From Tubulanus polymorphus (Eukaryota > Nemertea > Palaeonemertea > Tubulaniformes > Tubulanidae): DNA of 64,000 nucleotides. The notes beneath the pieces are model-generated. The model was not told the origin of the DNA and made no database searches. It saw only the letters and a program-made list of their open reading frames with translations. The position numbers were made by a program, and so were the translations under genes. Shown here piece by piece: positions 1 through 64,000 of this stretch (its first letter is position 1; every line of letters begins with the position of its first letter). The stretch spans positions 21,532,650 to 21,596,649 of the forward strand of contig NC_134026.1 of assembly GCF_964204645.1 (NCBI RefSeq), read 5' to 3'.

Positions 1-234
1 TTCAGAAGATGGGCCGGATTCCTGGAGGCGGGAACTCAACTGTGCGTCGAGTGCCAACCATACGCCATGAAACGAGCCCTAGGCATGCGATGTCGCGGAC
101 ACGGACTACAGAACGTGAAAACCAGATGGAACGCCATGAACGTGCCCGGTTGCCACGGTCTTTGGGTCAGAAAATCGGAATTCTCGGACTGCACGTGTAA
201 CCCAAGAAACGCGCACAGTTTTATATTCGCCTGA
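1..234 (+). CDS. 3' terminal exon of an unrecognised cysteine-rich protein (partial)
   Basis: Frame 1 is open from the window edge to TGA at 232-234, giving 77 residues. The peptide has six cysteines (about residues 15, 18, 31, 51, 64 and 66) in segments such as LCVEC, MRCRGHG and SDCTC, together with conserved-looking Trp and Gly residues. This reads like a disulphide-bonded extracellular or metal-binding domain. The window begins with TTCAG, which could be the splice acceptor, so the exon may start at base 6. An AATAAA at 406-411 lies 172 bases after the stop and fits a 3' UTR. Another frame has an ATG at 9 and is also open to base 200, but it lacks the cysteine pattern. I do not recognise the family, and the rest of the gene lies outside the window. 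Confidence 0.5.
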   Translation, partial: FRRWAGFLEAGTQLCVECQPYAMKRALGMRCRGHGLQNVKTRWNAMNVPGCHGLWVRKSEFSDCTCNPRNAHSFIFA

Positions 235-405
235 GTGTAGAACATAACTTGAGTTCATCATTATAAGTACCACTAAGCTTACATATTTACATAAATACAT
301 AAAAGTATCATACGTACCATCGTTTCATCCGGATTCAAAATCCTCGATTGAGTATATTAGTGTACGTGACCATCGAGATGAGAAGGTGAGGACTCAAAAA
401 CGGGG

Positions 406-411
406 AATAAA
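406..411 (+). terminator. AATAAA poly(A) signal for the left-edge gene
   Basis: A canonical AATAAA lies downstream of the stop at 232-234 in AT-rich DNA, at a plausible 3' UTR distance. Confidence 0.4.
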
Positions 412-2253
412 TGTAAACATATGTGAATGAATTCGCGTTTATTATTTTGATATTTTGAGAAATGTATAGAAGATTGCAATACGGGCTTTTAACGCACAAG
501 CCAACAAGTTGTTGAGCATAATTTCATAAACGAACATCTCAGGATACTGTGAATTTTGTATTTCGAAAAGTATTCGCAACAACATTTTAAAACTTTTTTA
601 ACCACTCGTAACACGTGTTTTACATTTTATAAACGCTGAAGCTTCTTGTATTGTATATAACGTTATTACACAAACAAGTTTTTCGCAACTTTAAAAAAAA
701 GTTAAGTGTATGTTAATCTGCATATAGGCATATATATAAATAGTTATTTCTTGGATTATGGTTCGTGTATAGCAATTGATATAATTAAATAAATGTATGC
801 AATTTTCTCCTTATCTTTATTATATTGAATATCGATAAAACAACTAAAACTGAGATCATTTCGTGTTAGGGAATTTCTTTTTTCGTATATTTTGATATTT
901 TCGAATTTAAGAATCGATTACAGAGGAAAACGAACTCGCACAGAAAGAGTTATAAGTATATCGGTACTATGTCTGATTCGTTGAAAGGGGCTCCGCTGTA
1001 TTTTGTCAAGTTGTATACACGTAAGTGTGTGTCGCCACTATTCAATTCGAACTTATTGGTGAGAAGTAGTTCTCTAGAAATATGAAATTATACATATGTA
1101 TGTCTACTATTAGATTGTATCTGAGAAAATTCTTTTTCAAGCGATTACAGATGGTGGATTGATGTGGGGGTTATAGTTCACAATTCGGTGCATGTATTCA
1201 TCATGTTCAACGCGAGAAGTAGCGAAAATATGAAATTAAATTCGTGTTTTTATTGAATGAAAAGAATAAACTGCCATATTTGTAGATTAAACTGTCTTCG
1301 CGTGGTTCGCTGATTTATCTAAAATCGTCTTCCGACCGATAATCGAAAATGGAAGGAAATAGGAGCTTCTCTCGGCGGACATTGTGTCTTATCAATGAAA
1401 ATCATTCTTCTTTGCGGTCTCTAGGTTTTTCGGTTGCGAAGGAAGTGGTTGCAAGTGCAAGCGTAAATCAACTCGGGTAAAATTGAAGACAAAGAACAAA
1501 GGTTATCTTAAATTTAGCAAATACAATACAACGAAGAGCTTATGCGCTAAGGCTGCGGTCTATGTGAGAAAGCGTTTAGATATAGTATGCAGAGTTCCTA
1601 GACACTGTGATAACTTGCGTTACTTTTGTTCATTCTACTAACTATGTTTGCCTTATAAATAGATGTTGATTTCATGGGCATTTATTTTTTTCTGTTCCCC
1701 AATAGTAGGTATGTCCAATGAAAACTTGCATTCCACCAGCAGGGTTGGTGTTTGAATATTCATGTTGAGTCCCACAATTATGAATTCAGATATCATCGAG
1801 GAATCTATTGAAACCACGTTGATTTGGCTGCATTCTAGCAGGTGGAATTGAACTTGATGCATATCGACCGCGTATCTTCAGTTTCATGTGGTTTAGTTAA
1901 AGGGCTAACAAGGATTCAAGATAACTTTGCCTCCGATACAGCAGTCTAAGAACTAATGATCAAAATAATCACCTTTCGAAGCAGAACCGACAAGAGAAAG
2001 CATTCCGTAGAGTTTCTGTTGGTTTGTACTTAAGCTCCGCGGGCGCACTTATAGAAATGCGTTTGCGCCCACATCAATTCTTCGGTCCATGCTGGTATAG
2101 TTTGGAACTCCTTCATTTCTGCCGCGACAGGTATTGTGGTGGCGATGGAAACGAAAACTCAGGGAGCAAAGCTTATCAGTGGCTGGGACGTTTTCAGTTC
2201 CAAACAAAGTGAAAACAGCCGATTGAAGATAATATTTAATTACCAATATAAAA
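412..2253. other. Intergenic AT-rich stretch with only weak exon candidates
   Basis: No gene is convincing here. Two weak hints exist. ATG at 969 opens MSDSLKGAPLYFVKLYT, which runs into a good donor (C/GTAAGTG) at 1020/1021. An acceptor-like CTCTAG ends at 1424; joined to it in phase, that exon would add about 18 residues before a stop at 1478-1480. In another frame, about 67 codons with six Cys and many Lys are open from 1425 to a TAA near 1640. GC rises at 2030-2210, where a 7-bp stem GGGCGCA/TGCGCCC occurs. None of this is enough to call a gene. Confidence 0.25.
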
Positions 2254-2259
2254 TTTATT
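2254..2259 (-). terminator. Poly(A) signal of DDX55
   Basis: TTTATT on the plus strand is AATAAA on the minus strand, about 100 bases past the DDX55 stop codon. Confidence 0.5.
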
Positions 2260-2360
2260 ACTTTATACACAAATTCATAACATCCTTGAGTACCGTAATA
2301 AAATGCCATGAACAAAGAAAACAAACATTCACTCATTTGTAAAATGCAAACAGAATTGAA

Positions 2361-5300
2361 TCATTGACTACACTTGTTGTCCGGATTTACCGGTACTTGC
2401 TCATCCTCGAATTCCTTGTCGAAATCTTCCTTCGAGATCTAGAAAATATGAACAAATTCTATGAGTTTATGATATCGTTTTTATGCAGACGAGCACAATT
2501 TTATCTAATCTTTGAATTCACTGGTACCTTTCCCTTTTTCAGTTTCTTCATCAACCGAATATCTGAATCTAAATCGTCGAGGTCATTTCGACTCAATTCA
2601 GCGGGCCTCTTGTTCGACAATTTCTTCGCTTTTCGCGCCTTTCGTTTATCTTTCTTTTCTTTCTGTTTCGACCACGATACTGTCTCCATCTACGGGGAAT
2701 GAAAGACACATAAAGTTAAAATCTTCAAATCCGTGCCTGCACGAGAAGAATCAATATTTCTATCGAGAATATGATACTCACTTTTCGTTTGACTTTTTGC
2801 GGTCCATTTAACTTGATGTCTTCCAGTAGTTTAAGTCTTGCTTTCTCTCTGGTTTTATCCCTAAAACAGAAATATTTCGTTCATATAATAACTGGGGTAC
2901 TACCTGTTTTATAGAATTCATGATCGAAGTCGACTTTGAAATATATACCGGAAAGGAATTTTTGTTGTATCGATTTCAGCTTCTTCGAAGTCTGGAAAAG
3001 ACTTAGATTTCAATTCTGGCATCTTCGGTAATTTCAATAGACTGAATCCCCGGCCTAATTTAGCTATATCTAGATCTGAAGCATGAAAGAATTTCGATAA
3101 TTTTCACATCATATTTCATACTGCATCAACAGTAAACTTTATCTTTCTTGGGTACCGGTATGTGTCCCAGGAGTAACGCACCTTTCATCTTAAAGATAAG
3201 ACTACATTCATGTTTTCCATATGCTTGTATAAATGACACAAAGGCTCTCATTCCGCCTTCAAATATTGCCCTGAAAAATTAAACATTTCTAGATAATCAA
3301 GCAATGAAGTGATTGCAGTCTCTGCAATGTTCAACTTATTGCAAATAAACTATACCTGTCTTTCATTGCAAGTTTTTTCAATTTTTCTAGAACGTCCGGA
3401 ACATTTTCAGATTTATTCCATTCTTCCAATGGTACCTAAAAACGATTAATTCATTTTAAACGGCACACATTATTATCAAGGCTACAACTTTATCACTAAT
3501 GTAATGACTGCACTTACTTTTTGATTTATCTTTATGAAATCCACAAATGTATCTTCGGCAGGTAATAAGAATAGTAAGGCATTACCGATGTTTCCCATTC
3601 TAGCAGTGCGACCACAGCGGTGCACAAACGCACTAGTGAAACAAGAACAAAGACAATTGATTCAAGAGAAAGATTCACACGTTCTTCTGACATTACGATA
3701 CGTTTACATGTATTCAAATGCTGACAAATTAATTTACCAGGCAGAACTCGGAGGATCATACTGCAGTACCCAATTCACATCAGGAATATCTATTCCTCGC
3801 GCCATTACGTCAGTACAAACTAATATTCCACTGGAAATTTTAAGGATGCAATCAAAATCCTGTCAATCATGTACCATTTAGAACAAATCTATTTTTCGAT
3901 CGGCATTTGATAATCACCTATTCCTGTCTTTGAATTTAGCAAATATCTTCTTTCTTTTCTCCTTCATTTTCCCATGTATACACATAACATCAGTGTGTTT
4001 GATTATTCTGAAAAAAGACATCAGGAAAAAGAAAATAACATACCGAAATAACATTATACAGTTCCAGATTATCGTTCTTTCATAGATGATTGAATTCCGC
4101 ATGAATAATGTACATACTCCGATAGAGCTCTAGTAAAGTAGTCGACACAGGCACAAGTACTGAAAAATACCATGTGTTTTTCGTCTTTGTGGCATCTGAG
4201 GAAATTCACCAAATAGTTGAACTTTTCATCGCTTTCACAAATCTGCGATGAATATGATTTTTGTGCACATTTATTACCTTTTTTTTTACAGGAATATACA
4301 GTAGAACTCACTTAATTCAGAACCTATGGAATTCAACCAGTTTATGAGAAATCCGAATAAAACATTATTTTCAACATACATTTATGCATAGATGGACTGT
4401 ACATGAAATCCAGATTAGATCGAAATCTGAATTAAACTGATCCGAATTACGCGAGTTTGACTGTGTCATGTTTCATTTCAACCTGAATTAAACATTTTAC
4501 ACATACCAAGTAATAGTTTTTCAAAGAGGACGGGGTGCGCTGTATGTTTGAATTATCGGTGTCTGCCTTTTCTTTAACGGTGATTCGGACGGGATTACGA
4601 AGCCCAGCCCGAATCAACGCTTCCACTTCTTGTGTCTGCGTAGCTGAAAACAATCCTGTGCGTCTTTGTTTTGGGAGATAACTCAAAATTGTATTCAAAC
4701 TGTAAACGGAATGAAAAGAAGCACTAAAACACTTCTAAAGCCAAAGCCCTTTAAAATTCAAGACAATACTTTTCATCTGTGAATTGGAAAAGTACCAGTA
4801 ACCCAATAAGCATATCTTAAGACTTTTCTTTAGGCTATTCTAATCCCTAGATTCTGCACATGATTAAAAAAGAATATCTACCTGGCTTTGAATCCCATGT
4901 CGAGCAGTCTATCAGCCTCATCGAGAACGAGTACCTCTAATGATTTTATACTGGCGGCTAAGTCGAAACCAGCTTGTTTCTTTTTAAAAACATCCTCCAA
5001 TTTTCCAGGAGTAGCTGTGATAATGTGAGCCCTAGGAAATTGTATAGGAAGAAAACTTAGAATTCAGGCTCATGTTCCTATTTAACAAATTGAAGTCTCA
5101 TTACGAAAAGTATGTGTTAGAAATAGCTGAATTAGCCAAATGACCAAATTTTGCAATAGAGTTTATAAAATATGCATAGGTAACAATACATATGGAAATA
5201 CCATATCATGGTAAAAATGGCCACCAGTTGGCCAACTTGATGCAGTTATTGGACTGCTAATGTATCTAGGAATGTGTAAACCAAATATTGAGACAATTCA

Positions 5301-6617
5301 TGATGCATCTTCAGAAATTCAAAAAATAACTGGACTCTGTCTAAACACAACACACACATGGAAAACAAGTGTACGCCTGCTGGGACTTTTGTTCCAAGTG
5401 AGCTAAAAATAGCTTAAAACCGATGTAAACATTGGTTCTAGGGATCTATGTGCTGTACACAGTAACATGAATTCATATTTACCCATCCCTAATGAAATCA
5501 TCGATGTCATCTTGTGGACTGTTCCCGCCAATAAGTAACATCTGCGTAAGTTGGGGCACATTTTTCGCAAAACTTTTAATCACTTCGTCAATCTGGATGG
5601 CTAATTCTCGAGTAGGTGTAATAATCAATGCACCGATCTATAATAATGATAAAACAATCTTCTATATGCGGTGTAAATGAATAAAGAATTTTTTGAGCAC
5701 AATAACTTGATTTATCTAATTTTTACTTATCAAACATTTTTTCTGATTACAATTGATCTGATTATTCTATATGAAATTAATCAAGAGAAGTTTCTGTCTT
5801 TATCGCAACAATGAATGATCCTAACAACAATAAAGAATAACACTAAGGATGATGATTTATAGGCTCTGCCACAAGGAAGCCGCACACAGATCAATCAAAA
5901 TTGATGATGAATTTCCAATACGTGCCTCATACTTTCTCAATTTGTCTTCACGGTTCAGTAATATTTCGATGATAGGTATTACAAAAGCCAGGGTTTTACC
6001 ACTCCCAGTAACGGCTTCAGCTGCAACATCTTTCTTCGATAGAAATAATGGTATGCTCGCTGCCTGAAATGAAAAAAAAATGCATACAGTTGTGTATAGA
6101 TATGGAGCCAAACAAATGACTGGAGATCATCAGGAATAACACCAACTCGAAACACTAACTGAAACTGGCTTGAAAGGGAATATTTGGGTTGAATAATAGA
6201 AATTCCCCAGATTTTTCATACAGATACAGATCAGATGAATGAATCTAACACTAATAATATTAGTTGTCAGTGTCGCTAATAGACAGCTGTAGTGTAGTGA
6301 CAGAGTAAGTGTAGTATAGTACCTAGCCGTCGTTCCACAAAAGTTAGAGTAAACCGTAACAACGACTGGTATTCAGACTAGTGACAGTGTAATTACTAGC
6401 TATCTGCCATGTGAACAATTCAATCAAGTATATTGAACATTCAATCCCAATAAGCAAGGCTTTAAATTGCATTATTCAATAACTGACTGCACAGTATCGG
6501 GGCCTAAAACCTCAAAAATACCTGGACGGGAGTTGCCTTCGTAAAACTGAGCTCTTGTAACGATTGAAACGTGGTTTTGGATAAATTAATTCTCAAGTTG
6601 TGCCACTCGGCTTCCAT
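2361..6617 (-). CDS. DDX55: ATP-dependent RNA helicase DDX55 (yeast Spb4 type)
   Basis: DDX55/Spb4 is a nucleolar DEAD-box helicase that remodels pre-60S particles. Fifteen exons can be read on the minus strand: 6617-6522, 6063-5926, 5637-5483, 5031-4882, 4699-4507, 4242-4118, 4007-3918, 3830-3738, 3632-3518, 3435-3356, 3270-3182, 3075-2949, 2860-2782, 2689-2528 and 2438-2361. They join in frame to 589 residues, against about 600 in human DDX55. Visible motifs are AVTGSGKT (Walker A, about residues 49-56), [18 protein letters not shown] (about 167-170), [28 protein letters not shown] and HRCGRTAR. These are followed by the basic C-terminal KKLKKGK region of the family. The second intron (5925-5638) must start with GC for the frame to hold. 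Intron 5 holds a pogo-like element. The gene is divergent from GGNBP2. Confidence 0.96.
4299..4463. mobile_element. Pogo/Tigger-like non-autonomous element
   Basis: The ends form an imperfect 23-bp inverted repeat. The left end (4299-4321) starts CAGTAGAACTCACTTAATTC, and the right end (4441-4463) reads CAGTCAAACTCGCGTAATTC on the other strand. CAGTNNAAC ends are typical of pogo/Tigger elements. It is 165 bp long, has no coding capacity and lies in DDX55 intron 5. Confidence 0.55.
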
Positions 6618-7570
6618 CTTGATTAATCTCCAACCCGGAAGTAATTAGTTTATCAATCATGAATAAATTAATCAAAATTTTTTAAAATATAATTGGTACA
6701 ACATAATCATATGAATTAAGTTTGATACCTAAGTAAGACATTTTGGTACAAAAAATAAGATAATATGATATTAGGTAGTGAGATTTTGACCTTGAACTTT
6801 CAATTGGCACTAATTTACGTAGTAATTTCATATCGTATTTCAGGGGATGATTCTTGACCAGGGTACAAATAATCTCTCGATATTAATCATTAAAATAAAA
6901 TTGAAGAAATTATATTTCCTTTTTCTGGAATTCAAATCTTTACGAGTCACATTACGGAACTATTTTCGGACGCGGTTGTATACTACTTTCGTGACTCTGT
7001 TGCTAGGTCGACTTGATGTTCCCGGAATCTTCGTGTAAAATGTCAGTTTATTTCCGAGTTCAAACCATCGATTTCCAGTAACGAGTTACATGCATGTCGG
7101 CCCCTCATAAATACTGTAGATCTTTCGATTCAGTGTGTTTCATTTTGCAGATTTACTTGAGTAAACGCCGTTAAAGTGTCGTAAGAGAGCCTCAGCCGGG
7201 ACGGGAGGCCCACAAAAAGCTGGCCCGATCCACCCGCACCCGGCTCCGTCCAAAAATACAATTCAATTGTTACTGACTGGGGCTACCGTTGTTACACCAG
7301 GCCTATCACCATACCATTTTGATTAAGAGTTTGCAAATGTCCAATCTTGAACTTAAAGATAATAGGCTTAGAGAATTGTACAAAATAATGTTATCAAAAA
7401 GATTTGATTTTGAACAAAAAAGGGCAGAATTTTAATTCATGGTTCTTTCTTTATCCATCTAGATTATCCGAAGTGATCTAAGAAAAAGAAGCCTGGCGAA
7501 ACTGGGCTGAAAGTTGAGCTAGCTAACCGAACCCATATTTGAACGGGTGAATTCCGATCAGTTAGTGACG
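6618..7570. promoter_or_regulatory. Divergent promoter interval between DDX55 and GGNBP2
   Basis: The two start codons face apart across 953 bases, so the interval must hold both transcription starts. A GC-rich patch at 7185-7255 interrupts AT-rich DNA and is the likeliest core promoter or 5' UTR region on the GGNBP2 side. No TATA box is convincing. Confidence 0.45.
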
Positions 7571-10500
7571 ATGGCCAGATTGGTAGCCGTGTGTCGCTCT
7601 AAGGATTATAAATATGAAGCACGTCAGCTCCCATTAAACATAGACGAATCATTGACGGTAAGAGTTACATTTTCATAGTCGTCCATGATTACAAATCTCG
7701 TTTATTTTGTTTAGTCTTGTTCGGATCTTGAATTCCCATGACTAAACCGATGTGGTTGTTTGATTAACTCGATGAACGTACGACTTTGAAGCCAGCAGGA
7801 CTTGTACCAGCTTCTTGTCACACAGCACTGATGGTAGTGAATGCAACAGCAACACGGCTGAGCTACTGAGGCTGCAATATTTTGACATATTTGTTCACGA
7901 TCGTATCGTTGTTTATGAATTCAGATGGTAGTACACTTCAGCGATTTGTGTTTGAAATGCGGATCGAAGCAAGACGGCGCTGAAGCGAAAGAAAAGGAAG
8001 CGGCGAAAGTTCGATTCGCGGAGCGATTTTCAATTCTGACTAAAGATGAAATATCCACTGATTTGAAGGTCACGAGTCAAGAAGTGTACAGTTTATTAGC
8101 GCAGATAATGCCTTGTGTCGGATGTCGGCGGAGGTAAAAATGGAAAGATTTAGTTTGGTTTACAGTAAATAGTTGATATGCTGAGGTTTCTTTTACAGGG
8201 TCCCTACAACACTGTGATTCCTTTAAAACTCATTCTAAATGGTCAATGCTTTAAAAGGTGCTTAATTTGAGCAAAATGTCCTAAACTCCTTCAATTTTGA
8301 GAAATAGGCTATCTATTAGAAATTTTTTGTTTAGGCTATTTATTAGAAATTTTTTGTTTACCCAATTGGAGTTTTTACCGTGATCAACATTGCTGATTTA
8401 ATAGTTAACTGTAATTGGGATATGAAAGTGATGCAGACGCTTCACAAAATTTATAATTTTTTCCTTTGAAACTCAAGAGTCAAAAGCTGAAGTAGCCGAT
8501 AAAGTTGTTTCTAAATTTGTTTTTCATTTTTAAAAAGAATAAGTAAAGTATTATTCAAGAAAATGCAAATAGTAAGCATTATGTTCATGATATCTTTTGA
8601 TGTGGTGCATATTTCGCTCATAGTCACACTATTGGTGTAAAAGAATTTTGAAATAGACTTAAAAGTTGATGGAGATCATGAAGTATATCACCCACTTTTC
8701 ACCCCGTTTCTCTGGATTTATTAGTAACTGTTTGATTTTAATATTTGTTGAAAATCTTTCAGCGTTGAAAGATTGTTTAATCAGCTTGTTGAATCTGGGA
8801 ATCCAGCCGTAGAGCCACTGGTGATAACTAAAGGTGGTGTTCTAACGATCAATAAGAAGGATATCTTCGATTCTCAAGCTATATTCAAGTTATTGTACGT
8901 TCGTGGGTGAGTACACTTGTATAAGAAATAAGATATACATCATACTTGGAACTCGATGATAACTTACTGATGGTACCCATCGGGTTTATTTTCAGACCAC
9001 TGCTGAACAAGGTTATCGATTCCATCCCGAAAAGTCGAAAAAATAAGAGATGCCTCTTACATTCCTTAGATACTCATAAAACTCGGAGTCTAGGGTAAAG
9101 TTTAAATTTATATTTAGTTCAAGCTAGTTCATCTTTTCATTTCTAGACGGCCTGAATCAGCGTTTGATTTTCAAATATTTTACTCCTAAGACTAATATTC
9201 AATTGTATACTTAACTATTCCTATTTAATGACTTTGGGGATCGGGTTTGAATCACAACCAAGAAATTTTGGTTTGAACTTTGTTACTTTTCGGTCAGTTA
9301 TCCTCCACTCACTGATTTAACTCAAGTCTGACTGCCTTTTCATGACTACTAAGAGTTTAAGTATACAGATACAGAAAAGGCTCTTAGTGTTCTCTTGTTG
9401 AAATCATTATGCGTACTGTTTTGATGATAGGACCTGGACGGAAGTTTGGGATGTGTTGTCGAAAGAATGTCGAGAAGAGGTTCTATTGATTGACGCCGAT
9501 AGTTTGATGGAAACATTAGAAAACTATCTTCGAAAACATAGGTCAGTATCACGCGGTCCCTAGTGAAATAAATCACTAGTTAAAAGTAATTAACTTTTTC
9601 GATAGATATAAACTGATGGTTAAGCATCGAACCAACTTTTGAGCTATATCCAGCCCTGTTTTGTTATACACCGGCTATTAAATCTATCTTGCTGAAATTT
9701 GGATCTATCTATTCCTAGCTATATTTCAGTGAACATTGCCTTGGCATTCACTGAACTGTCAACTGTTCCTGAGTTTCGGTATTTGTTACTATTTATAACT
9801 GATTAGATAGTTTGATGGAACTGAAGTATGAAAGATGTTACTGAATGATTACTGATTGATTTGAACAATTTCTTTCATATTTCAATGAAATCTAACTGAA
9901 AAAAATTCAATTTGCCATTGAAAGCACTTTTCAGAGGTTGGCAGCCCTGCATTCATGCATTTAATTTTGCTCAACTTGCCACGTTTTAGGTTTTGCGCTG
10001 ACTGTAAATCTAAGGTTTTACGCGCGTACAACATATTGATCGGCGAAATAGATAGCAGCAAAGAGAAAGATTACTGCCCGACTCTGTATGACGGACTGAA
10101 ATGTTGCCCACGCGAGAAGCACATCCACGTTCACTGTGATACTGAATTCATAACTCATATAATCAGACGTGCCGAACCGGAACTTATCGGCAGGTAAGCT
10201 GATCATCCTCAAATAATTATACTTTTTCCGTTAGAACTTGTGCGCGATTGAAAGTCGACTCAATAAGACTGGTGTAAAAAGTTCGACTGTTCTCTCAGGC
10301 TTTGCAGGTATTTGCTACAAAATTACCCAATGATTTTTGTTGGTTAGTAATTAACACATCGGTATTTGCTGCCATTAAAAGCTGTACTGTATTGATTGCT
10401 TAGAATATATTGGAGGAGGATTCCAAACATTAGCACTTGCAGCAGGGACACTTCTCATGATACTCTCTGTGTTATCTCAATCGTTGAAAAAAAATTTGGC

Positions 10501-13500
10501 ATAACATGTGTGTGATCTTTAGTAGTCCTTCTTCCAGTCGACGGGAACGTCACGCTAAAACGCTCGACATAGCACAAGAGGAGGTACTAACATGTTTGGG
10601 CATACATCTTTACGAACGTCTGCACAAAATCTGGCAGAAATTACGAGCGGAAGAACAAACGTGGCAAATTCTCTTTTGCCTCGGCGTTGAAGCATTAAAG
10701 AAGAAGTTTGAGGTAATAAGCATTGACCAGTCGAGGTTCCTACGACGCGTTGATTCCTTAAAAACTCCTACTGAATCGAAAATAGTATTTACTTCGAATA
10801 CATTCCCTGGGAAAATACACTATAGCCATATTGCCTTTGGCTAGGCAGATAACGCCCGAATCGACATTTGGTAGGGGCGCCGTAACATAGCGCCATCTGG
10901 TGAGACGCCATCATCTTTTTGCTTGGCGCTTGTTCTCTAGAGAACGTGTTTCGGCAGTGCTCGTAAATCGGTTAAAATTCTTCGTGTTGGATCGGACATC
11001 CGTTCTAATTGATATTAGAAACAGACATAAGAGTGATTGATCTCGGAATAGAAGTCGAACTTCGGGTGAGATCGTTTTTAATTTATGCGCATTTCAACAT
11101 TTTGCCACCGGTTTTCTACTTCCGGTTTCGCGGGAGCGCCGTGCTGTTTTCTTAGCGGCTCCTCCCGCCTTATATATTTAATAATTATCATTCAACGTAA
11201 TTGATTTCCGTCTCATCATTCACGAAAATTAATAATCTGTACTAAAAATCGTATCAATAATTAACCCTTCATTTCAGCTTATTTTAGGGTTTAACATGTC
11301 GGATCACGACGTCTCCAGTTCCCCTAGGGGACCGAGATTTAAACGTTTGGGCAACCACCTTCTAAGACCCCAGCGTCCTCATCGGGCAAGGTTGATACAC
11401 CTGAATGCCCGGATACTCGGAAACAGGGCAATGATCCGGGACGATCCGTGTCTAGGTCCAGGTCCCGATCGAGATTTAGTCGGTCCGACTCTTCGTCTCC
11501 TACTAGACGTAGGCACCAGCGCTCTAATAAAAAACGACGTCGTTCACCGTCTGACCCCAGCTCTGGGTCAAGGTCTCGTTCTAGGTCCCGTTCTAGAGTA
11601 AGTCGAACCTATTCTCCGTCACCTACCAGGCGTAGGCACAAGCGTGCCCATAAGCAACAACGTCGTCGCTCTCGTTCTAGATCACCGGCTGATAAGCCGT
11701 CTGACTCTAGTGACATCAAGAATATGCTAGCGATATTCTCGCAGATCGCTTCCCTTAAGGAACAACTAAAAGGTAAGGAACCCCCGGGCCCCAAGCCTCC
11801 ATCAGTGCCAACAGGGCTGTCCTGCAACCCAACAGATGGGTTGGTGTTGGATGATGTCAACGATTTTTCTGACGAGGAAAAATCTCGTGATCCAGAAGAT
11901 CCTGGTCTATCCAGGGACGGAGACATGCACAGATCGTGCTCTCCGTCACCATCCACAATGGAAGAGACGGGAGACATTCCATTTAAGGACTTAGTATAAG
12001 AAGTTTTCTCCCGGTACGGAGGTACCAAGGCCAAACCTAAAACAACCCAGCCTAGAGGGTCGGCCGCCAAAATCTTCAGTTCATCCGATGACACCGAAGA
12101 GTTAGTTTTAGCACCACATTCTGCATATAGAGAAGAATGGCGTGAGACTTTGGACACGACACTGTGGGGTGGTAAGCGTACAGACAATACTTGGTCTTAT
12201 CCTCCATTAGAGGCAGGCATGAAGGATTCAAAATTTTTCTCTCCGTTGTATCCTCCCATATCGGGGTACAAGACTTATTATTACGCCACACCAGGTGCTA
12301 ATGATCCGGGATTCAAACCACACTTTGAGTTAGACTCCAATGGGTCAACCACGATAGGACTACCCAAAAAACCACCGCCCTCCTACACTTTACCAAAACA
12401 AGCAATGGGAGCGTTGAACCAATTAGCTCGTAGCATTTGTCAAATCGCGTCTTTCCAAGACATTTCACTGGTTGCCATGCACGGCGAGTTAGAAAAAGTA
12501 AAGTCTCAACTAGTCCAGGATAATCCGGATCCAGAGACAATGTCCGAACACGTGGCGACCATAGAGAGAATTCTACAGTCTATGGCCAAGGCGTTGTGTC
12601 ACCAAGTACCTTTGGGTATAAGGATCCAGGCTAACCTAGCCTTAATCAATAGATATAGCTTGTTGGCCGACTCCAAACTTCCAGAACCGGTGAAAGTAGC
12701 TCTATACAGAGCACCGCTGGGCAATTCCTCAAGGGTTTTCTCTGGATGCTGCGCATCCGCCGATGCGGAGGCCACCAAGATCAGAGAATCTCAGGCTAAG
12801 GCCGGTAGGCAGTCATGGAAGACATCAAAAAAGCCTAGTTATTACGCCGGCAACTCTACCTACAGAAACTCACCGGCAAATCAGCCCGGATACAATCAAT
12901 CTCAAGTCAACAGCAAATTAAGCTACAAAAAAGCGGGTTGGACAAGCTCCAAGGGAGCTCAAAGCGACAACAATAACAATTTGAACTATGTCAGTTATTC
13001 TCAAAGTTCTTACAGTGACAATCCCCAAAGGGGTAGGGCTAGATTACGTAGGGGCTTCAATCGACCCTTTCGTGGCCGCGCCAACACAGGTTCCCGTTGA
13101 AGATGTCAGGCCAGTGGGCTCTTGCCTTCAAGACGCCTCTTCCCACTGGCTAGAAAAATTTGGCGACACTTGGGCTACAAAGATCGTTTCCAAAGGATAC
13201 CGACTGAAATTCGTTCACAAACCGCATATATCTCATCAGCCGGTGGAAATGAGGCCGAAGTGGGGGCAGGAGTCCCACGTTATGCCAGCGATCAACGAGA
13301 TGATTTTAAAAAGATCGCTGGAAGAAATCCCTCTAGGATCCCCGGGATGGTATTCAAGAATTTTCACCGTCCCAAAATCATCTGGGGGCTTAAGGACGGT
13401 AATAGATCTGTCAGCTCTAAATCGTTATATCATAGCTCCAAAATTCAAGCTAACAACACCCAAGGAGGTGATTCAGGGGCTGGAGCCAGGCCAATGGGCA

Positions 13501-16500
13501 GCATCCATAGATCTGAGGGATGCATACCTACAAGTACCAATACACAGGAACTCAAGAAAGTATTTAAGAGTTCATTGGAGGGGAAGAACATACCAATTTC
13601 GGTCTCTGCCCTTCGGCCTGAGTTCAGCCCCTTGGGTCTACACCAAACTTGTCAAAAGGGTTCAGAAACACCTTCAGTCGAAGGGAGTTCGCATTTTCTG
13701 TTACCTGGACGATTGGCTGGTTGTGGCAAATTCGAAAGCAGAGTGCAAGGAAGCCTTAGACAAGACACTGGCCTTGATCCGTCAATTAGGTTTCATAGTG
13801 AATTTAGAGAAGTCCCAGTTGACCCCCTCTCAAAGGTTCACGTACCTAGGTATGCACTTCGACCTGACGCAGGCCTTAGTCAGACCAGCACAGGCCAGAG
13901 TTCAGAAGCTGAGGGAGGCAGTTCTCGGTCTCCTGACGGGGGCGCCCAGATCGGCTCGGTCCTGGTCCCAGGTTTTGGGCCAGATGAGTTCCGTTGCACT
14001 CGTAGTTCCGCTCGGTCGTTTACACAGCCGTTCTCTTCAAAGATTCTGGAAGCAAGCTTGGAGATCGGTAGGGGAAGAGTGGGATACCTTATTGCCGGTA
14101 CCACCGGTGAACCTAATCCCCGACCTCGAGTGGTGGACTCTCGCGCAGAACTTGACAAGAGGCACCTCCCTAGCACCCTTGAAGGCCCCGATTCATCTAT
14201 TCACGGATGCCAGCCATCAGGGCTGGGGAGCACATGTAGAAGGTTTTCAGAAAGCCGGGAACTGGTCTCGAGCAGAGGCTCATCTCCACATAAATCACCT
14301 GGAACTGTTAGCGGTTCAAAAGGCCTTCAAACACTTCAAAAGGAGGTTAGGGGGCCATCATGTGTGGCTGTCGACGGACAACTCCACAGTAAAGGCTTAT
14401 TTGCTCAACCAGGGGGGGACCAGGTCCCCAACATTATCCAACTTAGCAGCTCAGATTCTGACCTGGGTCCAGGCTCAAGGGATGATTCTTTCGGTTTCCC
14501 ACCTGGCGGGCAGCCTGAATGTGGTGGCCGACGCTCTGTCTCGCCAAGACAAGCCAGTAGCCACCGAGTGGACATTGGCAGTCAGGGTAGCCAATCAAGT
14601 CCGGGCCCTGATGGGAAGTCCGAACGTGGACCTGTTTGCCACTCGCTTCAACACGAGGTGTCCGGTGTTTGTGTCCCCATTTCAAGACGACTTGGCGTGG
14701 GGGGTGGACGCTCTATCTCTGAGTTGGGACAACCTGCTGGCTTATGCCTTTCCCCCCACTCCCCTACTCAATCGAGTGTTGGAGAAGATAGAGGGGGCAG
14801 TCAACTGTCAAGTGGTCTTAGTGGCTCCCTGTTGGCCGACTCAGACATGGTTCGTCAGACTCCTGCATCTACTGGTGGACTTCCCTCGCACTCTGCCCAA
14901 TTACCCCGGGTTACTGTCCCAGGGACGGTTCAAGTTACACCCAAATCAATTCCAATTGAATCTACACGCCTGGCCATTGTCAAGCGACAGCTTTCAAACC
15001 AAGTAATTTCTTCGGGGGCAGCCAGATTTATTGTGGAATCCAAACGTCCCTCTACCGGAGCATTGTACGATTCCAAATGGGAATGTTACTCCGATTGGTG
15101 TAATAGGAGAGCGGTGGATTCTCTCCACCCCTCTGTGTCAGAGTTAATAGATTTTTTCTATTTCCTGTTCGAAGAGAAGAATAGACAGGTTATAACCATT
15201 AAAGGCTACAGATCAGCAATAGGGCATACTTTTCGTTCAGCTGGCATCCCTGTAATGACGGAGGATGTGAAAATAGCTCAATTGATATCAGGTTTTAGGG
15301 TTAAGAGACCCAAACAGGTTTCAGATATCCCGCCATGGGACTTAACAGTGGTTCTTAGAGCACTTATGATCACTCCCTTCGAGCCTATCCGCAATACTAC
15401 CCTGTCAGACTTATCTAAGAAAACGGTGTTCTTACTGTTCTTAGCAATGGCCGCGAGGCGTTCGGAGGTTCATGCTTTATCGATGCGTCCGGGTCATATT
15501 TCTTTTGGTCCACAAGATAGGTTTGTCATTTTAAGGCCTGGTCTTAGTTTCATTGCCAAGAATCAAAAGGCTTCCGTAGCAGCCAGATCTTGGAAGATCG
15601 AGGCTTTGACGCATAGGGTATCTCACGATCTTCCTGATACGTCACTCTGTCCAGTAAGAGCTTTAAAGGAGTACCTAGAGAGGACACTTCCCCACAGACA
15701 AGATAGGGAGAGGCTCTTTATTCCTCTCCGACAAGGGGATAAGAGAGATATCTAAAGGGACACAATCGCTAGATGGATTGTATCTTTAATTAAAGAAACT
15801 CTGCATTCTCAGGGGGCCCAGGCTCCGCTCGGGATACATTCTCATCAGGTGAGGGCATTAGCCACATCCTGGTCATTATTCACGGGGGCTTCCTTGGAAC
15901 AGGTTTGTCGTTCAGCCTTCTGGACGTCTCCGTCTACCTTCTCGTCATTTTATTTGAAGGACGTTTCTGGACAGTTAGGCTCACTGTCCACGTTGGGTCC
16001 AATTGTTACTGCACAACGAATAAGCGTACAAAAACCCAAAAAACATTGGGCCCAGTTAGACCTTTTTAAACCAGGTCCTGGGGATTAAAGGGTTTCTTCT
16101 GTATTCAGCTATAAGAAAGTTGATGTATATAAGTTGTGGGCATCTGTTACAGGGCCTAGGTTACCTTAAGACAGTTAGTGGTAAGGGTCCCTTTTGTTAT
16201 AGGTATTAAGTTTAGACATGAATCATGATTTCATTTATATAGCCTGGGCAAGGCTGCGTCTAGAGTTTAAGTTTTTTATCTACTGGTTTAGGTTAATATC
16301 GAGGTAATGGCAGTCAGTGCCTTACTAAGGTATCCGGGAGTCAGTTGACACCGGGTTGTTTGATTTCCTTTTTTCGACTCAAACGTAACAGGGTCATAAT
16401 AGGCATGTTATTATCTACCAGTACAGTTAGGAACTGAAAAGGAAGCAGCACGGTAGCTCCCTGATTTTTGGTTTTCCACTGGCTCACCTGGGGTTTGTTG

Positions 16501-19455
16501 CGGTTTTCTGCAGAGAGTTTTAGGGTGAGTGTAAGTGTAGAGAATTTAAATCGACTTTTGGTCGCCTCCCTCCTCCATTCTTTGGGATTCTGGCTATAGT
16601 GTATTTTCCCAGGGAATGTATTCGAAGTAAATATTACAATTTTGTTCAAAAATTGGTATTTACGAGGAATACTTACCTGGGAAAATTACACTACATTAAA
16701 TTTTGACAAATAACCAATTACAAATTTTTGTCTAGTTTGTACTGTGTATAGTGTAAAGGATAAACGTTTGCTTACAAAACCACCAAATTAACGGTTTACC
16801 GAGATAAACAGTACCAATTTAGGAGCCTATAGTATTTGGGATATTTGGTATATGAACGTGATGCAGGAGCTTCCTAGAAATTTGAAACTTTTTCGTTAAA
16901 ATTCCTTATATCCAAGAACTGATCTGTAGCGACCCAGTCAGTGTTATTAAGTACAGATCAGGTCTTTTATCTACCAGCATACAATATTGTTAACCTTCCT
17001 GCATTATGTTACTGATTTTCCATTATTGTAGACTATTTTGGTCTGATAAAGATTACCAGGGCGCCTTAAAATATTGCAATTTGAAAATTGTCATTCATAT
17101 TTCAAAAGCTTATCCCTGAAAATGTTTAAGCTTGTTACTCGAGACATTTTACCAAGGTTGGAAGCCCTAAGTGCAGTTAGTTGTAAATTTCTTGGTACCA
17201 GAAACAATTTTCTACCATTATTCATTTCATTGACTAATTCAAGTTTTGTACCGGGTACTCGATCTTTTTCGCAGATAACTTTGGAGAAAAAACAAGGTAT
17301 ATCGAACCTCGAACTCGTCTGCGAAGAGTTGCTAGAAGAGGAACGCGTCAAGGAGCAAAAACGCGAACAGAAAAGACAAAAGCGACGCAAGAAAAGAAAT
17401 CGAAATAACAACAATTCTGAAGAAGTGGAGGGCGATAATTGTGAGGTAAATTGATCGCAAATGAAAATTGGTTATACATTATATACATTTCTGCGGAAAG
17501 GTCCAGTTTGTTAAGGATTTTTTTGCAGACAGCCATATTTAGTGGAAGTAACTCTGGAATTGGTATTTCGCTGTAAAATTGATTTAGATATTACTGGTAC
17601 TTGGTATTTGTTTACCACTGACAATTATAAATGTTTTATGCCGAACTTCATTTACATATGTATATTTCTTTTGCTAAATTATCTGCATTCTCTCTACCAA
17701 TGATATTTATTACCAGCAGCCATATTCGCGAAGGTTGTCCAACTTAGTTGGTTGCTAACTGTGTAGTTAAACTATAGGAAGTAACAAAGTCTTTATGAAT
17801 TTTTGGTAGTAAGGAACTTAACAAGAAACTAGGCTTAGTAAAGTTTTATGAATATGGAGTTTGATTTCGATGTTCGAAGTAACCGATTGTCGGTATCAGG
17901 ACAATTGCCCCCAAATTAAATCTTGTTGTTATGTCTATGTATTTCAGTGCGGTGTCAATGACAATGCAACGAACACTAGCTGCGCGTCATGCGAAAGTGA
18001 TTACGCCGCGTACACCGTGGCGTATAGCAGTAGTACTGGTAAAACAGCGAATGGCTCCGGAAAACCTACTTGCAACGGTACGACGCAGCGGAGTAAATGC
18101 GAACCGGTGACGTTGAATTGTAGCGGCAGTAAATCTTCCAGTTGCCGTAGCGATGCCGGCTATTCATCTGGACACGACGGCTGTGAGAGTTGTAGCTTGC
18201 CGAGTTCGAACGATGGTTCGGATATCTTATGTTCCGAAGATCATTGCATTCACGATGGTAAGTGCGGATGAATTCTGAAATATTTAAGGTGGTCAAATTT
18301 TGGAGTGCCGGTTTTAAAATTTCATTTTCTAATTGTTCGATAACTCTGGAGTCGTAAACAACCCACACATTTTAGCTTCTTATGTAGATAATGGAGTCAT
18401 AACTCCTCTTCATTGTCCATGTTTGGATTACATCTGTTATTGCTCTGTATGTTACAGGAGAATCTAGTCCTTGTTCTTCCGTTGAGCTATCTGACAGTTG
18501 TTCGGATTGTTCGAGAAATTCCAAACACTGCAAGAATGAAAAATCTCAATGGGTAAGTGAGGAGATTCTTGTGAAGGTATCCATTATTAATAGTTGTCAG
18601 TCCCAGGAGATAAAAATACTCCTTATAATTTTCTTTTGTTCCCATTCTAGTGCAAGGATAGACCCAATGGTGATGTATTTTGTGCTCACGGAAACAGTTT
18701 CCCCCGACAATTATTTGGTGGTGGTATGGCGACTAGTTTGCAAGAGATGCTTCTAGAGGTATGTATAATACTATAAAATATAAATGTAAATCTACAAAAT
18801 GTAAAATAAAGATAAATTTGAGATTGCTTACATGGCAGTGATGTTGTGTGGTTCAGTTTTATAAATATATTTTTTGGGGAGTTGCTCTAACAGGCTATTG
18901 AGTTCACTTATCTATCCATCTATAGGCCTAAGTAAAATCAAAGTTTTTAGCACAATTGTGCTCCAATTTGTAACTAATGACATGTTTATTGATTGTTGTG
19001 AGCTTCAAAGGTTTGTGTATAAGTTGGCCACCAGGAGAGCATTGAATATTGAAATTATTAGATGGTCTTGCATTTCAGCAAGTTGGCGTGTTGTTCCCTG
19101 GGCTCTTAGTTTCCTAGTTTTAGTGAATGACTGACACATGTTCAGGATTTGTGAAACACCTGGGCGCTGATTTAGGGGGAAATTCTCGGTTTAAATAAAA
19201 GTTATTTTTTTGTTCTAGGCGCAGTGTTCGTCCGACGAAGACATCGGCGAGTCGATATCTGAAGAAGAGATACGCCAGTTCAAAGCCAATCAAACGATAT
19301 TAGATTCCAAACGACAAGAGCTGAGAGAAACGCTTCGTAAACGTTTCGACCGGCTGTGTTTGAAAGGCTGTTCGTGTCGACATAAGAATTGTTGCGCGGA
19401 GACGATGTGCTGCGTAAATGTCGTTCTGAAAGACACTGATGTCGATTTGGAGTAA
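7571..19455 (+). CDS. GGNBP2: Gametogenetin-binding protein 2 orthologue
   Basis: This is a zinc-finger-like nuclear protein, known in vertebrates for roles in gametogenesis and placenta; its biochemical activity is not settled. Twelve exons join in frame: 7571-7657, 7925-8133, 8763-8906, 8996-9094, 9431-9541, 9990-10193, 10538-10712, 17275-17445, 17948-18257, 18458-18552, 18651-18758 and 19219-19455. The product is 649 aa (human about 697). Diagnostic segments are MARLVAVCR at the start, PCVGCRR, SVERLFNQLVESGNPA, LHSLDTHK, DCKSKVLRAYNILIGE, ERHAKTLDIAQEEVLTC and LYERLHKIWQKLRAEEQTW. An acidic, Cys-rich linker follows, and the C-terminal half ends in a further cysteine cluster. Intron 7 (10713-17274) is enlarged by a sense-oriented DIRS retrotransposon. 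The splice sites on both sides are intact, so the gene is probably functional. Confidence 0.95.
8218..8318 (+). repeat. Dispersed repeat, copy 1
   Basis: This AT-rich segment contains CTTTAAAACTCATTCTAAA, TTTGAGCAAAATGTC and TTTTGAGAAATAGGC. The same blocks recur in order near 42305-42420 on this strand and, more diverged, on the opposite strand near 47550-47665. Confidence 0.5.
8306..8359. repeat. 27-bp direct tandem duplication
   Basis: Two adjacent 27-base units (8306-8332 and 8333-8359), each running from AGGCTAT to TTTTGTTT, differ at one base. They lie in GGNBP2 intron 2. Confidence 0.7.
10786..10827 (+). repeat. Left inverted terminal repeat of the DIRS element
   Basis: It begins TATTTACTTCGAATAC, continues through CCCTGGGAAAATACAC and ends TATAGCC. 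It is the reverse complement of 16592-16633 at all 42 positions. Confidence 0.93.
11296..13100 (+). pseudogene. DIRS gag-like reading frame, broken
   Basis: An ATG at 11296 opens a short frame, but the long frame lies one register away. From roughly 11345 it encodes a basic, SR-dipeptide-rich N-terminal region (11448 onward: repeated SRSRS and TRRRH units). An acidic linker and a GQ/RG-rich end (QRGRARLRRGF, about 13035-13080) follow. The frame is interrupted by TAA at 11997-11999 and then resumes in the same register to 13100. SR-rich gag-like proteins preceding RT are common in animal DIRS elements. Two lesions are seen: a shift near 11340-11360 and the ochre stop. Function as a nucleic-acid-binding coat protein is inferred from position and composition only. 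Confidence 0.7.
12988..15006 (+). CDS. DIRS reverse transcriptase, RNase H and methyltransferase-like polyprotein
   Basis: This is an intact 672-codon frame that overlaps the end of gag by about 110 bases. The RT core covers roughly residues 110-290: LRTVIDLSALNRYI, SIDLRDAYLQVPIH, RSLPFGLSSAPWVYT and the catalytic YLDDW at about 239-243. RNase H follows at about 405-520, with LFTDASHQGWGAH, HLELLAVQKAF, STDNSTVKAYL and the terminal ADALSR. The last 120 residues (VDLFATRFNTRCP, AYAFPP, VAPCWPTQTWF) match the region described as a Dam-like methyltransferase domain in DIRS elements. The first ATG is used as the start; the true start could differ. Confidence 0.9.
   Translation: MSVILKVLTVTIPKGVGLDYVGASIDPFVAAPTQVPVEDVRPVGSCLQDASSHWLEKFGDTWATKIVSKGYRLKFVHKPHISHQPVEMRPKWGQESHVMPAINEMILKRSLEEIPLGSPGWYSRIFTVPKSSGGLRTVIDLSALNRYIIAPKFKLTTPKEVIQGLEPGQWAASIDLRDAYLQVPIHRNSRKYLRVHWRGRTYQFRSLPFGLSSAPWVYTKLVKRVQKHLQSKGVRIFCYLDDWLVVANSKAECKEALDKTLALIRQLGFIVNLEKSQLTPSQRFTYLGMHFDLTQALVRPAQARVQKLREAVLGLLTGAPRSARSWSQVLGQMSSVALVVPLGRLHSRSLQRFWKQAWRSVGEEWDTLLPVPPVNLIPDLEWWTLAQNLTRGTSLAPLKAPIHLFTDASHQGWGAHVEGFQKAGNWSRAEAHLHINHLELLAVQKAFKHFKRRLGGHHVWLSTDNSTVKAYLLNQGGTRSPTLSNLAAQILTWVQAQGMILSVSHLAGSLNVVADALSRQDKPVATEWTLAVRVANQVRALMGSPNVDLFATRFNTRCPVFVSPFQDDLAWGVDALSLSWDNLLAYAFPPTPLLNRVLEKIEGAVNCQVVLVAPCWPTQTWFVRLLHLLVDFPRTLPNYPGLLSQGRFKLHPNQFQLNLHAWPLSSDSFQTK
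14970..16088 (+). pseudogene. DIRS tyrosine recombinase, interrupted by one stop
   Basis: In the register of base 13122 (positions divisible by 3), the recombinase begins near the end of RT with KRQLSNQVISSGAARF. It includes a SAM-like N-terminal domain (YDSKWECYSDWC, IKGYRSAIGH), the first catalytic Arg in AARRSEVHAL, then HSHQVRALA (the H-x-x-R box) near 15837-15863 and FYLKDV carrying the presumed nucleophilic Tyr near 15950. TAA at 15753-15755 splits the frame before the H-x-x-R box, with in-frame coding on both sides up to 16088. The enzyme would insert the circular cDNA of the element. As it stands the copy cannot make it without readthrough. Confidence 0.85.
16592..16633 (-). repeat. 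Right inverted terminal repeat of the DIRS element
   Basis: It starts GGCTATAGTGTATTTTCCC and is the exact reverse complement of 10786-10827. Confidence 0.93.
16658..16699 (+). repeat. Diverged second DIRS-type terminus
   Basis: Just 24 bases outside the right end lies TATTTACGAGGAATACTTA followed by CCTGGGAAAATTACAC. This resembles the left terminus (same TATTTAC, GAATAC, CCTGGGAAAA and ACAC blocks) with clear divergence, and it has the orientation of the left end. It may be the remnant of another DIRS family or of an older insertion. Confidence 0.5.
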
Positions 19456-22400
19456 AAACTATCTTTCGGCATTTTTCTTCTTTTTTTCATGTGATAAATG
19501 CGAGTTTCAAGCGGGTGTTATTTGCTGTGCATTGAATTGTGTTTTGTGTGTGTATGTCGTTAGTTCATTGTTAAGTTATGATGAAATTGTGAAATGTTTG
19601 GGCAGCAGGAGTATAGTTCAGAATGGATAATGTCGAGTTTTCCTTTTTCATGAAGGGTTATCCATTTTCATATTTGCATACTTCAATGTTGTTGATGTGC
19701 TCCTGGCACACTGGGCAATTTTCAAATTATTCATACACGTGGCTCAATGCACGGACGGTCTTAATACAACTGGCACAATAGACAGACTAAAATTGACTTA
19801 AAACTGCTTCACACACATAGATATGGTACTTAACTTGAAAAGTCTTTGAATTTCTATCCTGAGTCTTAGGAGGTCCAAGCCCTGTCTACACTAGAGTGCG
19901 AATGTGGATTTTAGTCTACTCTAAAGAGGATCCAATGAATGCATTTTTAGTCATTCCATCAACTTCTGGATTTGTTGAAACCGTTTTCTTTCGAGAATAC
20001 AATATAGTAATCTGGTCTCGTGTAACTTTAAGATCTAAATTCGAATTGTTTGAAAATACGTTCAAAGGGTTCTTGTGTCACACGGCTTCTTCCATGTTTC
20101 TGTTGATATCTTTACATGAAATAAGTACTATGTAGTAAAGTTCTGAGAGAGTACAATACAAAAAACACAAAGCACAAGTCATTGTATAGTTAGTTGATTA
20201 TACATCATTGGTCCTTAACTTTTGTTGATGATTATTATTATTAAAGCTAACGTTTTGTATTTGTTAATAATTTTATGGTATTAGGAAGAATTATATTGTG
20301 ATAAAATCGAATTAACTTTAGATCAATCTGATGGTGAAGGCCTTTCCTGATCAAGTCGTATCTCTTGGCTAGATTTTTAATTCTAGAATTTCTGCTAGAA
20401 ACTGCCGTATCTAATGAGACCTGGTTTACATTTTAATGATCAGTCTTGCTCCCATTCGTTAGTAGTGATAAGGTTGGCTTATTTCAGTAAACAGTTTTCG
20501 ATATTATTTTATTACATCTTCAGATAAGGGTTCAACTGTCAAGGGGTAGAAAAAGGTTTCTGGCCGTTAAAAGTTTGGTCTACTGATTTATCATGGATAT
20601 TAATTTGAAGTCTCTTGGCTTGGTCAGGAAATATTATTGAATTGATATACCGATAAGCTGTCCAGTGATATTCATATATATATGTGATATGATTTTATTT
20701 GCAAACAGTGTCTGTATCACTGGATTCGATCTTATAGACAGGATTCTGTGAATATTACTTGTGATTTTCAAGATCCAAATATATTAAATACGCATAACTG
20801 GCTCAATTTATCGTAATTGTATCTCTTTGGCAGTAAATCAGATCTCTGTATGCACCAGTGCAATTTATGCAAAAAGGCCTGTTGCAAAGTAGTAAAAGTG
20901 ACAGAATTTTGACTTCATGACCCAGTAGCACAGACCATCAGTCTTACCTGTAAATCTAACAGTTCATGACCTGATTAAGTGACCGCAACTGAATCCAGTG
21001 TTTATTTAGAACTGTAACTCCTATTGTTCGATAACGACACATGTATGTTAAAGCCATTGACTGGTGAATTGTGGTCATTCATTGATTACATACACATGAA
21101 GGGGTCCGCAATAAAATCAAAGAAAAAAATATGACATATATTGAAATGTGGCAAACAGATGACTCTTGCCACTTAGGATGATGAAGTCATGATTTTGTTG
21201 GAATTAAATCTTTCATGACTTCCTACATAGTAGAATATTCAGTCAACTGGTAAAATGCAGTTGCTTACCTTTTTTTCTAGTTGTGTGTTTGTGTGTATGT
21301 GCATATGGAAAGTTATTTGAATAGCAGAATATTTAATTTGCGGCTTACTTTGCACACATATTTTTTGCACGTGTATTCAGCAGGACCATCCGAAAATTGA
21401 TGATTTGGACTAAGTGATATACTTACAATTAGGACCTTTTTCCATTAATATAGGTTAAAATTCAACTTAAATTTGGAGGCATGGTGATAAAAGTGTCAGA
21501 CATCTGCGGAGTGGGTACACCTGACTACCTGACTAGGACTACTATTTACTACCATTTGGGAGTAGTTTCTGCTCTTAAGAGCTCAATTACTCCAAGAAAT
21601 ATATTTTTTTTAAACTCATAATCAATGGTAATGGTAAAAAATCATAATAAAATCTAGTTCACTTTCAGTGAAAGTATATTTTTATGCCAAATAACTCTCA
21701 TCTTTGGTACAACTTCTACGAAATTAGATATTGGTGGTCAGTCTAGTATGGGTGAGTTCACGCTGCATTTAGATACTGGCGATACTGGCAGTAAAGTATT
21801 AGCTCCAATCATAGTGTATCAAAGTGAACCAATGAACTCGTTGAAAAAATGAATGAATTTTTATCTCAAATTAAAAAATGGAACTCTGGGTCTTTCAATT
21901 TAATGCGAGTGCGTAAGACATATTATGAAGTGACTAGTAGCACTAATTTGAATTATAGGTCTAATGATTATTATGAAACTTGGTTCCAGCCCTATAAATC
22001 GATATCATTTTGGTTATTGAAGCGAAATATGTATGAACTGTTTGATAAATTTTTGAAATTGTGGAACTGAGCTTCTGCATGCATGAGGTAATAGAAGAAA
22101 GTAAGCCTACTATCTTGATATAAATGTACAAACAACACTACGTTTTAAAAATGACAAGATGTTGAAGATTATTAATGATTAAAAATGCATACTTTTATGT
22201 TGCCTACTGGATGGGTAATTTCAAAGCCTGGTGTACTCTTGGGATGCAATTTCTGTAATAAACGACTCATGTGCCGGAATATGTAATTATCTTCTTTGTC
22301 TTTTCGTAGATTATTCTTACAGAGAGAGGTTATATTTGTGTTCTCTTTTGGTTTTTCGAGTTAATCCCATCTCAAAACACTTGAAAAGTATCCAGGCAGC

Positions 22401-22966
22401 TCCCCTCGCAAAAATATTCGAACCTGATGGTGGGTTTACTGCATAGACTCTAAAACAAGTCCATGGTTCGTGAAAGATCAAATAAAAGCTATAGAGATCA
22501 AAGTAGACCCGACAGAAATTAACCCATATACCACAAGAGGAATTGAATATGTTCATTATACCAAAGGTTAATTCACTATCAATTGTAAAATGTACATAAT
22601 AATGTACTTATTATTAGCAACCCTGAAAACCTGAGTTTTCAAGGGTTTAAGTCGGGATTCGAACCCCCCGGGTTCTAAACGTTAACGTCGCTGCTAGGAG
22701 ACTGGTCGCCTGTCACGTGCTGCTGTCAAAATAAAGACCCGACAACCAGTCAATGTCATTGCTTAACATTTCGGGTTCGATTCCGAACATTTTTGGAACC
22801 AAATTCAGATTGCAGACCTTTGATAATTGTATAACAAGCCTCCTATCCCATATATAAAAATATGACAAACATGAAAAAAGCAAATTTGAAAATATAGACT
22901 ACAACTTACGTCTTAGCGGAAGGATATGTAAAACATGAAGCGCAGCGAGCTACTTTCAGTACGAGA
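19456..22966. other. GGNBP2 3' UTR and spacer before the 14-3-3 pair
   Basis: No coding region is recognisable. Candidate poly(A) signals for GGNBP2 include AATAAA at 21111-21116 and 22257-22262. The stretch is AT-rich and of low complexity until about 22610, where hairpin and tRNA-promoter-like repeats begin. Confidence 0.4.
22619..22740 (-). repeat. Hairpin plus tRNA B-box-like repeat
   Basis: A perfect-looking hairpin at 22619-22647 pairs AACCCT/GAAAAC with GTTTTC/AGGGTT. It is followed by GGGGTTCGAATCCC on the minus strand (22654-22667), a full match to the pol III B box. No A box or cloverleaf is clear, so this is a SINE or tRNA-derived remnant rather than a tRNA gene. Confidence 0.35.
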
Positions 22967-22978
22967 GCGGCCATCTTG
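22967..22978 (-). promoter_or_regulatory. YY1-like site in the 5' region of 14-3-3 gene 1
   Basis: GCGGCCATCTTG reads CAAGATGGCCGC on the other strand, close to the YY1 consensus AAGATGGCGGC. It lies 79 bases before the ATG. The same 12-mer sits 81 bases before the ATG of 14-3-3 gene 2. Confidence 0.5.
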
Positions 22979-23045
22979 CTTGACTGACGACGCTTATCCT
23001 TGAAAAAATCCCTGCGAAATCGTCCTTTGATTCATACCATCCGCT

Positions 23046-26000
23046 ATGGAGAGCGAAGGCAGAGCAGATTACGTTTATGTTGCTAGATTAGCCGAACAGG
23101 CTGAGCGATATGATGGTGAGCTGCCCTGGAAATCGACAATTTGTTTACCTTCATTCACACTTGTATTGACGAAGTATTTATTTGACAGGCCTACACACAT
23201 TTCAATTCATTGACATTGCAAAAGAAGCCTACCTGTCCCTTTTATACGAACTTATCAGAGGCGGGTCTCATTGATTACCTTTTAACAACAATAGAACACA
23301 ACTATTACTTGTGTACTATCGATAATTTGACAGACTGAGACGGCAGTGTCACTGTCACTAACTGTCAATCTCCCGAGGGCGCGTGGTCTGCTGCACCCCG
23401 GTCTTAGGAAAAATACGTTCTCTCTGATAAAAGGATATATATATTTGGGAGCAACTGCAGTTAAGGTGTCCCTTATCTACCTAACCTAGTCAAATAGCAC
23501 TATTCTCTAATAACACAGCCATTGAATTGGATGGTGCCTACTAATTACCTAAACTTAAGTTAGACCGCAAAGCCTAGTTTAGCAATATCAATTCCGGATA
23601 AATGACGAGAGAAATCCCACCATGATTCAGTCTGAGATTAAATATGGGAAGTGGATATTTTGCCAATGCAGCATTATTTTAGTAAACGCTAGTTTGCCAA
23701 TGGCTATATATATATTAAGATATAGTAATAAAATATGATAATAGAATCATTATATTGGGTTTAGGATTAGGGTTTCGATAGGGTTAAGGTCTAGAGGGTC
23801 CAGAGGGTTAGGGTAAGGGTGAGGTTTAGGGTCTGTTTTTTACCCCTAGGGATAGGGTTAGGGTAAGGTGAGGCTTTATGTAGTGAAAACTTACGGATGG
23901 GTTTGAATGAGCTCGGTGGTCTAGTGGAAAGACGTTGGGCTAGCAATCTGCTGGTCCGGGTTCGAATCCCGTTCTATGCTGCTATTTTCACTAACTCTGT
24001 TCTCTACACTTTCCTTGAATTTTCTAAGTCGCGCACGTCGGTGCGCATGCGTAGCGTCAATTAGCCAATCAGAACGCGCCATTGGCAAAATAGCGTTGAC
24101 AGGAATAATGCCGCATTGGCAAAATATCACCTGCCATAGAAATACTTGAATAGAAGAGAATTTATTAAGAGCAATGTTTGGGCTAAACAGCCATCATCTG
24201 TTGTACTGATCGTACGTTGAGTACGTCTGATGATGGCTAATAGTGTTTAGCTGAAACGTTGCTCTTGATAATTTCTCCTCTGTTCTAGTATTTTTAATCT
24301 CGGACTGATCATTGTGGGATTTGTCTGGTCATCCATCATACACGGATAGTGTGTACCCTCTCGACAAATTCGGATAAAGCCTTTTTGGTGGCTTCAAATG
24401 CACAAGCCTTGTTTAATGTTTGTGGATTTCGCTATTGTGGACGACGGTAGAATGTATTCTAAAAATTTTAAGGGAATCTAAAAAAATTTAGGGGGTACTT
24501 GTCCCCCTTGAACTGCCCTTGAATGATGCAGTTACATTGTTCTACTATGGCTCTGAACTAGGTTCTACAGTTTTCGGTTGGTGTTCACTCTGTTGGAGTT
24601 AAGGTACCATAAGTTCATTTCAATGTTTTAATTTTTCAATTGAACCCAAATCAGTGGAACTCAACCGGGTCCTGGATATCAGAATCATGTCCATCCATCG
24701 TGGTAGTGGATACTTTGTTTGTTTGTTTACATATGGGTCACTTGAATTCTCGCAGAAATGGTCGACGCGATGAAAAATGTAGCCAAGCTGAACGTGGAAC
24801 TGTCGGTCGAAGAGCGAAACCTCCTGTCGGTAGCGTACAAGAACGTGATAGGTGCGAGAAGAGCATCGTGGAGAGTTATAAGCAGCCTCGAACAAAAAGA
24901 CGACGGCAAGGGCGCCGAAAAGAAAGAGCGAATTGCAACTTATAAGAGAGTGGTGAGTCTTTAATACGTGAAATGAAATGAGCTGGATATTTTTTCTTCT
25001 TTTGACGAGAATTGTGAGCGAATGTCAGCGTTTGGCAGTCCAGCGGTGATTTAATCTGATGATATCGGTCGTCGTCAGAATATTGTTCCACCTCTTGAAA
25101 AGTTGACTAACCCTCCTGACTAATAATGTTTTGAAGGGATGTTCATTTCTGTAACATCTCCGCACTCCTAATCGGTGTCGGTATTTTTTCGGGTATCCTC
25201 CCTTGTGTGTGTGCGTGTGAATGCTCCTGCCGAGAAAGGACTTTTTACACTAATTGCGTTGGTTTTCGTCTACGTTTTATTTTTTCGAATCGGTTAAAGT
25301 CATGATTCGTATTAATCGTGTGGTTATAATTCGTGGACCGAGTCACGAGGTTCCTGCCTTCACAATACCAGGTAAGACGTCGAAGTTGCTTGGCTTTAAT
25401 TAATTAAACAAGTTTTTAATGAAAATGAGAGAATGTGTTTATACATCATTCGCTTTTTGTTTTGTTTTGTTTGTTTTTCTTTTAACAATAAGAGCACTTA
25501 ACGATAATATCAATACTTGTTAACGGGAATGTTGCTGTGAAGTGGGTAAATTTTCTCGTTGGAAGGACAAATTTTAGACCTTAGCCAAAGCCACATTGCT
25601 GGTAAACTGAAGGCAGGAACGTTGATTCTAATCCTAAGATTCATGTGTAAATGATTCATCTTTTTCAGTTCAGTGCCTGTGACTTTGGCAAAGGTTCATG
25701 CCCGTGTGCGACGAATGGGCTAGGCCTGTTTGTAATATTTAAAAAAAGATATCGAAAAATTTACTCGTTGAAGTGTGTATCTTTGAATATTTTTCATCAT
25801 CATTTCAGATCGAGCAAGAACTGTTGGTAAAATGTAAGGAAGTCATATCGTTGATAGATACGTGCACACGAGATCCGTCGAACGCTGAATCTGAAGTATT
25901 CTATAATAAAATGTAAGCAGTTTATCTTGAAAATTGTATCGACGGCGTGGAACACCTCTTTTTAAACTCATCCAAACCAAAAAAATGCTGTTTGCCTGGT

Positions 26001-28016
26001 CGTCATCGTCAAAAGTCATTGCATTACTCGAGTAGCTTGCATGACTCAATTTCTTCGAAGTGTTAGTCATTTGGATATTCGTCAAGAAAATGATAGTCCC
26101 AACTAAGGCAACTTGAGCTAGATTGATAGGGGGTCGTCCATTTATTACGTACTCATCGTAGGGGTGGAGGGGGTCTTACTAAATTGCATGCATGTGTACG
26201 GAAGCGATGAAGGGCCTCGAGTTGTCGCGTTCCAACTCGACAAGTTGTCATATTTATGTCGACATATCGCGTCAAGTCGACATCATATCGTGACGTTTTG
26301 ACGATATATTTCGTTTTCACTGCCATTTTCCTCGCGACAAGACTTGAAACTCAGTCGTCATTTCACTGGCATCCTCATCTTACATTTAGACATGTCTTCA
26401 AATGACGGCTTGTCCCGTGAAAAATGGGCGAATTTGTCGTGAAAACGTCACAATATGTCGACATAAGTATGGCGACTTGTCGAGTTGGAATGCGACAACT
26501 CGAGGGGCTTTATCGCTTCCGTACATGTGCCTACAGGGGGGAGGGGGGCTAATTCTGATGCGTTTGGTATGCACAATTAACAAATCGTGAGCATGCCCTG
26601 TATACGTCGTTCAATGTCTACTACCCCTATTGTACACCGTGGGCTCATCCTTGTTCAAGAACTCGCGACTTTTTAGTACAAACGTAATGAAAGTAGGCCT
26701 AGGTCTAATCAATAAAAACAATAGTCTTTCCTTGAGTCTTCCCTTTTGTGTTAGACACTTTGGGGAGAGGGGTAACTTTGAAGGTCAGTATGTACGCAAA
26801 GGGGAGGGGGTAAATGATTTGCGTACAAGGGGGGAGGGGGTCTGATTTTACCGAAAATAATGCGTACGTAATAAATGGACGACCTCTAGTGAAAATATTA
26901 ATGAATGATTATTTTTAACAAGCCTTTACTATAGAACTTGAATGTTCGTTTAGATTTGGTTGCTGTGTCATTTTCCAGTATTAAAAAAAAAACGTCATAG
27001 GGTTCATTGATTTATTATGTATGCATTACGGGGAGGAGTGAGTGGAATTGCGTACTGTAATGCTTCATTTTGAAAAATTCAGATTTTATGCGTACGTAAT
27101 AAATGAATGATCCCATACATAATTCATGTTTTCATCCTTCTACTGCTCATTGTAACGATATTCCTTATTATGCAGGAAAGGTGATTACTATCGTTATATG
27201 GCGGAATTCACAACCGGAGAAGAACGAAAAGAGGCAATTCAAGAGAGTTCCGATGCATATAAAGCGGCGAAGGCTATTGCCGACAAACATCTGAAAGCTA
27301 CGAATCCGATTTGTCTTGGCCTGGCGCTGAATTTCTCTGTGTTTTACTACGAAATTCTCAACTCGAACGAAAGCGCGTGTCAATTGGCAAAGGATGCATT
27401 TGAAAAGGCAGTCGCTGAGTTGGATTCGTTGCCCGAAGATAGCTATAAAGATTCGACCTTAATCATGCAGTTGCTGCGAGATAACCTGACCCTATGGACC
27501 AGCACAGGTGAGTTATGTTCATAGTTGTTAAAGTGGAACCTCGTGGAAGGACCAATTGGGGGCATCTAGTTTTAGGTAAAATCTTGATCAAACATGTTTT
27601 ATGTAAACCATAAGTGATCAGCATTGGGTCAAAATCCAGATTTCATTGATCAGTGTGTTCTTCTCGTGGAATCTAATCTTATTTCAACGAAAATGGTTAA
27701 TAGTTAATTCTCAAATTTGTTGTACATCTGTGATGGAATTCCACACTGCTGCGCTTGTTGGTTCAGTTGCTATTTAGTGGTTTCATCTCAATTGGTGAAC
27801 TCATAGTCTTAAAAATCAGCTATATTTTACATCAAATTTTGATCATTATAGATAAGAGGGTTGTCATTTAATTTATCTTAATTTTGAAAATACATAACTG
27901 GTGTTTCAAAAAATGTAAGTCGTAGATGTTTTTAAATTCCTAACGGGAGATTCATTAAATTTTCAGAAGCTGAAAACCAGTCTGCAGATGATGATGTTGA
28001 TCAGGACGAAGCCTGA
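23046..28016 (+). CDS. YWHAE: 14-3-3 epsilon-class protein, gene 1
   Basis: 14-3-3 proteins are dimeric adaptors that bind phosphoserine/threonine motifs. Five exons join to 250 residues: 23046-23115, 24756-24952, 25809-25912, 27176-27507 and 27967-28016. The start [23 protein letters not shown] matches the first helix. Exon 2 holds the first family signature ([20 protein letters not shown]) with the Lys and Arg of the phosphate pocket, and exon 4 opens with KGDYYRY (Arg-Tyr of the pocket). The second signature, [19 protein letters not shown], is complete, and the acidic tail ends [16 protein letters not shown] and [19 protein letters not shown] favour the epsilon class over zeta. Intron 2 contains conserved complementary blocks; intron 3 holds nested non-autonomous transposons. 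The gene is paired in tandem with gene 2. Confidence 0.95.
23755..23870 (+). repeat. Interstitial degenerate telomere-like tract
   Basis: Many GGGTTA/TTAGGG-type units occur (for example GATTAGGGTTTCG, GAGGGTTAGGGTAAGGG and GATAGGGTTAGGG), mixed with variants. The animal telomere unit is TTAGGG, so this may come from telomeric DNA captured in the element around it. Confidence 0.6.
23909..23983 (+). repeat. tRNA-like module (tRNA-derived SINE or tRNA pseudogene)
   Basis: An A box, TGGTCTAGTGG (23917-23927), and a B box, GGGTTCGAATCCC (23958-23970), stand at tRNA spacing. A 7-base loop CTAGCAA would hold an AGC (Ala-type) anticodon. The anticodon stem is poor, and the acceptor arms (GAGCTCG and TCTATGC) do not pair, so it is not a working tRNA gene. 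Confidence 0.55.
24150..24295. repeat. Inverted pair of CTGATGA...GAAAC (hammerhead-like) repeats
   Basis: The right arm reads CTGATGA (24227-24233), a 6-bp stem GGCTAA/TTAGCT, then GAAAC (24253-24257) and GTTGCTCTTGATAATTTC. The left arm carries the same sequence on the minus strand with changes (CAGATGA, CAAAC, ATTGCTCTTAATAAATTC). CTGATGA-stem-GAAA is the conserved core of hammerhead ribozymes, which occur in the terminal repeats of Penelope-like elements. No complete ribozyme fold was found. Confidence 0.5.
25350..25371 (+). promoter_or_regulatory. Conserved intronic block S1 of 14-3-3 gene 1 (ratchet-like AG/GT)
   Basis: This pyrimidine-rich block, beginning GTTCCTGCCTTCA and ending TACCAG, is followed at once by GTAAG. 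It is complementary at 19 of 22 positions to 25599-25620. The counterpart in gene 2 is 32454-32475. Confidence 0.65.
25578..25620 (+). promoter_or_regulatory. Conserved intronic blocks S2a and S2b of 14-3-3 gene 1
   Basis: S2a (25578-25595, ACCTTAGCCAAAGCCACA) is complementary at 16 of 18 positions to S3 downstream. S2b (25599-25620, ending GAAGGCAGGAAC) pairs with S1 upstream. Only three bases separate S2a from S2b. Confidence 0.65.
25678..25695 (+). promoter_or_regulatory. Conserved intronic block S3 of 14-3-3 gene 1
   Basis: TGTGACTTTGGCAAAGGT is the partner of S2a. It follows a decoy acceptor (TTTTTCAG ending at 25668) and lies 114 bases before exon 3. Confidence 0.65.
26131..26884. mobile_element. 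GTCGTCCATTTATTACG family element, copy A, interrupted by a second element
   Basis: The ends are inverted: GGGTCGTCCATTTATTACGT at 26131 and its complement near 26863-26884 (GTACGTAATAAATGGACGAC). The interior has G-rich runs typical of the family. A separate palindromic element fills 26195-26525. It lies in intron 3 of 14-3-3 gene 1. Confidence 0.65.
26195..26525. mobile_element. Nested element with about 73-bp inverted ends
   Basis: 26195-26267 and 26453-26525 are imperfect inverted repeats that share TGTACGGAAGCGAT, CCTCGAGTTGTCGC, TTCCAACTCGACAAG and ATGTCGACATAT. It is 331 bp long with no coding capacity, and lies inside copy A of the GTCGTCC family. Confidence 0.7.
27008..27112. mobile_element. 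GTCGTCC family element, copy B (short, diverged)
   Basis: The left end, GGTTCATTGATTTATTATG, and the right end, GCGTACGTAATAAATGAATG, are inverted and match the family ends with changes. The interior is G-rich. It lies 120 bases from copy A in the same intron. Confidence 0.5.
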
Positions 28017-28775
28017 ATGAAATGATGTCGGCATCAGTTCAGAAAATATTTATAATGGGGAGGGTGGTCATCGGATGAGTAGTATAAAGTGTTTCCGAGG
28101 TTGGAGTTTCATGGCCCTATTGAGGGCTTGTAGCAACGTGTTACTTGTCAAAAAAAAAAAGTTTATTTTTGTTTGTCAGTCGTACAGATTGAATGACCCA
28201 GCAATGAATCTGCAGCAACGGCCGATCCCAAATACATTCGATGCTGAAGGTTTAAACAGTCAGTGGTGTCAGCGCTTGGTGGTAGGCCCTGGATATACAT
28301 GTATATCGTTTGATGAAAAAAAAAATAGAAAAACTTCAGCCTTACTTTAAACAACAGTTTTGAATTGTGTGGATATACTGAACCATCGTATATGTATCCA
28401 TAGTGGACCTGGAACGGTTCATGAATATTCTGTAGAATACATTTATAAACTAGTTATATCCATCAAACCTGATCGGAAGAAGTAACATTTAAAATTCCAA
28501 GTTCTACAGATGGCGACAGGCGATAGGAAAAAATGTCTGTTGCCTATTTCTATGTAAGCAGGGTTAGGACACGGAAGTAGAACGCTCTTGCCACTCACTG
28601 AAGTTTTGTACTAAACATTCTATTTTTTTGTAACGCGTCAACTTGATTTATTCAGTATTTATATATTCTTGGATATACATGCCTTAATTATCATACATAA
28701 TAGTAGTACTTGATTTTAATACATGTAGTCTAATTTATTTGCTGTGTGTGAACTATAATTGTGATATTAATCGGA

Positions 28776-28781
28776 AATAAA
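28776..28781 (+). terminator. Poly(A) signal of 14-3-3 gene 1
   Basis: An AATAAA lies 760 bases after the stop, in an AT-rich 3' UTR. Confidence 0.45.
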
Positions 28782-28786
28782 AATTT

Positions 28787-30580
28787 CACTAAAAATTCTC
28801 GTGTTTGTGTTAGCATTGGACTTTCATTTCTATTGTTAAACCTGATTAATGTGGATCGGATCCAATTGACTTCCAGCTCTGGTTCACCTATTCATAAATG
28901 TATGGAGATTAGGGAAATCTAATAGATTTCTCGCATAAACTGGGCTTAATTCTGTTAGTTCCAGATGATCTGCATTAAGCAGGGTGTACTGTGCAAGGGT
29001 TAGCGTACTTGCCTAGAAAATTCAGCGAATCTGAGAAATCTAGAAAAAATTAGGGAAGTTTGACAATTTTCGCAAAAATCTTCGGGAATTTGGGTATGCT
29101 ATGGCCATGTGCTTCTTGATCAATACCAGCTAGTTTGTGAAAAAATTATTAAATTGTAACATTGCATACTCCAATGAATTTCTCCATTCGCCTTCCGATT
29201 CGCTTTGGAATTTTGTGCTACGACATGGATAATACACAAGACTTGAAGTTCGGAAAGTTGCCACCCAGATGTTGCAAATTTCTCATTGCATGATTTTATT
29301 TTGATCGATTTGTTTGTGTTACTCTTGTGGCGCTTGGCTTATGATTGGCCAGTAGCTAAAATTTATGAGTTTCTGTAACCATGAATTCCAATTGTTACCA
29401 ATCGGTATGCGTTTTAAGTAGAAACTAGCCCACAAATTATCGACCAAATCAGAGATAAGATAATTAGAAATAGTGCATTAGTCTTAGACCGATTATTAGA
29501 AGACCTTTTGTTCTTGCAGTGTATACATATTTTAGTAGTGGACGAAATTTAATGATCGTTGTTATTTGTGACGAGAATTCTGGTTCATTTCTTATTTTCT
29601 TTGTGCTTGTTAATGATAAACGGAAGAAACGGTTTATTCGAAATTCTAATCTAGCTTAATAATACTATTACACTTGTTGCCAAATGAATCGATATCTGAG
29701 TCAGCACGGTGAACACGGGTGTGGGTGGTTTCTGGATGCGCGACTTCGAGGTGCGCGCACAGTCATAGACAGTACTGGGCAGTGCTGTGACGTACGACAC
29801 GACGAGCGTCCGCCACGCGCCTGCTGGTCTATTATTGGACCGTGCTGTATATAAATTTCTTAATATCGCGCCCGCACCGGTTTTGACTGGAACTGGTATA
29901 GAATCGAACTTGCTCGATACGCTCGAGCGCTGACCGTTGTTGTCTCTGCAAGTTACTTCGCGTTTCGGTATGTAGCAATGCGGTACTGATTCATTCAACA
30001 CACCGAAACGCGGAAGTGACACTGCCCATTGTAGCCATGGTAACGACGTGCGTCACAACCGCCTCGCGCACTTATTCCCCGCCGTGTACAACCGCGTGAG
30101 GAAAAAGATCGTGGGTGGTCGTGCGCGTAATCTCCATATTGAATAAGCGCCCATCTTTTTGAGTGCAAAATATCCCTCAACAACTGACCCAAAAATCATA
30201 AGATAATTTACGTTCGGAAGACCATTTAAGAAATAATAAGATCGTGTCGCCATTTTAAGGAGAGGAGTGCGATATTTTCTTTGAAATGAAGATTAAGAAA
30301 GACCCGAAAATCTCATTATGTTTATTTACTGATTAAGACTCTGCTTTTATAAATTTTTAGCGAATAAATCTGTCAAAATAGACGTGTTTCTGATTGTTTT
30401 CGTTTGTCTTTGATTTTATTACGATGCGTTGAAAACGCGAATTGTTGCGATCAAACTGGTAGGATTTGCGCAGCGTGCATTGATAATCATTATTCACCTA
30501 GCGTAAAAGTAGGCTAACTCCGCCGCGCGCGCATTGATATAACTAAGCTGTCTCTACGAGTACTACTTTCACTGGCGGGC
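28787..30580. other. Spacer and upstream region of 14-3-3 gene 2
   Basis: No gene is seen. The region turns GC- and CpG-rich at about 29690-30130. Open frames there (for example on the minus strand at 29651-30022) fit base composition rather than coding. Further upstream the DNA is AT-rich and featureless. Confidence 0.4.
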
Positions 30581-30592
30581 GCGGCCATCTTG
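30581..30592 (-). promoter_or_regulatory. YY1-like site in the 5' region of 14-3-3 gene 2
   Basis: This is the identical GCGGCCATCTTG 12-mer seen before gene 1, here 81 bases before the ATG. The downstream leader (AAAAAATC, CTGCG, AAATCGTC, CCATCCGC) is also shared by the two genes. Confidence 0.5.
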
Positions 30593-30661
30593 TAAATTTC
30601 ACAGGAGATCATTCCGTCAAAAAATCTGCGTTAAATCGTCGCATATTCACAACCATCCGCC

Positions 30662-33600
30662 ATGGACACTATAAACAGAGAAGATCATGTGTACACAGCT
30701 AAATTAGCTGAACAAGCCGAACGTTATGACGGTAAGTCCTTTACATTATATCTAGTTTTAGACGATACGTATTTTCCGCTGAGAAATCTTCCTCGGCTTG
30801 ATGATCGACGCCCTGTCTCAATAAATGCACTGGTTTATGGGCTCATTTTTATCGCGGCTTAGCTATAGATAGAAATTTCGTTTCAAATCTTTGATGTTGT
30901 TAGCGTTAGTTTTTTGTCAATCGTAAATAACTAGCAAATCAATCGCGTACGATTTTGATGTATCGTCATTGTATTTGTACGACCTTTTTATTTGCCCTGC
31001 CCCCTTTTTTTATTGCCTGAGAAAAGGGTCCTTATGATTTTGCTTGTCTTGTTGCAAGAGGGCGAGGTGAATGCGAAAATATCATCAATGCATTGACAAT
31101 GAAGTAAACTTGAGCCCCAGCGAGCATTTGTAATTGTTCGTGAAGACCAAATATATTGATATTGATCACATGATAGTGGCCTGAATTTCTGATGAAATGC
31201 TTAATGTACCAGACCGTTCTACTCCTGTCTTATCGAAGTCATTTATATGAAGAATGGTGCATGCATAGGAGGAGGAGGCTATGTCTTGGATGAAACGGAA
31301 ATGCTATTTATCTTACAGAAATGGTGGATGCCATGAAAAAAGTAGCCAATCTAAATGTAGAATTGTCGATAGAAGAACGAAATTTGTTGTCGGTAGCGTA
31401 TAAGAATGTGATAGGAGCTCGAAGATCATCTTGGCGAATAGTTTGCAGCTTAGAATTGAAAGAAGATTCTAAGTCAGCTGAAAAGAGAGCTAAGATCGCA
31501 GAGTACAAGGCAGTGGTGAGTTTGGAATAAATTTTTGATGGGTGTTTTCTTGTGATGTAGAAGTCGAGAATTCGGCGAGATATTTCCACCATTTTTCGGG
31601 GGTTTTCTTGCCTCGTAATTGAGGTCATCAATTAAGTTGGTCAATAGAAGGCTCTGATAGTAGGCGTCAGTGCATTTCATGTCATACGTAATCTGCTGCC
31701 TTTGATCATAATGAATCATGTAGTGGCTGGTTTGTTCAAGATTTAGATGCTGGATGGTATAAACTGAATGTTTTTTATGCAGGACTTCAGCCGTCAAGGT
31801 TCATTTCATATCTTAGAGCATACAATGCGTTAATGAATCCTTAATGATGATGATGCTGCCCTGTTTAGGGCCAATCCTTATATGCATACTGTTAATATTC
31901 CATATTAAACTTTCGACAATGTTCCTTATTTGAATTTTGATTAGTTGCATGTTAGCTTGATAATTAGGTGGAATTGAATGATATTTTTGACGATTTTCCT
32001 TGTCGCCACTGTAATCGATTGACTTCAGTGATTATCAAAGTAGCTTTTTTATTCTACTTTAAGGTATTTCACTATTGGATGTATTAATGTTAGGCATTGT
32101 TATACTTTCCGAAGTAATCTTTGACATGGATCTCGAAGTAATCTATGACTTCCGAGATTGTGATTTGGTATTAGGCTGGGTAACAGTGACACTATCCTAT
32201 TCCTGTTTATCACATATATCTAACCATACAACATTGCAATAGTATGAACCATGATTTCTGTAACATTTCTGCGCTGTCTTTTTCAAACGTGTTAACTGAA
32301 ATACGGGTTGATTGTAATGGAAAGGTTGCTTACTGTCAATTGCGTTCACGTAAGACTAGGATTTCCATATGTATAATATGGCTTGAATTCGAAGGTGAAA
32401 TTATATTTTTTGCGATATGTCGATGGCTTTAATAGTTGAGGAGAAGTAACAGGATTCCTGCCTTCAGACTACCAGGTAAGCTAAAACCTGATTTTGCTTG
32501 GCTATTGTCTTTAACCAATTTCGTATTTTGTATCTAACACCTCGAGAATCTTCTCTTGTATCATCTCATCATCAGTTAAACCGATGGAACCCTCTTTTTG
32601 AAATGATCCATTTATTTGAATAATAACCTTGGCTAATATTGATTAAAATTTGAGCCTGCATGGTGTGCTTTTATCTCGGGAGTACCTCAGTGAGACTACT
32701 CTTAGTAGTCAAAAGTGCTTCTAATGTGCCTTATCCTGGGATACTTAATTATATATAACCTTAGCCAAAGCCATAGCTGAGCTAACCTGAAGGCAGGAAT
32801 ACAGAGTTATGACAAGCGTCGTTATTGTTTGGCAAATTATTTGTCTTTTTCAGTAAAGGGTATCTGTGGCTTTGGCTTAAAGGTTTAGATAGATATTTCT
32901 GAATAATGAATGCGTCTGACTGGCCGCCTTAATCACTTAGTGTGACTTCCTTGAAGAATAATCTTCTTTTTTTTTTTTGTTAATTCAGGTGGAGAAAGAA
33001 TTGGAAGAGAAGTGTAATGATATCATCAGTGTGATAGATGACCACCTTGAGCCGGCTGCGAATAATGCAGAAGCGAAAGTATTCTACAATAAAATGTAAG
33101 TTTAACAATTTGTGGCGTTGTCACTGACTTCAAGGTTCATATTGATTTGATTGTTTGATAACAGCTAATCTCATTGTGTATTATAGGAAAGGTGACTACT
33201 ATCGTTATTTGGCCGAGTTCCGAAATGGTAATGGCCGCAAGACAGCAGCTGAAAATAGCCTGGAAGCGTACAAAGCGGCGTCAAAAATTGCCGAAAGTGA
33301 TTTACAGCCGACAAATCCGATTCGTCTTGGTCTGGCGCTAAATTTCTCGGTGTTTTATTTCGAAATCCTCAATTCATCCGAACGAGCGTGTCGGTTAGCG
33401 AAGTCTGCATTTGACGAGGCGATCGCCGAACTCGACACATTGAACGAGGATTCCTACAAAGATTCTACCTTAATCATGCAACTACTGAGGGATAATTTAA
33501 CTCTGTGGACAGGTAAGGAAAATTTTTAGCTCACTTCGGACTAGCAGCCCAGTAAGCTATCGCGTTCACTTGTTCTCTTTCTTACATGGAAACTTTGATG

Positions 33601-36600
33601 ACGCTTCAATGGATTGTCTTGGAGGATCAGAAGTTTGGTTATTATATATCTGCCCTAGATACTTCTGCCCAAAAACTGGCCTGATTAGGATGAAGAAGAT
33701 CCTAAGCTTAATGGCATGTTAGGACTGGTACCTGTGCATATTATGTAACCTCAATTAATAACTCAATTCTAGCTCACTAGTTTTATGTGTGGTGAGTTGC
33801 AAGCTCATCGAGACACTATTAATTTGGTCACTAGGGTATCAGATTGTCAAGCTTTTCACCAAGTGGTCATCTTGTCCTTGAGTTCAGTTGATCTTAGGAA
33901 TTAACTTCAGCCCGGATCCACCCTTTCAGACGCACCATTGAGTGATGTCTTGATGATCAATGAATGGTGATGTCCAATATCTGGTAATGATAGTTTTTGA
34001 TTGAAAATGTCTGGTGTTTTTTGATTCTGTAAATCCTGACAGATCAAAATTGTGGATGATTTCGGGCTGATCTCCTTTAGTTCTTGCATCATCAATGAGA
34101 ACCTCCCAAGTTCAAGGCTAGGTTATTCTTGAGAGTACTTGTTTTTATTTTCAGATGGACAGGGTCAAGCTGAGGAGGCTGAAGAGGAACGCACTTAAAA
34201 ATTGTCGAATCTTTCCGAGTTAATTGAACTGGAAAATGTTATATTTGCTTGGATATATTATAAATAATTATAATTATTGTCATATTTTGTATGATTTCTC
34301 GTCGCGCAAGGAGTTACATCTGTACATTGATGGGGATCATATTTTTACCGGGATGATTGATAGTTTAAATCAGATGATTAGCAGCAGTTCAGTTACTAGT
34401 TGGCAAATCTTATTTTGGCGTCTACGGTGCTAAGTGTAATTGATCAGTTCAAAAGGGGGCGTGGGTTCAGGCTGTATTTTTTCTTCTTCCAAGTTCAGGT
34501 ATCCACAGAAATTGCTTGTTGTATTTCGTAGTCGCATCCTTCTGTTGTGTTTGTGATTCGTATTATAAGAGGTTTTGGTCTAGACGTCATGTTTACTTTT
34601 TGAAAGGCAGCATTTTGGCTCTAACGCAAACAGCAGATGTACCTCCTGTTTACTGTGTTCCTTACAATTCAGTCCCATTCCAAAATAACAACATTCAACT
34701 TGCTGTAGCATCCCCCAAATAGTTAAGGATCTTTCCAAAGTCCATTGTCTGGAGCAATCTGCACTTAATGAAAGTTCTCAAATCTTGAAATACCAAGCTT
34801 TGCTCATCTCAATTAAGTTATTTTTCAATTTGTTTTTTTATGATATGTATAATTCTTGCGGATCTTGGTTTTAAGTTCCCTTTAAACAATTGCATATCAG
34901 TAGAGGTGCACTCGCAATCACAGAACTCGCTTAAAACACATAATTTCCTTAGTGCAGGAAATTCTTAGCACCTTGCAGATTTTTAAGATAAACTGATTTC
35001 TTTTGTCGATGAGGTCATTTCTGGAGATTTTATTTGTTTTCTAAGTTAGATATGAAACCATTTTCAGAGTACGGAAGATTCCTCCTCGCTTGGTGCGGGT
35101 CAATTATGTTAACCGAGTGAAACGTATTCGGTAAAACCTTCTTCAGATTCTCTGATTTAACTACTTGTCTTGGTGATGAATCTGGCACGGCGGAGTCTGC
35201 TATGTGCATGCACTATGTTTCTATCGTTTATTCGTTTGTGTAAGATGATACAAAATTACTTGGATATTCAGTAAGGAGGCTTCTTTCGTGGATAGACATT
35301 AGATAAAGAGAATTGTGATAAGCCACAGTCTAAGATTGCGGAGAATCTTTTGGGTTTACGGGTCTTGGTATACGCGACATGCACCTTGGGATGGTCAATT
35401 ATTTGTACGTTGATTGGTGTCATGTTGGACGGGCACGCTGATGGCCCTAAGTGTCTTGAATCTGGTTTATTATAATACCGCCTGTAACTTCCAAGTACAT
35501 GGTCACAATGAGCTTGAAAAACTGCTGCGGTACTTGGAGGGTATCAATCTGTAGCTTCCCTTGTGACTTAATACCATTGATCATTGTCTGATCTTTGATG
35601 ATCAATTTTTGCGAACGTTAATGGCTTCTCCCAAGACGTCATACAGCAGCACACTTTTCAGAAGGTCGTTGTGTAGACACTTCACAATGCAATGGTAAAT
35701 GTCTTTTACATAAATCCCAGTTGCAGATTGATCTGCATATGATGCACAATGCTTAGAATTTCTTTTTAAGTTAGTCCGATACTAGTCCTTAAATTAAGTT
35801 CTGTGAGGTTGTCGATAAGGGTTCATTTTATCATCGGTCTAATTTTTTACGTGTCATCGTTTTCTGCTCATCTGTTCAATATCTTCTGACAATCACTCAA
35901 TATGTTTCACGAAAGCCTTGTGTAATTAGAGAGGAAAAATGTATACCCAACTGCTCCACTGATAATTGTTTGGATCGATGACAAATAGTAGTTAAGTTTT
36001 CTGTATGTGTTTTCACTTTGAATAGTAATCTAGTTGTCGCATTGTATTTTCATGTACATACAAACATATCTGTGAAGAAGCTATTGATATTCTAATGTCT
36101 CTGATAGGTTACACAGTCGGGTTTAGCGAGCGAAAAAAAATAAATGTCTCCGATATATTTCCCAGTTACTGCGGTCGTTTGTCGAATCGTCGAGTTCACT
36201 GTTCCCTATTATTAGTAGTATGATTTTTGATTATTGCTCTAATCAGTATCTGTCTTTGTGTGCATGTGTGAAGCTTTTGATACAATAATAAAAAGAACAC
36301 AGGTGAAATTAAAAAAAACAAAAAATGGCTTGATGAAGTTATTCAAACACATTTTCGGTCCGTGTCCCTCGTCGTTGTTTAGAGATAGTTTTCGTTCTGA
36401 TTTTCGGGATTGTATCAGCCAGTTGTCAGGTACGTGGAGATAGATGGCTGCTACTTTCGATCTCGACTCGAAAATTAAGGTAAGAATCATTCGTAGTAGA
36501 CGTCATTTGGTAGTTGTGATGTCGGAGTAGTGTAAGGAGCAGTCGCTTGTGTAAGGATGCCTCAAATAATTAAATGCGAGCTTGTCAATTCCGCTCGGAC

Positions 36601-39600
36601 TTGTAGTCGCGACCTCAAGGAAATGCTGCGCACGCGATTTTTTTCCCCATCTTCAGACGATTAGTATATTTTGCGCTATGAATTTGTCAAGTTTTACCCT
36701 GAAAAACAAGCAAATAAAGAGTGATGGATTATATTGTCGGCTTATCATGTCTGTAGTGTTGTTTTATGGAGTTGAGGGTTTTTTCATTTTAAGATATTTG
36801 CGGTGTTTCGAATACCGGAGGCGTGTAACTGTCCGGTGTATTTTGTACATTATTATTCTGGATTGAATCCTGGCTTTTTTGTCGAGGTGATTGAAGTTGA
36901 AACCAAAAGAAAAAAATGCTAATATCAGCGTTACTGCTTCTTACACATACGTGCTTTGTGTTCGATAATTGGACATTCTCAAATACACGCGCAGTTCCCC
37001 AAATTACGTCATGAATTCATTCCAAAATAATGATGTACTGAAAAAAAAAAACGTATTGAATTTCAACAATCGCAGAAATGTTTACAGAGATCGATGACTA
37101 TTTATAGGGATGAAATTATTTTCTATTTCGGCCAGAACTGTTGGATATTTGAGATTGTTTCTGTTTTGTTGTTCTTGTTTGTTTTTTCTCGGCTATTCGG
37201 TCTACCTAATCTATTGCAGTTAGTTATCATTGTTCCATCGGTTTTCTTTTCCAAAAGTATCTGGCTGGTATGTTAATGGAAAATGTTTAATTCCAAAAAA
37301 ATTTGCGTGTCCGTATATGGTTCATTATCTAGGCGCAACTAACAAAATTCTGATCAAATTTCTTCTTAGATTAGTCACTCCCTTGCCAATTGCCGTCTGA
37401 TATTTATGTTGATACATTGAATTGTGCGTAACCCGTATATTGTGTCGTCTTGTGTTTGTAATGTTATGTATTTTTTGTAATTTTCAGATCGAAGGTGAGC
37501 TCGAACAAAGATGTAAAGATATACTGGATCTTCTCGATGATTATTTGATTCCAGCTTCGATAGATCCTGAGGCTAAAGTTTTCTATTTTAAAATGTAATT
37601 ATCATTATGAATTTGAAGATATTCGTATCTGCTGATTATCGATTTTGTTATGGTAATTAATGTCTCGTGTGACTGACAGTTCATTTCATTTTTTCGTTTA
37701 AAAGGAAGGGCGATTACTACAGATATTTAGCAGAAATCGCGGCCAAAGATAAATGCGAGGAAATAGCCAAAGAAAGTAACAATGCTTACGAGAAGGCAAC
37801 CGCGCTTGCCGAAGAACTAGCTTCGACCCACCCCATCCGACTTGGATTGGCATTAAATTATTCTGTCTTCTTCTATGAGATTTTGGCAAAGCCCGAGGAC
37901 GCGTGTAAAATGGCGAAGAAAGCCTTCGACAACGCGATCGCTGAATTAGAGTCTCTCAAGGAGGACAGCTACAAAGATTCCACACTGATCATGCAGTTGC
38001 TGCGAGATAATCTTACTTTATGGACGTCGGATATGGATGGTACGTATCTCTCTCCCAGTATCCGAGTTAGGGACTATACGTTCATTATGTACGCATAAGA
38101 ATTTCGACTTTTTTACCCCCCGCCCCTTGTATGTAGTGAAGAAAAAATGTTATCACAAAGCTAGGAAATACCTGTATTGATATTAGATTGGTAGCATTGT
38201 CTCGTGATTAGTTTTTGGCGTATTGGCTTGAGCCTTTCGTTGAATGGCTGTATATATATATAAATCATTAGTTTGTGTTCTCAGTCCCTCCCATGCACAG
38301 GCTAGTATGCACAAATGAATGGTCCTCTAATATCCAAGTTCTTGGAAGAGTGTGGATTGGAATATTTAGGGATCTGATTGTTGAATAAAATAATCTAATG
38401 AAGTGATTTTCGTCATGAAATGGTTTTCGTCAGATTTGATAATCCGTTCAGTATGTTTTAAAATATTTTCAGGCGATGAAGCGAAAGTTGAAGACGTCGA
38501 TGATGATAACTAAAACTAAGTGGTGTCATTCCTTTGACTCATCTAGTAATCCAATGTTTTTCTTGTTACGTTCACCCATTGGCGAGGATACCTACTATTA
38601 ATCCTGTGGATGGGAGAACTCCAAGAGAATTACTGGTTCAGATCTGGATATAAACAGAAAGGACTGATCACCATTTCATCATGTTACTTCGGAATAACTA
38701 TTGAGAAGACTTAACTATTTTGACTGGAATTCACTGTGTCCGCTTGTGATAATTTAACTATTAATTATTGATATCATATATTTTTTTTTGTTTTGACTTA
38801 ATGACGGAGGTAGTCATATAATGCTGATAAAGCAAGCGGGACTTGTGCCACCAAGGAAGATAATGTGGCGATATATTTATTCCCCCCAGAGAGACTTTGA
38901 TTAAAAAAAAAAATAGTGTTTACCTAAGTTAACCAGAGGAAATGGTAGTAATTATTAGAAATTTCATATTGCTTTTTAACTTAAAAATCATTAAAACATC
39001 TTTCACAAAATTAGATCAGTTTGGTTTTGTTTTGAACGTCATCGAGTTTGTAGTTTTAAAAAAGATGAAGTTGTTGTCATGGCATGCAACACTAACTAAG
39101 AGAGACTGATAATGGACTAAATGAAGGAATATTTGGAATCTGTTCACTCGTCGTCTATGCAGATTTATGTTTTAGAAGCGACAATTATATCCATGCGGCT
39201 ATAGTGAACTGGTGCTTTGGTGTCGATTACGGCGGCTAAAATTCAATTGAGTCTCGTACCTAATACGAAAATAAAAAATCATCTAGGCATGAGAGCTGTT
39301 AGTGTTGCCTGTATTCAAACATCTTAGGTTCCACATTAAAAAGCTTTGATGGTTCATAAATAACTATTCAATCAGTTTTCGTTGATTATTCAAGGTGTGC
39401 TGTTGTATTGTTTTATTTAGCGAATCTTAAAAAAAAACTGTATTGTTATGATGATAACTCTCTCAATTCTGATGTTGCTCGTTTTTGCGTTTATCTCTTC
39501 GAATGATGATGATGATTATCAAACCCCCTGTGTTATACTTGTCGCTCTTCGTCGCCAAAGAGAGCTATATTCAACTACTACTTGCGTACTCAGTTGGTTG

Positions 39601-42600
39601 AGGTTCAATTCTATCCGGCAAACAATGAATGAAATGAAGCCTTGGTTCGAAAATATGAATGTTCAATTGCAGGGAGTTCATCAGATGAAAAATTCAGATA
39701 TTTTCTGCCATATATTATATGCATATAGCGAACAAATTTTTAAGCATACACGTATTGAGTTGAATAAAATAAATGCAATCTTGGTGTCTTGATCCTTAAA
39801 CTCTTCTGAGTGCAGTGGATGTTGATTTGTTCAGTGTGCGTGTGTGTGTCCTTCCTTTATCCTTGATGACTTGCGCTTCGAAAAGAGAAAGATTTCTCCC
39901 AGTTGCTTGAAAGCTGAATTTAGTAAAGTTATTTCAAAGGAGTATTTGACGGGTTACTTAAGAGCCGATCGTCTTTAAGATTCGGTCTGAAGAACGCTTA
40001 GTCGCAATGCGAGGTGGGCGAGTTGCCTCTCTGACAGTCGTCAAAAATAGAATGTACCATTCTTCGATGATGCTAATGACTGGTCTGCGATCGGTATTAA
40101 TAATCTAGGGCTCATGTCACTGATTCTGCCATCGCCAATGCCACCTAACAGACAATGGGGTCAGTTCTTTCGTGACCTGAGTAAGGCCTAAATTCAATTT
40201 TCAAGGAACTGGTGCCTGTATAGATTATGGCTATTTCGTAATGTTTTTTAAGTGCAAGCAAAATGATAAGGGGAAGGTATGGTAGATCCATTAAATAGCT
40301 GATAGGAATAACTACTTTGTATCTGGCCTAGCAATTTCAATTATACCACTTCATGGGATAATGTCATTAAGAATTTTGAGTTTTTGAATAAAATTTGACA
40401 TTACAACGGAGGAAATCATCCTATCGAATTTTGTTTTCATGCATGTTTGATGAGCAAATTTCGTGCTGTGTTCGGCTTGCGGTGAATGCATCCTGTGCGC
40501 GAGGAATTTCGCCAGACCAGCTCGGACTATGATTTTTAAACTACAATCGGATCGTCCGTCCCATTCTAAGAGAAGCTCATGTTGATATGTTATTTCTCTA
40601 CGAGGGCTCATTTCTATTTCATCATAAATAATTATGTGCTTACACAATTATCCCCTTGATGCCACTGTCATACTTCTGCGTTCATATCTACCTGGTCCAG
40701 TAGTACGTCTTCAGGTGTGTGCATATCCTTTGTTGTGTTGGATGCCGGTAGTTATAAATTGCGATGTATGGGATCCTCTCCGTGCAGGTATTCACACTAA
40801 AAGAGTGGCTGAGCTGTTTTCACAGTTCGAATTCAGCGGTATCTGCTGGGCATCGAATGACAATTTCTGGCTTGGGGTCATTCATTTATTTCGCATTGGG
40901 GGAGGGGTCAATGTATATGAAAAAATGGCCGATTTTGTGTACAGAGGGGGAGGGGGTTGAAAAATTTGAATTTTATGCGTACGTAATAAATGAAAAATCC
41001 CCTTGTCAGGGAAATGAATATTTAAGTTCCCAGGATTAATATACATGTAACTGAATATCAAATTTTTCCTGGGACAAAAGGAAATATTTGGAACTCACAT
41101 TTTTTCCGAAGTGTCCTCAAAGGACGAATAGTCCTTGAATTCATTCATTCTCAACAAGCCCTGAATGCTGTTGAGATATACTTATTCCTATGAAATTCTT
41201 GTACGTAAATAACAATTGAGAAGTAACTACTGTCGACTGCCTTACAATTGAATCAGGAAATTTTACAAACACTCAATTTATACCCTATTCCCATACTTAA
41301 TTCAGTAGGTAATTAATTGGGGAAAATCTCAGAGTCATAAGTATGTCAAATCTTGATAGTAAGTTGTTTATAAATGATGAAAGAAAACATTCTTAACAGG
41401 GCGGTATTCCATCTATATTTTTAGATAGAGAAAGAATTGGAAGATATTTGTAATGATATACTGCTAGTTCTGGATGAACATCTAATCAAGAATGCAGAAT
41501 TTGACGAAGCCAAGGTGTTCTACCATAAAATGTAAGTAAAAATGAAAATAATGTATCTGATTCCATAATGCCAGAGACCCTTGTGGCTCTGATCCTTCAT
41601 TCATCTTGTTCCATATGCCCTTTGAAGTGACAGTCCTCGAAGTTTTCGTAAATGTTCTCCCTCCAAGTAAGAATTTGAACAGCAGGCCATTTTGAGAGTT
41701 CCCGTGGTCGAATTTTACAACTCGTCACACTCTGGAACTAGCCCCGGAACAGTCAACCACCCTTCATTTTTATCCGCTATTCCCAGCTGCTACCAAGTAA
41801 AAGCTTAGTCGTGAATTTATTAATGCTTTTAGTTTCTGATTTTCCGATAGTGGTGGATAACCAGGAGTTGACTGCATATTGTGCTAAATGACTGTGAATA
41901 ACTCAACTGATGTAGAATATGATTTTCAGGAAGGGGGATTATCATCGTTATTTGGCCGAGTTCGCCATTGCACCCGGAAGAAAAGCGGCGGCTGACAAGA
42001 GTTTAGAATCTTACACGAAAGCTCAGGAGATCGCAGGTAGTCTGCCGACCACTCATCCAATTCGTTTAGGGCTAGCTCTGAACTTCTCGGTGTTCTACTA
42101 CGAAATTCTGAGTTCGCCGGAGAAAGCATGCGGTCTCGCGAAGAAAGCGTTCGATGACGCGATCGCCGAACTGGACACGTTGAGCGAGGAAAGCTACAAG
42201 GATTCGACGCTGATCATGCAGCTCTTAAGAGACAATCTCACACTGTGGACAACTGACATGAATACTGAAGGTTCGTTCAATATCTTTTATTTTAATCATT
42301 ACTTGATTCCTTAAAAACTCATTCTAAACGGAAATTGTTTTTGAAGGTGCTTGAAACGCCTTTAATTTGAGAAAAATGTCGGAAACTCTATTAAAACTAC
42401 AATAACTTTGAGAAATAGGCGATTAGGTACTTACGAAATTGTATATTAGACTAAAAATCAAACCAAAATCAGTACATTTTGAACCAGGATCTTTTTCCTC
42501 AATTTGATTGGCAGTAGCCAAATTAGAAACTAAGTTTGATAATGTCAATTGATAATGCCTTGCAATTTTTCAGAAGGCGACAGTGCCAAGGCTGAAGACG

Positions 42601-42632
42601 CCGAAGACCAAGCCCAGCAACCTCAATCATAA
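30662..42632 (+). CDS. YWHAE: 14-3-3 epsilon-class gene 2 with three alternative C-terminal cassettes
   Basis: Common exons 30662-30731 and 31319-31515 encode residues 1-89 ([38 protein letters not shown]), including dimer helices and the Lys/Arg of the phosphopeptide pocket. Three full sets of the remaining exons follow: A (32989-34198), B (37488-38513) and C (41425-42632). Each supplies the rest of the fold, the pocket Arg-Tyr, a private acidic tail and a stop. Joined to the common half they give 247, 249 and 257 residues. All junction phases are the same (1, 0, 2, 1), so every cassette is in frame with exon 2. No second copy of exons 1-2 is seen before B or C. The likely reading is alternative terminal exons with alternative poly(A) sites; B and C could instead be separate units with their own promoters. 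Confidence 0.9.
32454..32475 (+). promoter_or_regulatory. Conserved intronic block S1 of 14-3-3 gene 2
   Basis: ATTCCTGCCTTCAG followed by ACTACCAG and GTAAG. The first 14 bases are perfectly complementary to S2b (32787-32800). Compared with gene 1 the first base pair has changed from G-C to A-T, a compensated change. Confidence 0.65.
32758..32800 (+). promoter_or_regulatory. Conserved intronic blocks S2a and S2b of 14-3-3 gene 2
   Basis: S2a (32758-32775, ACCTTAGCCAAAGCCATA) pairs with S3. S2b (32787-32800, CTGAAGGCAGGAAT) pairs with S1. Eleven bases separate them. Confidence 0.65.
32865..32884 (+). promoter_or_regulatory. Conserved intronic block S3 of 14-3-3 gene 2
   Basis: TGTGGCTTTGGCTTAAAGGT pairs with S2a, with a small bulge. 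A decoy acceptor TTTTTCAG ends at 32853, and exon 3A begins 105 bases downstream. Confidence 0.65.
32989..34198 (+). CDS. 14-3-3 gene 2, C-terminal cassette A
   Basis: Exons 32989-33095, 33187-33512 and 34155-34198. They encode [20 protein letters not shown], then [26 protein letters not shown] and [19 protein letters not shown], and the tail [14 protein letters not shown]. This is the most canonical epsilon sequence of the three ([16 protein letters not shown]). A possible poly(A) signal, AATAAA at 36138-36143, would give a long 3' UTR that ends just before the candidate alternative first exon. Confidence 0.92.
36444..36479 (+). CDS. Candidate alternative first exon upstream of cassette B
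   Basis: ATG at 36444 opens [12 protein letters not shown] and meets a strong donor (AAG/GTAAGA) after exactly 12 codons, in phase 0. That is the phase needed to join exon 3B at 37488. The product would begin [21 protein letters not shown] and lack the first 89 residues of the common form. The exon is short and could arise by chance. It is supported only by the donor, the phase and the position. Confidence 0.35.
37488..38513 (+). CDS. 14-3-3 gene 2, C-terminal cassette B
   Basis: Exons 37488-37594, 37705-38039 and 38473-38513. They encode [58 protein letters not shown] and [19 protein letters not shown], with the short tail [13 protein letters not shown]. It is the most diverged cassette ([34 protein letters not shown]), yet it keeps the pocket Arg-Tyr and all splice sites. 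AATAAA at 39763-39768 (and 39768-39773) may end its 3' UTR. Confidence 0.92.
38514..41424. other. Stretch between cassettes B and C
   Basis: It holds the cassette B 3' UTR, AT-rich DNA and the third copy of the GTCGTCC family (40876-41002). No exon 1 or exon 2 homologue for cassette C is visible. The 114-codon open frame at 39448-39792 has no recognisable similarity. Confidence 0.4.
40876..41002. mobile_element. GTCGTCC family element, copy C
   Basis: The left end, GGGGTCATTCATTTATTTCG, and the right end, GCGTACGTAATAAATGAAAA, are inverted. The interior carries TGTGTACAGAGGGGGAGGGGG, which resembles the GTACAAGGGGGGAGGGGG interior of copy A. Confidence 0.55.
41425..42632 (+). CDS. 14-3-3 gene 2, C-terminal cassette C
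   Basis: Exons 41425-41531, 41930-42270 and 42574-42632. They encode [57 protein letters not shown] and [19 protein letters not shown], with the longest tail ([19 protein letters not shown]). KGDYHRY matches vertebrate epsilon exactly. A poly(A) signal may be AATAAA at 43743-43748. Confidence 0.92.
42305..42420 (+). repeat. Dispersed repeat, copy 2
   Basis: It shares CTCATTCTAAA, TTTAATTTGAG, AAAATGTC and CTTTGAGAAATAGGC with copy 1 near 8218. It lies in the last intron of cassette C. Confidence 0.5.
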
Positions 42633-45600
42633 ACAACAGCATATCAACTTTAAAGATGAAGTATACATATATCTATCTATTCATGTCATTTCATTTGGTA
42701 GAGACGCCATCAAAGCTGTTTTTCTCTCGGACCAGTAAAACCGCTTTAGTAGGCCACGCGACATCACTCGACAACATCACTCGACAACTACAAATCAACA
42801 ACGAAAGCAGGAACAAAGAGATATTATTCTATATAACTGTGTATATTTGTATTATGCTGAAAGTATGGTATCAGCATTGTATTCGGCGTAGACTCGATAA
42901 TGTATTCACAAATTCGTTGTATAATTTCTGGTGGTGCTGTTGAAAACCACTCGTATGTCTCTCCTATTTAATGTTCTCATCATGGACATCTTAAGCGAAT
43001 TTAAAACATAGGTGACACCCGAGTATCTTTCTGCAGATTTGAACTGCTCCCCTTCAGATATTTACATTTGTTCGTGTAAAATTGTCACGCGCACCTTTTC
43101 GAAGCGGCGATATAATGACTTAAATCGGGATTTCGAGTATGTTGTCAGTTCATTTTCGAAGAGGAATGCTTTGAGGTGAGGTACTGAGGTCTGGCCAATT
43201 AAAAATCGGAAGAGTTGTGGTAAAGTTACCAGTTGAGGGGCCAGGCAGTAGTAGAATGATGCCTTTATTGACGAACGTGAATAAGTGGCGATTTGATTCG
43301 CTTAATCAATAACATAACGCAATGTTGATTTCTGTTGTCGACGGAGTGCGAGAAGGCATATATACTAAAGGGTATCTAGATACAGTAGATATTTTGCGAT
43401 ACGCCAGTCGTGTTTTCTATGTATTTGATGATGTGTCTGTTGTATGCTGTTTTGTCTTTTATATTATACAGTCAAACCCCGATAAAACGTTTTTACCACT
43501 TCGCACGGAATCCCCTGGGGTATATTGTCAGTTCATCATCTCGATGAAGAAAGTAGTAAGTCTTCAGGGTAAAAAAAAAGGGATACGCATTTTATCGGGG
43601 TTTTACCGTGTAGGACAAATTAGAGTGAAACTGTACGAATATGAATATTCAAGTGACCACGTTTTCGCGCCTCGAAAATGCTTAGAATACTATGATACTA
43701 TGCTTTATTTAGTGGACAGATTTTTAAAGTGAGTTTTTAAACAATAAATCAAGACCATCGATGGAATGAAAGTAGCGTAAAAAACCTCAAAATGATGCTT
43801 TATTTATGAGAATTATTTATTTCATTCTAAACTGTAGTATGAGCACGAGTATTCATGCGTTAAGATATATGACCGAAGTACTGTTTCATAGCGTAAAAAG
43901 TATCATGCCAGATTTGATAAGGACGATGCATTTTAAATTAAAAAAAAAACTCAAAAGTGAAATTTTTTCATAGGTACTTGTGATTTTTAAGTTTCGATTG
44001 ACACATTCGAAGATGTTTGGAATCGTGGTAATCGTCGATATAAATTCTCTTTTTGTATAAAATTCTTATCATCCGCGTTCACTTCCGCAAAAGCTGGTCT
44101 TGCAGCCTTCACGAAAACAACCGTTAAAGTACCGTAATTGAATATGGGAAAGCTTGAATATTGTCGTGGAATTTGTGAAACCTGTTAAGTAGCGCAAGTG
44201 TCGATGGAAAAATCTGTAGCATGCCATTTTAATGCTTTTATCCGATATTGAGTTATTATTCTGCTCTCAATTAGATGATATAGACTTCGTAATCACACTA
44301 TTTACTCTTTCTATCACTTATCAATTAATATTATTTACCACTTAACAGGTGGAAGTTTTTTTTTGTAACATTGTAGTATCATTCCTTTTATTCGATAAAT
44401 GTACTGTATTAATTATTATATAATAATGACTGGCCATTTATATATAAAACGATTATATTATGATCGATTGGTTCGTTCCCCATCGCTGTTTGTTTCGAAT
44501 GTTTTCACACTGTTGAATGATTGAAACGGTATATGAACTGCATGTTAGAACATTTCGAACGAAGGGTCAGTCAGTGGTTGGCCGCCGAAAGAATGGAAGA
44601 TTTAGTGCCCGGTCCGTCTTTGGTTGTCGGGCGATTGGTTTTTTGATTGTATTTCGGAATGAGTTTCTAGCGAGTTTTATAGACGCCCGAACGTAGGTAC
44701 GAATAAACGCTTTGTCGATGTTGCTATAGCTGTAATGATAATTACGTGCGCGGCATGTATTCTGTAGTTGATCTATCGATCATCCCGTTTTATCAAGGAT
44801 GGCAAAATATTTTCATTCGCGAAGCTGAATCATGGAAGAAATACTAGAAATGCCAATTTGCAAGTTTCTCTCCTCGAATAGTCGATATGTAAGTGGTAGA
44901 ATTGAAGTTATGTAGTATTGATGTTGTAATCGAGTGGTCCTTGTTTGCTACGTTAGTAGAATTGTGTCTGGTGTTTGATCATCTCTTTTAACTCGGCATT
45001 ATTATAATTATTTCAATTCAGGCTGCGAATGTTTCGATGTTCAAATACGACGTGGCTTAAATTTTGACATTCGATACTTTTAGATATAAACACGCGCTAC
45101 GTATACTACAACATTTATATTGGATGCACTTTTGTGTATTGTGGTTGATCTTAAAAAAAAAAAAAACTAAAATTAATTTAGAAAAACACAATCCGAAAAA
45201 AAAGTTTCTCTTTACTTCGTAGCTTGCTACGTATACTGTGTTGAATTAGATGTTGTATGATGTCTGTCTTCTCTAACAATATAGTGTCTTAAAATAATAT
45301 TGACGTATGCTGCATACTAAGAACATGGCAGAATTTTTATATGCCGACGTCCCAAATAAATAATAGCAGATTATGTTATTAGGTATAAAATGCATAGTAT
45401 GCCTTTAGTGTTGCGATATTACAATATGATTATTATAATAATGTGCATGTTTGTAATTTAACCCGATGTAAATTCTCAACGAATAAAACAGATGATGGGG
45501 AATATTCTGAAATTTGTTCTTTGAGTAATTCATTTTTCACAGAGGATGCTTTCTTGCCTTTCAAGATTCTATACTGCCTGAACAAGGGAGCAATAAACAA

Positions 45601-46130
45601 GCCAGGAATAATAGTGAATAGCTGCTTGATGGTGACGACAAGTCACCGGAGTCAGAGAGGAATTTTAGTTGCCATCAGAGTTGACAGATTTTCTTGCCGA
45701 TTTCTTCAGAACTGCTTCCAAAAAGACAGATTACTACACAACATCCACAGCCGATGTCACAATGAGGAGTTAAGTGTGTCTATTTCAACAGCAGCCAATC
45801 AGTTTTAGTAGTAATGTACATACCTGATAAAGGTACAGATGGGCAGTGTAGTGAAAGTGACTCCATAATTTGAATGTTTCCATGCCTATAGTAAAATTTT
45901 TAGAAAATGGTCTTTTCTCCGAGACTATCCTCTATACCTTTTTTGAGCCAAGAAAGTAGATTATATACTACAACAATTTCTAAACAGTGCTTTAAAGTAC
46001 CACAGAGACCCCACACTATTCTTGTTGTATTCATATCAATTTCATCCTGAAAGATGCTGTTTAGAAGATAATTTAAAAGTGATGGAGGAAAACTGATGCT
46101 TCAAAGACAAAACTTGACACACAGAATTCG
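42633..46130. other. 3' UTR and spacer between 14-3-3 gene 2 and FTSJ3
   Basis: No gene is recognisable. A pogo-like element lies at 43470-43610, and several AATAAA signals occur (43743, 46132). The rest is AT-rich, with short chance frames such as 45443-45808. Confidence 0.4.
43470..43610. mobile_element. Pogo/Tigger-like element
   Basis: The left end, CAGTCAAACCCCGATAAAAC, and the right end (opposite strand, CACGGTAAAACCCCGATAAA) share AAACCCCGATAAAA. TA dinucleotides flank both ends. The length is 141 bp. It lies in the presumed 3' UTR region after cassette C. Confidence 0.6.
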
Positions 46131-46141
46131 TAATAAAAACC

Positions 46142-46147
46142 TTTATT
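46142..46147 (-). terminator. Poly(A) signal of FTSJ3
   Basis: TTTATT on the plus strand is AATAAA on the minus strand, 14 bases past the stop, which implies a very short 3' UTR. Confidence 0.5.
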
Positions 46148-46160
46148 ATCCAAAGAGACA

Positions 46161-49100
46161 TCATTTCTTTTTTCGACTTTTTGCTTGCCTGCCCCCCTTT
46201 TTCTGATTCTTAACATTCACTTTGTGTTGTCGATCATCCTTTCTCATTCTGGGATCGACAACTTTGAAGCGACCTTTCACACCAGCTGGACGACTGACTC
46301 GCTTGCCCATTCCTCTTTTAGCAACCACGTACTGTACTTCCTCTTTCTTATTTTTCAGTAAGCCCGCTCGTTTATATATCCTAGGAGAGTTAATGCAAAT
46401 TACAGCGACATGTACTAGGTAATCCTCACTTGCCAGGGATTGAGTGCCTCCTACCGAAACTCACACTAAGACGTACACTGGCCACAAATCCTTTAGATCT
46501 ATTAATCTGCCCAAGTTTTCTTGGGCGGACATCTTGCTAGTCAGCAGCCACCAATTTATATATCTAGCCAATCAGATGTGTTGTGCTGATAGAGCGAATC
46601 TGCTAGTTAAAAACAACGCATCTGATTGGCTTAATACATAGACTGGTGGCGGATGTCCGCTAAAGATATCTTGAGCAGTGTATTAGACCCAATGAAGGTT
46701 CTGGGGCCAGGGTTTGTGTTGGCACGAGCTTCAGTGGGAGGCAATCACACCCTTGCAAGCGAAGATCGAACTGTGTATGACAGAAACCTTTTTTATCACG
46801 TACTGTTTAATTTGTTGCCACTTTTCACGATCGGTCACATCGACCGTTTCAGACACGACGTCCGCTTTCTTTCGCGCTTTTTCGATCCTTTTGACCATCT
46901 TGAAAAAGAACAACAAAAATCTCATTTTTTCTACCATCGAAATCAATCAAGCAGCTATCTACAAAGGATATATGGTTGCCTGAACAAACCTTTCTCTTTT
47001 TTCGGCCTTTTGCTTCCGCTATTTTCTTCATCGGTCTCGCATTGACTGCTTTCAGTCTTTCTTTATATTCGGCTACCTCTTCCTGAATTAAAAAACACGT
47101 TTCATCGATTAGTACATGCACGCAAGGAATTATCGAAAACCTCAAATAATAAAACTGACCTTCGTTACAGGCAGCCTTTTCTTCATATGCTTTCTTTCAT
47201 CTTGCACAAACCAGTCGGGCAAGTGTTCGTCATTGTTTGTGAACCTAGACAATTTACAAACATAAACCTGGTACATGCAAGCATACGTTATATGAGTGAA
47301 TTTTATAGATCCGGAAAAATTGTTGCAATGACTAAACCGACCATTTAAAATGATGATATTATTGGGTCCAATGTTTGATTTTCTATACAGGGTCCATACA
47401 GATCAGTCATTCCTGGATATAATGTTTAATTTTCTATACAGAGTGCATACAGACCAGTCATTCCTGGATATAAGGAGTTTTCAAGGATTTTTAAAGGAAA
47501 AAGATTCAAATTTTGAAGAAGGGCCCGCATCGCATTTATATCCCACAAAACTTTCTAATTGCCCATTTCTCAAAACTGAAGGAGTTTTAAAGGACTTTCT
47601 TGCTACATTGCTCGAATTAATGGAGCCTCAAGCCCCTTTAAAAATATTTTTGGTTTAGAAGCACTTTCAGGAATCGAGGAACTGTTATAACTATTCTTCC
47701 CGATTATGTGTCTCATCAAAACATCTGGATTGACCAGGTTGTACTTTTTATTTTTCACAATTGTTTCAAGTAATTAATCATTACCTGTTATACGCTCCCT
47801 CGATGATATCACGTCGTCGCTTTTGTGACTGTACCATCGCAGCACCGATAGCGAGACCTTCCGGATCCAACTTTCGAATTTTCGCCGCTTGCGTCTCGGC
47901 GGGCACCACTTCAAATCCGGCAGTATTCCCGCGTTTTAATGACGTCGTCTCTTTCGAATCTAGATTCTCGTTTATGTCGTAATCGCTGTCGTCATCATCA
48001 TCTTCCGAATCATCTGAAATATCATCATCGATGGATTTCAACTGAAACTCGTTATCGATACCGGACTCGTCCTCGGAATCGGATATTGCGTCGCCAACAT
48101 CTGATTCGCCATCAGAATTCTGCCTATCGTCTGATCTTTTATTTTTCTTCGCTTTATGTTCTTTCTTGTCCAGGTTTGTTGAAGATTTCCCTTTAATTAA
48201 ATAGAATGAATGGATGACCTTAATTTCAATTTACTTCAAGAAAAAATGTGTGTTAAATGCCTTTTGACCAAAATTACAGGATTCATCCAATCGCAAAGAT
48301 TGCCTTCAACCCAATTACCTAAGATTACGCCGCCCTTTTTCTTGTATTCCTCCGCCATTTTTTCAACTTCCAAATCCTCATCACGGTCGCCTTCGATTCC
48401 GCTGAAAATGTCCTATGAAACAAAAATACGGTACAGTAAGCTGTGCCCAAATCAGACATGGCCAACTCGGGCTTTGGACTATCTTGGCCAAAAACGACTT
48501 CAAAAAACACATTTTTCTGTTCTTTAACCTAAACCAATTTTGTCAGGCCCAATCTGAGTTAAGTGAAGTCGACTGTTTGCACCTTACTCGTGGCAAAAAC
48601 GTATCGAGTATGTCAAATGGTGAAAACTTACTCAAGACTCACCTTTTTAAACCACAGCGCTGCTTGGCGTTGAGATTTGTTGCTTTTTTCCTCTAGGTCA
48701 AGCATCAGTGGATTGGAATCGGGTTCCTCCTGCCTGGAATACAATATCATATATAGTATCACTCGCTTAATTCCGATAATTTTGGACCGATGAAACTAAT
48801 CTGGTTCATTAGAGAAATCCTAATCAAACGTCATATTTTACAGGATACATTCATATGTAGAAATGTTTTGTAAATATTGCAACAACATTTGAATTCATTC
48901 AATTAACCATATACAATATAATACATTAGGTAGTACTTGAGAGATGGCGCGAAAACCAACTTACTCATCTTTTTCATCATCATTATCACTTTCCTCTTCC
49001 TCTTCACCCTCTTCATTATATTCCTCCATTTCTAATTCCGCTTCCTCATCTTCCGAGTCGTCGTGTTCGCTTTCACTTTCGTCGCTGTAATCTTGAGTGG

Positions 49101-52100
49101 CGCCTCGATCGTAAGCCTGTCGAAGTTTACGATTCGACGTCATGTCATCGTCACTTTCATCTCCGTCGTCGTCCATGAAATCGATATCACCTTTTTCAAC
49201 AACTGACAAACCCTGGAATTATATTCAGTGAGAGAATATATTCAGAGGACCAGGAAAATTGATAACAACAGCAGCAATAGTTGTTACATGCAACATTACC
49301 TAAGCCACTGTTAAGCAGAGGCCAAGAATGAATGAATGAATGATAACATCTCATTCCTTACCTCTTTACTTTTGATTTTTCCTAATTTGAATAATGAAAT
49401 GTCATCTTGAAAGTCGTGTTTGTCACCGGGAATAACCATCTTTAAATCCATCTTCTGGCGTAATTTCGCCTTTTCTTTTCGCACTTTTTTCAATTTTCTG
49501 AAAATCAGAGAGAACGTCGGTTAATTTCAACATAATAAGTCAAAGATGATGGGAAATTCTTACTACTCTTTACTTCTCAACTTACTTCTTCTGTTCATGC
49601 TGTTCCGAAGCTTTCATTTCAGCTAATTTCTGATTAATCTGTTCATCCTCATCCACCTGATCTTCATTTTCCTCCTTTGTTTCTTCAATTTCTCTGAAAA
49701 ACAAAATTCCCGGTACCGTATAAATCCTGAAAAATCCCTCAATCCACCGAAACAACACTGGCGGGGACTTGATAGTTAGAATAGAATTCAATTCATCAAT
49801 AAGAAAATTACAAACCCTTCGTCTAGTTTTAGTTTCTCCGCGAATTCTTTGACAAGCTTTTTCCGCCAATTCAATAATGTTCTGTAAAAGATAAAATCAA
49901 TGAAATTACAATAATTGATTGACGAGAAAAATTCATAAATAAGGGGATTATATGCATCTTTTTGATAGAACACATTTACCTGATTTCTTTCTTTCCGAGA
50001 ACTTTGATATCCTTGCAACATTCCTTAATTTCAGTGGTGGTGGAAACATGACTGAGAACAGTTTTGAGGTCAATATCAATCTGAGAATTTCGATAACAGT
50101 GAATTTAGCGACCATAAATTTCAAGTTCATGCCTGCATTTAAATCCTAGAATGACTTACTGCACTTGCTGTGGAAAGAAGTTCTACATGATTTTCCGCTT
50201 GTAGAAACTTGCTCACTGGTAACGTATGGAAACACGTATAATCACCATCAGCATAACCTTCAACTTTCCTGGAAAATATTAACAACTTAGTCACTCAGGT
50301 ACTATAACTTAAATCTAATTTAGTAAGTGTTCAATCAACTTTTACACCACCAAATATTGGAAAACAATATACCAAAGCTTGTTGAATTCTTTTCTAAACA
50401 AACATGAGGAAACACAATAAATAGCCAAAAGCGGGATGAAAACAATGGTAGAAGTTGATACTAACTTATTCTTTTTCTCAGGATGAATCATATTTATTTC
50501 ATTAGTTGGGCCAGTGTCGACTTCTTTGAAGACGAATTTCGGATCGAGAAGTTTCGGATCGATTTTATCCGGCGCGAAGTAATGCTGACAGACGACGAAC
50601 ACCTCTGCCGATTCATTTCGTGAAGCTTGCGGTTTCGTAGCGAAAACCTTTCGGAAGAACTGCTTGAAAACCCACATCAACGCGTTGTAATCTTTCGAAC
50701 GGAAAACCTTCGTAACGAACCAACCGCCTTTTTTCAAAAAGTCTGTTCCAAGACGTAGCGCTTGAAGAGTCAACTCGGCTATAAAACAAGGATCATCACA
50801 TTTTAATTGACAATGAACCAAAGGTTAATGAACTAAATTCATAATTTTGGCATAAGTTGAGTATGGCCAATAGGCCTAATTGATTGAGTGGCATTTTGAG
50901 TTATTATTTGTTCATCCAAATTTTCTAACAATTTCAATTTCAATTTATTCATCATAAATCCAAAGTATAAGATTGTGAATGAAGAAAAACAACAATAACA
51001 ACAAACAGACAAAAAACAAAAATGTGTGACACAAAGATGTGCACTAACAGAAAAATAATAAAAGGAGAGAGAAGTAATACAATGTCTAACATATATATAT
51101 ACAATATTATTTAAGTGATATTTACAAGCCCATGATATATAAATTTCGCGATATTTAAGAAGATTGGTTTATTGGGATTAGTAAAGGCCGAAAGAAAAGT
51201 ATCTAGGTTTAGATTTACAATATCATATTTAGTTCTTAAGTTATCCTGCAGTTTACAATAAAAAAAGAACATGGGATTCGTCGCCGACAGCGTTACAGTG
51301 AGGGCAAATACGATTTGGTTGAGCGATGCCGAGTCTCCTTCCTTTTTCAATTATAAGGTTATGACATGACAATGGAAGTTTTGCTATTGCTGATTTTAGA
51401 GAATGGTCTTTTAAGAATAATAAATATGGTTCTAGCTGAAATTTAGATTTCATAGTTCTATAAAAGTTATACCGGCTGTGAGTTGGATCATTGATCTCTG
51501 AATTCCAAAAAATAAGAAAACCCTGCTGCATATATTTACATACAATTCTAGTTGATCTGGTTATATTTGGATGAAATATCCAAAATACGACATAATATAC
51601 AATAGAAATAGCATGGGCCTAAACAATTTCAAAAGGATTCATAATTATGGGTTGAAAGATAATTAATTACCTTGAGCAAATGCATCATGAACCCAGTTTT
51701 TACCCAAATTGGGTGCACCATCATTCAACACGCAATCAGCTTTCCATGTTTGAAGTTCTTTCTTCAAGGCCTAGAAAGAGATAACCAGAAAATGTAATCA
51801 CAAAATTTAAAAGAGACACCAAACTTCTTTTAAAACTGGTTCCTCAAATATTTGAATATTTTGGACTCAATTCACGCGTATTTCCAAATAATCATATTTT
51901 CTACCTGTCGACATTTATCTGTAGTAATATCTTCGGTGAGTGTGATACAATTTGGAACGGCCCGAATCGGCACCAAATCAACACCTGCAACATAAACAAG
52001 GAATAAACAAACCACTTCGCAGGACTGGATCAAAGAATCAAATCTCTATAAATGAATCGGCCGAAATGCTTACCGATAACATGACTAGAAACTGGAGTTT

Positions 52101-52626
52101 GATTGGCGGCTACTTGTAACCAACCACCAGGCGCGGCGCACAGATCTATAACCACTCTTGATGATTGTAAAAACTGATATTTTCGATTCAATTGCAACAA
52201 TTTAAATGCAGCTCTTGATCTGTAACCTGAAAGGATATACACATCGCATTCAATTCATTGACAATGAGTCAATAAGGTTTGAAAATATATAGTAAAAGAT
52301 TAGGCCAGGGCCGTGTGGGAAAAGTCATGTAAAAATAAAATGAATTTCAAAATGATCAATATCATTACAGGATCCAGTTCCACAGAGTCAAATCTTAACT
52401 CACAACTGTGGAACTGGGTCCAGTAGATTGATAAAGCCTCCTTTGGATGAAAAGAATGAAACGATACGAAAAATTCTAATTCAAAAGTAAATTATGATTG
52501 AAGAATCCGACCAGTTCAGTTTATTAATGAGTTCCACAGCGAATGACTCGAATATTTACCGGTTTCCTTGGCTAAATGGTAGAATTTATCCCGACGGGCT
52601 TTTCCAGTTTTTACTTTCTTGCCCAT
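46161..52626 (-). CDS. FTSJ3: pre-rRNA 2'-O-ribose methyltransferase FTSJ3 (yeast Spb1 type)
   Basis: FTSJ3/Spb1 is a nucleolar methyltransferase that modifies 28S-type rRNA and is needed for 60S assembly. Eighteen exons: 52626-52560, 52226-52074, 51984-51905, 51770-51671, 50778-50466, 50268-50160, 50080-49980, 49881-49816, 49693-49586, 49497-49362, 49212-48965, 48733-48643, 48412-48319, 48190-47785, 47244-47160, 47082-46990, 46898-46804 and 46380-46161. They give 854 aa (human 847). Visible are [24 protein letters not shown], the SAM site [31 protein letters not shown] and ESAEVFVV, which carry the K-D-K-E residues of FtsJ enzymes. A long acidic middle follows, then the Spb1 C-terminal domain ([52 protein letters not shown]). 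It is divergent from EIF3C. Confidence 0.96.
46525..46660. mobile_element. Foldback element in FTSJ3 intron 17
   Basis: The arms 46525-46584 and 46613-46660 are inverted: GCGGACATC, GCCACCA, TAGCCAATCAGATG and TTGT recur as complements. The loop is short. There is no coding capacity. Confidence 0.6.
47371..47472. repeat. 51-bp tandem duplication in an FTSJ3 intron
   Basis: 47371-47421 and 47422-47472 are near-identical units (ATGTTTGATTTTCTATACAG... to ATTCCTGGATATA) with about four differences. They lie between two FTSJ3 exons. Confidence 0.75.
47550..47665 (-). repeat. Dispersed repeat, copy 3 (diverged)
   Basis: On the minus strand, AAAGGGGCTTGAGGC, AATTCGAGCAATGT and CTTTTGAGAAAT-like blocks (TCAGTTTTGAGAAATGGGC) follow the order seen in copies 1 and 2. 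Confidence 0.4.
51110..51531 (-). mobile_element. Fragment of a LINE retrotransposon (3' end of the RT protein)
   Basis: Minus-strand frames encode [20 protein letters not shown] and then [27 protein letters not shown]. The second has the C-terminal CPxC...DExHxLF pattern typical of non-LTR retrotransposon polyproteins. A second frame continues with [17 protein letters not shown] and AKFIYHG, so the copy is frameshifted. Only the 3' end remains, in FTSJ3 intron 4. Confidence 0.7.
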
Positions 52627-53754
52627 GTTTATCCCGTTGTGGAGCTAGGGGTATTTATTTACTGGGAATTTAGGGATAAACATGCGATCTTCCACATGTG
52701 CGTGTGAACTACGTCACGGGTACTTGCGTTGATGGACTCGACTGCGGCAATCGAGGATTCCACTTGAATTCGAGGCAAGCGAGGACTCGGCGCGCTCTGG
52801 CGGCTGTACAACAATAAAAATCTTAAATTTTGAATCTAAAAACGAGAATATGCCTTGTAGACCTATATATTTGGAATACTCGTTAAGCTTATAATATATC
52901 TGGAATATCTTTTTAACGAATCGTTAAAAAAGTTTCGCGCAATAAAATTTACTTTAGACCCAGTCTGCCCGGTTTTTAAAATTTTGTAACTTGTGTTTTG
53001 TTTTTTGTTATTTCAAAATTTGTAACTTTATTGAATTTGGGAATCTTATATGTAGTGTTAACATAATGATCAATAAAGAATTGAATTTAATTTACTAGGC
53101 GAAGCCACTCATAAATTGATGACGTAGTGCACAACACACGTGAAATACGCCATTTGTTGCTGCTAAAAAAGCCGGGTGTTTGGGCGCAGGTAATTCATTT
53201 TTTGAGCCCCGATAGACTAAATATGACCGCAAAATACCCCAAATATATTCCTCTTAAATTAAAAGTAAAGGACTACGTGATTTTCCTCCGATCAGGGGGC
53301 CGTGAACCCCTTCAAAATGGCCTTTTAACGCGTCGTCGACTTTCCGTATGGTGTGTCACTGTACTGTGTGTCTGTGTGTGTCATTTATATCAAATCAATA
53401 TCCATCGTCCCGTCATGAAAAAGAACTCTGTGCATCTAATCCATCCATCTGTGTCGAATTTGATAAAGATATTACAGTTTCCCAATAGAATGCTCATTTC
53501 AGAATTTTGATTGATTTTAAATTTTGAAAATTAAAACTTATCTAATTAGGCCATCTCGTCTGTCGTACTGACTCATTGAATGATGTGAAAACTGGAGTTT
53601 CTTGGCTTTAGTCAAAAACACCCATCAATTATTTTTGGGTTGATTTATTGTTGATTGGTTTTGTGTCTGGCATCTCATCTGGTTTATTCATGCAGCCTAA
53701 TTACGAATTCTACAAATTTACTATCACTTTCAGTAAAGAAAACCGGCTGCCAAG
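52627..53754. promoter_or_regulatory. Divergent promoter interval between FTSJ3 and EIF3C
   Basis: The start codons face apart across 1128 bases. At 53149-53157 CGCCATTTG resembles a YY1 site, and CACGTG (E box) lies near 53138. GGGCGCAG/GTAATTC near 53193 is a possible 5' UTR exon donor for EIF3C; the matching acceptor (CACTTTCAG) ends at 53733, 21 bases before the EIF3C ATG. Confidence 0.45.
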
Positions 53755-56700
53755 ATGTCGCGTTTTTATAAAGGAGCGATGAGCTCCGAATCGGAGTCTG
53801 AATCTGAATCGAGTGGAGACGAGGCGTTGCCTGTAGTGCAGAAAGGACCGAGCAGATTCCAATTCAGCGATGATGAGGAAGATGTGAAACGTGTTGTAAG
53901 AAGCGAGAAGGAGAAAAGGTAGGCATCGGAGAAAACAAAGTTGTGATTCGGTCAAATAGTCCTGCAAAGAAATGGAATTTAACCTCCTCCAGAGTATTGC
54001 GAGAATTCAAATTGAGTCGATGTATCAGTGGAAACCTTGATCGGGATAAATATTTGTATATTCTAGGTTTGAAGGCATGAATGATGTCATCAAAGTCTTG
54101 AAGAACCATAAGAAAATTAAAGACATGTCCAATGTCCTTACAGGTGAGCAAATGAATAAATTGTTATTCAACATCGAAAGTTAAACTATAAGATCATTGA
54201 CTCTGTTTTGAATCTCAGTTCCACAGCTGCTACAAAGATTTCATTTTAGATTTATTTTGAATTATGTTGCTATTAATTCAATTATTCTATACTGAAATGA
54301 TTTTTTGCGGGTTAAAATTGTACCAAAATTTAAGAACTAGATGCAGGATATCTGTTGGTGCTTGGCATCTGGCTCTCGTATCAATTGGAATGAGTAATGT
54401 TTATTTAACTGGCGCCTCCAGTACGTGATAATGATATTTGTTTTCTTTGAAGATTTTGAGAATCTGACGAAGGCATACGATAAAGCCAAAAAAGTCGTTG
54501 TTCAAGAAGGAATTCCGCGATTCTATATTCGCACACTCGTCGAACTGGAAGATTTTGTCGCTGAGGTCAGTGTTTTTCGACAACCCTTCACTGTGCTGCA
54601 ATTAACGAAGTTCTGTGTATTTTTCTCATCACTTTATCGCCTCGGTTACTCCTATTTCAGTGCTGGGAAGATCGCGAAGCTCGAAAACTGATGAGTAAGA
54701 ACAACGCGAAGGGTTTGACGACTCTACGTCAGAAATTGAAGAAATATAACCGCGATTACGAGAAAGAGATTACTGATTATAGAGAGGTTAGTTTAGTCGA
54801 GTTCAGTTTGCAACTGGACCTCGGCCTATCTGGAATCACGTCTCGCTAAGCTGCCTGCACCTACCATCATAGACTTGGACATTCCACGCGTCATCTCCAG
54901 TCTTTGCATATGTTCACAACTTCACGCCAGTTATGTTTTTTCAAAAATACACATTAAAACGATATTGTATTATATCAAACTTTGAAAAAAAAAATGATCA
55001 AGACTTTGCAAAATAAGGATAAGTTCCTGAAGGGGCTGGATCGTGGTTGTGTGGACCTGCATTCGTTTCATCAAAATCGTTTTAGAAATATTGTTGTTTA
55101 TGTGCAACGGTACGATTTAACTTCAGAATCCTGACAAGGAAGAAATAAAAGGCAGTGCATCGGAATCAGATGATGATGACGATGATGATGATGATGACGA
55201 CGACGATGAAATTGACGGAGGCATTGAAGCCCCGATGAAAGTCGCTAATTTCCTGAAGAAAGAAAAACCTGTCGCAGTGGTCAAAGAGCAAGAGGTGAGA
55301 AAATCATTATCTTACTTTTGCCATCTCATTCTTAACTGTTGTGTTGAAATCAGTAAAATTTGAAGCATTCGGGTTGAAATTTGTCAAAATAGAAACGAGC
55401 CTGTACTTTATCTAAAAATAATTAATTGCAGCTTAATTTTAACTGCTTTTTCAGTTCAGCAAAATATTTCATAAAATGTATGCATGAAATTTTGATTTTT
55501 TAAAGGAGTCTGACTCTGATGACGATATGTGGGCGAGCTCCGGGGGTGATAGCTCGACTTCAAGTTCAGATGATGAAGATTACGGTGAAAACCTGGCAGC
55601 TAAATTCTTGAAAAAGTGCGTATTGTATCGATTTACTGGTTGAATATTCGTATCGTCGATAATTTACTGATTTTTTGATTGTCGCACCTTCGTCGTTTAG
55701 GACCGGGCCCGAAAAAGAGAAGGACCGGATCAAACGTGACAAGGCGAAAGAGGAGAAAATTCGCGAACGGAAGAAACGTCCCGAGAGCGATGAGGACGAC
55801 GGCGAGGGAGAATGGGAGGAAGTTGTGAAAAGCGGTGCTCCGATGAAAATGGTACGAATTGCGATTGACGCGCGTTTGAAGTTTGGAAAATTGTCTCTCC
55901 GTTATTGATCGGAAATTTGATGATATGATTAATCAGAAAAAAAGCCTCAAAATTTTAAGGAAATCGTAAATCAAACTTGAGTGTTTGAAAAAATTGCCTC
56001 TTGAAAAGATGTGTCTTTGCTATTTTAATTTCTTATAATGAACTATTGTCCGAATCTGTATGGATGAATATTTTGTTGATGGTTATGAATTACAGGAGAA
56101 GCCGAAAATGTTCGCGAAAGATGCCGAAATCAATCACGAATCGGTGTACAAAAAGTTGAATGAAATCGTGTCCGGACGTGGTAAGAAGGGAACCGATAGA
56201 ACCGAACAGATCGACCTGCTGCTCGAATTGAATTCGATCTCGTCGGCTCACAATCTCGGGCCGGGAATGTTCATCAAGATCATGTTTCACGTGATCGCCG
56301 CCATCTTCGATTACAACCCGAACATCGCAACGTGCATGAAAACCGACATGTGGGAGAAGTAAGTTCATAACGGCCCGGCCGTGCTTTATCTGGTCAGTGT
56401 TTTTCGTATGCTGTCATTTTTAAGGGGCTGTATTCAATGTCAAGTATATGACGTCGTGGCTGGGGAAGTAGCAAGGCTTTTGATACCCCCAAATAGAATA
56501 TTAAGCTAAATTTTGGTGTAATCTAGTTTTCACTGGCTCAATATATATTTAAGTAATTATCAGCATTGGTAGAATATTGACATCCACACTGGTAGGTGCA
56601 GCAGATATTTTATAAGGGGTGGATGTAAAAATGGAAAGGGTGACAGCCCCTCTAAAACCATTTGCGGAGAACAGTGCTGGTGTGTCAGAAAGAACAGATG

Positions 56701-59700
56701 GGCATTTCCCCCAATACAGCTTAGATTGTTAGTGTATTGCTATTATGCATATTCTCAGGAGAGACGGGATTGATAGATTGAGAAAAATATATCAAGCAGA
56801 TTTCAAAAACTTGCGTGTTCAAATGTATTACAGATGCCTGACATTTATCGCCGAGTTGTTGGAGCTTTTGAAAACGAGCGATAACATCACGGTCGGTGAG
56901 AACATCAGCGACGATAGCGAACAGTTAGAAGAAGCACCTTATCGTATACGCGGCTGTATACTCGCAATGGTCGAACGCATGGATGAAGAATTCACCAAAA
57001 TGCTGCAAGCCTGTGATGCCCACAGCACTGAATACGTTGATAGGTGAGTTTGTTATTTTGTAGTAATGTGTGAAAACCATTAACAATCTTTTTGAATAGG
57101 AGATTATTGAGTTAATAATCAATTGTTCCACCTGGACCAAGTTCGAAAGTTGTGAGTTAGATTTGGTTCATGGCCGCGTACGGGAAGTTTATTTGCAGTG
57201 ATTTGACTCGCTGACATTTTCAGGGATGAGAATTCCCCGCGGATTTCTGTATTGAAAAATATAAATTTTCCAAATAGTCGAAAAATGATGTAAAAGTATG
57301 AGGGGGGCTCACTCAATTGTTACGGCGCGATCGGTAATCAGGTGAACCGTAAAAGCGTTCAGTGCCTGTTTTACTTATCATTGCGTAAAAGTATCGCACT
57401 TCAATGTATATTCATTGCAACACTGATTTTGTATCTACATTTGTACTACGACGAGTGTGTATGTATTTTATCGATCGGTTGCAGACGCGCGCGCGGCAAC
57501 AGTAGTAATGTATATAGGCCTACTTACTGTTGCCGCGCGTGTGTGGCGAACGCCTTCAGATACTATACACTACTGGGTGATGATTTGTAGTGAGCATTCA
57601 TCGGCGCATTTTAACTGCATTAATTCAGGGCTCAACCAATAATGCATGAGATGCTGAATGTCATCGAATGAGGATGTACCACATTGGAACTAGCCATTAC
57701 CTTCCAAAGTAAAATAGTCGTTCATGGGTTCAAGATCGCTTTTAGTGCTCGGATAACACTTTTAATTTCTAACGCTTTTAATTTTCTTGGGGAAGGACCC
57801 CCCAAACCCCCCAAAATAGCTTCGCGCCTTCAGCTGGTTCGAGTATGTAACTGAAGAAAAAAAAACGCAGATTTTATAGGTCGGCGTTCTCATCTCTGCA
57901 TTTTGGCCTCATGACTGACTGTAGTGCTGGCTACTATGATCATAACATTGATTCTATTTCTGTTCATAGGTTAAAAGATGAGGAAAAAGTATGCAGTATA
58001 ATCTTGTGCCTGCAAGGCTTGATCGAGGAGAAAGCGCTCAGCGACGAGATCTGTAGAGTTTACTTCCTCAGAATCAAACATATTTACTACAAGGTAATGA
58101 ACGCTTAGTGGGAGGAATAGGGATATTATTGTTTTGCAGCATCGATTTGATTAAACCTGTATATTTTTTAGTTTGATCGTCGCGGTGCCATGATAAAACA
58201 ACAAAAGGACAATGGGGAAACGGTGAGTTCATATTTTAAAGTCCATATTGATAAAACAGTGTCATGACACGATCATTGGCACATAACCTCGAGACTAAGT
58301 ATATTTCATTGTGCTAATCATCTTTCCCTTGGGTAAAGTAACATCCGAGAATCATCTATCAGTCAAAGGGCCGAATGAGACAATGAGTACAAGCGTTTGA
58401 ATCTATTTTCTCAAATGTATAATACATGATAACATAGATATGATAATTAGTATACATGATTACTGAAATATACATTCAAGCTGGACAGTCCAAGCCCTAG
58501 GGGCTGTACCTAATTGGGGGGATATACCAGGTATTCCTGAGTTGAACGCTCAAATCACTCTAATCCACTCCATTATCAGAGCCGTCGGAAGGAATTTTTC
58601 AGTGGCGAGGCTTATTTCTGAAGGGGGTCTGGGGGCCCTCCCCTAGAAAAATTTTGAAAATTCCATCGCCGGAGATGCCTTTTGGGGCCATTTCACGGTC
58701 TCATTCACAGACGCATGAGATGCCGTGAGCCAACCACCTAGTACAGAGAACGACGAGCTGCTACGCGGTCAGCGTGCTTTTGAAAAAATTTTGTTAAGCA
58801 AAAAAATGGGGCAGCTTTGGCCGCCCCTGTTCCGACGGCCTTGATTATTTGTATTCGCCAAGATGCCCTTACATGAATGTATTTGTATCTTTTCAGCCTG
58901 AGATTCCCGAGGGATATATCGACACGTACGCGTTGATGGGTAAGCTGTGTCGTTATATTTATGGTATCGACAACACCGATCGCATCCGCACACGAGCGAT
59001 ACTGTGTCACATTTACCACCACGCGTTGCACGATCGTTGGTTCGAAGCTCGCGATCTGATGATGATGTCGCATCTACAGGACAATATTCAACACTCCGAC
59101 GTGCCCACCCAGGTACGTCCTCATGTTAGCGCTGTTTTTTCGATCGGCGACCTGTTTGAATCGCAGGAAATAGCGCGGATTAATTCGGAAATGATTATTG
59201 CGAGAGCAAAGAAACTTATATCTGCTGTTTGTCATTTTCAGATTTACTACAATCGTAGTATGGTTCAGTTAGGATTATGCGCATTCCGTCAAGGCATGGT
59301 GAAGGACGCGCATCATTGTTTAGTAGATATCCAAAGCGGAGGTCGAGCTAAGGAATTGTTGGCTCAGGTAAACTCTTGATCATCAAAAATTCTAGAAATG
59401 ACTTTCGTGGACAAAGAATATATACAAGATATACGTCCGTCTTGTGTGTAGATCTAATTATGTGATTAAAGAACTGTAGAAATGGTGTCATTTGAAATAA
59501 TCTATCCATTGTAGGGACTCTTGCTTCAAAGACAGCATGAGAGAACGGCCGAGCAGGAAAAGATTGAGAAACGTCGCCAGATGCCGTATCATATGCATAT
59601 TAATCTGGAACTGTTAGAATGCGTCTACCTAGTCTCGGCTATGCTTCTCGAAATTCCTTATATGGCTGGTGAGTTGCAAATTGAAATTGAATTGAGAATT

Positions 59701-62700
59701 GAAAACTTAAGAAATAATTGGTGAAAGTAGGTAGCTGCTTGAGTTTGTCGTGTAAATATCTTGAATCCAGTTCCACAGTTTTGAGTTTATTCATCGAAGA
59801 GTAAATCAAAATCAGTCGGTTTCAAATCGTACGAATTTTAACTACTCAAAGAAGTGTGCAATAGGTCCTTTCTTGGTGTTCGATATGTTCGGATGAATTT
59901 TTCTGAGGATATTATTTGTTATATTCCCGTAGCTCATGAACTGGACGCGCGCAGACGTATGATCAGTAAGAATTTCCATCATGTGTTGAAATTGAGCGAA
60001 CGTCAGACACTCGTCGGCCCACCTGAGAGTATGAGAGAACACGTCGTTGCCGCTTCGAAAGCGATGAAAACCGGTGATTGGAGAGCGTGTAAAAACTTCA
60101 TTATTAACGAAAAAATGAATGCAAAGGTAAGGCTCAGTTCGGTGAAGGCTTAAGGGAAAAGTCAGGGGATTTTCTTTTCTTTAAAAATTTCAGGGAATAG
60201 TCATGGAATTTTATGGATTGCTAGATCATGCGTAAAATCGAACAGTGTCTGTCTATGTCTAATGCATTTTATTGTGTTAATTGATTACAATGTACATGTC
60301 ACGGAATAGTCCGGGAAAAAACAAGGTCCCTTTTATTCAAGGGCTGTCTGGTGGCAATATTGGTAGTTATCTTGAAAGAAACAACCATTCTTGTCAGGTG
60401 ATTTCTGATGAATTTGAAAATGAGAATAACATCAAATTCTACGAAAAAGTGATTCCCCGGATATTTTTTCTACTTTGTTTATACAGTGGAACCTTGTTGC
60501 AACGTTCTTGGATTTAACGATTTATCGGTGATTACAAACCTAGAATTTTGTCCCAAATAGGAAAATATTGGTTATAATGAACATATTATCTGGTCCCCTG
60601 AAGTTCGTAATGAATTTCCACTGTACACACTATTATTTCTCATGTCTTGTACATGATTGCTATAAAAAGTGGACAGTTGAGACTTAACGCACACGCAGCT
60701 AATACAATTTATTCCCCATGACAGGTCTGGGATTTATTCTACAACGTCGATAAAGTACGCGATATGATCACGAATAAAATCCAAGAGGAGAGTTTACGCA
60801 CGTATCTGTTTACGTATAGCAGCGTTTACGATTCGATTAGTTTGCAAACCTTATCCGAGATGTTTGAACTGGAGAAAGGAATCGTGCATTCGATCATCAG
60901 CAAGATGATCATCAATGAAGAACTGATGGTAAGGAAAAATTAATTTTTTTTTATGAAGCTTGCCTGCGTGATGTTACGGCAGAAGTATCGGCCGTCAGGG
61001 CCCAGGATCTGATACCTCAGTTTTTAGTTAAGTTAAACTCTTATTAAATGACAAAGTTGAGAAAATATTATTTGCAGTGCGTTGTCCTTAACATAGAATT
61101 TTTATTTATAACTATGGAACTTGGCCAAGGCCAATAGAAAAACTCTCAATTTGCGAGTGAAATTTTAACTTAACCCGCGTGACTGGGTTCTTAGTAACCT
61201 AATCGTTGGTGGTTAGCTTTTATAATCAGATCAGCACTGATGAACATTCTATTGAAAATTGTCTTTCCCATTCCTGACTGGTTTGTGAAAATATCCAATT
61301 GTGAAACTTAACTCTAGACAGGTTATTGATTAGGTGCTGGCTATGCTATGCTCTTAGATTGAAGAGTTTACTAGTGAAAAAGATGAAGTTATTCTCGCTC
61401 CCTTTTTTATAGTCAAGACATGCAGTTAATTCAACATGCATTGTTTATTTCAGGCGTCACTAGACGAACCGACGCAAACGGTAATGATGCATCGCACGGA
61501 GCCGACACGTCTGCAGGCGCTCGCGCTGCAACTGTCCGAGAAAGTCGCGTCGCTCGTTGACAACAACGAACGTATACTCGAGATGAAATCGGGCAACTAC
61601 TTCAGCTATCAGAAAGATCGCGGCAACCAGTCGAACCAGTCGGGCTACCAGACTGGCAATCGATTCAACAAGGACTCGAATCGGTACAACCGCGGAGATC
61701 GCGGCGACAATCGTTACCAGCGGGGGAACCAAGGCGGTAATCAGTTCAATCAACAATCGGGATGGAAACAAAATCGTAAGTAACATGTTTTTAAATAGTT
61801 GTAGTCGTTTCAGATTCGTGTACTATGCCGCAGGACCTAGTTTCACTGAAAGAATTAGCTCTTAAAATTGGATTAATCTCTTCATGAATTCAGCTGGTGA
61901 CACCATGATATAAGTCACAGAATTTTAGTGATAGATATCTGCTATTTCATATCGAAATGTTCATGATATTATATACATCTTACTAAATGAAATACCTAAT
62001 AATGATGATAATAATACTGACATATATATACTGAAATATAATGAAAATATATGCGCCAATCATAATCAGTATGTCAGACTACTCAATAATAAATTCATTT
62101 AGTAAGATGTATAAGATATTATGAATATTTCGATATGAAATTGTAGATATCTATCATTGTTATTCACTTGTTGAATCGTTGAGGAGTCAGTCGTTTTTGT
62201 GAAACTGTGCCCAAGGTTTTCAGTTTTCACTGCGTAGATCCATTTGAAAAATACTTGCTAAACAGCATTAAATAAGGTTATATTTGTCTTGAATGTTGCG
62301 GTTCTACTCAAACTGCTGTATTCTTATGATCACTGAAAAGAATAACGATTAGAATATGAACAAAAAAGATAATTTCCAACTTTCACTTGAGTTAATGAGA
62401 TTGCAGTGTACGAACTCTTGATGTGGAGAATTCAAAACGAGAGAAAATTCTGGTGATTTATTTTGTTATTACCTGTACTCACATATTTGTCAGTTTTAGA
62501 ATCTAGCGATAAAAAACAAGGTAGTATGTTCGAAGCAAACCCAACCAAACAAAATGATTTCCATTAATTGCTGACGTTTCTATCGTCTCTCGTCATCGAA
62601 TCATCCCACTCCTTTCATTCCATTCCATTACATTCGTCTGACTAAAATGTAATTATTCTTGTTAATATAATAGGAACTGTAGCCAAAACTACAGCTAAAT

Positions 62701-63394
62701 AGATAAATCAGAAAATCAGGTACTAAGTGAAAAACTATTGAGTGTAAATTTACGGTTTGGATTCAGTTGAAAGTTTGTTTGTGAAAACTCTCGCAGGGAG
62801 ATATGTATTTCGATCACAATTAGGGAGTCGATCCAACAAACTTTTTACTGGTGTGTTTTAACGAGCTATGGGAGAGGTTTTTTACCGGCACGTAGGGCAC
62901 ATCCACCGCGTAGCGTCGTTGAAACCTGCTTATTCGTGATTGGTGAATTTCAATCTTAACGACATTTCACCTGTGTGTCATGATGGTGTGATTAATTTGG
63001 TTATGGGTGGAAAGAAATATTCTATTCATTTTCACCGCAAATAGAACCTGACCCTGGGTTTCGTTTGATTAACAAGTGATTGAAAATTTTCCTAATAATA
63101 ACATTGATAGATTAAACTTTAATTCAATGATTGAAAATCAAAACTTGAAATCCAACAGAACAGCCGCAATGGTTTTCGATTAACCGGTATGGAAAATTTG
63201 GATCAGGTTTATAGGTGATGGGTGTCCACCGTTTTTGGCTGGAGTTTCTCAAAATAGTATTAAAAGTAAAAACAGAAAATTAGATTCAACTGAATTAACA
63301 AAGAAATCATCAATTAGAAATTTAACTTAAGTTTCTTTTTCGTATTCGTTTTACAGAAAGAAGAGGCCGTGATAATCGGCAACGCAATTATTAG
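53755..63394 (+). CDS. EIF3C: Eukaryotic translation initiation factor 3 subunit C
   Basis: eIF3c is a core PCI subunit of the eIF3 complex on the 40S ribosome; its N-terminal part contacts eIF1 and eIF5. Coding exons: 53755-53918, 54067-54143, 54453-54565, 54661-54786, 55127-55294, 55506-55615, 55701-55851, 56096-56358, 56834-57043, 57970-58093, 58172-58222, 58897-59112, 59242-59367, 59515-59668, 59933-60126, 60725-60928, 61454-61775 and 63357-63394. They give 936 aa (human 913). Landmarks are [46 protein letters not shown], acidic stretches, [57 protein letters not shown] and the PCI end [20 protein letters not shown]. The C-terminus is rich in Asn, Gln and RG dipeptides and finishes in a 12-codon last exon after a 1.6 kb intron. 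Confidence 0.96.
55166..55212 (+). repeat. GAT/GAC repeat encoding an Asp run in EIF3C
   Basis: About 13 consecutive Asp codons (GAT and GAC) lie in the acidic N-terminal region. Acidic runs occur here in other eIF3c proteins, and codon slippage probably varies the length. Confidence 0.7.
60484..60623. mobile_element. Pogo/Tigger-like element in EIF3C
   Basis: CAGTGGAA at the left and its complement TTCCACTG at the right are each flanked by TA. The length is 140 bp. It lies in the intron before exon 60725-60928. Confidence 0.5.
61926..62159. mobile_element. MITE with about 65-bp inverted ends in the last EIF3C intron
   Basis: 61926-61990 and 62095-62159 are imperfect inverted repeats. Shared blocks are TGATAGATATCT, TTTCATATCGAAAT and TACATCTTACTAAATGA, each met again as its complement. 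The interior is about 105 bp and AT-rich, with no coding capacity. Confidence 0.7.
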
Positions 63395-63672
63395 AGTCGG
63401 ACTTTCATTCAGCTAAACGTGTTTTTCAAAAGCAGCAGCAAATCGGCACATCATCTTCAACCGGAGAAATACACGCGAACAACTGAGTTACAATGATTAC
63501 TGATACGTTGTCGTTGAGTGAAGTGGATTTTATTTATTGCGTTGGCTGCGAAAGCCAGCGGACTCGGGACAATTTATTTCATTATCGTCGTATGGATTTT
63601 ATAATCGTGCTAAACGCGATAGAAGCGCCAGCCTGCGCTGACATCGTGGCTTATTTGTCCAGTTTAAAGTGG

Positions 63673-63678
63673 AATAAA
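63673..63678 (+). terminator. Poly(A) signal of EIF3C
   Basis: A canonical AATAAA lies 279 bases after the stop codon. Confidence 0.5.
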
Positions 63679-63767
63679 TATTGGTATTATTATAAATGGA
63701 AAACTGATTTTTTGTGTCATGATATACCGGGTATTTTATTTCTCAAGTCCATCCTTGTTCATCTTCG

Positions 63768-63870
63768 ATGCAGGAAGGGTTTCTGTGCTTCGAGATAAGC
63801 CCAGGAAAAGACGGCACTAGAGAAGATTCAATCATTCTTCGGGTCCTTGCGTTCCTAAGAGGAAACGTAC
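63768..63870 (+). other. Possible exon of an unknown gene at the right edge
   Basis: ATG at 63768 opens 34 codons that run to a donor-like CCAG/GTATGC. The peptide includes GFLCFEISPGKDG and IILRVLAFLRGNVP. It is not recognised. It follows the EIF3C poly(A) signal, so it could start the next gene or be chance. Confidence 0.2.
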
Positions 63871-64000
63871 CAGGTATGCATCCATAGTAATACTCCCTTA
63901 GTTTCACCAGTTATTACTGGTAAGTGGTACTGGTATCAGGACTATCTTTGGATACAAGTAATGCACCCATTTCCAAAATTATAGGCAAAGGTAACTAGTG

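Follow-up and report, generated by a model that had tools for sequence, protein, structure and literature searches.

Crossing conserved complementarities on splice-like signals in intron 2 of two tandem 14-3-3 epsilon-like genes

Gene units and the intron 2 blocks

The window, by which we mean the whole 64-kb stretch of DNA that was analyzed, corresponds to C2:21532650-21596649 of the 267.8-Mb Tubulanus polymorphus assembly, which comprises 77 contigs. It holds a tandem cluster of 14-3-3 genes, which we take from a reading of the proteins to be epsilon-like. Genes 1 and 2 each comprise four exons (1 to 4) followed by a C-terminal tail, and tblastn locates exon 1 in the window at 23046 and 30662 only. 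Their second introns are 0.86 kb (gene 1) and 1.47 kb (gene 2) long. The gene features to which the text refers are as follows.

24755..24952, + strand: exon 2 of gene 1 (14-3-3 epsilon-like)
25809..25912, + strand: exon 3 of gene 1
31318..31515, + strand: exon 2 of gene 2
32989..33095, + strand: exon 3 of gene 2
37488..38039, + strand: unit 3, with exons 3 (37488-37594) and 4 (37705-38039); exons 1-2 not found
41425..42268, + strand: unit 4, with exons 3 (41425-41531) and 4 (41930-42268); exons 1-2 not found

A 14-3-3 family search of the assembly matched exon 2 only in genes 1 and 2 and in a gene on contig C8 (L005) that we likewise presume to be zeta-like. This search lacks the sensitivity to pick up exon 1, which has 23 codons, and misses it in genes 1 and 2 also. 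Upstream of units 3 and 4, tblastn returned no exons 1-2 (best E 0.81), an absence that is not absolute given that some stretches of the assembly read N. Exons 3-4 of both units are open frames with dN values of 0.21 to 0.33 relative to the other units (dS was not computable), and thus the two are probably not pseudogenes. Their 5′ part must come from somewhere: the units may share the exons of gene 1 or of gene 2, or they may have a first exon of their own. An ATG..AAG|GTAAG stretch at 36444-36479 could be such an exon for unit 3.

Within intron 2 of genes 1 and 2 lies a strand, S2, that is complementary to two other blocks of the same intron, S1 upstream and S3 downstream. These blocks and the splice-like motifs around them have the following positions.

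25341..25371, + strand: gene 1 block C1, containing S1 (25350-25371), a branch-point-like AGTCAC, a pyrimidine tract and an acceptor-like CCAG
25372..25376, + strand: gene 1 donor D1, GTAAG, directly 3′ of S1
25386..25395, + strand: gene 1 “post” box TTGCTTGGCT, 10/10 conserved, a possible alternative partner of S2a
25577..25620, + strand: gene 1 strand S2, with S2a (25578-25595) and S2b (25599-25620) separated by three unpaired bases
25660..25668, + strand: gene 1 acceptor A3, CTTTTTCAG, identical in gene 2
25669..25693, + strand: putative 25-nt microexon of gene 1, before a weak donor GTTCAT; S3 is 25678-25695
32445..32475, + strand: gene 2 block C1, containing S1 (32454-32475), conserved with gene 1 25341-25371
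32476..32480, + strand: gene 2 donor D1, GTAAG
32494..32503, + strand: gene 2 “post” box TTGCTTGGCT, identical to that of gene 1
32757..32800, + strand: gene 2 strand S2, of which 32757-32776 pairs with S3 and 32777-32800 with S1, with no gap
32845..32853, + strand: gene 2 acceptor A3, CTTTTTCAG, identical in gene 1
32854..32882, + strand: putative 29-nt microexon of gene 2, with TAA at its start in the exon 2 frame; S3 is 32865-32884

A sequence-only reading had reported that the blocks pair in crossing fashion in both genes, and our recomputation returned the same counts for gene 1. There, S1 (25350-25371) matches S2b (25599-25620) at 19/22 Watson–Crick positions and S2a (25578-25595) matches S3 (25678-25695) at 16/18, both ungapped. 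Both helices are kept in gene 2. Nucleotides 32454-32467 of its S1 pair with 32787-32800 at 14/14 positions, and in the predicted duplex TACCAG together with 32777-32784 adds six pairs at two single-base bulges, such that 20/22 bases of S1 are paired in all. The S2a:S3 helix of gene 2 comprises 20 pairs (one of them G-U) around a 2-base bulge in S3. The distance from S3 to exon 3 had been given as 114 and 105 bases, which is the result of subtracting coordinates; 113 and 104 bases lie between.

The helices differ in sequence between the two genes. The terminal S1:S2b pair is G-C in gene 1 and A-T in gene 2, as had been pointed out earlier, a C-G pair of S2a:S3 in gene 1 is T-G in gene 2, and some positions that are mismatched in the gene 1 helices are paired in gene 2. 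A single compensating change across two sequences is, however, no evidence of covariation.

The core helices S1:S2b and S2a:S3 have no bases in common, and they adjoin on S2, with a gap of three bases in gene 1 and none in gene 2. In the latter, the partner of nucleotide 32777 is 32475, which immediately precedes donor D1, while the neighboring 32776 pairs with 32864 at the start of S3, just 5′ of the block 32865-32884. Read in reverse complement, S2 gives S1 and then S3, which is the order of a spliced product. Because the helices adjoin, S2 could hold donor D1 and acceptor A3 together. If both helices form, the model places donor and acceptor close to each other, and either nested state would cover one of the two splice-site clusters, to both of which (C1 and C3) S2 is complementary. 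The nested folds are mutually exclusive.

What the sequence-only reading missed is that the blocks are located on splice signals. The 3′ end of S1 coincides exactly with the donor TACCAG|GTAAG, which is invariant between genes 1 and 2 and has an acceptor-like tract upstream; the donor TACCAGGTAAG is identical at 11/11 positions. On the + strand of the 64 kb, CAGGTAAG occurs four times, namely at the two elements, at the exon 4 donor of gene 2 and at one other site. Acceptor and donor motifs stand back to back at S1, where CCAG|GTAAG follows the tract TTCCTGCCTTC in both genes, as in the motif of a recursive splice site. A TCAC (gene 1) or TAAC (gene 2) in C1 has its A 26 nt before the end of the AG in both genes, and may be a branch point.

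At the other end of the element, S3 begins 9 nt (gene 1) and 11 nt (gene 2) after the invariant CTTTTTCAG, and the conserved stretch extends from acceptor A3 to AAAGGTT. The AAAG|GT at the end of S3 could mark the end of a microexon, which would measure 25 nt in gene 1 and 29 nt in gene 2. Local folding also pairs the CTGAAGG portion of S2b with the acceptor CTTTTTCAG, and S2a:S3 is thereby lengthened. Pairing of the “post” box with S2a is weakly above shuffles, of which 147/3000 (gene 1) and 71/3000 (gene 2) reach it. Judged by their motifs, the helices thus sit on an apparent second donor/acceptor site (S1) and an apparent second acceptor (before S3), not on the constitutive sites.

Conservation, chance expectation and predicted folding

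Between genes 1 and 2 the blocks are identical at 19/22 (S1), 17/18 (S2a) and 13/14 (S2b core) positions. When the two second introns are compared by blastn, the S1 block (E 5e-7) and the S2-S3 block (E 9e-12) are found, along with a third match of 19/22 at 25145-25166 and 32254-32275 (E 0.027). The others are reverse-strand matches that represent the pairing itself and some weaker ones, in keeping with the earlier remark that the surrounding intron is not alignable. For the block at 25145-25166 we found no homologous pairing partner common to both genes.

A wider comparison took in the introns and upstream regions of all four units, with the far end of gene 1 intron 4 being a guess. At E up to 0.01, genes 1 and 2 match in no homologous introns other than intron 2, and introns 1, 3 and 4 give no plus-strand match between the two genes at E up to 0.05. 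The remaining matches comprise a T-rich stretch, a repeated element of the TGCGTACGTAATAAATG type and a single weak match that is rich in A+T.

The coding sequences indicate how old this conservation is. By the NG86 method, genes 1 and 2 differ by a dS of 2.3 and a dN of 0.21 over 231 codons; in exons 1-2 (89 codons) dS is 4.2, and in exons 3-4 (142 codons) it is 2.0. Because neutral sites are close to saturated, it is selection that has preserved the blocks. The proposal that the crossing complementarity dates from before the gene duplication therefore stands, with the two genes counting as one ancestral event and not as two independent instances. The feature is genuine and ancient, and its topology is unusual.

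A dispersed repeat had been named among the findings that would overturn this view, and this explanation is rejected. In the assembly, a C1 pattern allowing up to three mismatches has three matches, which are the two loci and the S2 of gene 1 on the other strand, and the exact S2 pattern has two, again these loci. Such pattern searches are not absolute, as some stretches read N, but the longer S1 and S2 patterns occur in these two introns only. The 13-mer CTGAAGGCAGGAA by itself occurs 20 times in the genome, versus once for its reversed control.

Relatives of the element were sought in several other places. Rfam 15 gave seven matches at E up to 5 within 23500-36000, none of them over the blocks and none to a group I intron. 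In the zeta-like gene, neither the S1 block nor a model of S2-S3 found anything, and the S3 of gene 2 had two weak reverse-strand matches (66%, E 0.065). No convincing copies of the blocks lie near units 3 and 4, where the best match to S3 has an E of 0.35. Prokaryote and viral collections, searched for stray eukaryotic contigs, yielded one chance match in Bacillus and none in viral contigs.

The length of the stems is in itself unexceptional. The longest perfect stem of intron 2 is 13 in gene 1 and 14 in gene 2, which 2/200 and 1/200 shuffles reach, respectively, and an ungapped scan of the 64 kb finds 15 other stems that reach a score of at least 13 within 450 bases, as high as S1:S2b of gene 1; the highest-scoring are long fold-backs. 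A single stem alone is therefore not extreme. These figures are what could be said for chance, or for the relic of an old inverted duplication with no present role. We consider this explanation very improbable, given that the blocks were retained in two genes near synonymous saturation while the remainder of the intron was lost.

Duplex energies were computed for test blocks C1 (25340-25410), C2 (25572-25625) and C3 (25655-25700) of gene 1 and for their gene 2 equivalents; the limits of these blocks were drawn after viewing the alignments, and thus the shuffle counts that follow are a guide and not exact probabilities. The C1:C2 duplex has an energy of −47.1 kcal/mol in gene 1 and −39.9 kcal/mol in gene 2, and 0/2000 and 1/2000 dinucleotide shuffles are as good. 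For C2:C3 the values are −35.2 and −39.2 kcal/mol, with 2/2000 and 3/2000 shuffles as good. The control pairing C1:C3 is ordinary (201/500 shuffles as good in gene 1 and 445/500 in gene 2). Strands taken from different genes also pair, at −33.7 to −49.4 kcal/mol over the four combinations.

Against the constitutive sites, C2 behaves differently. In equal 71-nt windows, its energies in genes 1 and 2 are −16.1 and −19.0 kcal/mol with the exon 2 donor and −19.1 and −19.2 kcal/mol with the exon 3 acceptor, none of which is above shuffles (324 to 831 of 1000 as good). This result bears on the earlier proposal that the blocks form an RNA switch controlling splicing into exon 3, a proposal that is supported in part. 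The idea of a switch gains from the placement of the helices on splice signals, whereas direct pairing with the exon 3 acceptor does no better than shuffled sequence.

In nested minimum free energy folds C1 pairs with C2, with 34 (gene 1) and 25 (gene 2) expected pairs, as compared with 0.06 and 2.7 for C2:C3. The pseudoknot beats the nested folds if its penalty is below 9.5 kcal/mol in gene 1 or 8.4 kcal/mol in gene 2, and the penalties in usual use are close to these values. Predicted energy alone thus does not decide between a pseudoknot and competing nested states.

Possible roles in splicing

A role in splicing, taking all such readings together, is likely. It is the likeliest explanation because the crossing conserved complementarity predates the duplication, is present at two loci only and lies on splice signals. 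The location of the helices on these otherwise hidden signals suggests a splicing RNA switch that is built into the intron. RNA structures that control the use of splice sites are known mostly singly; the structure described here outlived near-saturation of synonymous sites between the duplicates, and did so exactly on donor and acceptor motifs.

The best single reading, which we favor tentatively and at somewhat less than even odds, is that S2 masks decoy splice sites whose use would be unproductive. Under this model, S2 (about 44 nt) would be complementary to two alternative splice-site clusters of its own intron, the first being the composite acceptor/donor at S1 and the second the acceptor with a possible 25- or 29-nt microexon at S3. 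By pairing with one, with the other or, as a pseudoknot, with both, S2 would hide the decoys, and exon 2 would be joined properly to exon 3. If the pairing were lost or shifted, a decoy would be used, a premature stop would follow and output would be lowered. The use of the decoys, their masking in cells and the regulatory sense of the arrangement are all three what we infer from the letters of the two introns.

Several observations favor masking. Both helices are placed exactly on invariant donor or acceptor motifs, the pairing of C2 with C1 and with C3 exceeds that of shuffles in both genes, unlike its pairing with the constitutive sites, and the helices differ between the genes yet remain paired. 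The predicted products point the same way. Extension of exon 2 to D1 brings a stop within five codons in both genes. When exon 2 is joined to A3, the stop is immediate in gene 2 and follows 53 codons later in gene 1; with the microexon included after exon 2, it is again immediate in gene 2 and comes after 17 codons in gene 1. Thus, in both genes the D1 extension, A3 joining and the microexon each lead to a premature stop, as the use of a poison exon would, which fits unproductive splicing.

Other observations weigh against masking. The donor of the putative microexon is weak (GTTCAT in gene 1 and GTTTAG in gene 2), and the stop that follows use of A3 in gene 1 comes late, 53 codons on. An ordinary cassette exon ending at D1 is unsupported, there being no conserved upstream acceptor, and the guesses at such an exon disagree, in that 25300-25371 contains an in-frame stop and 32436-32475 does not (counting the guessed exon itself only). 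Moreover, nested folding favors the S1 side in both genes and lends no support to a balance of two nested states, and the pseudoknot wins only with a penalty below the 9.5 and 8.4 kcal/mol given above.

The adjoining helices are also what would be expected if S2 acted as a splint, forming a pseudoknot that promotes splicing rather than preventing it. S2 would be paired simultaneously with the 22 nt immediately 5′ of D1 and with a stretch some 10-27 bases beyond A3, keeping the two sites adjacent, and the inner intron of 297 nt (gene 1) or 378 nt (gene 2) would be removed. The order in which S2 reads S1 and S3 in reverse complement, the spacing of the helices on S2 (3 bases apart in gene 1 and 0 in gene 2, with none shared) and summed energies that permit both at once are consistent with this arrangement. 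Nevertheless, although it ranks next after masking, we regard it as unlikely, because the pseudoknot has no clear energy preference and because removal of the inner intron by itself would not alter exons 2 and 3 unless the outer sites changed too.

The composition of the cluster allows for another kind of choice. Units 3 and 4 have open, constrained frames, yet exon 2 was not found for them in the assembly, nor exons 1-2 in the window, and thus the intron that carries the element could be the place at which the acceptor is selected. Exons 1-2 from either gene 1 or gene 2 would then join exon 3 either of their own unit or of one of the headless units, and the element, which sits in the very introns that would make that choice, would decide, much like the crossing pairings of the bidirectional type of mutually exclusive splicing. 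The pairing data do not favor this, as C2 of gene 1 and C1, C2 and C3 of gene 2 pair no better at the acceptors of units 3 and 4 than at those of units 1 and 2. Nor is there a convincing copy of any block in the neighborhood of units 3 and 4, and the possible first exon of unit 3 (36444-36479) counts against this reading as well; we think it quite unlikely.

A further proposal, to which we give a similarly small chance, is that of a guide-strand intron. Here S2 would form a continuous coaxial helix with the 5′ flank of the donor and the 3′ flank of the acceptor, a splint that would dissolve once the inner intron leaves. As the element stands behind each head of the cluster, meaning exons 1-2 of gene 1 and of gene 2, and the cluster has four tails (exon 3 and beyond in units 1 to 4, two of which are headless), it could set which tail, if any, is joined, and would amount to an RNA switch among 14-3-3 protein halves.

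Conservation alone names no function, and a further conserved block lies upstream (25145-25166). The element could accordingly be an intron-hosted non-coding RNA, a protein-binding RNA site or a DNA enhancer in which the splice-like motifs are incidental. The exact splice motifs at the block edges, and a search of Rfam that at E up to 5 matched nothing over the blocks, make such a role distinctly improbable.

Finally, S1 could be a recursive splice site, or ratchet point, gated by S2. The TCAC/TAAC motif 26 nt before the end of CCAG|GTAAG, with a pyrimidine tract between them in both genes, is of the kind such a site would require. Gene 2, however, carries an earlier CAG (32465-32467) inside the tract, and introns of 0.86 and 1.47 kb contrast with the predominantly long introns in which the extracts of PMC8605326 place ratchet points. 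This reading we judge decidedly doubtful.

If the preferred model or one of its splicing rivals were true, the locus would make a clear model of how a central signaling gene can be spliced unproductively or combinatorially. The element would also be found in introns that must choose an acceptor, provided that the headless 14-3-3 units use shared 5′ exons.

Comparison with known systems

One intronic strand that is complementary to sequences before a 5′ site and after a 3′ site is familiar from the internal guide sequence of group I introns (P1/P10). S2 resembles that guide in being complementary to the flanks of both sites. The likeness is one of analogy only, as the motifs here are spliceosomal (GT/AG) and there is no group I match in Rfam.

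The closest published cases, as represented by extracts of PMC4174434 and PMC6071210, are the exon 5 pairings of Drosophila 14-3-3zeta and the crossing pairs of the bidirectional model. In the exon 5 cluster of Drosophila 14-3-3zeta, the pairings IE1, IE2 and IEa compete (Yang et al. 2011 as cited in the extracts of PMC4174434; PMC6071210). Like our element, that system, so far as those extracts describe it, involves a 14-3-3 gene and a splicing context, with conserved boxes in the intron competing for a single strand. The Drosophila gene is another paralogue, in which the coding exons of a cluster are used in a mutually exclusive way, whereas the genes examined here are epsilon-like, the element lies in intron 2 with splice motifs in or at the helices, and no alternative coding exon was found. 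A literature search by title or opening of abstract retrieved no structured intron 2 in 14-3-3 epsilon.

In docking-site/selector systems of mutually exclusive splicing, a docking strand is competed for by several selector copies. Here S2 is complementary to both C1 and C3 and the nested folds exclude one another, but the core helices S1:S2b and S2a:S3 share no bases. An array of alternative homologous exons with a selector for each is not present, as there is no conserved coding exon between the blocks and there are no convincing copies at units 3 and 4. In bidirectional control of pairing, exemplified by srp exon 4, a pseudoknot impedes the simultaneous formation of the two pairings, according to the extracts of PMC6071210 and PMC6027157. 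Two crossing pairings are common to both systems; the srp elements described there surround two alternative exons, and no conserved exon lies between the arms here.

Eukaryotic TPP riboswitch introns, as summarized in the excerpted text of PMC7404189, provide an example in which intronic RNA pairing occludes an alternative 5′ splice site. The intron 2 element is similar in having intronic pairing over a splice site, and unlike in that no aptamer is known or was found. The recursive ratchet points described in the extracts of PMC8605326, predominantly in long introns, differ in that the introns here are short and a complementary strand lies over the site; they share with S1 an acceptor and a donor that stand back to back.

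Upstream exons of units 3 and 4

The two 14-3-3 units farther downstream in the cluster, units 3 and 4, retain open exons 3 and 4, and no exon 1 or 2 was detected for either by an assembly-wide family search for exon 2 or by tblastn within the window for both exons.

37488-38039, + strand: unit 3, exons 3-4 open
41425-42268, + strand: unit 4, exons 3-4 open
36444-36479: candidate first coding exon of unit 3's own

The two units could possibly be served by 5′ exons shared with gene 1 or 2. The candidate at 36444-36479 is based on an ATG..AAG stretch followed by a donor (AAG/GTAAG); if it is the first exon of unit 3, the product would be a 14-3-3 protein that lacks its N-terminal helices.

An additional block conserved in intron 2

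One more block is kept across intron 2 of genes 1 and 2, the neighboring 14-3-3 copies (25145-25166 and 32254-32275, respectively; 19 of 22 positions identical). A search for a partner of it that is homologous in the two genes found none.

Repeats and mobile-element-like stretches

Gene 1 intron 3 carries a large fold-back repeat with 73-nt arms (26195-26525). Further repeats are as follows.

23666-24116: fold-back repeat
24140-24293: fold-back repeat
61929-62156: fold-back repeat
27070-27114: TGCGTACGTAATAAATG-type element, gene 1 intron 3
38070-38113: TGCGTACGTAATAAATG-type element, unit 3 intron 4, on the opposite strand
40957-41001: TGCGTACGTAATAAATG-type element, 5′ of unit 4

Long, overlapping reading frames at 12150-15755 resemble reverse transcriptase and recombinase, and, judged by eye, we take them to be DIRS-like. 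A tRNA-like stretch at 23915-23974, perhaps a SINE head, scores 23.5 bits, under the Rfam gathering score of 29 bits. The 13-mer CTGAAGGCAGGAA occurs 20 times genome-wide, compared with once for its reversed control; two of its matches, on another assembly contig (C1), lie on opposite strands 5.4 kb apart.
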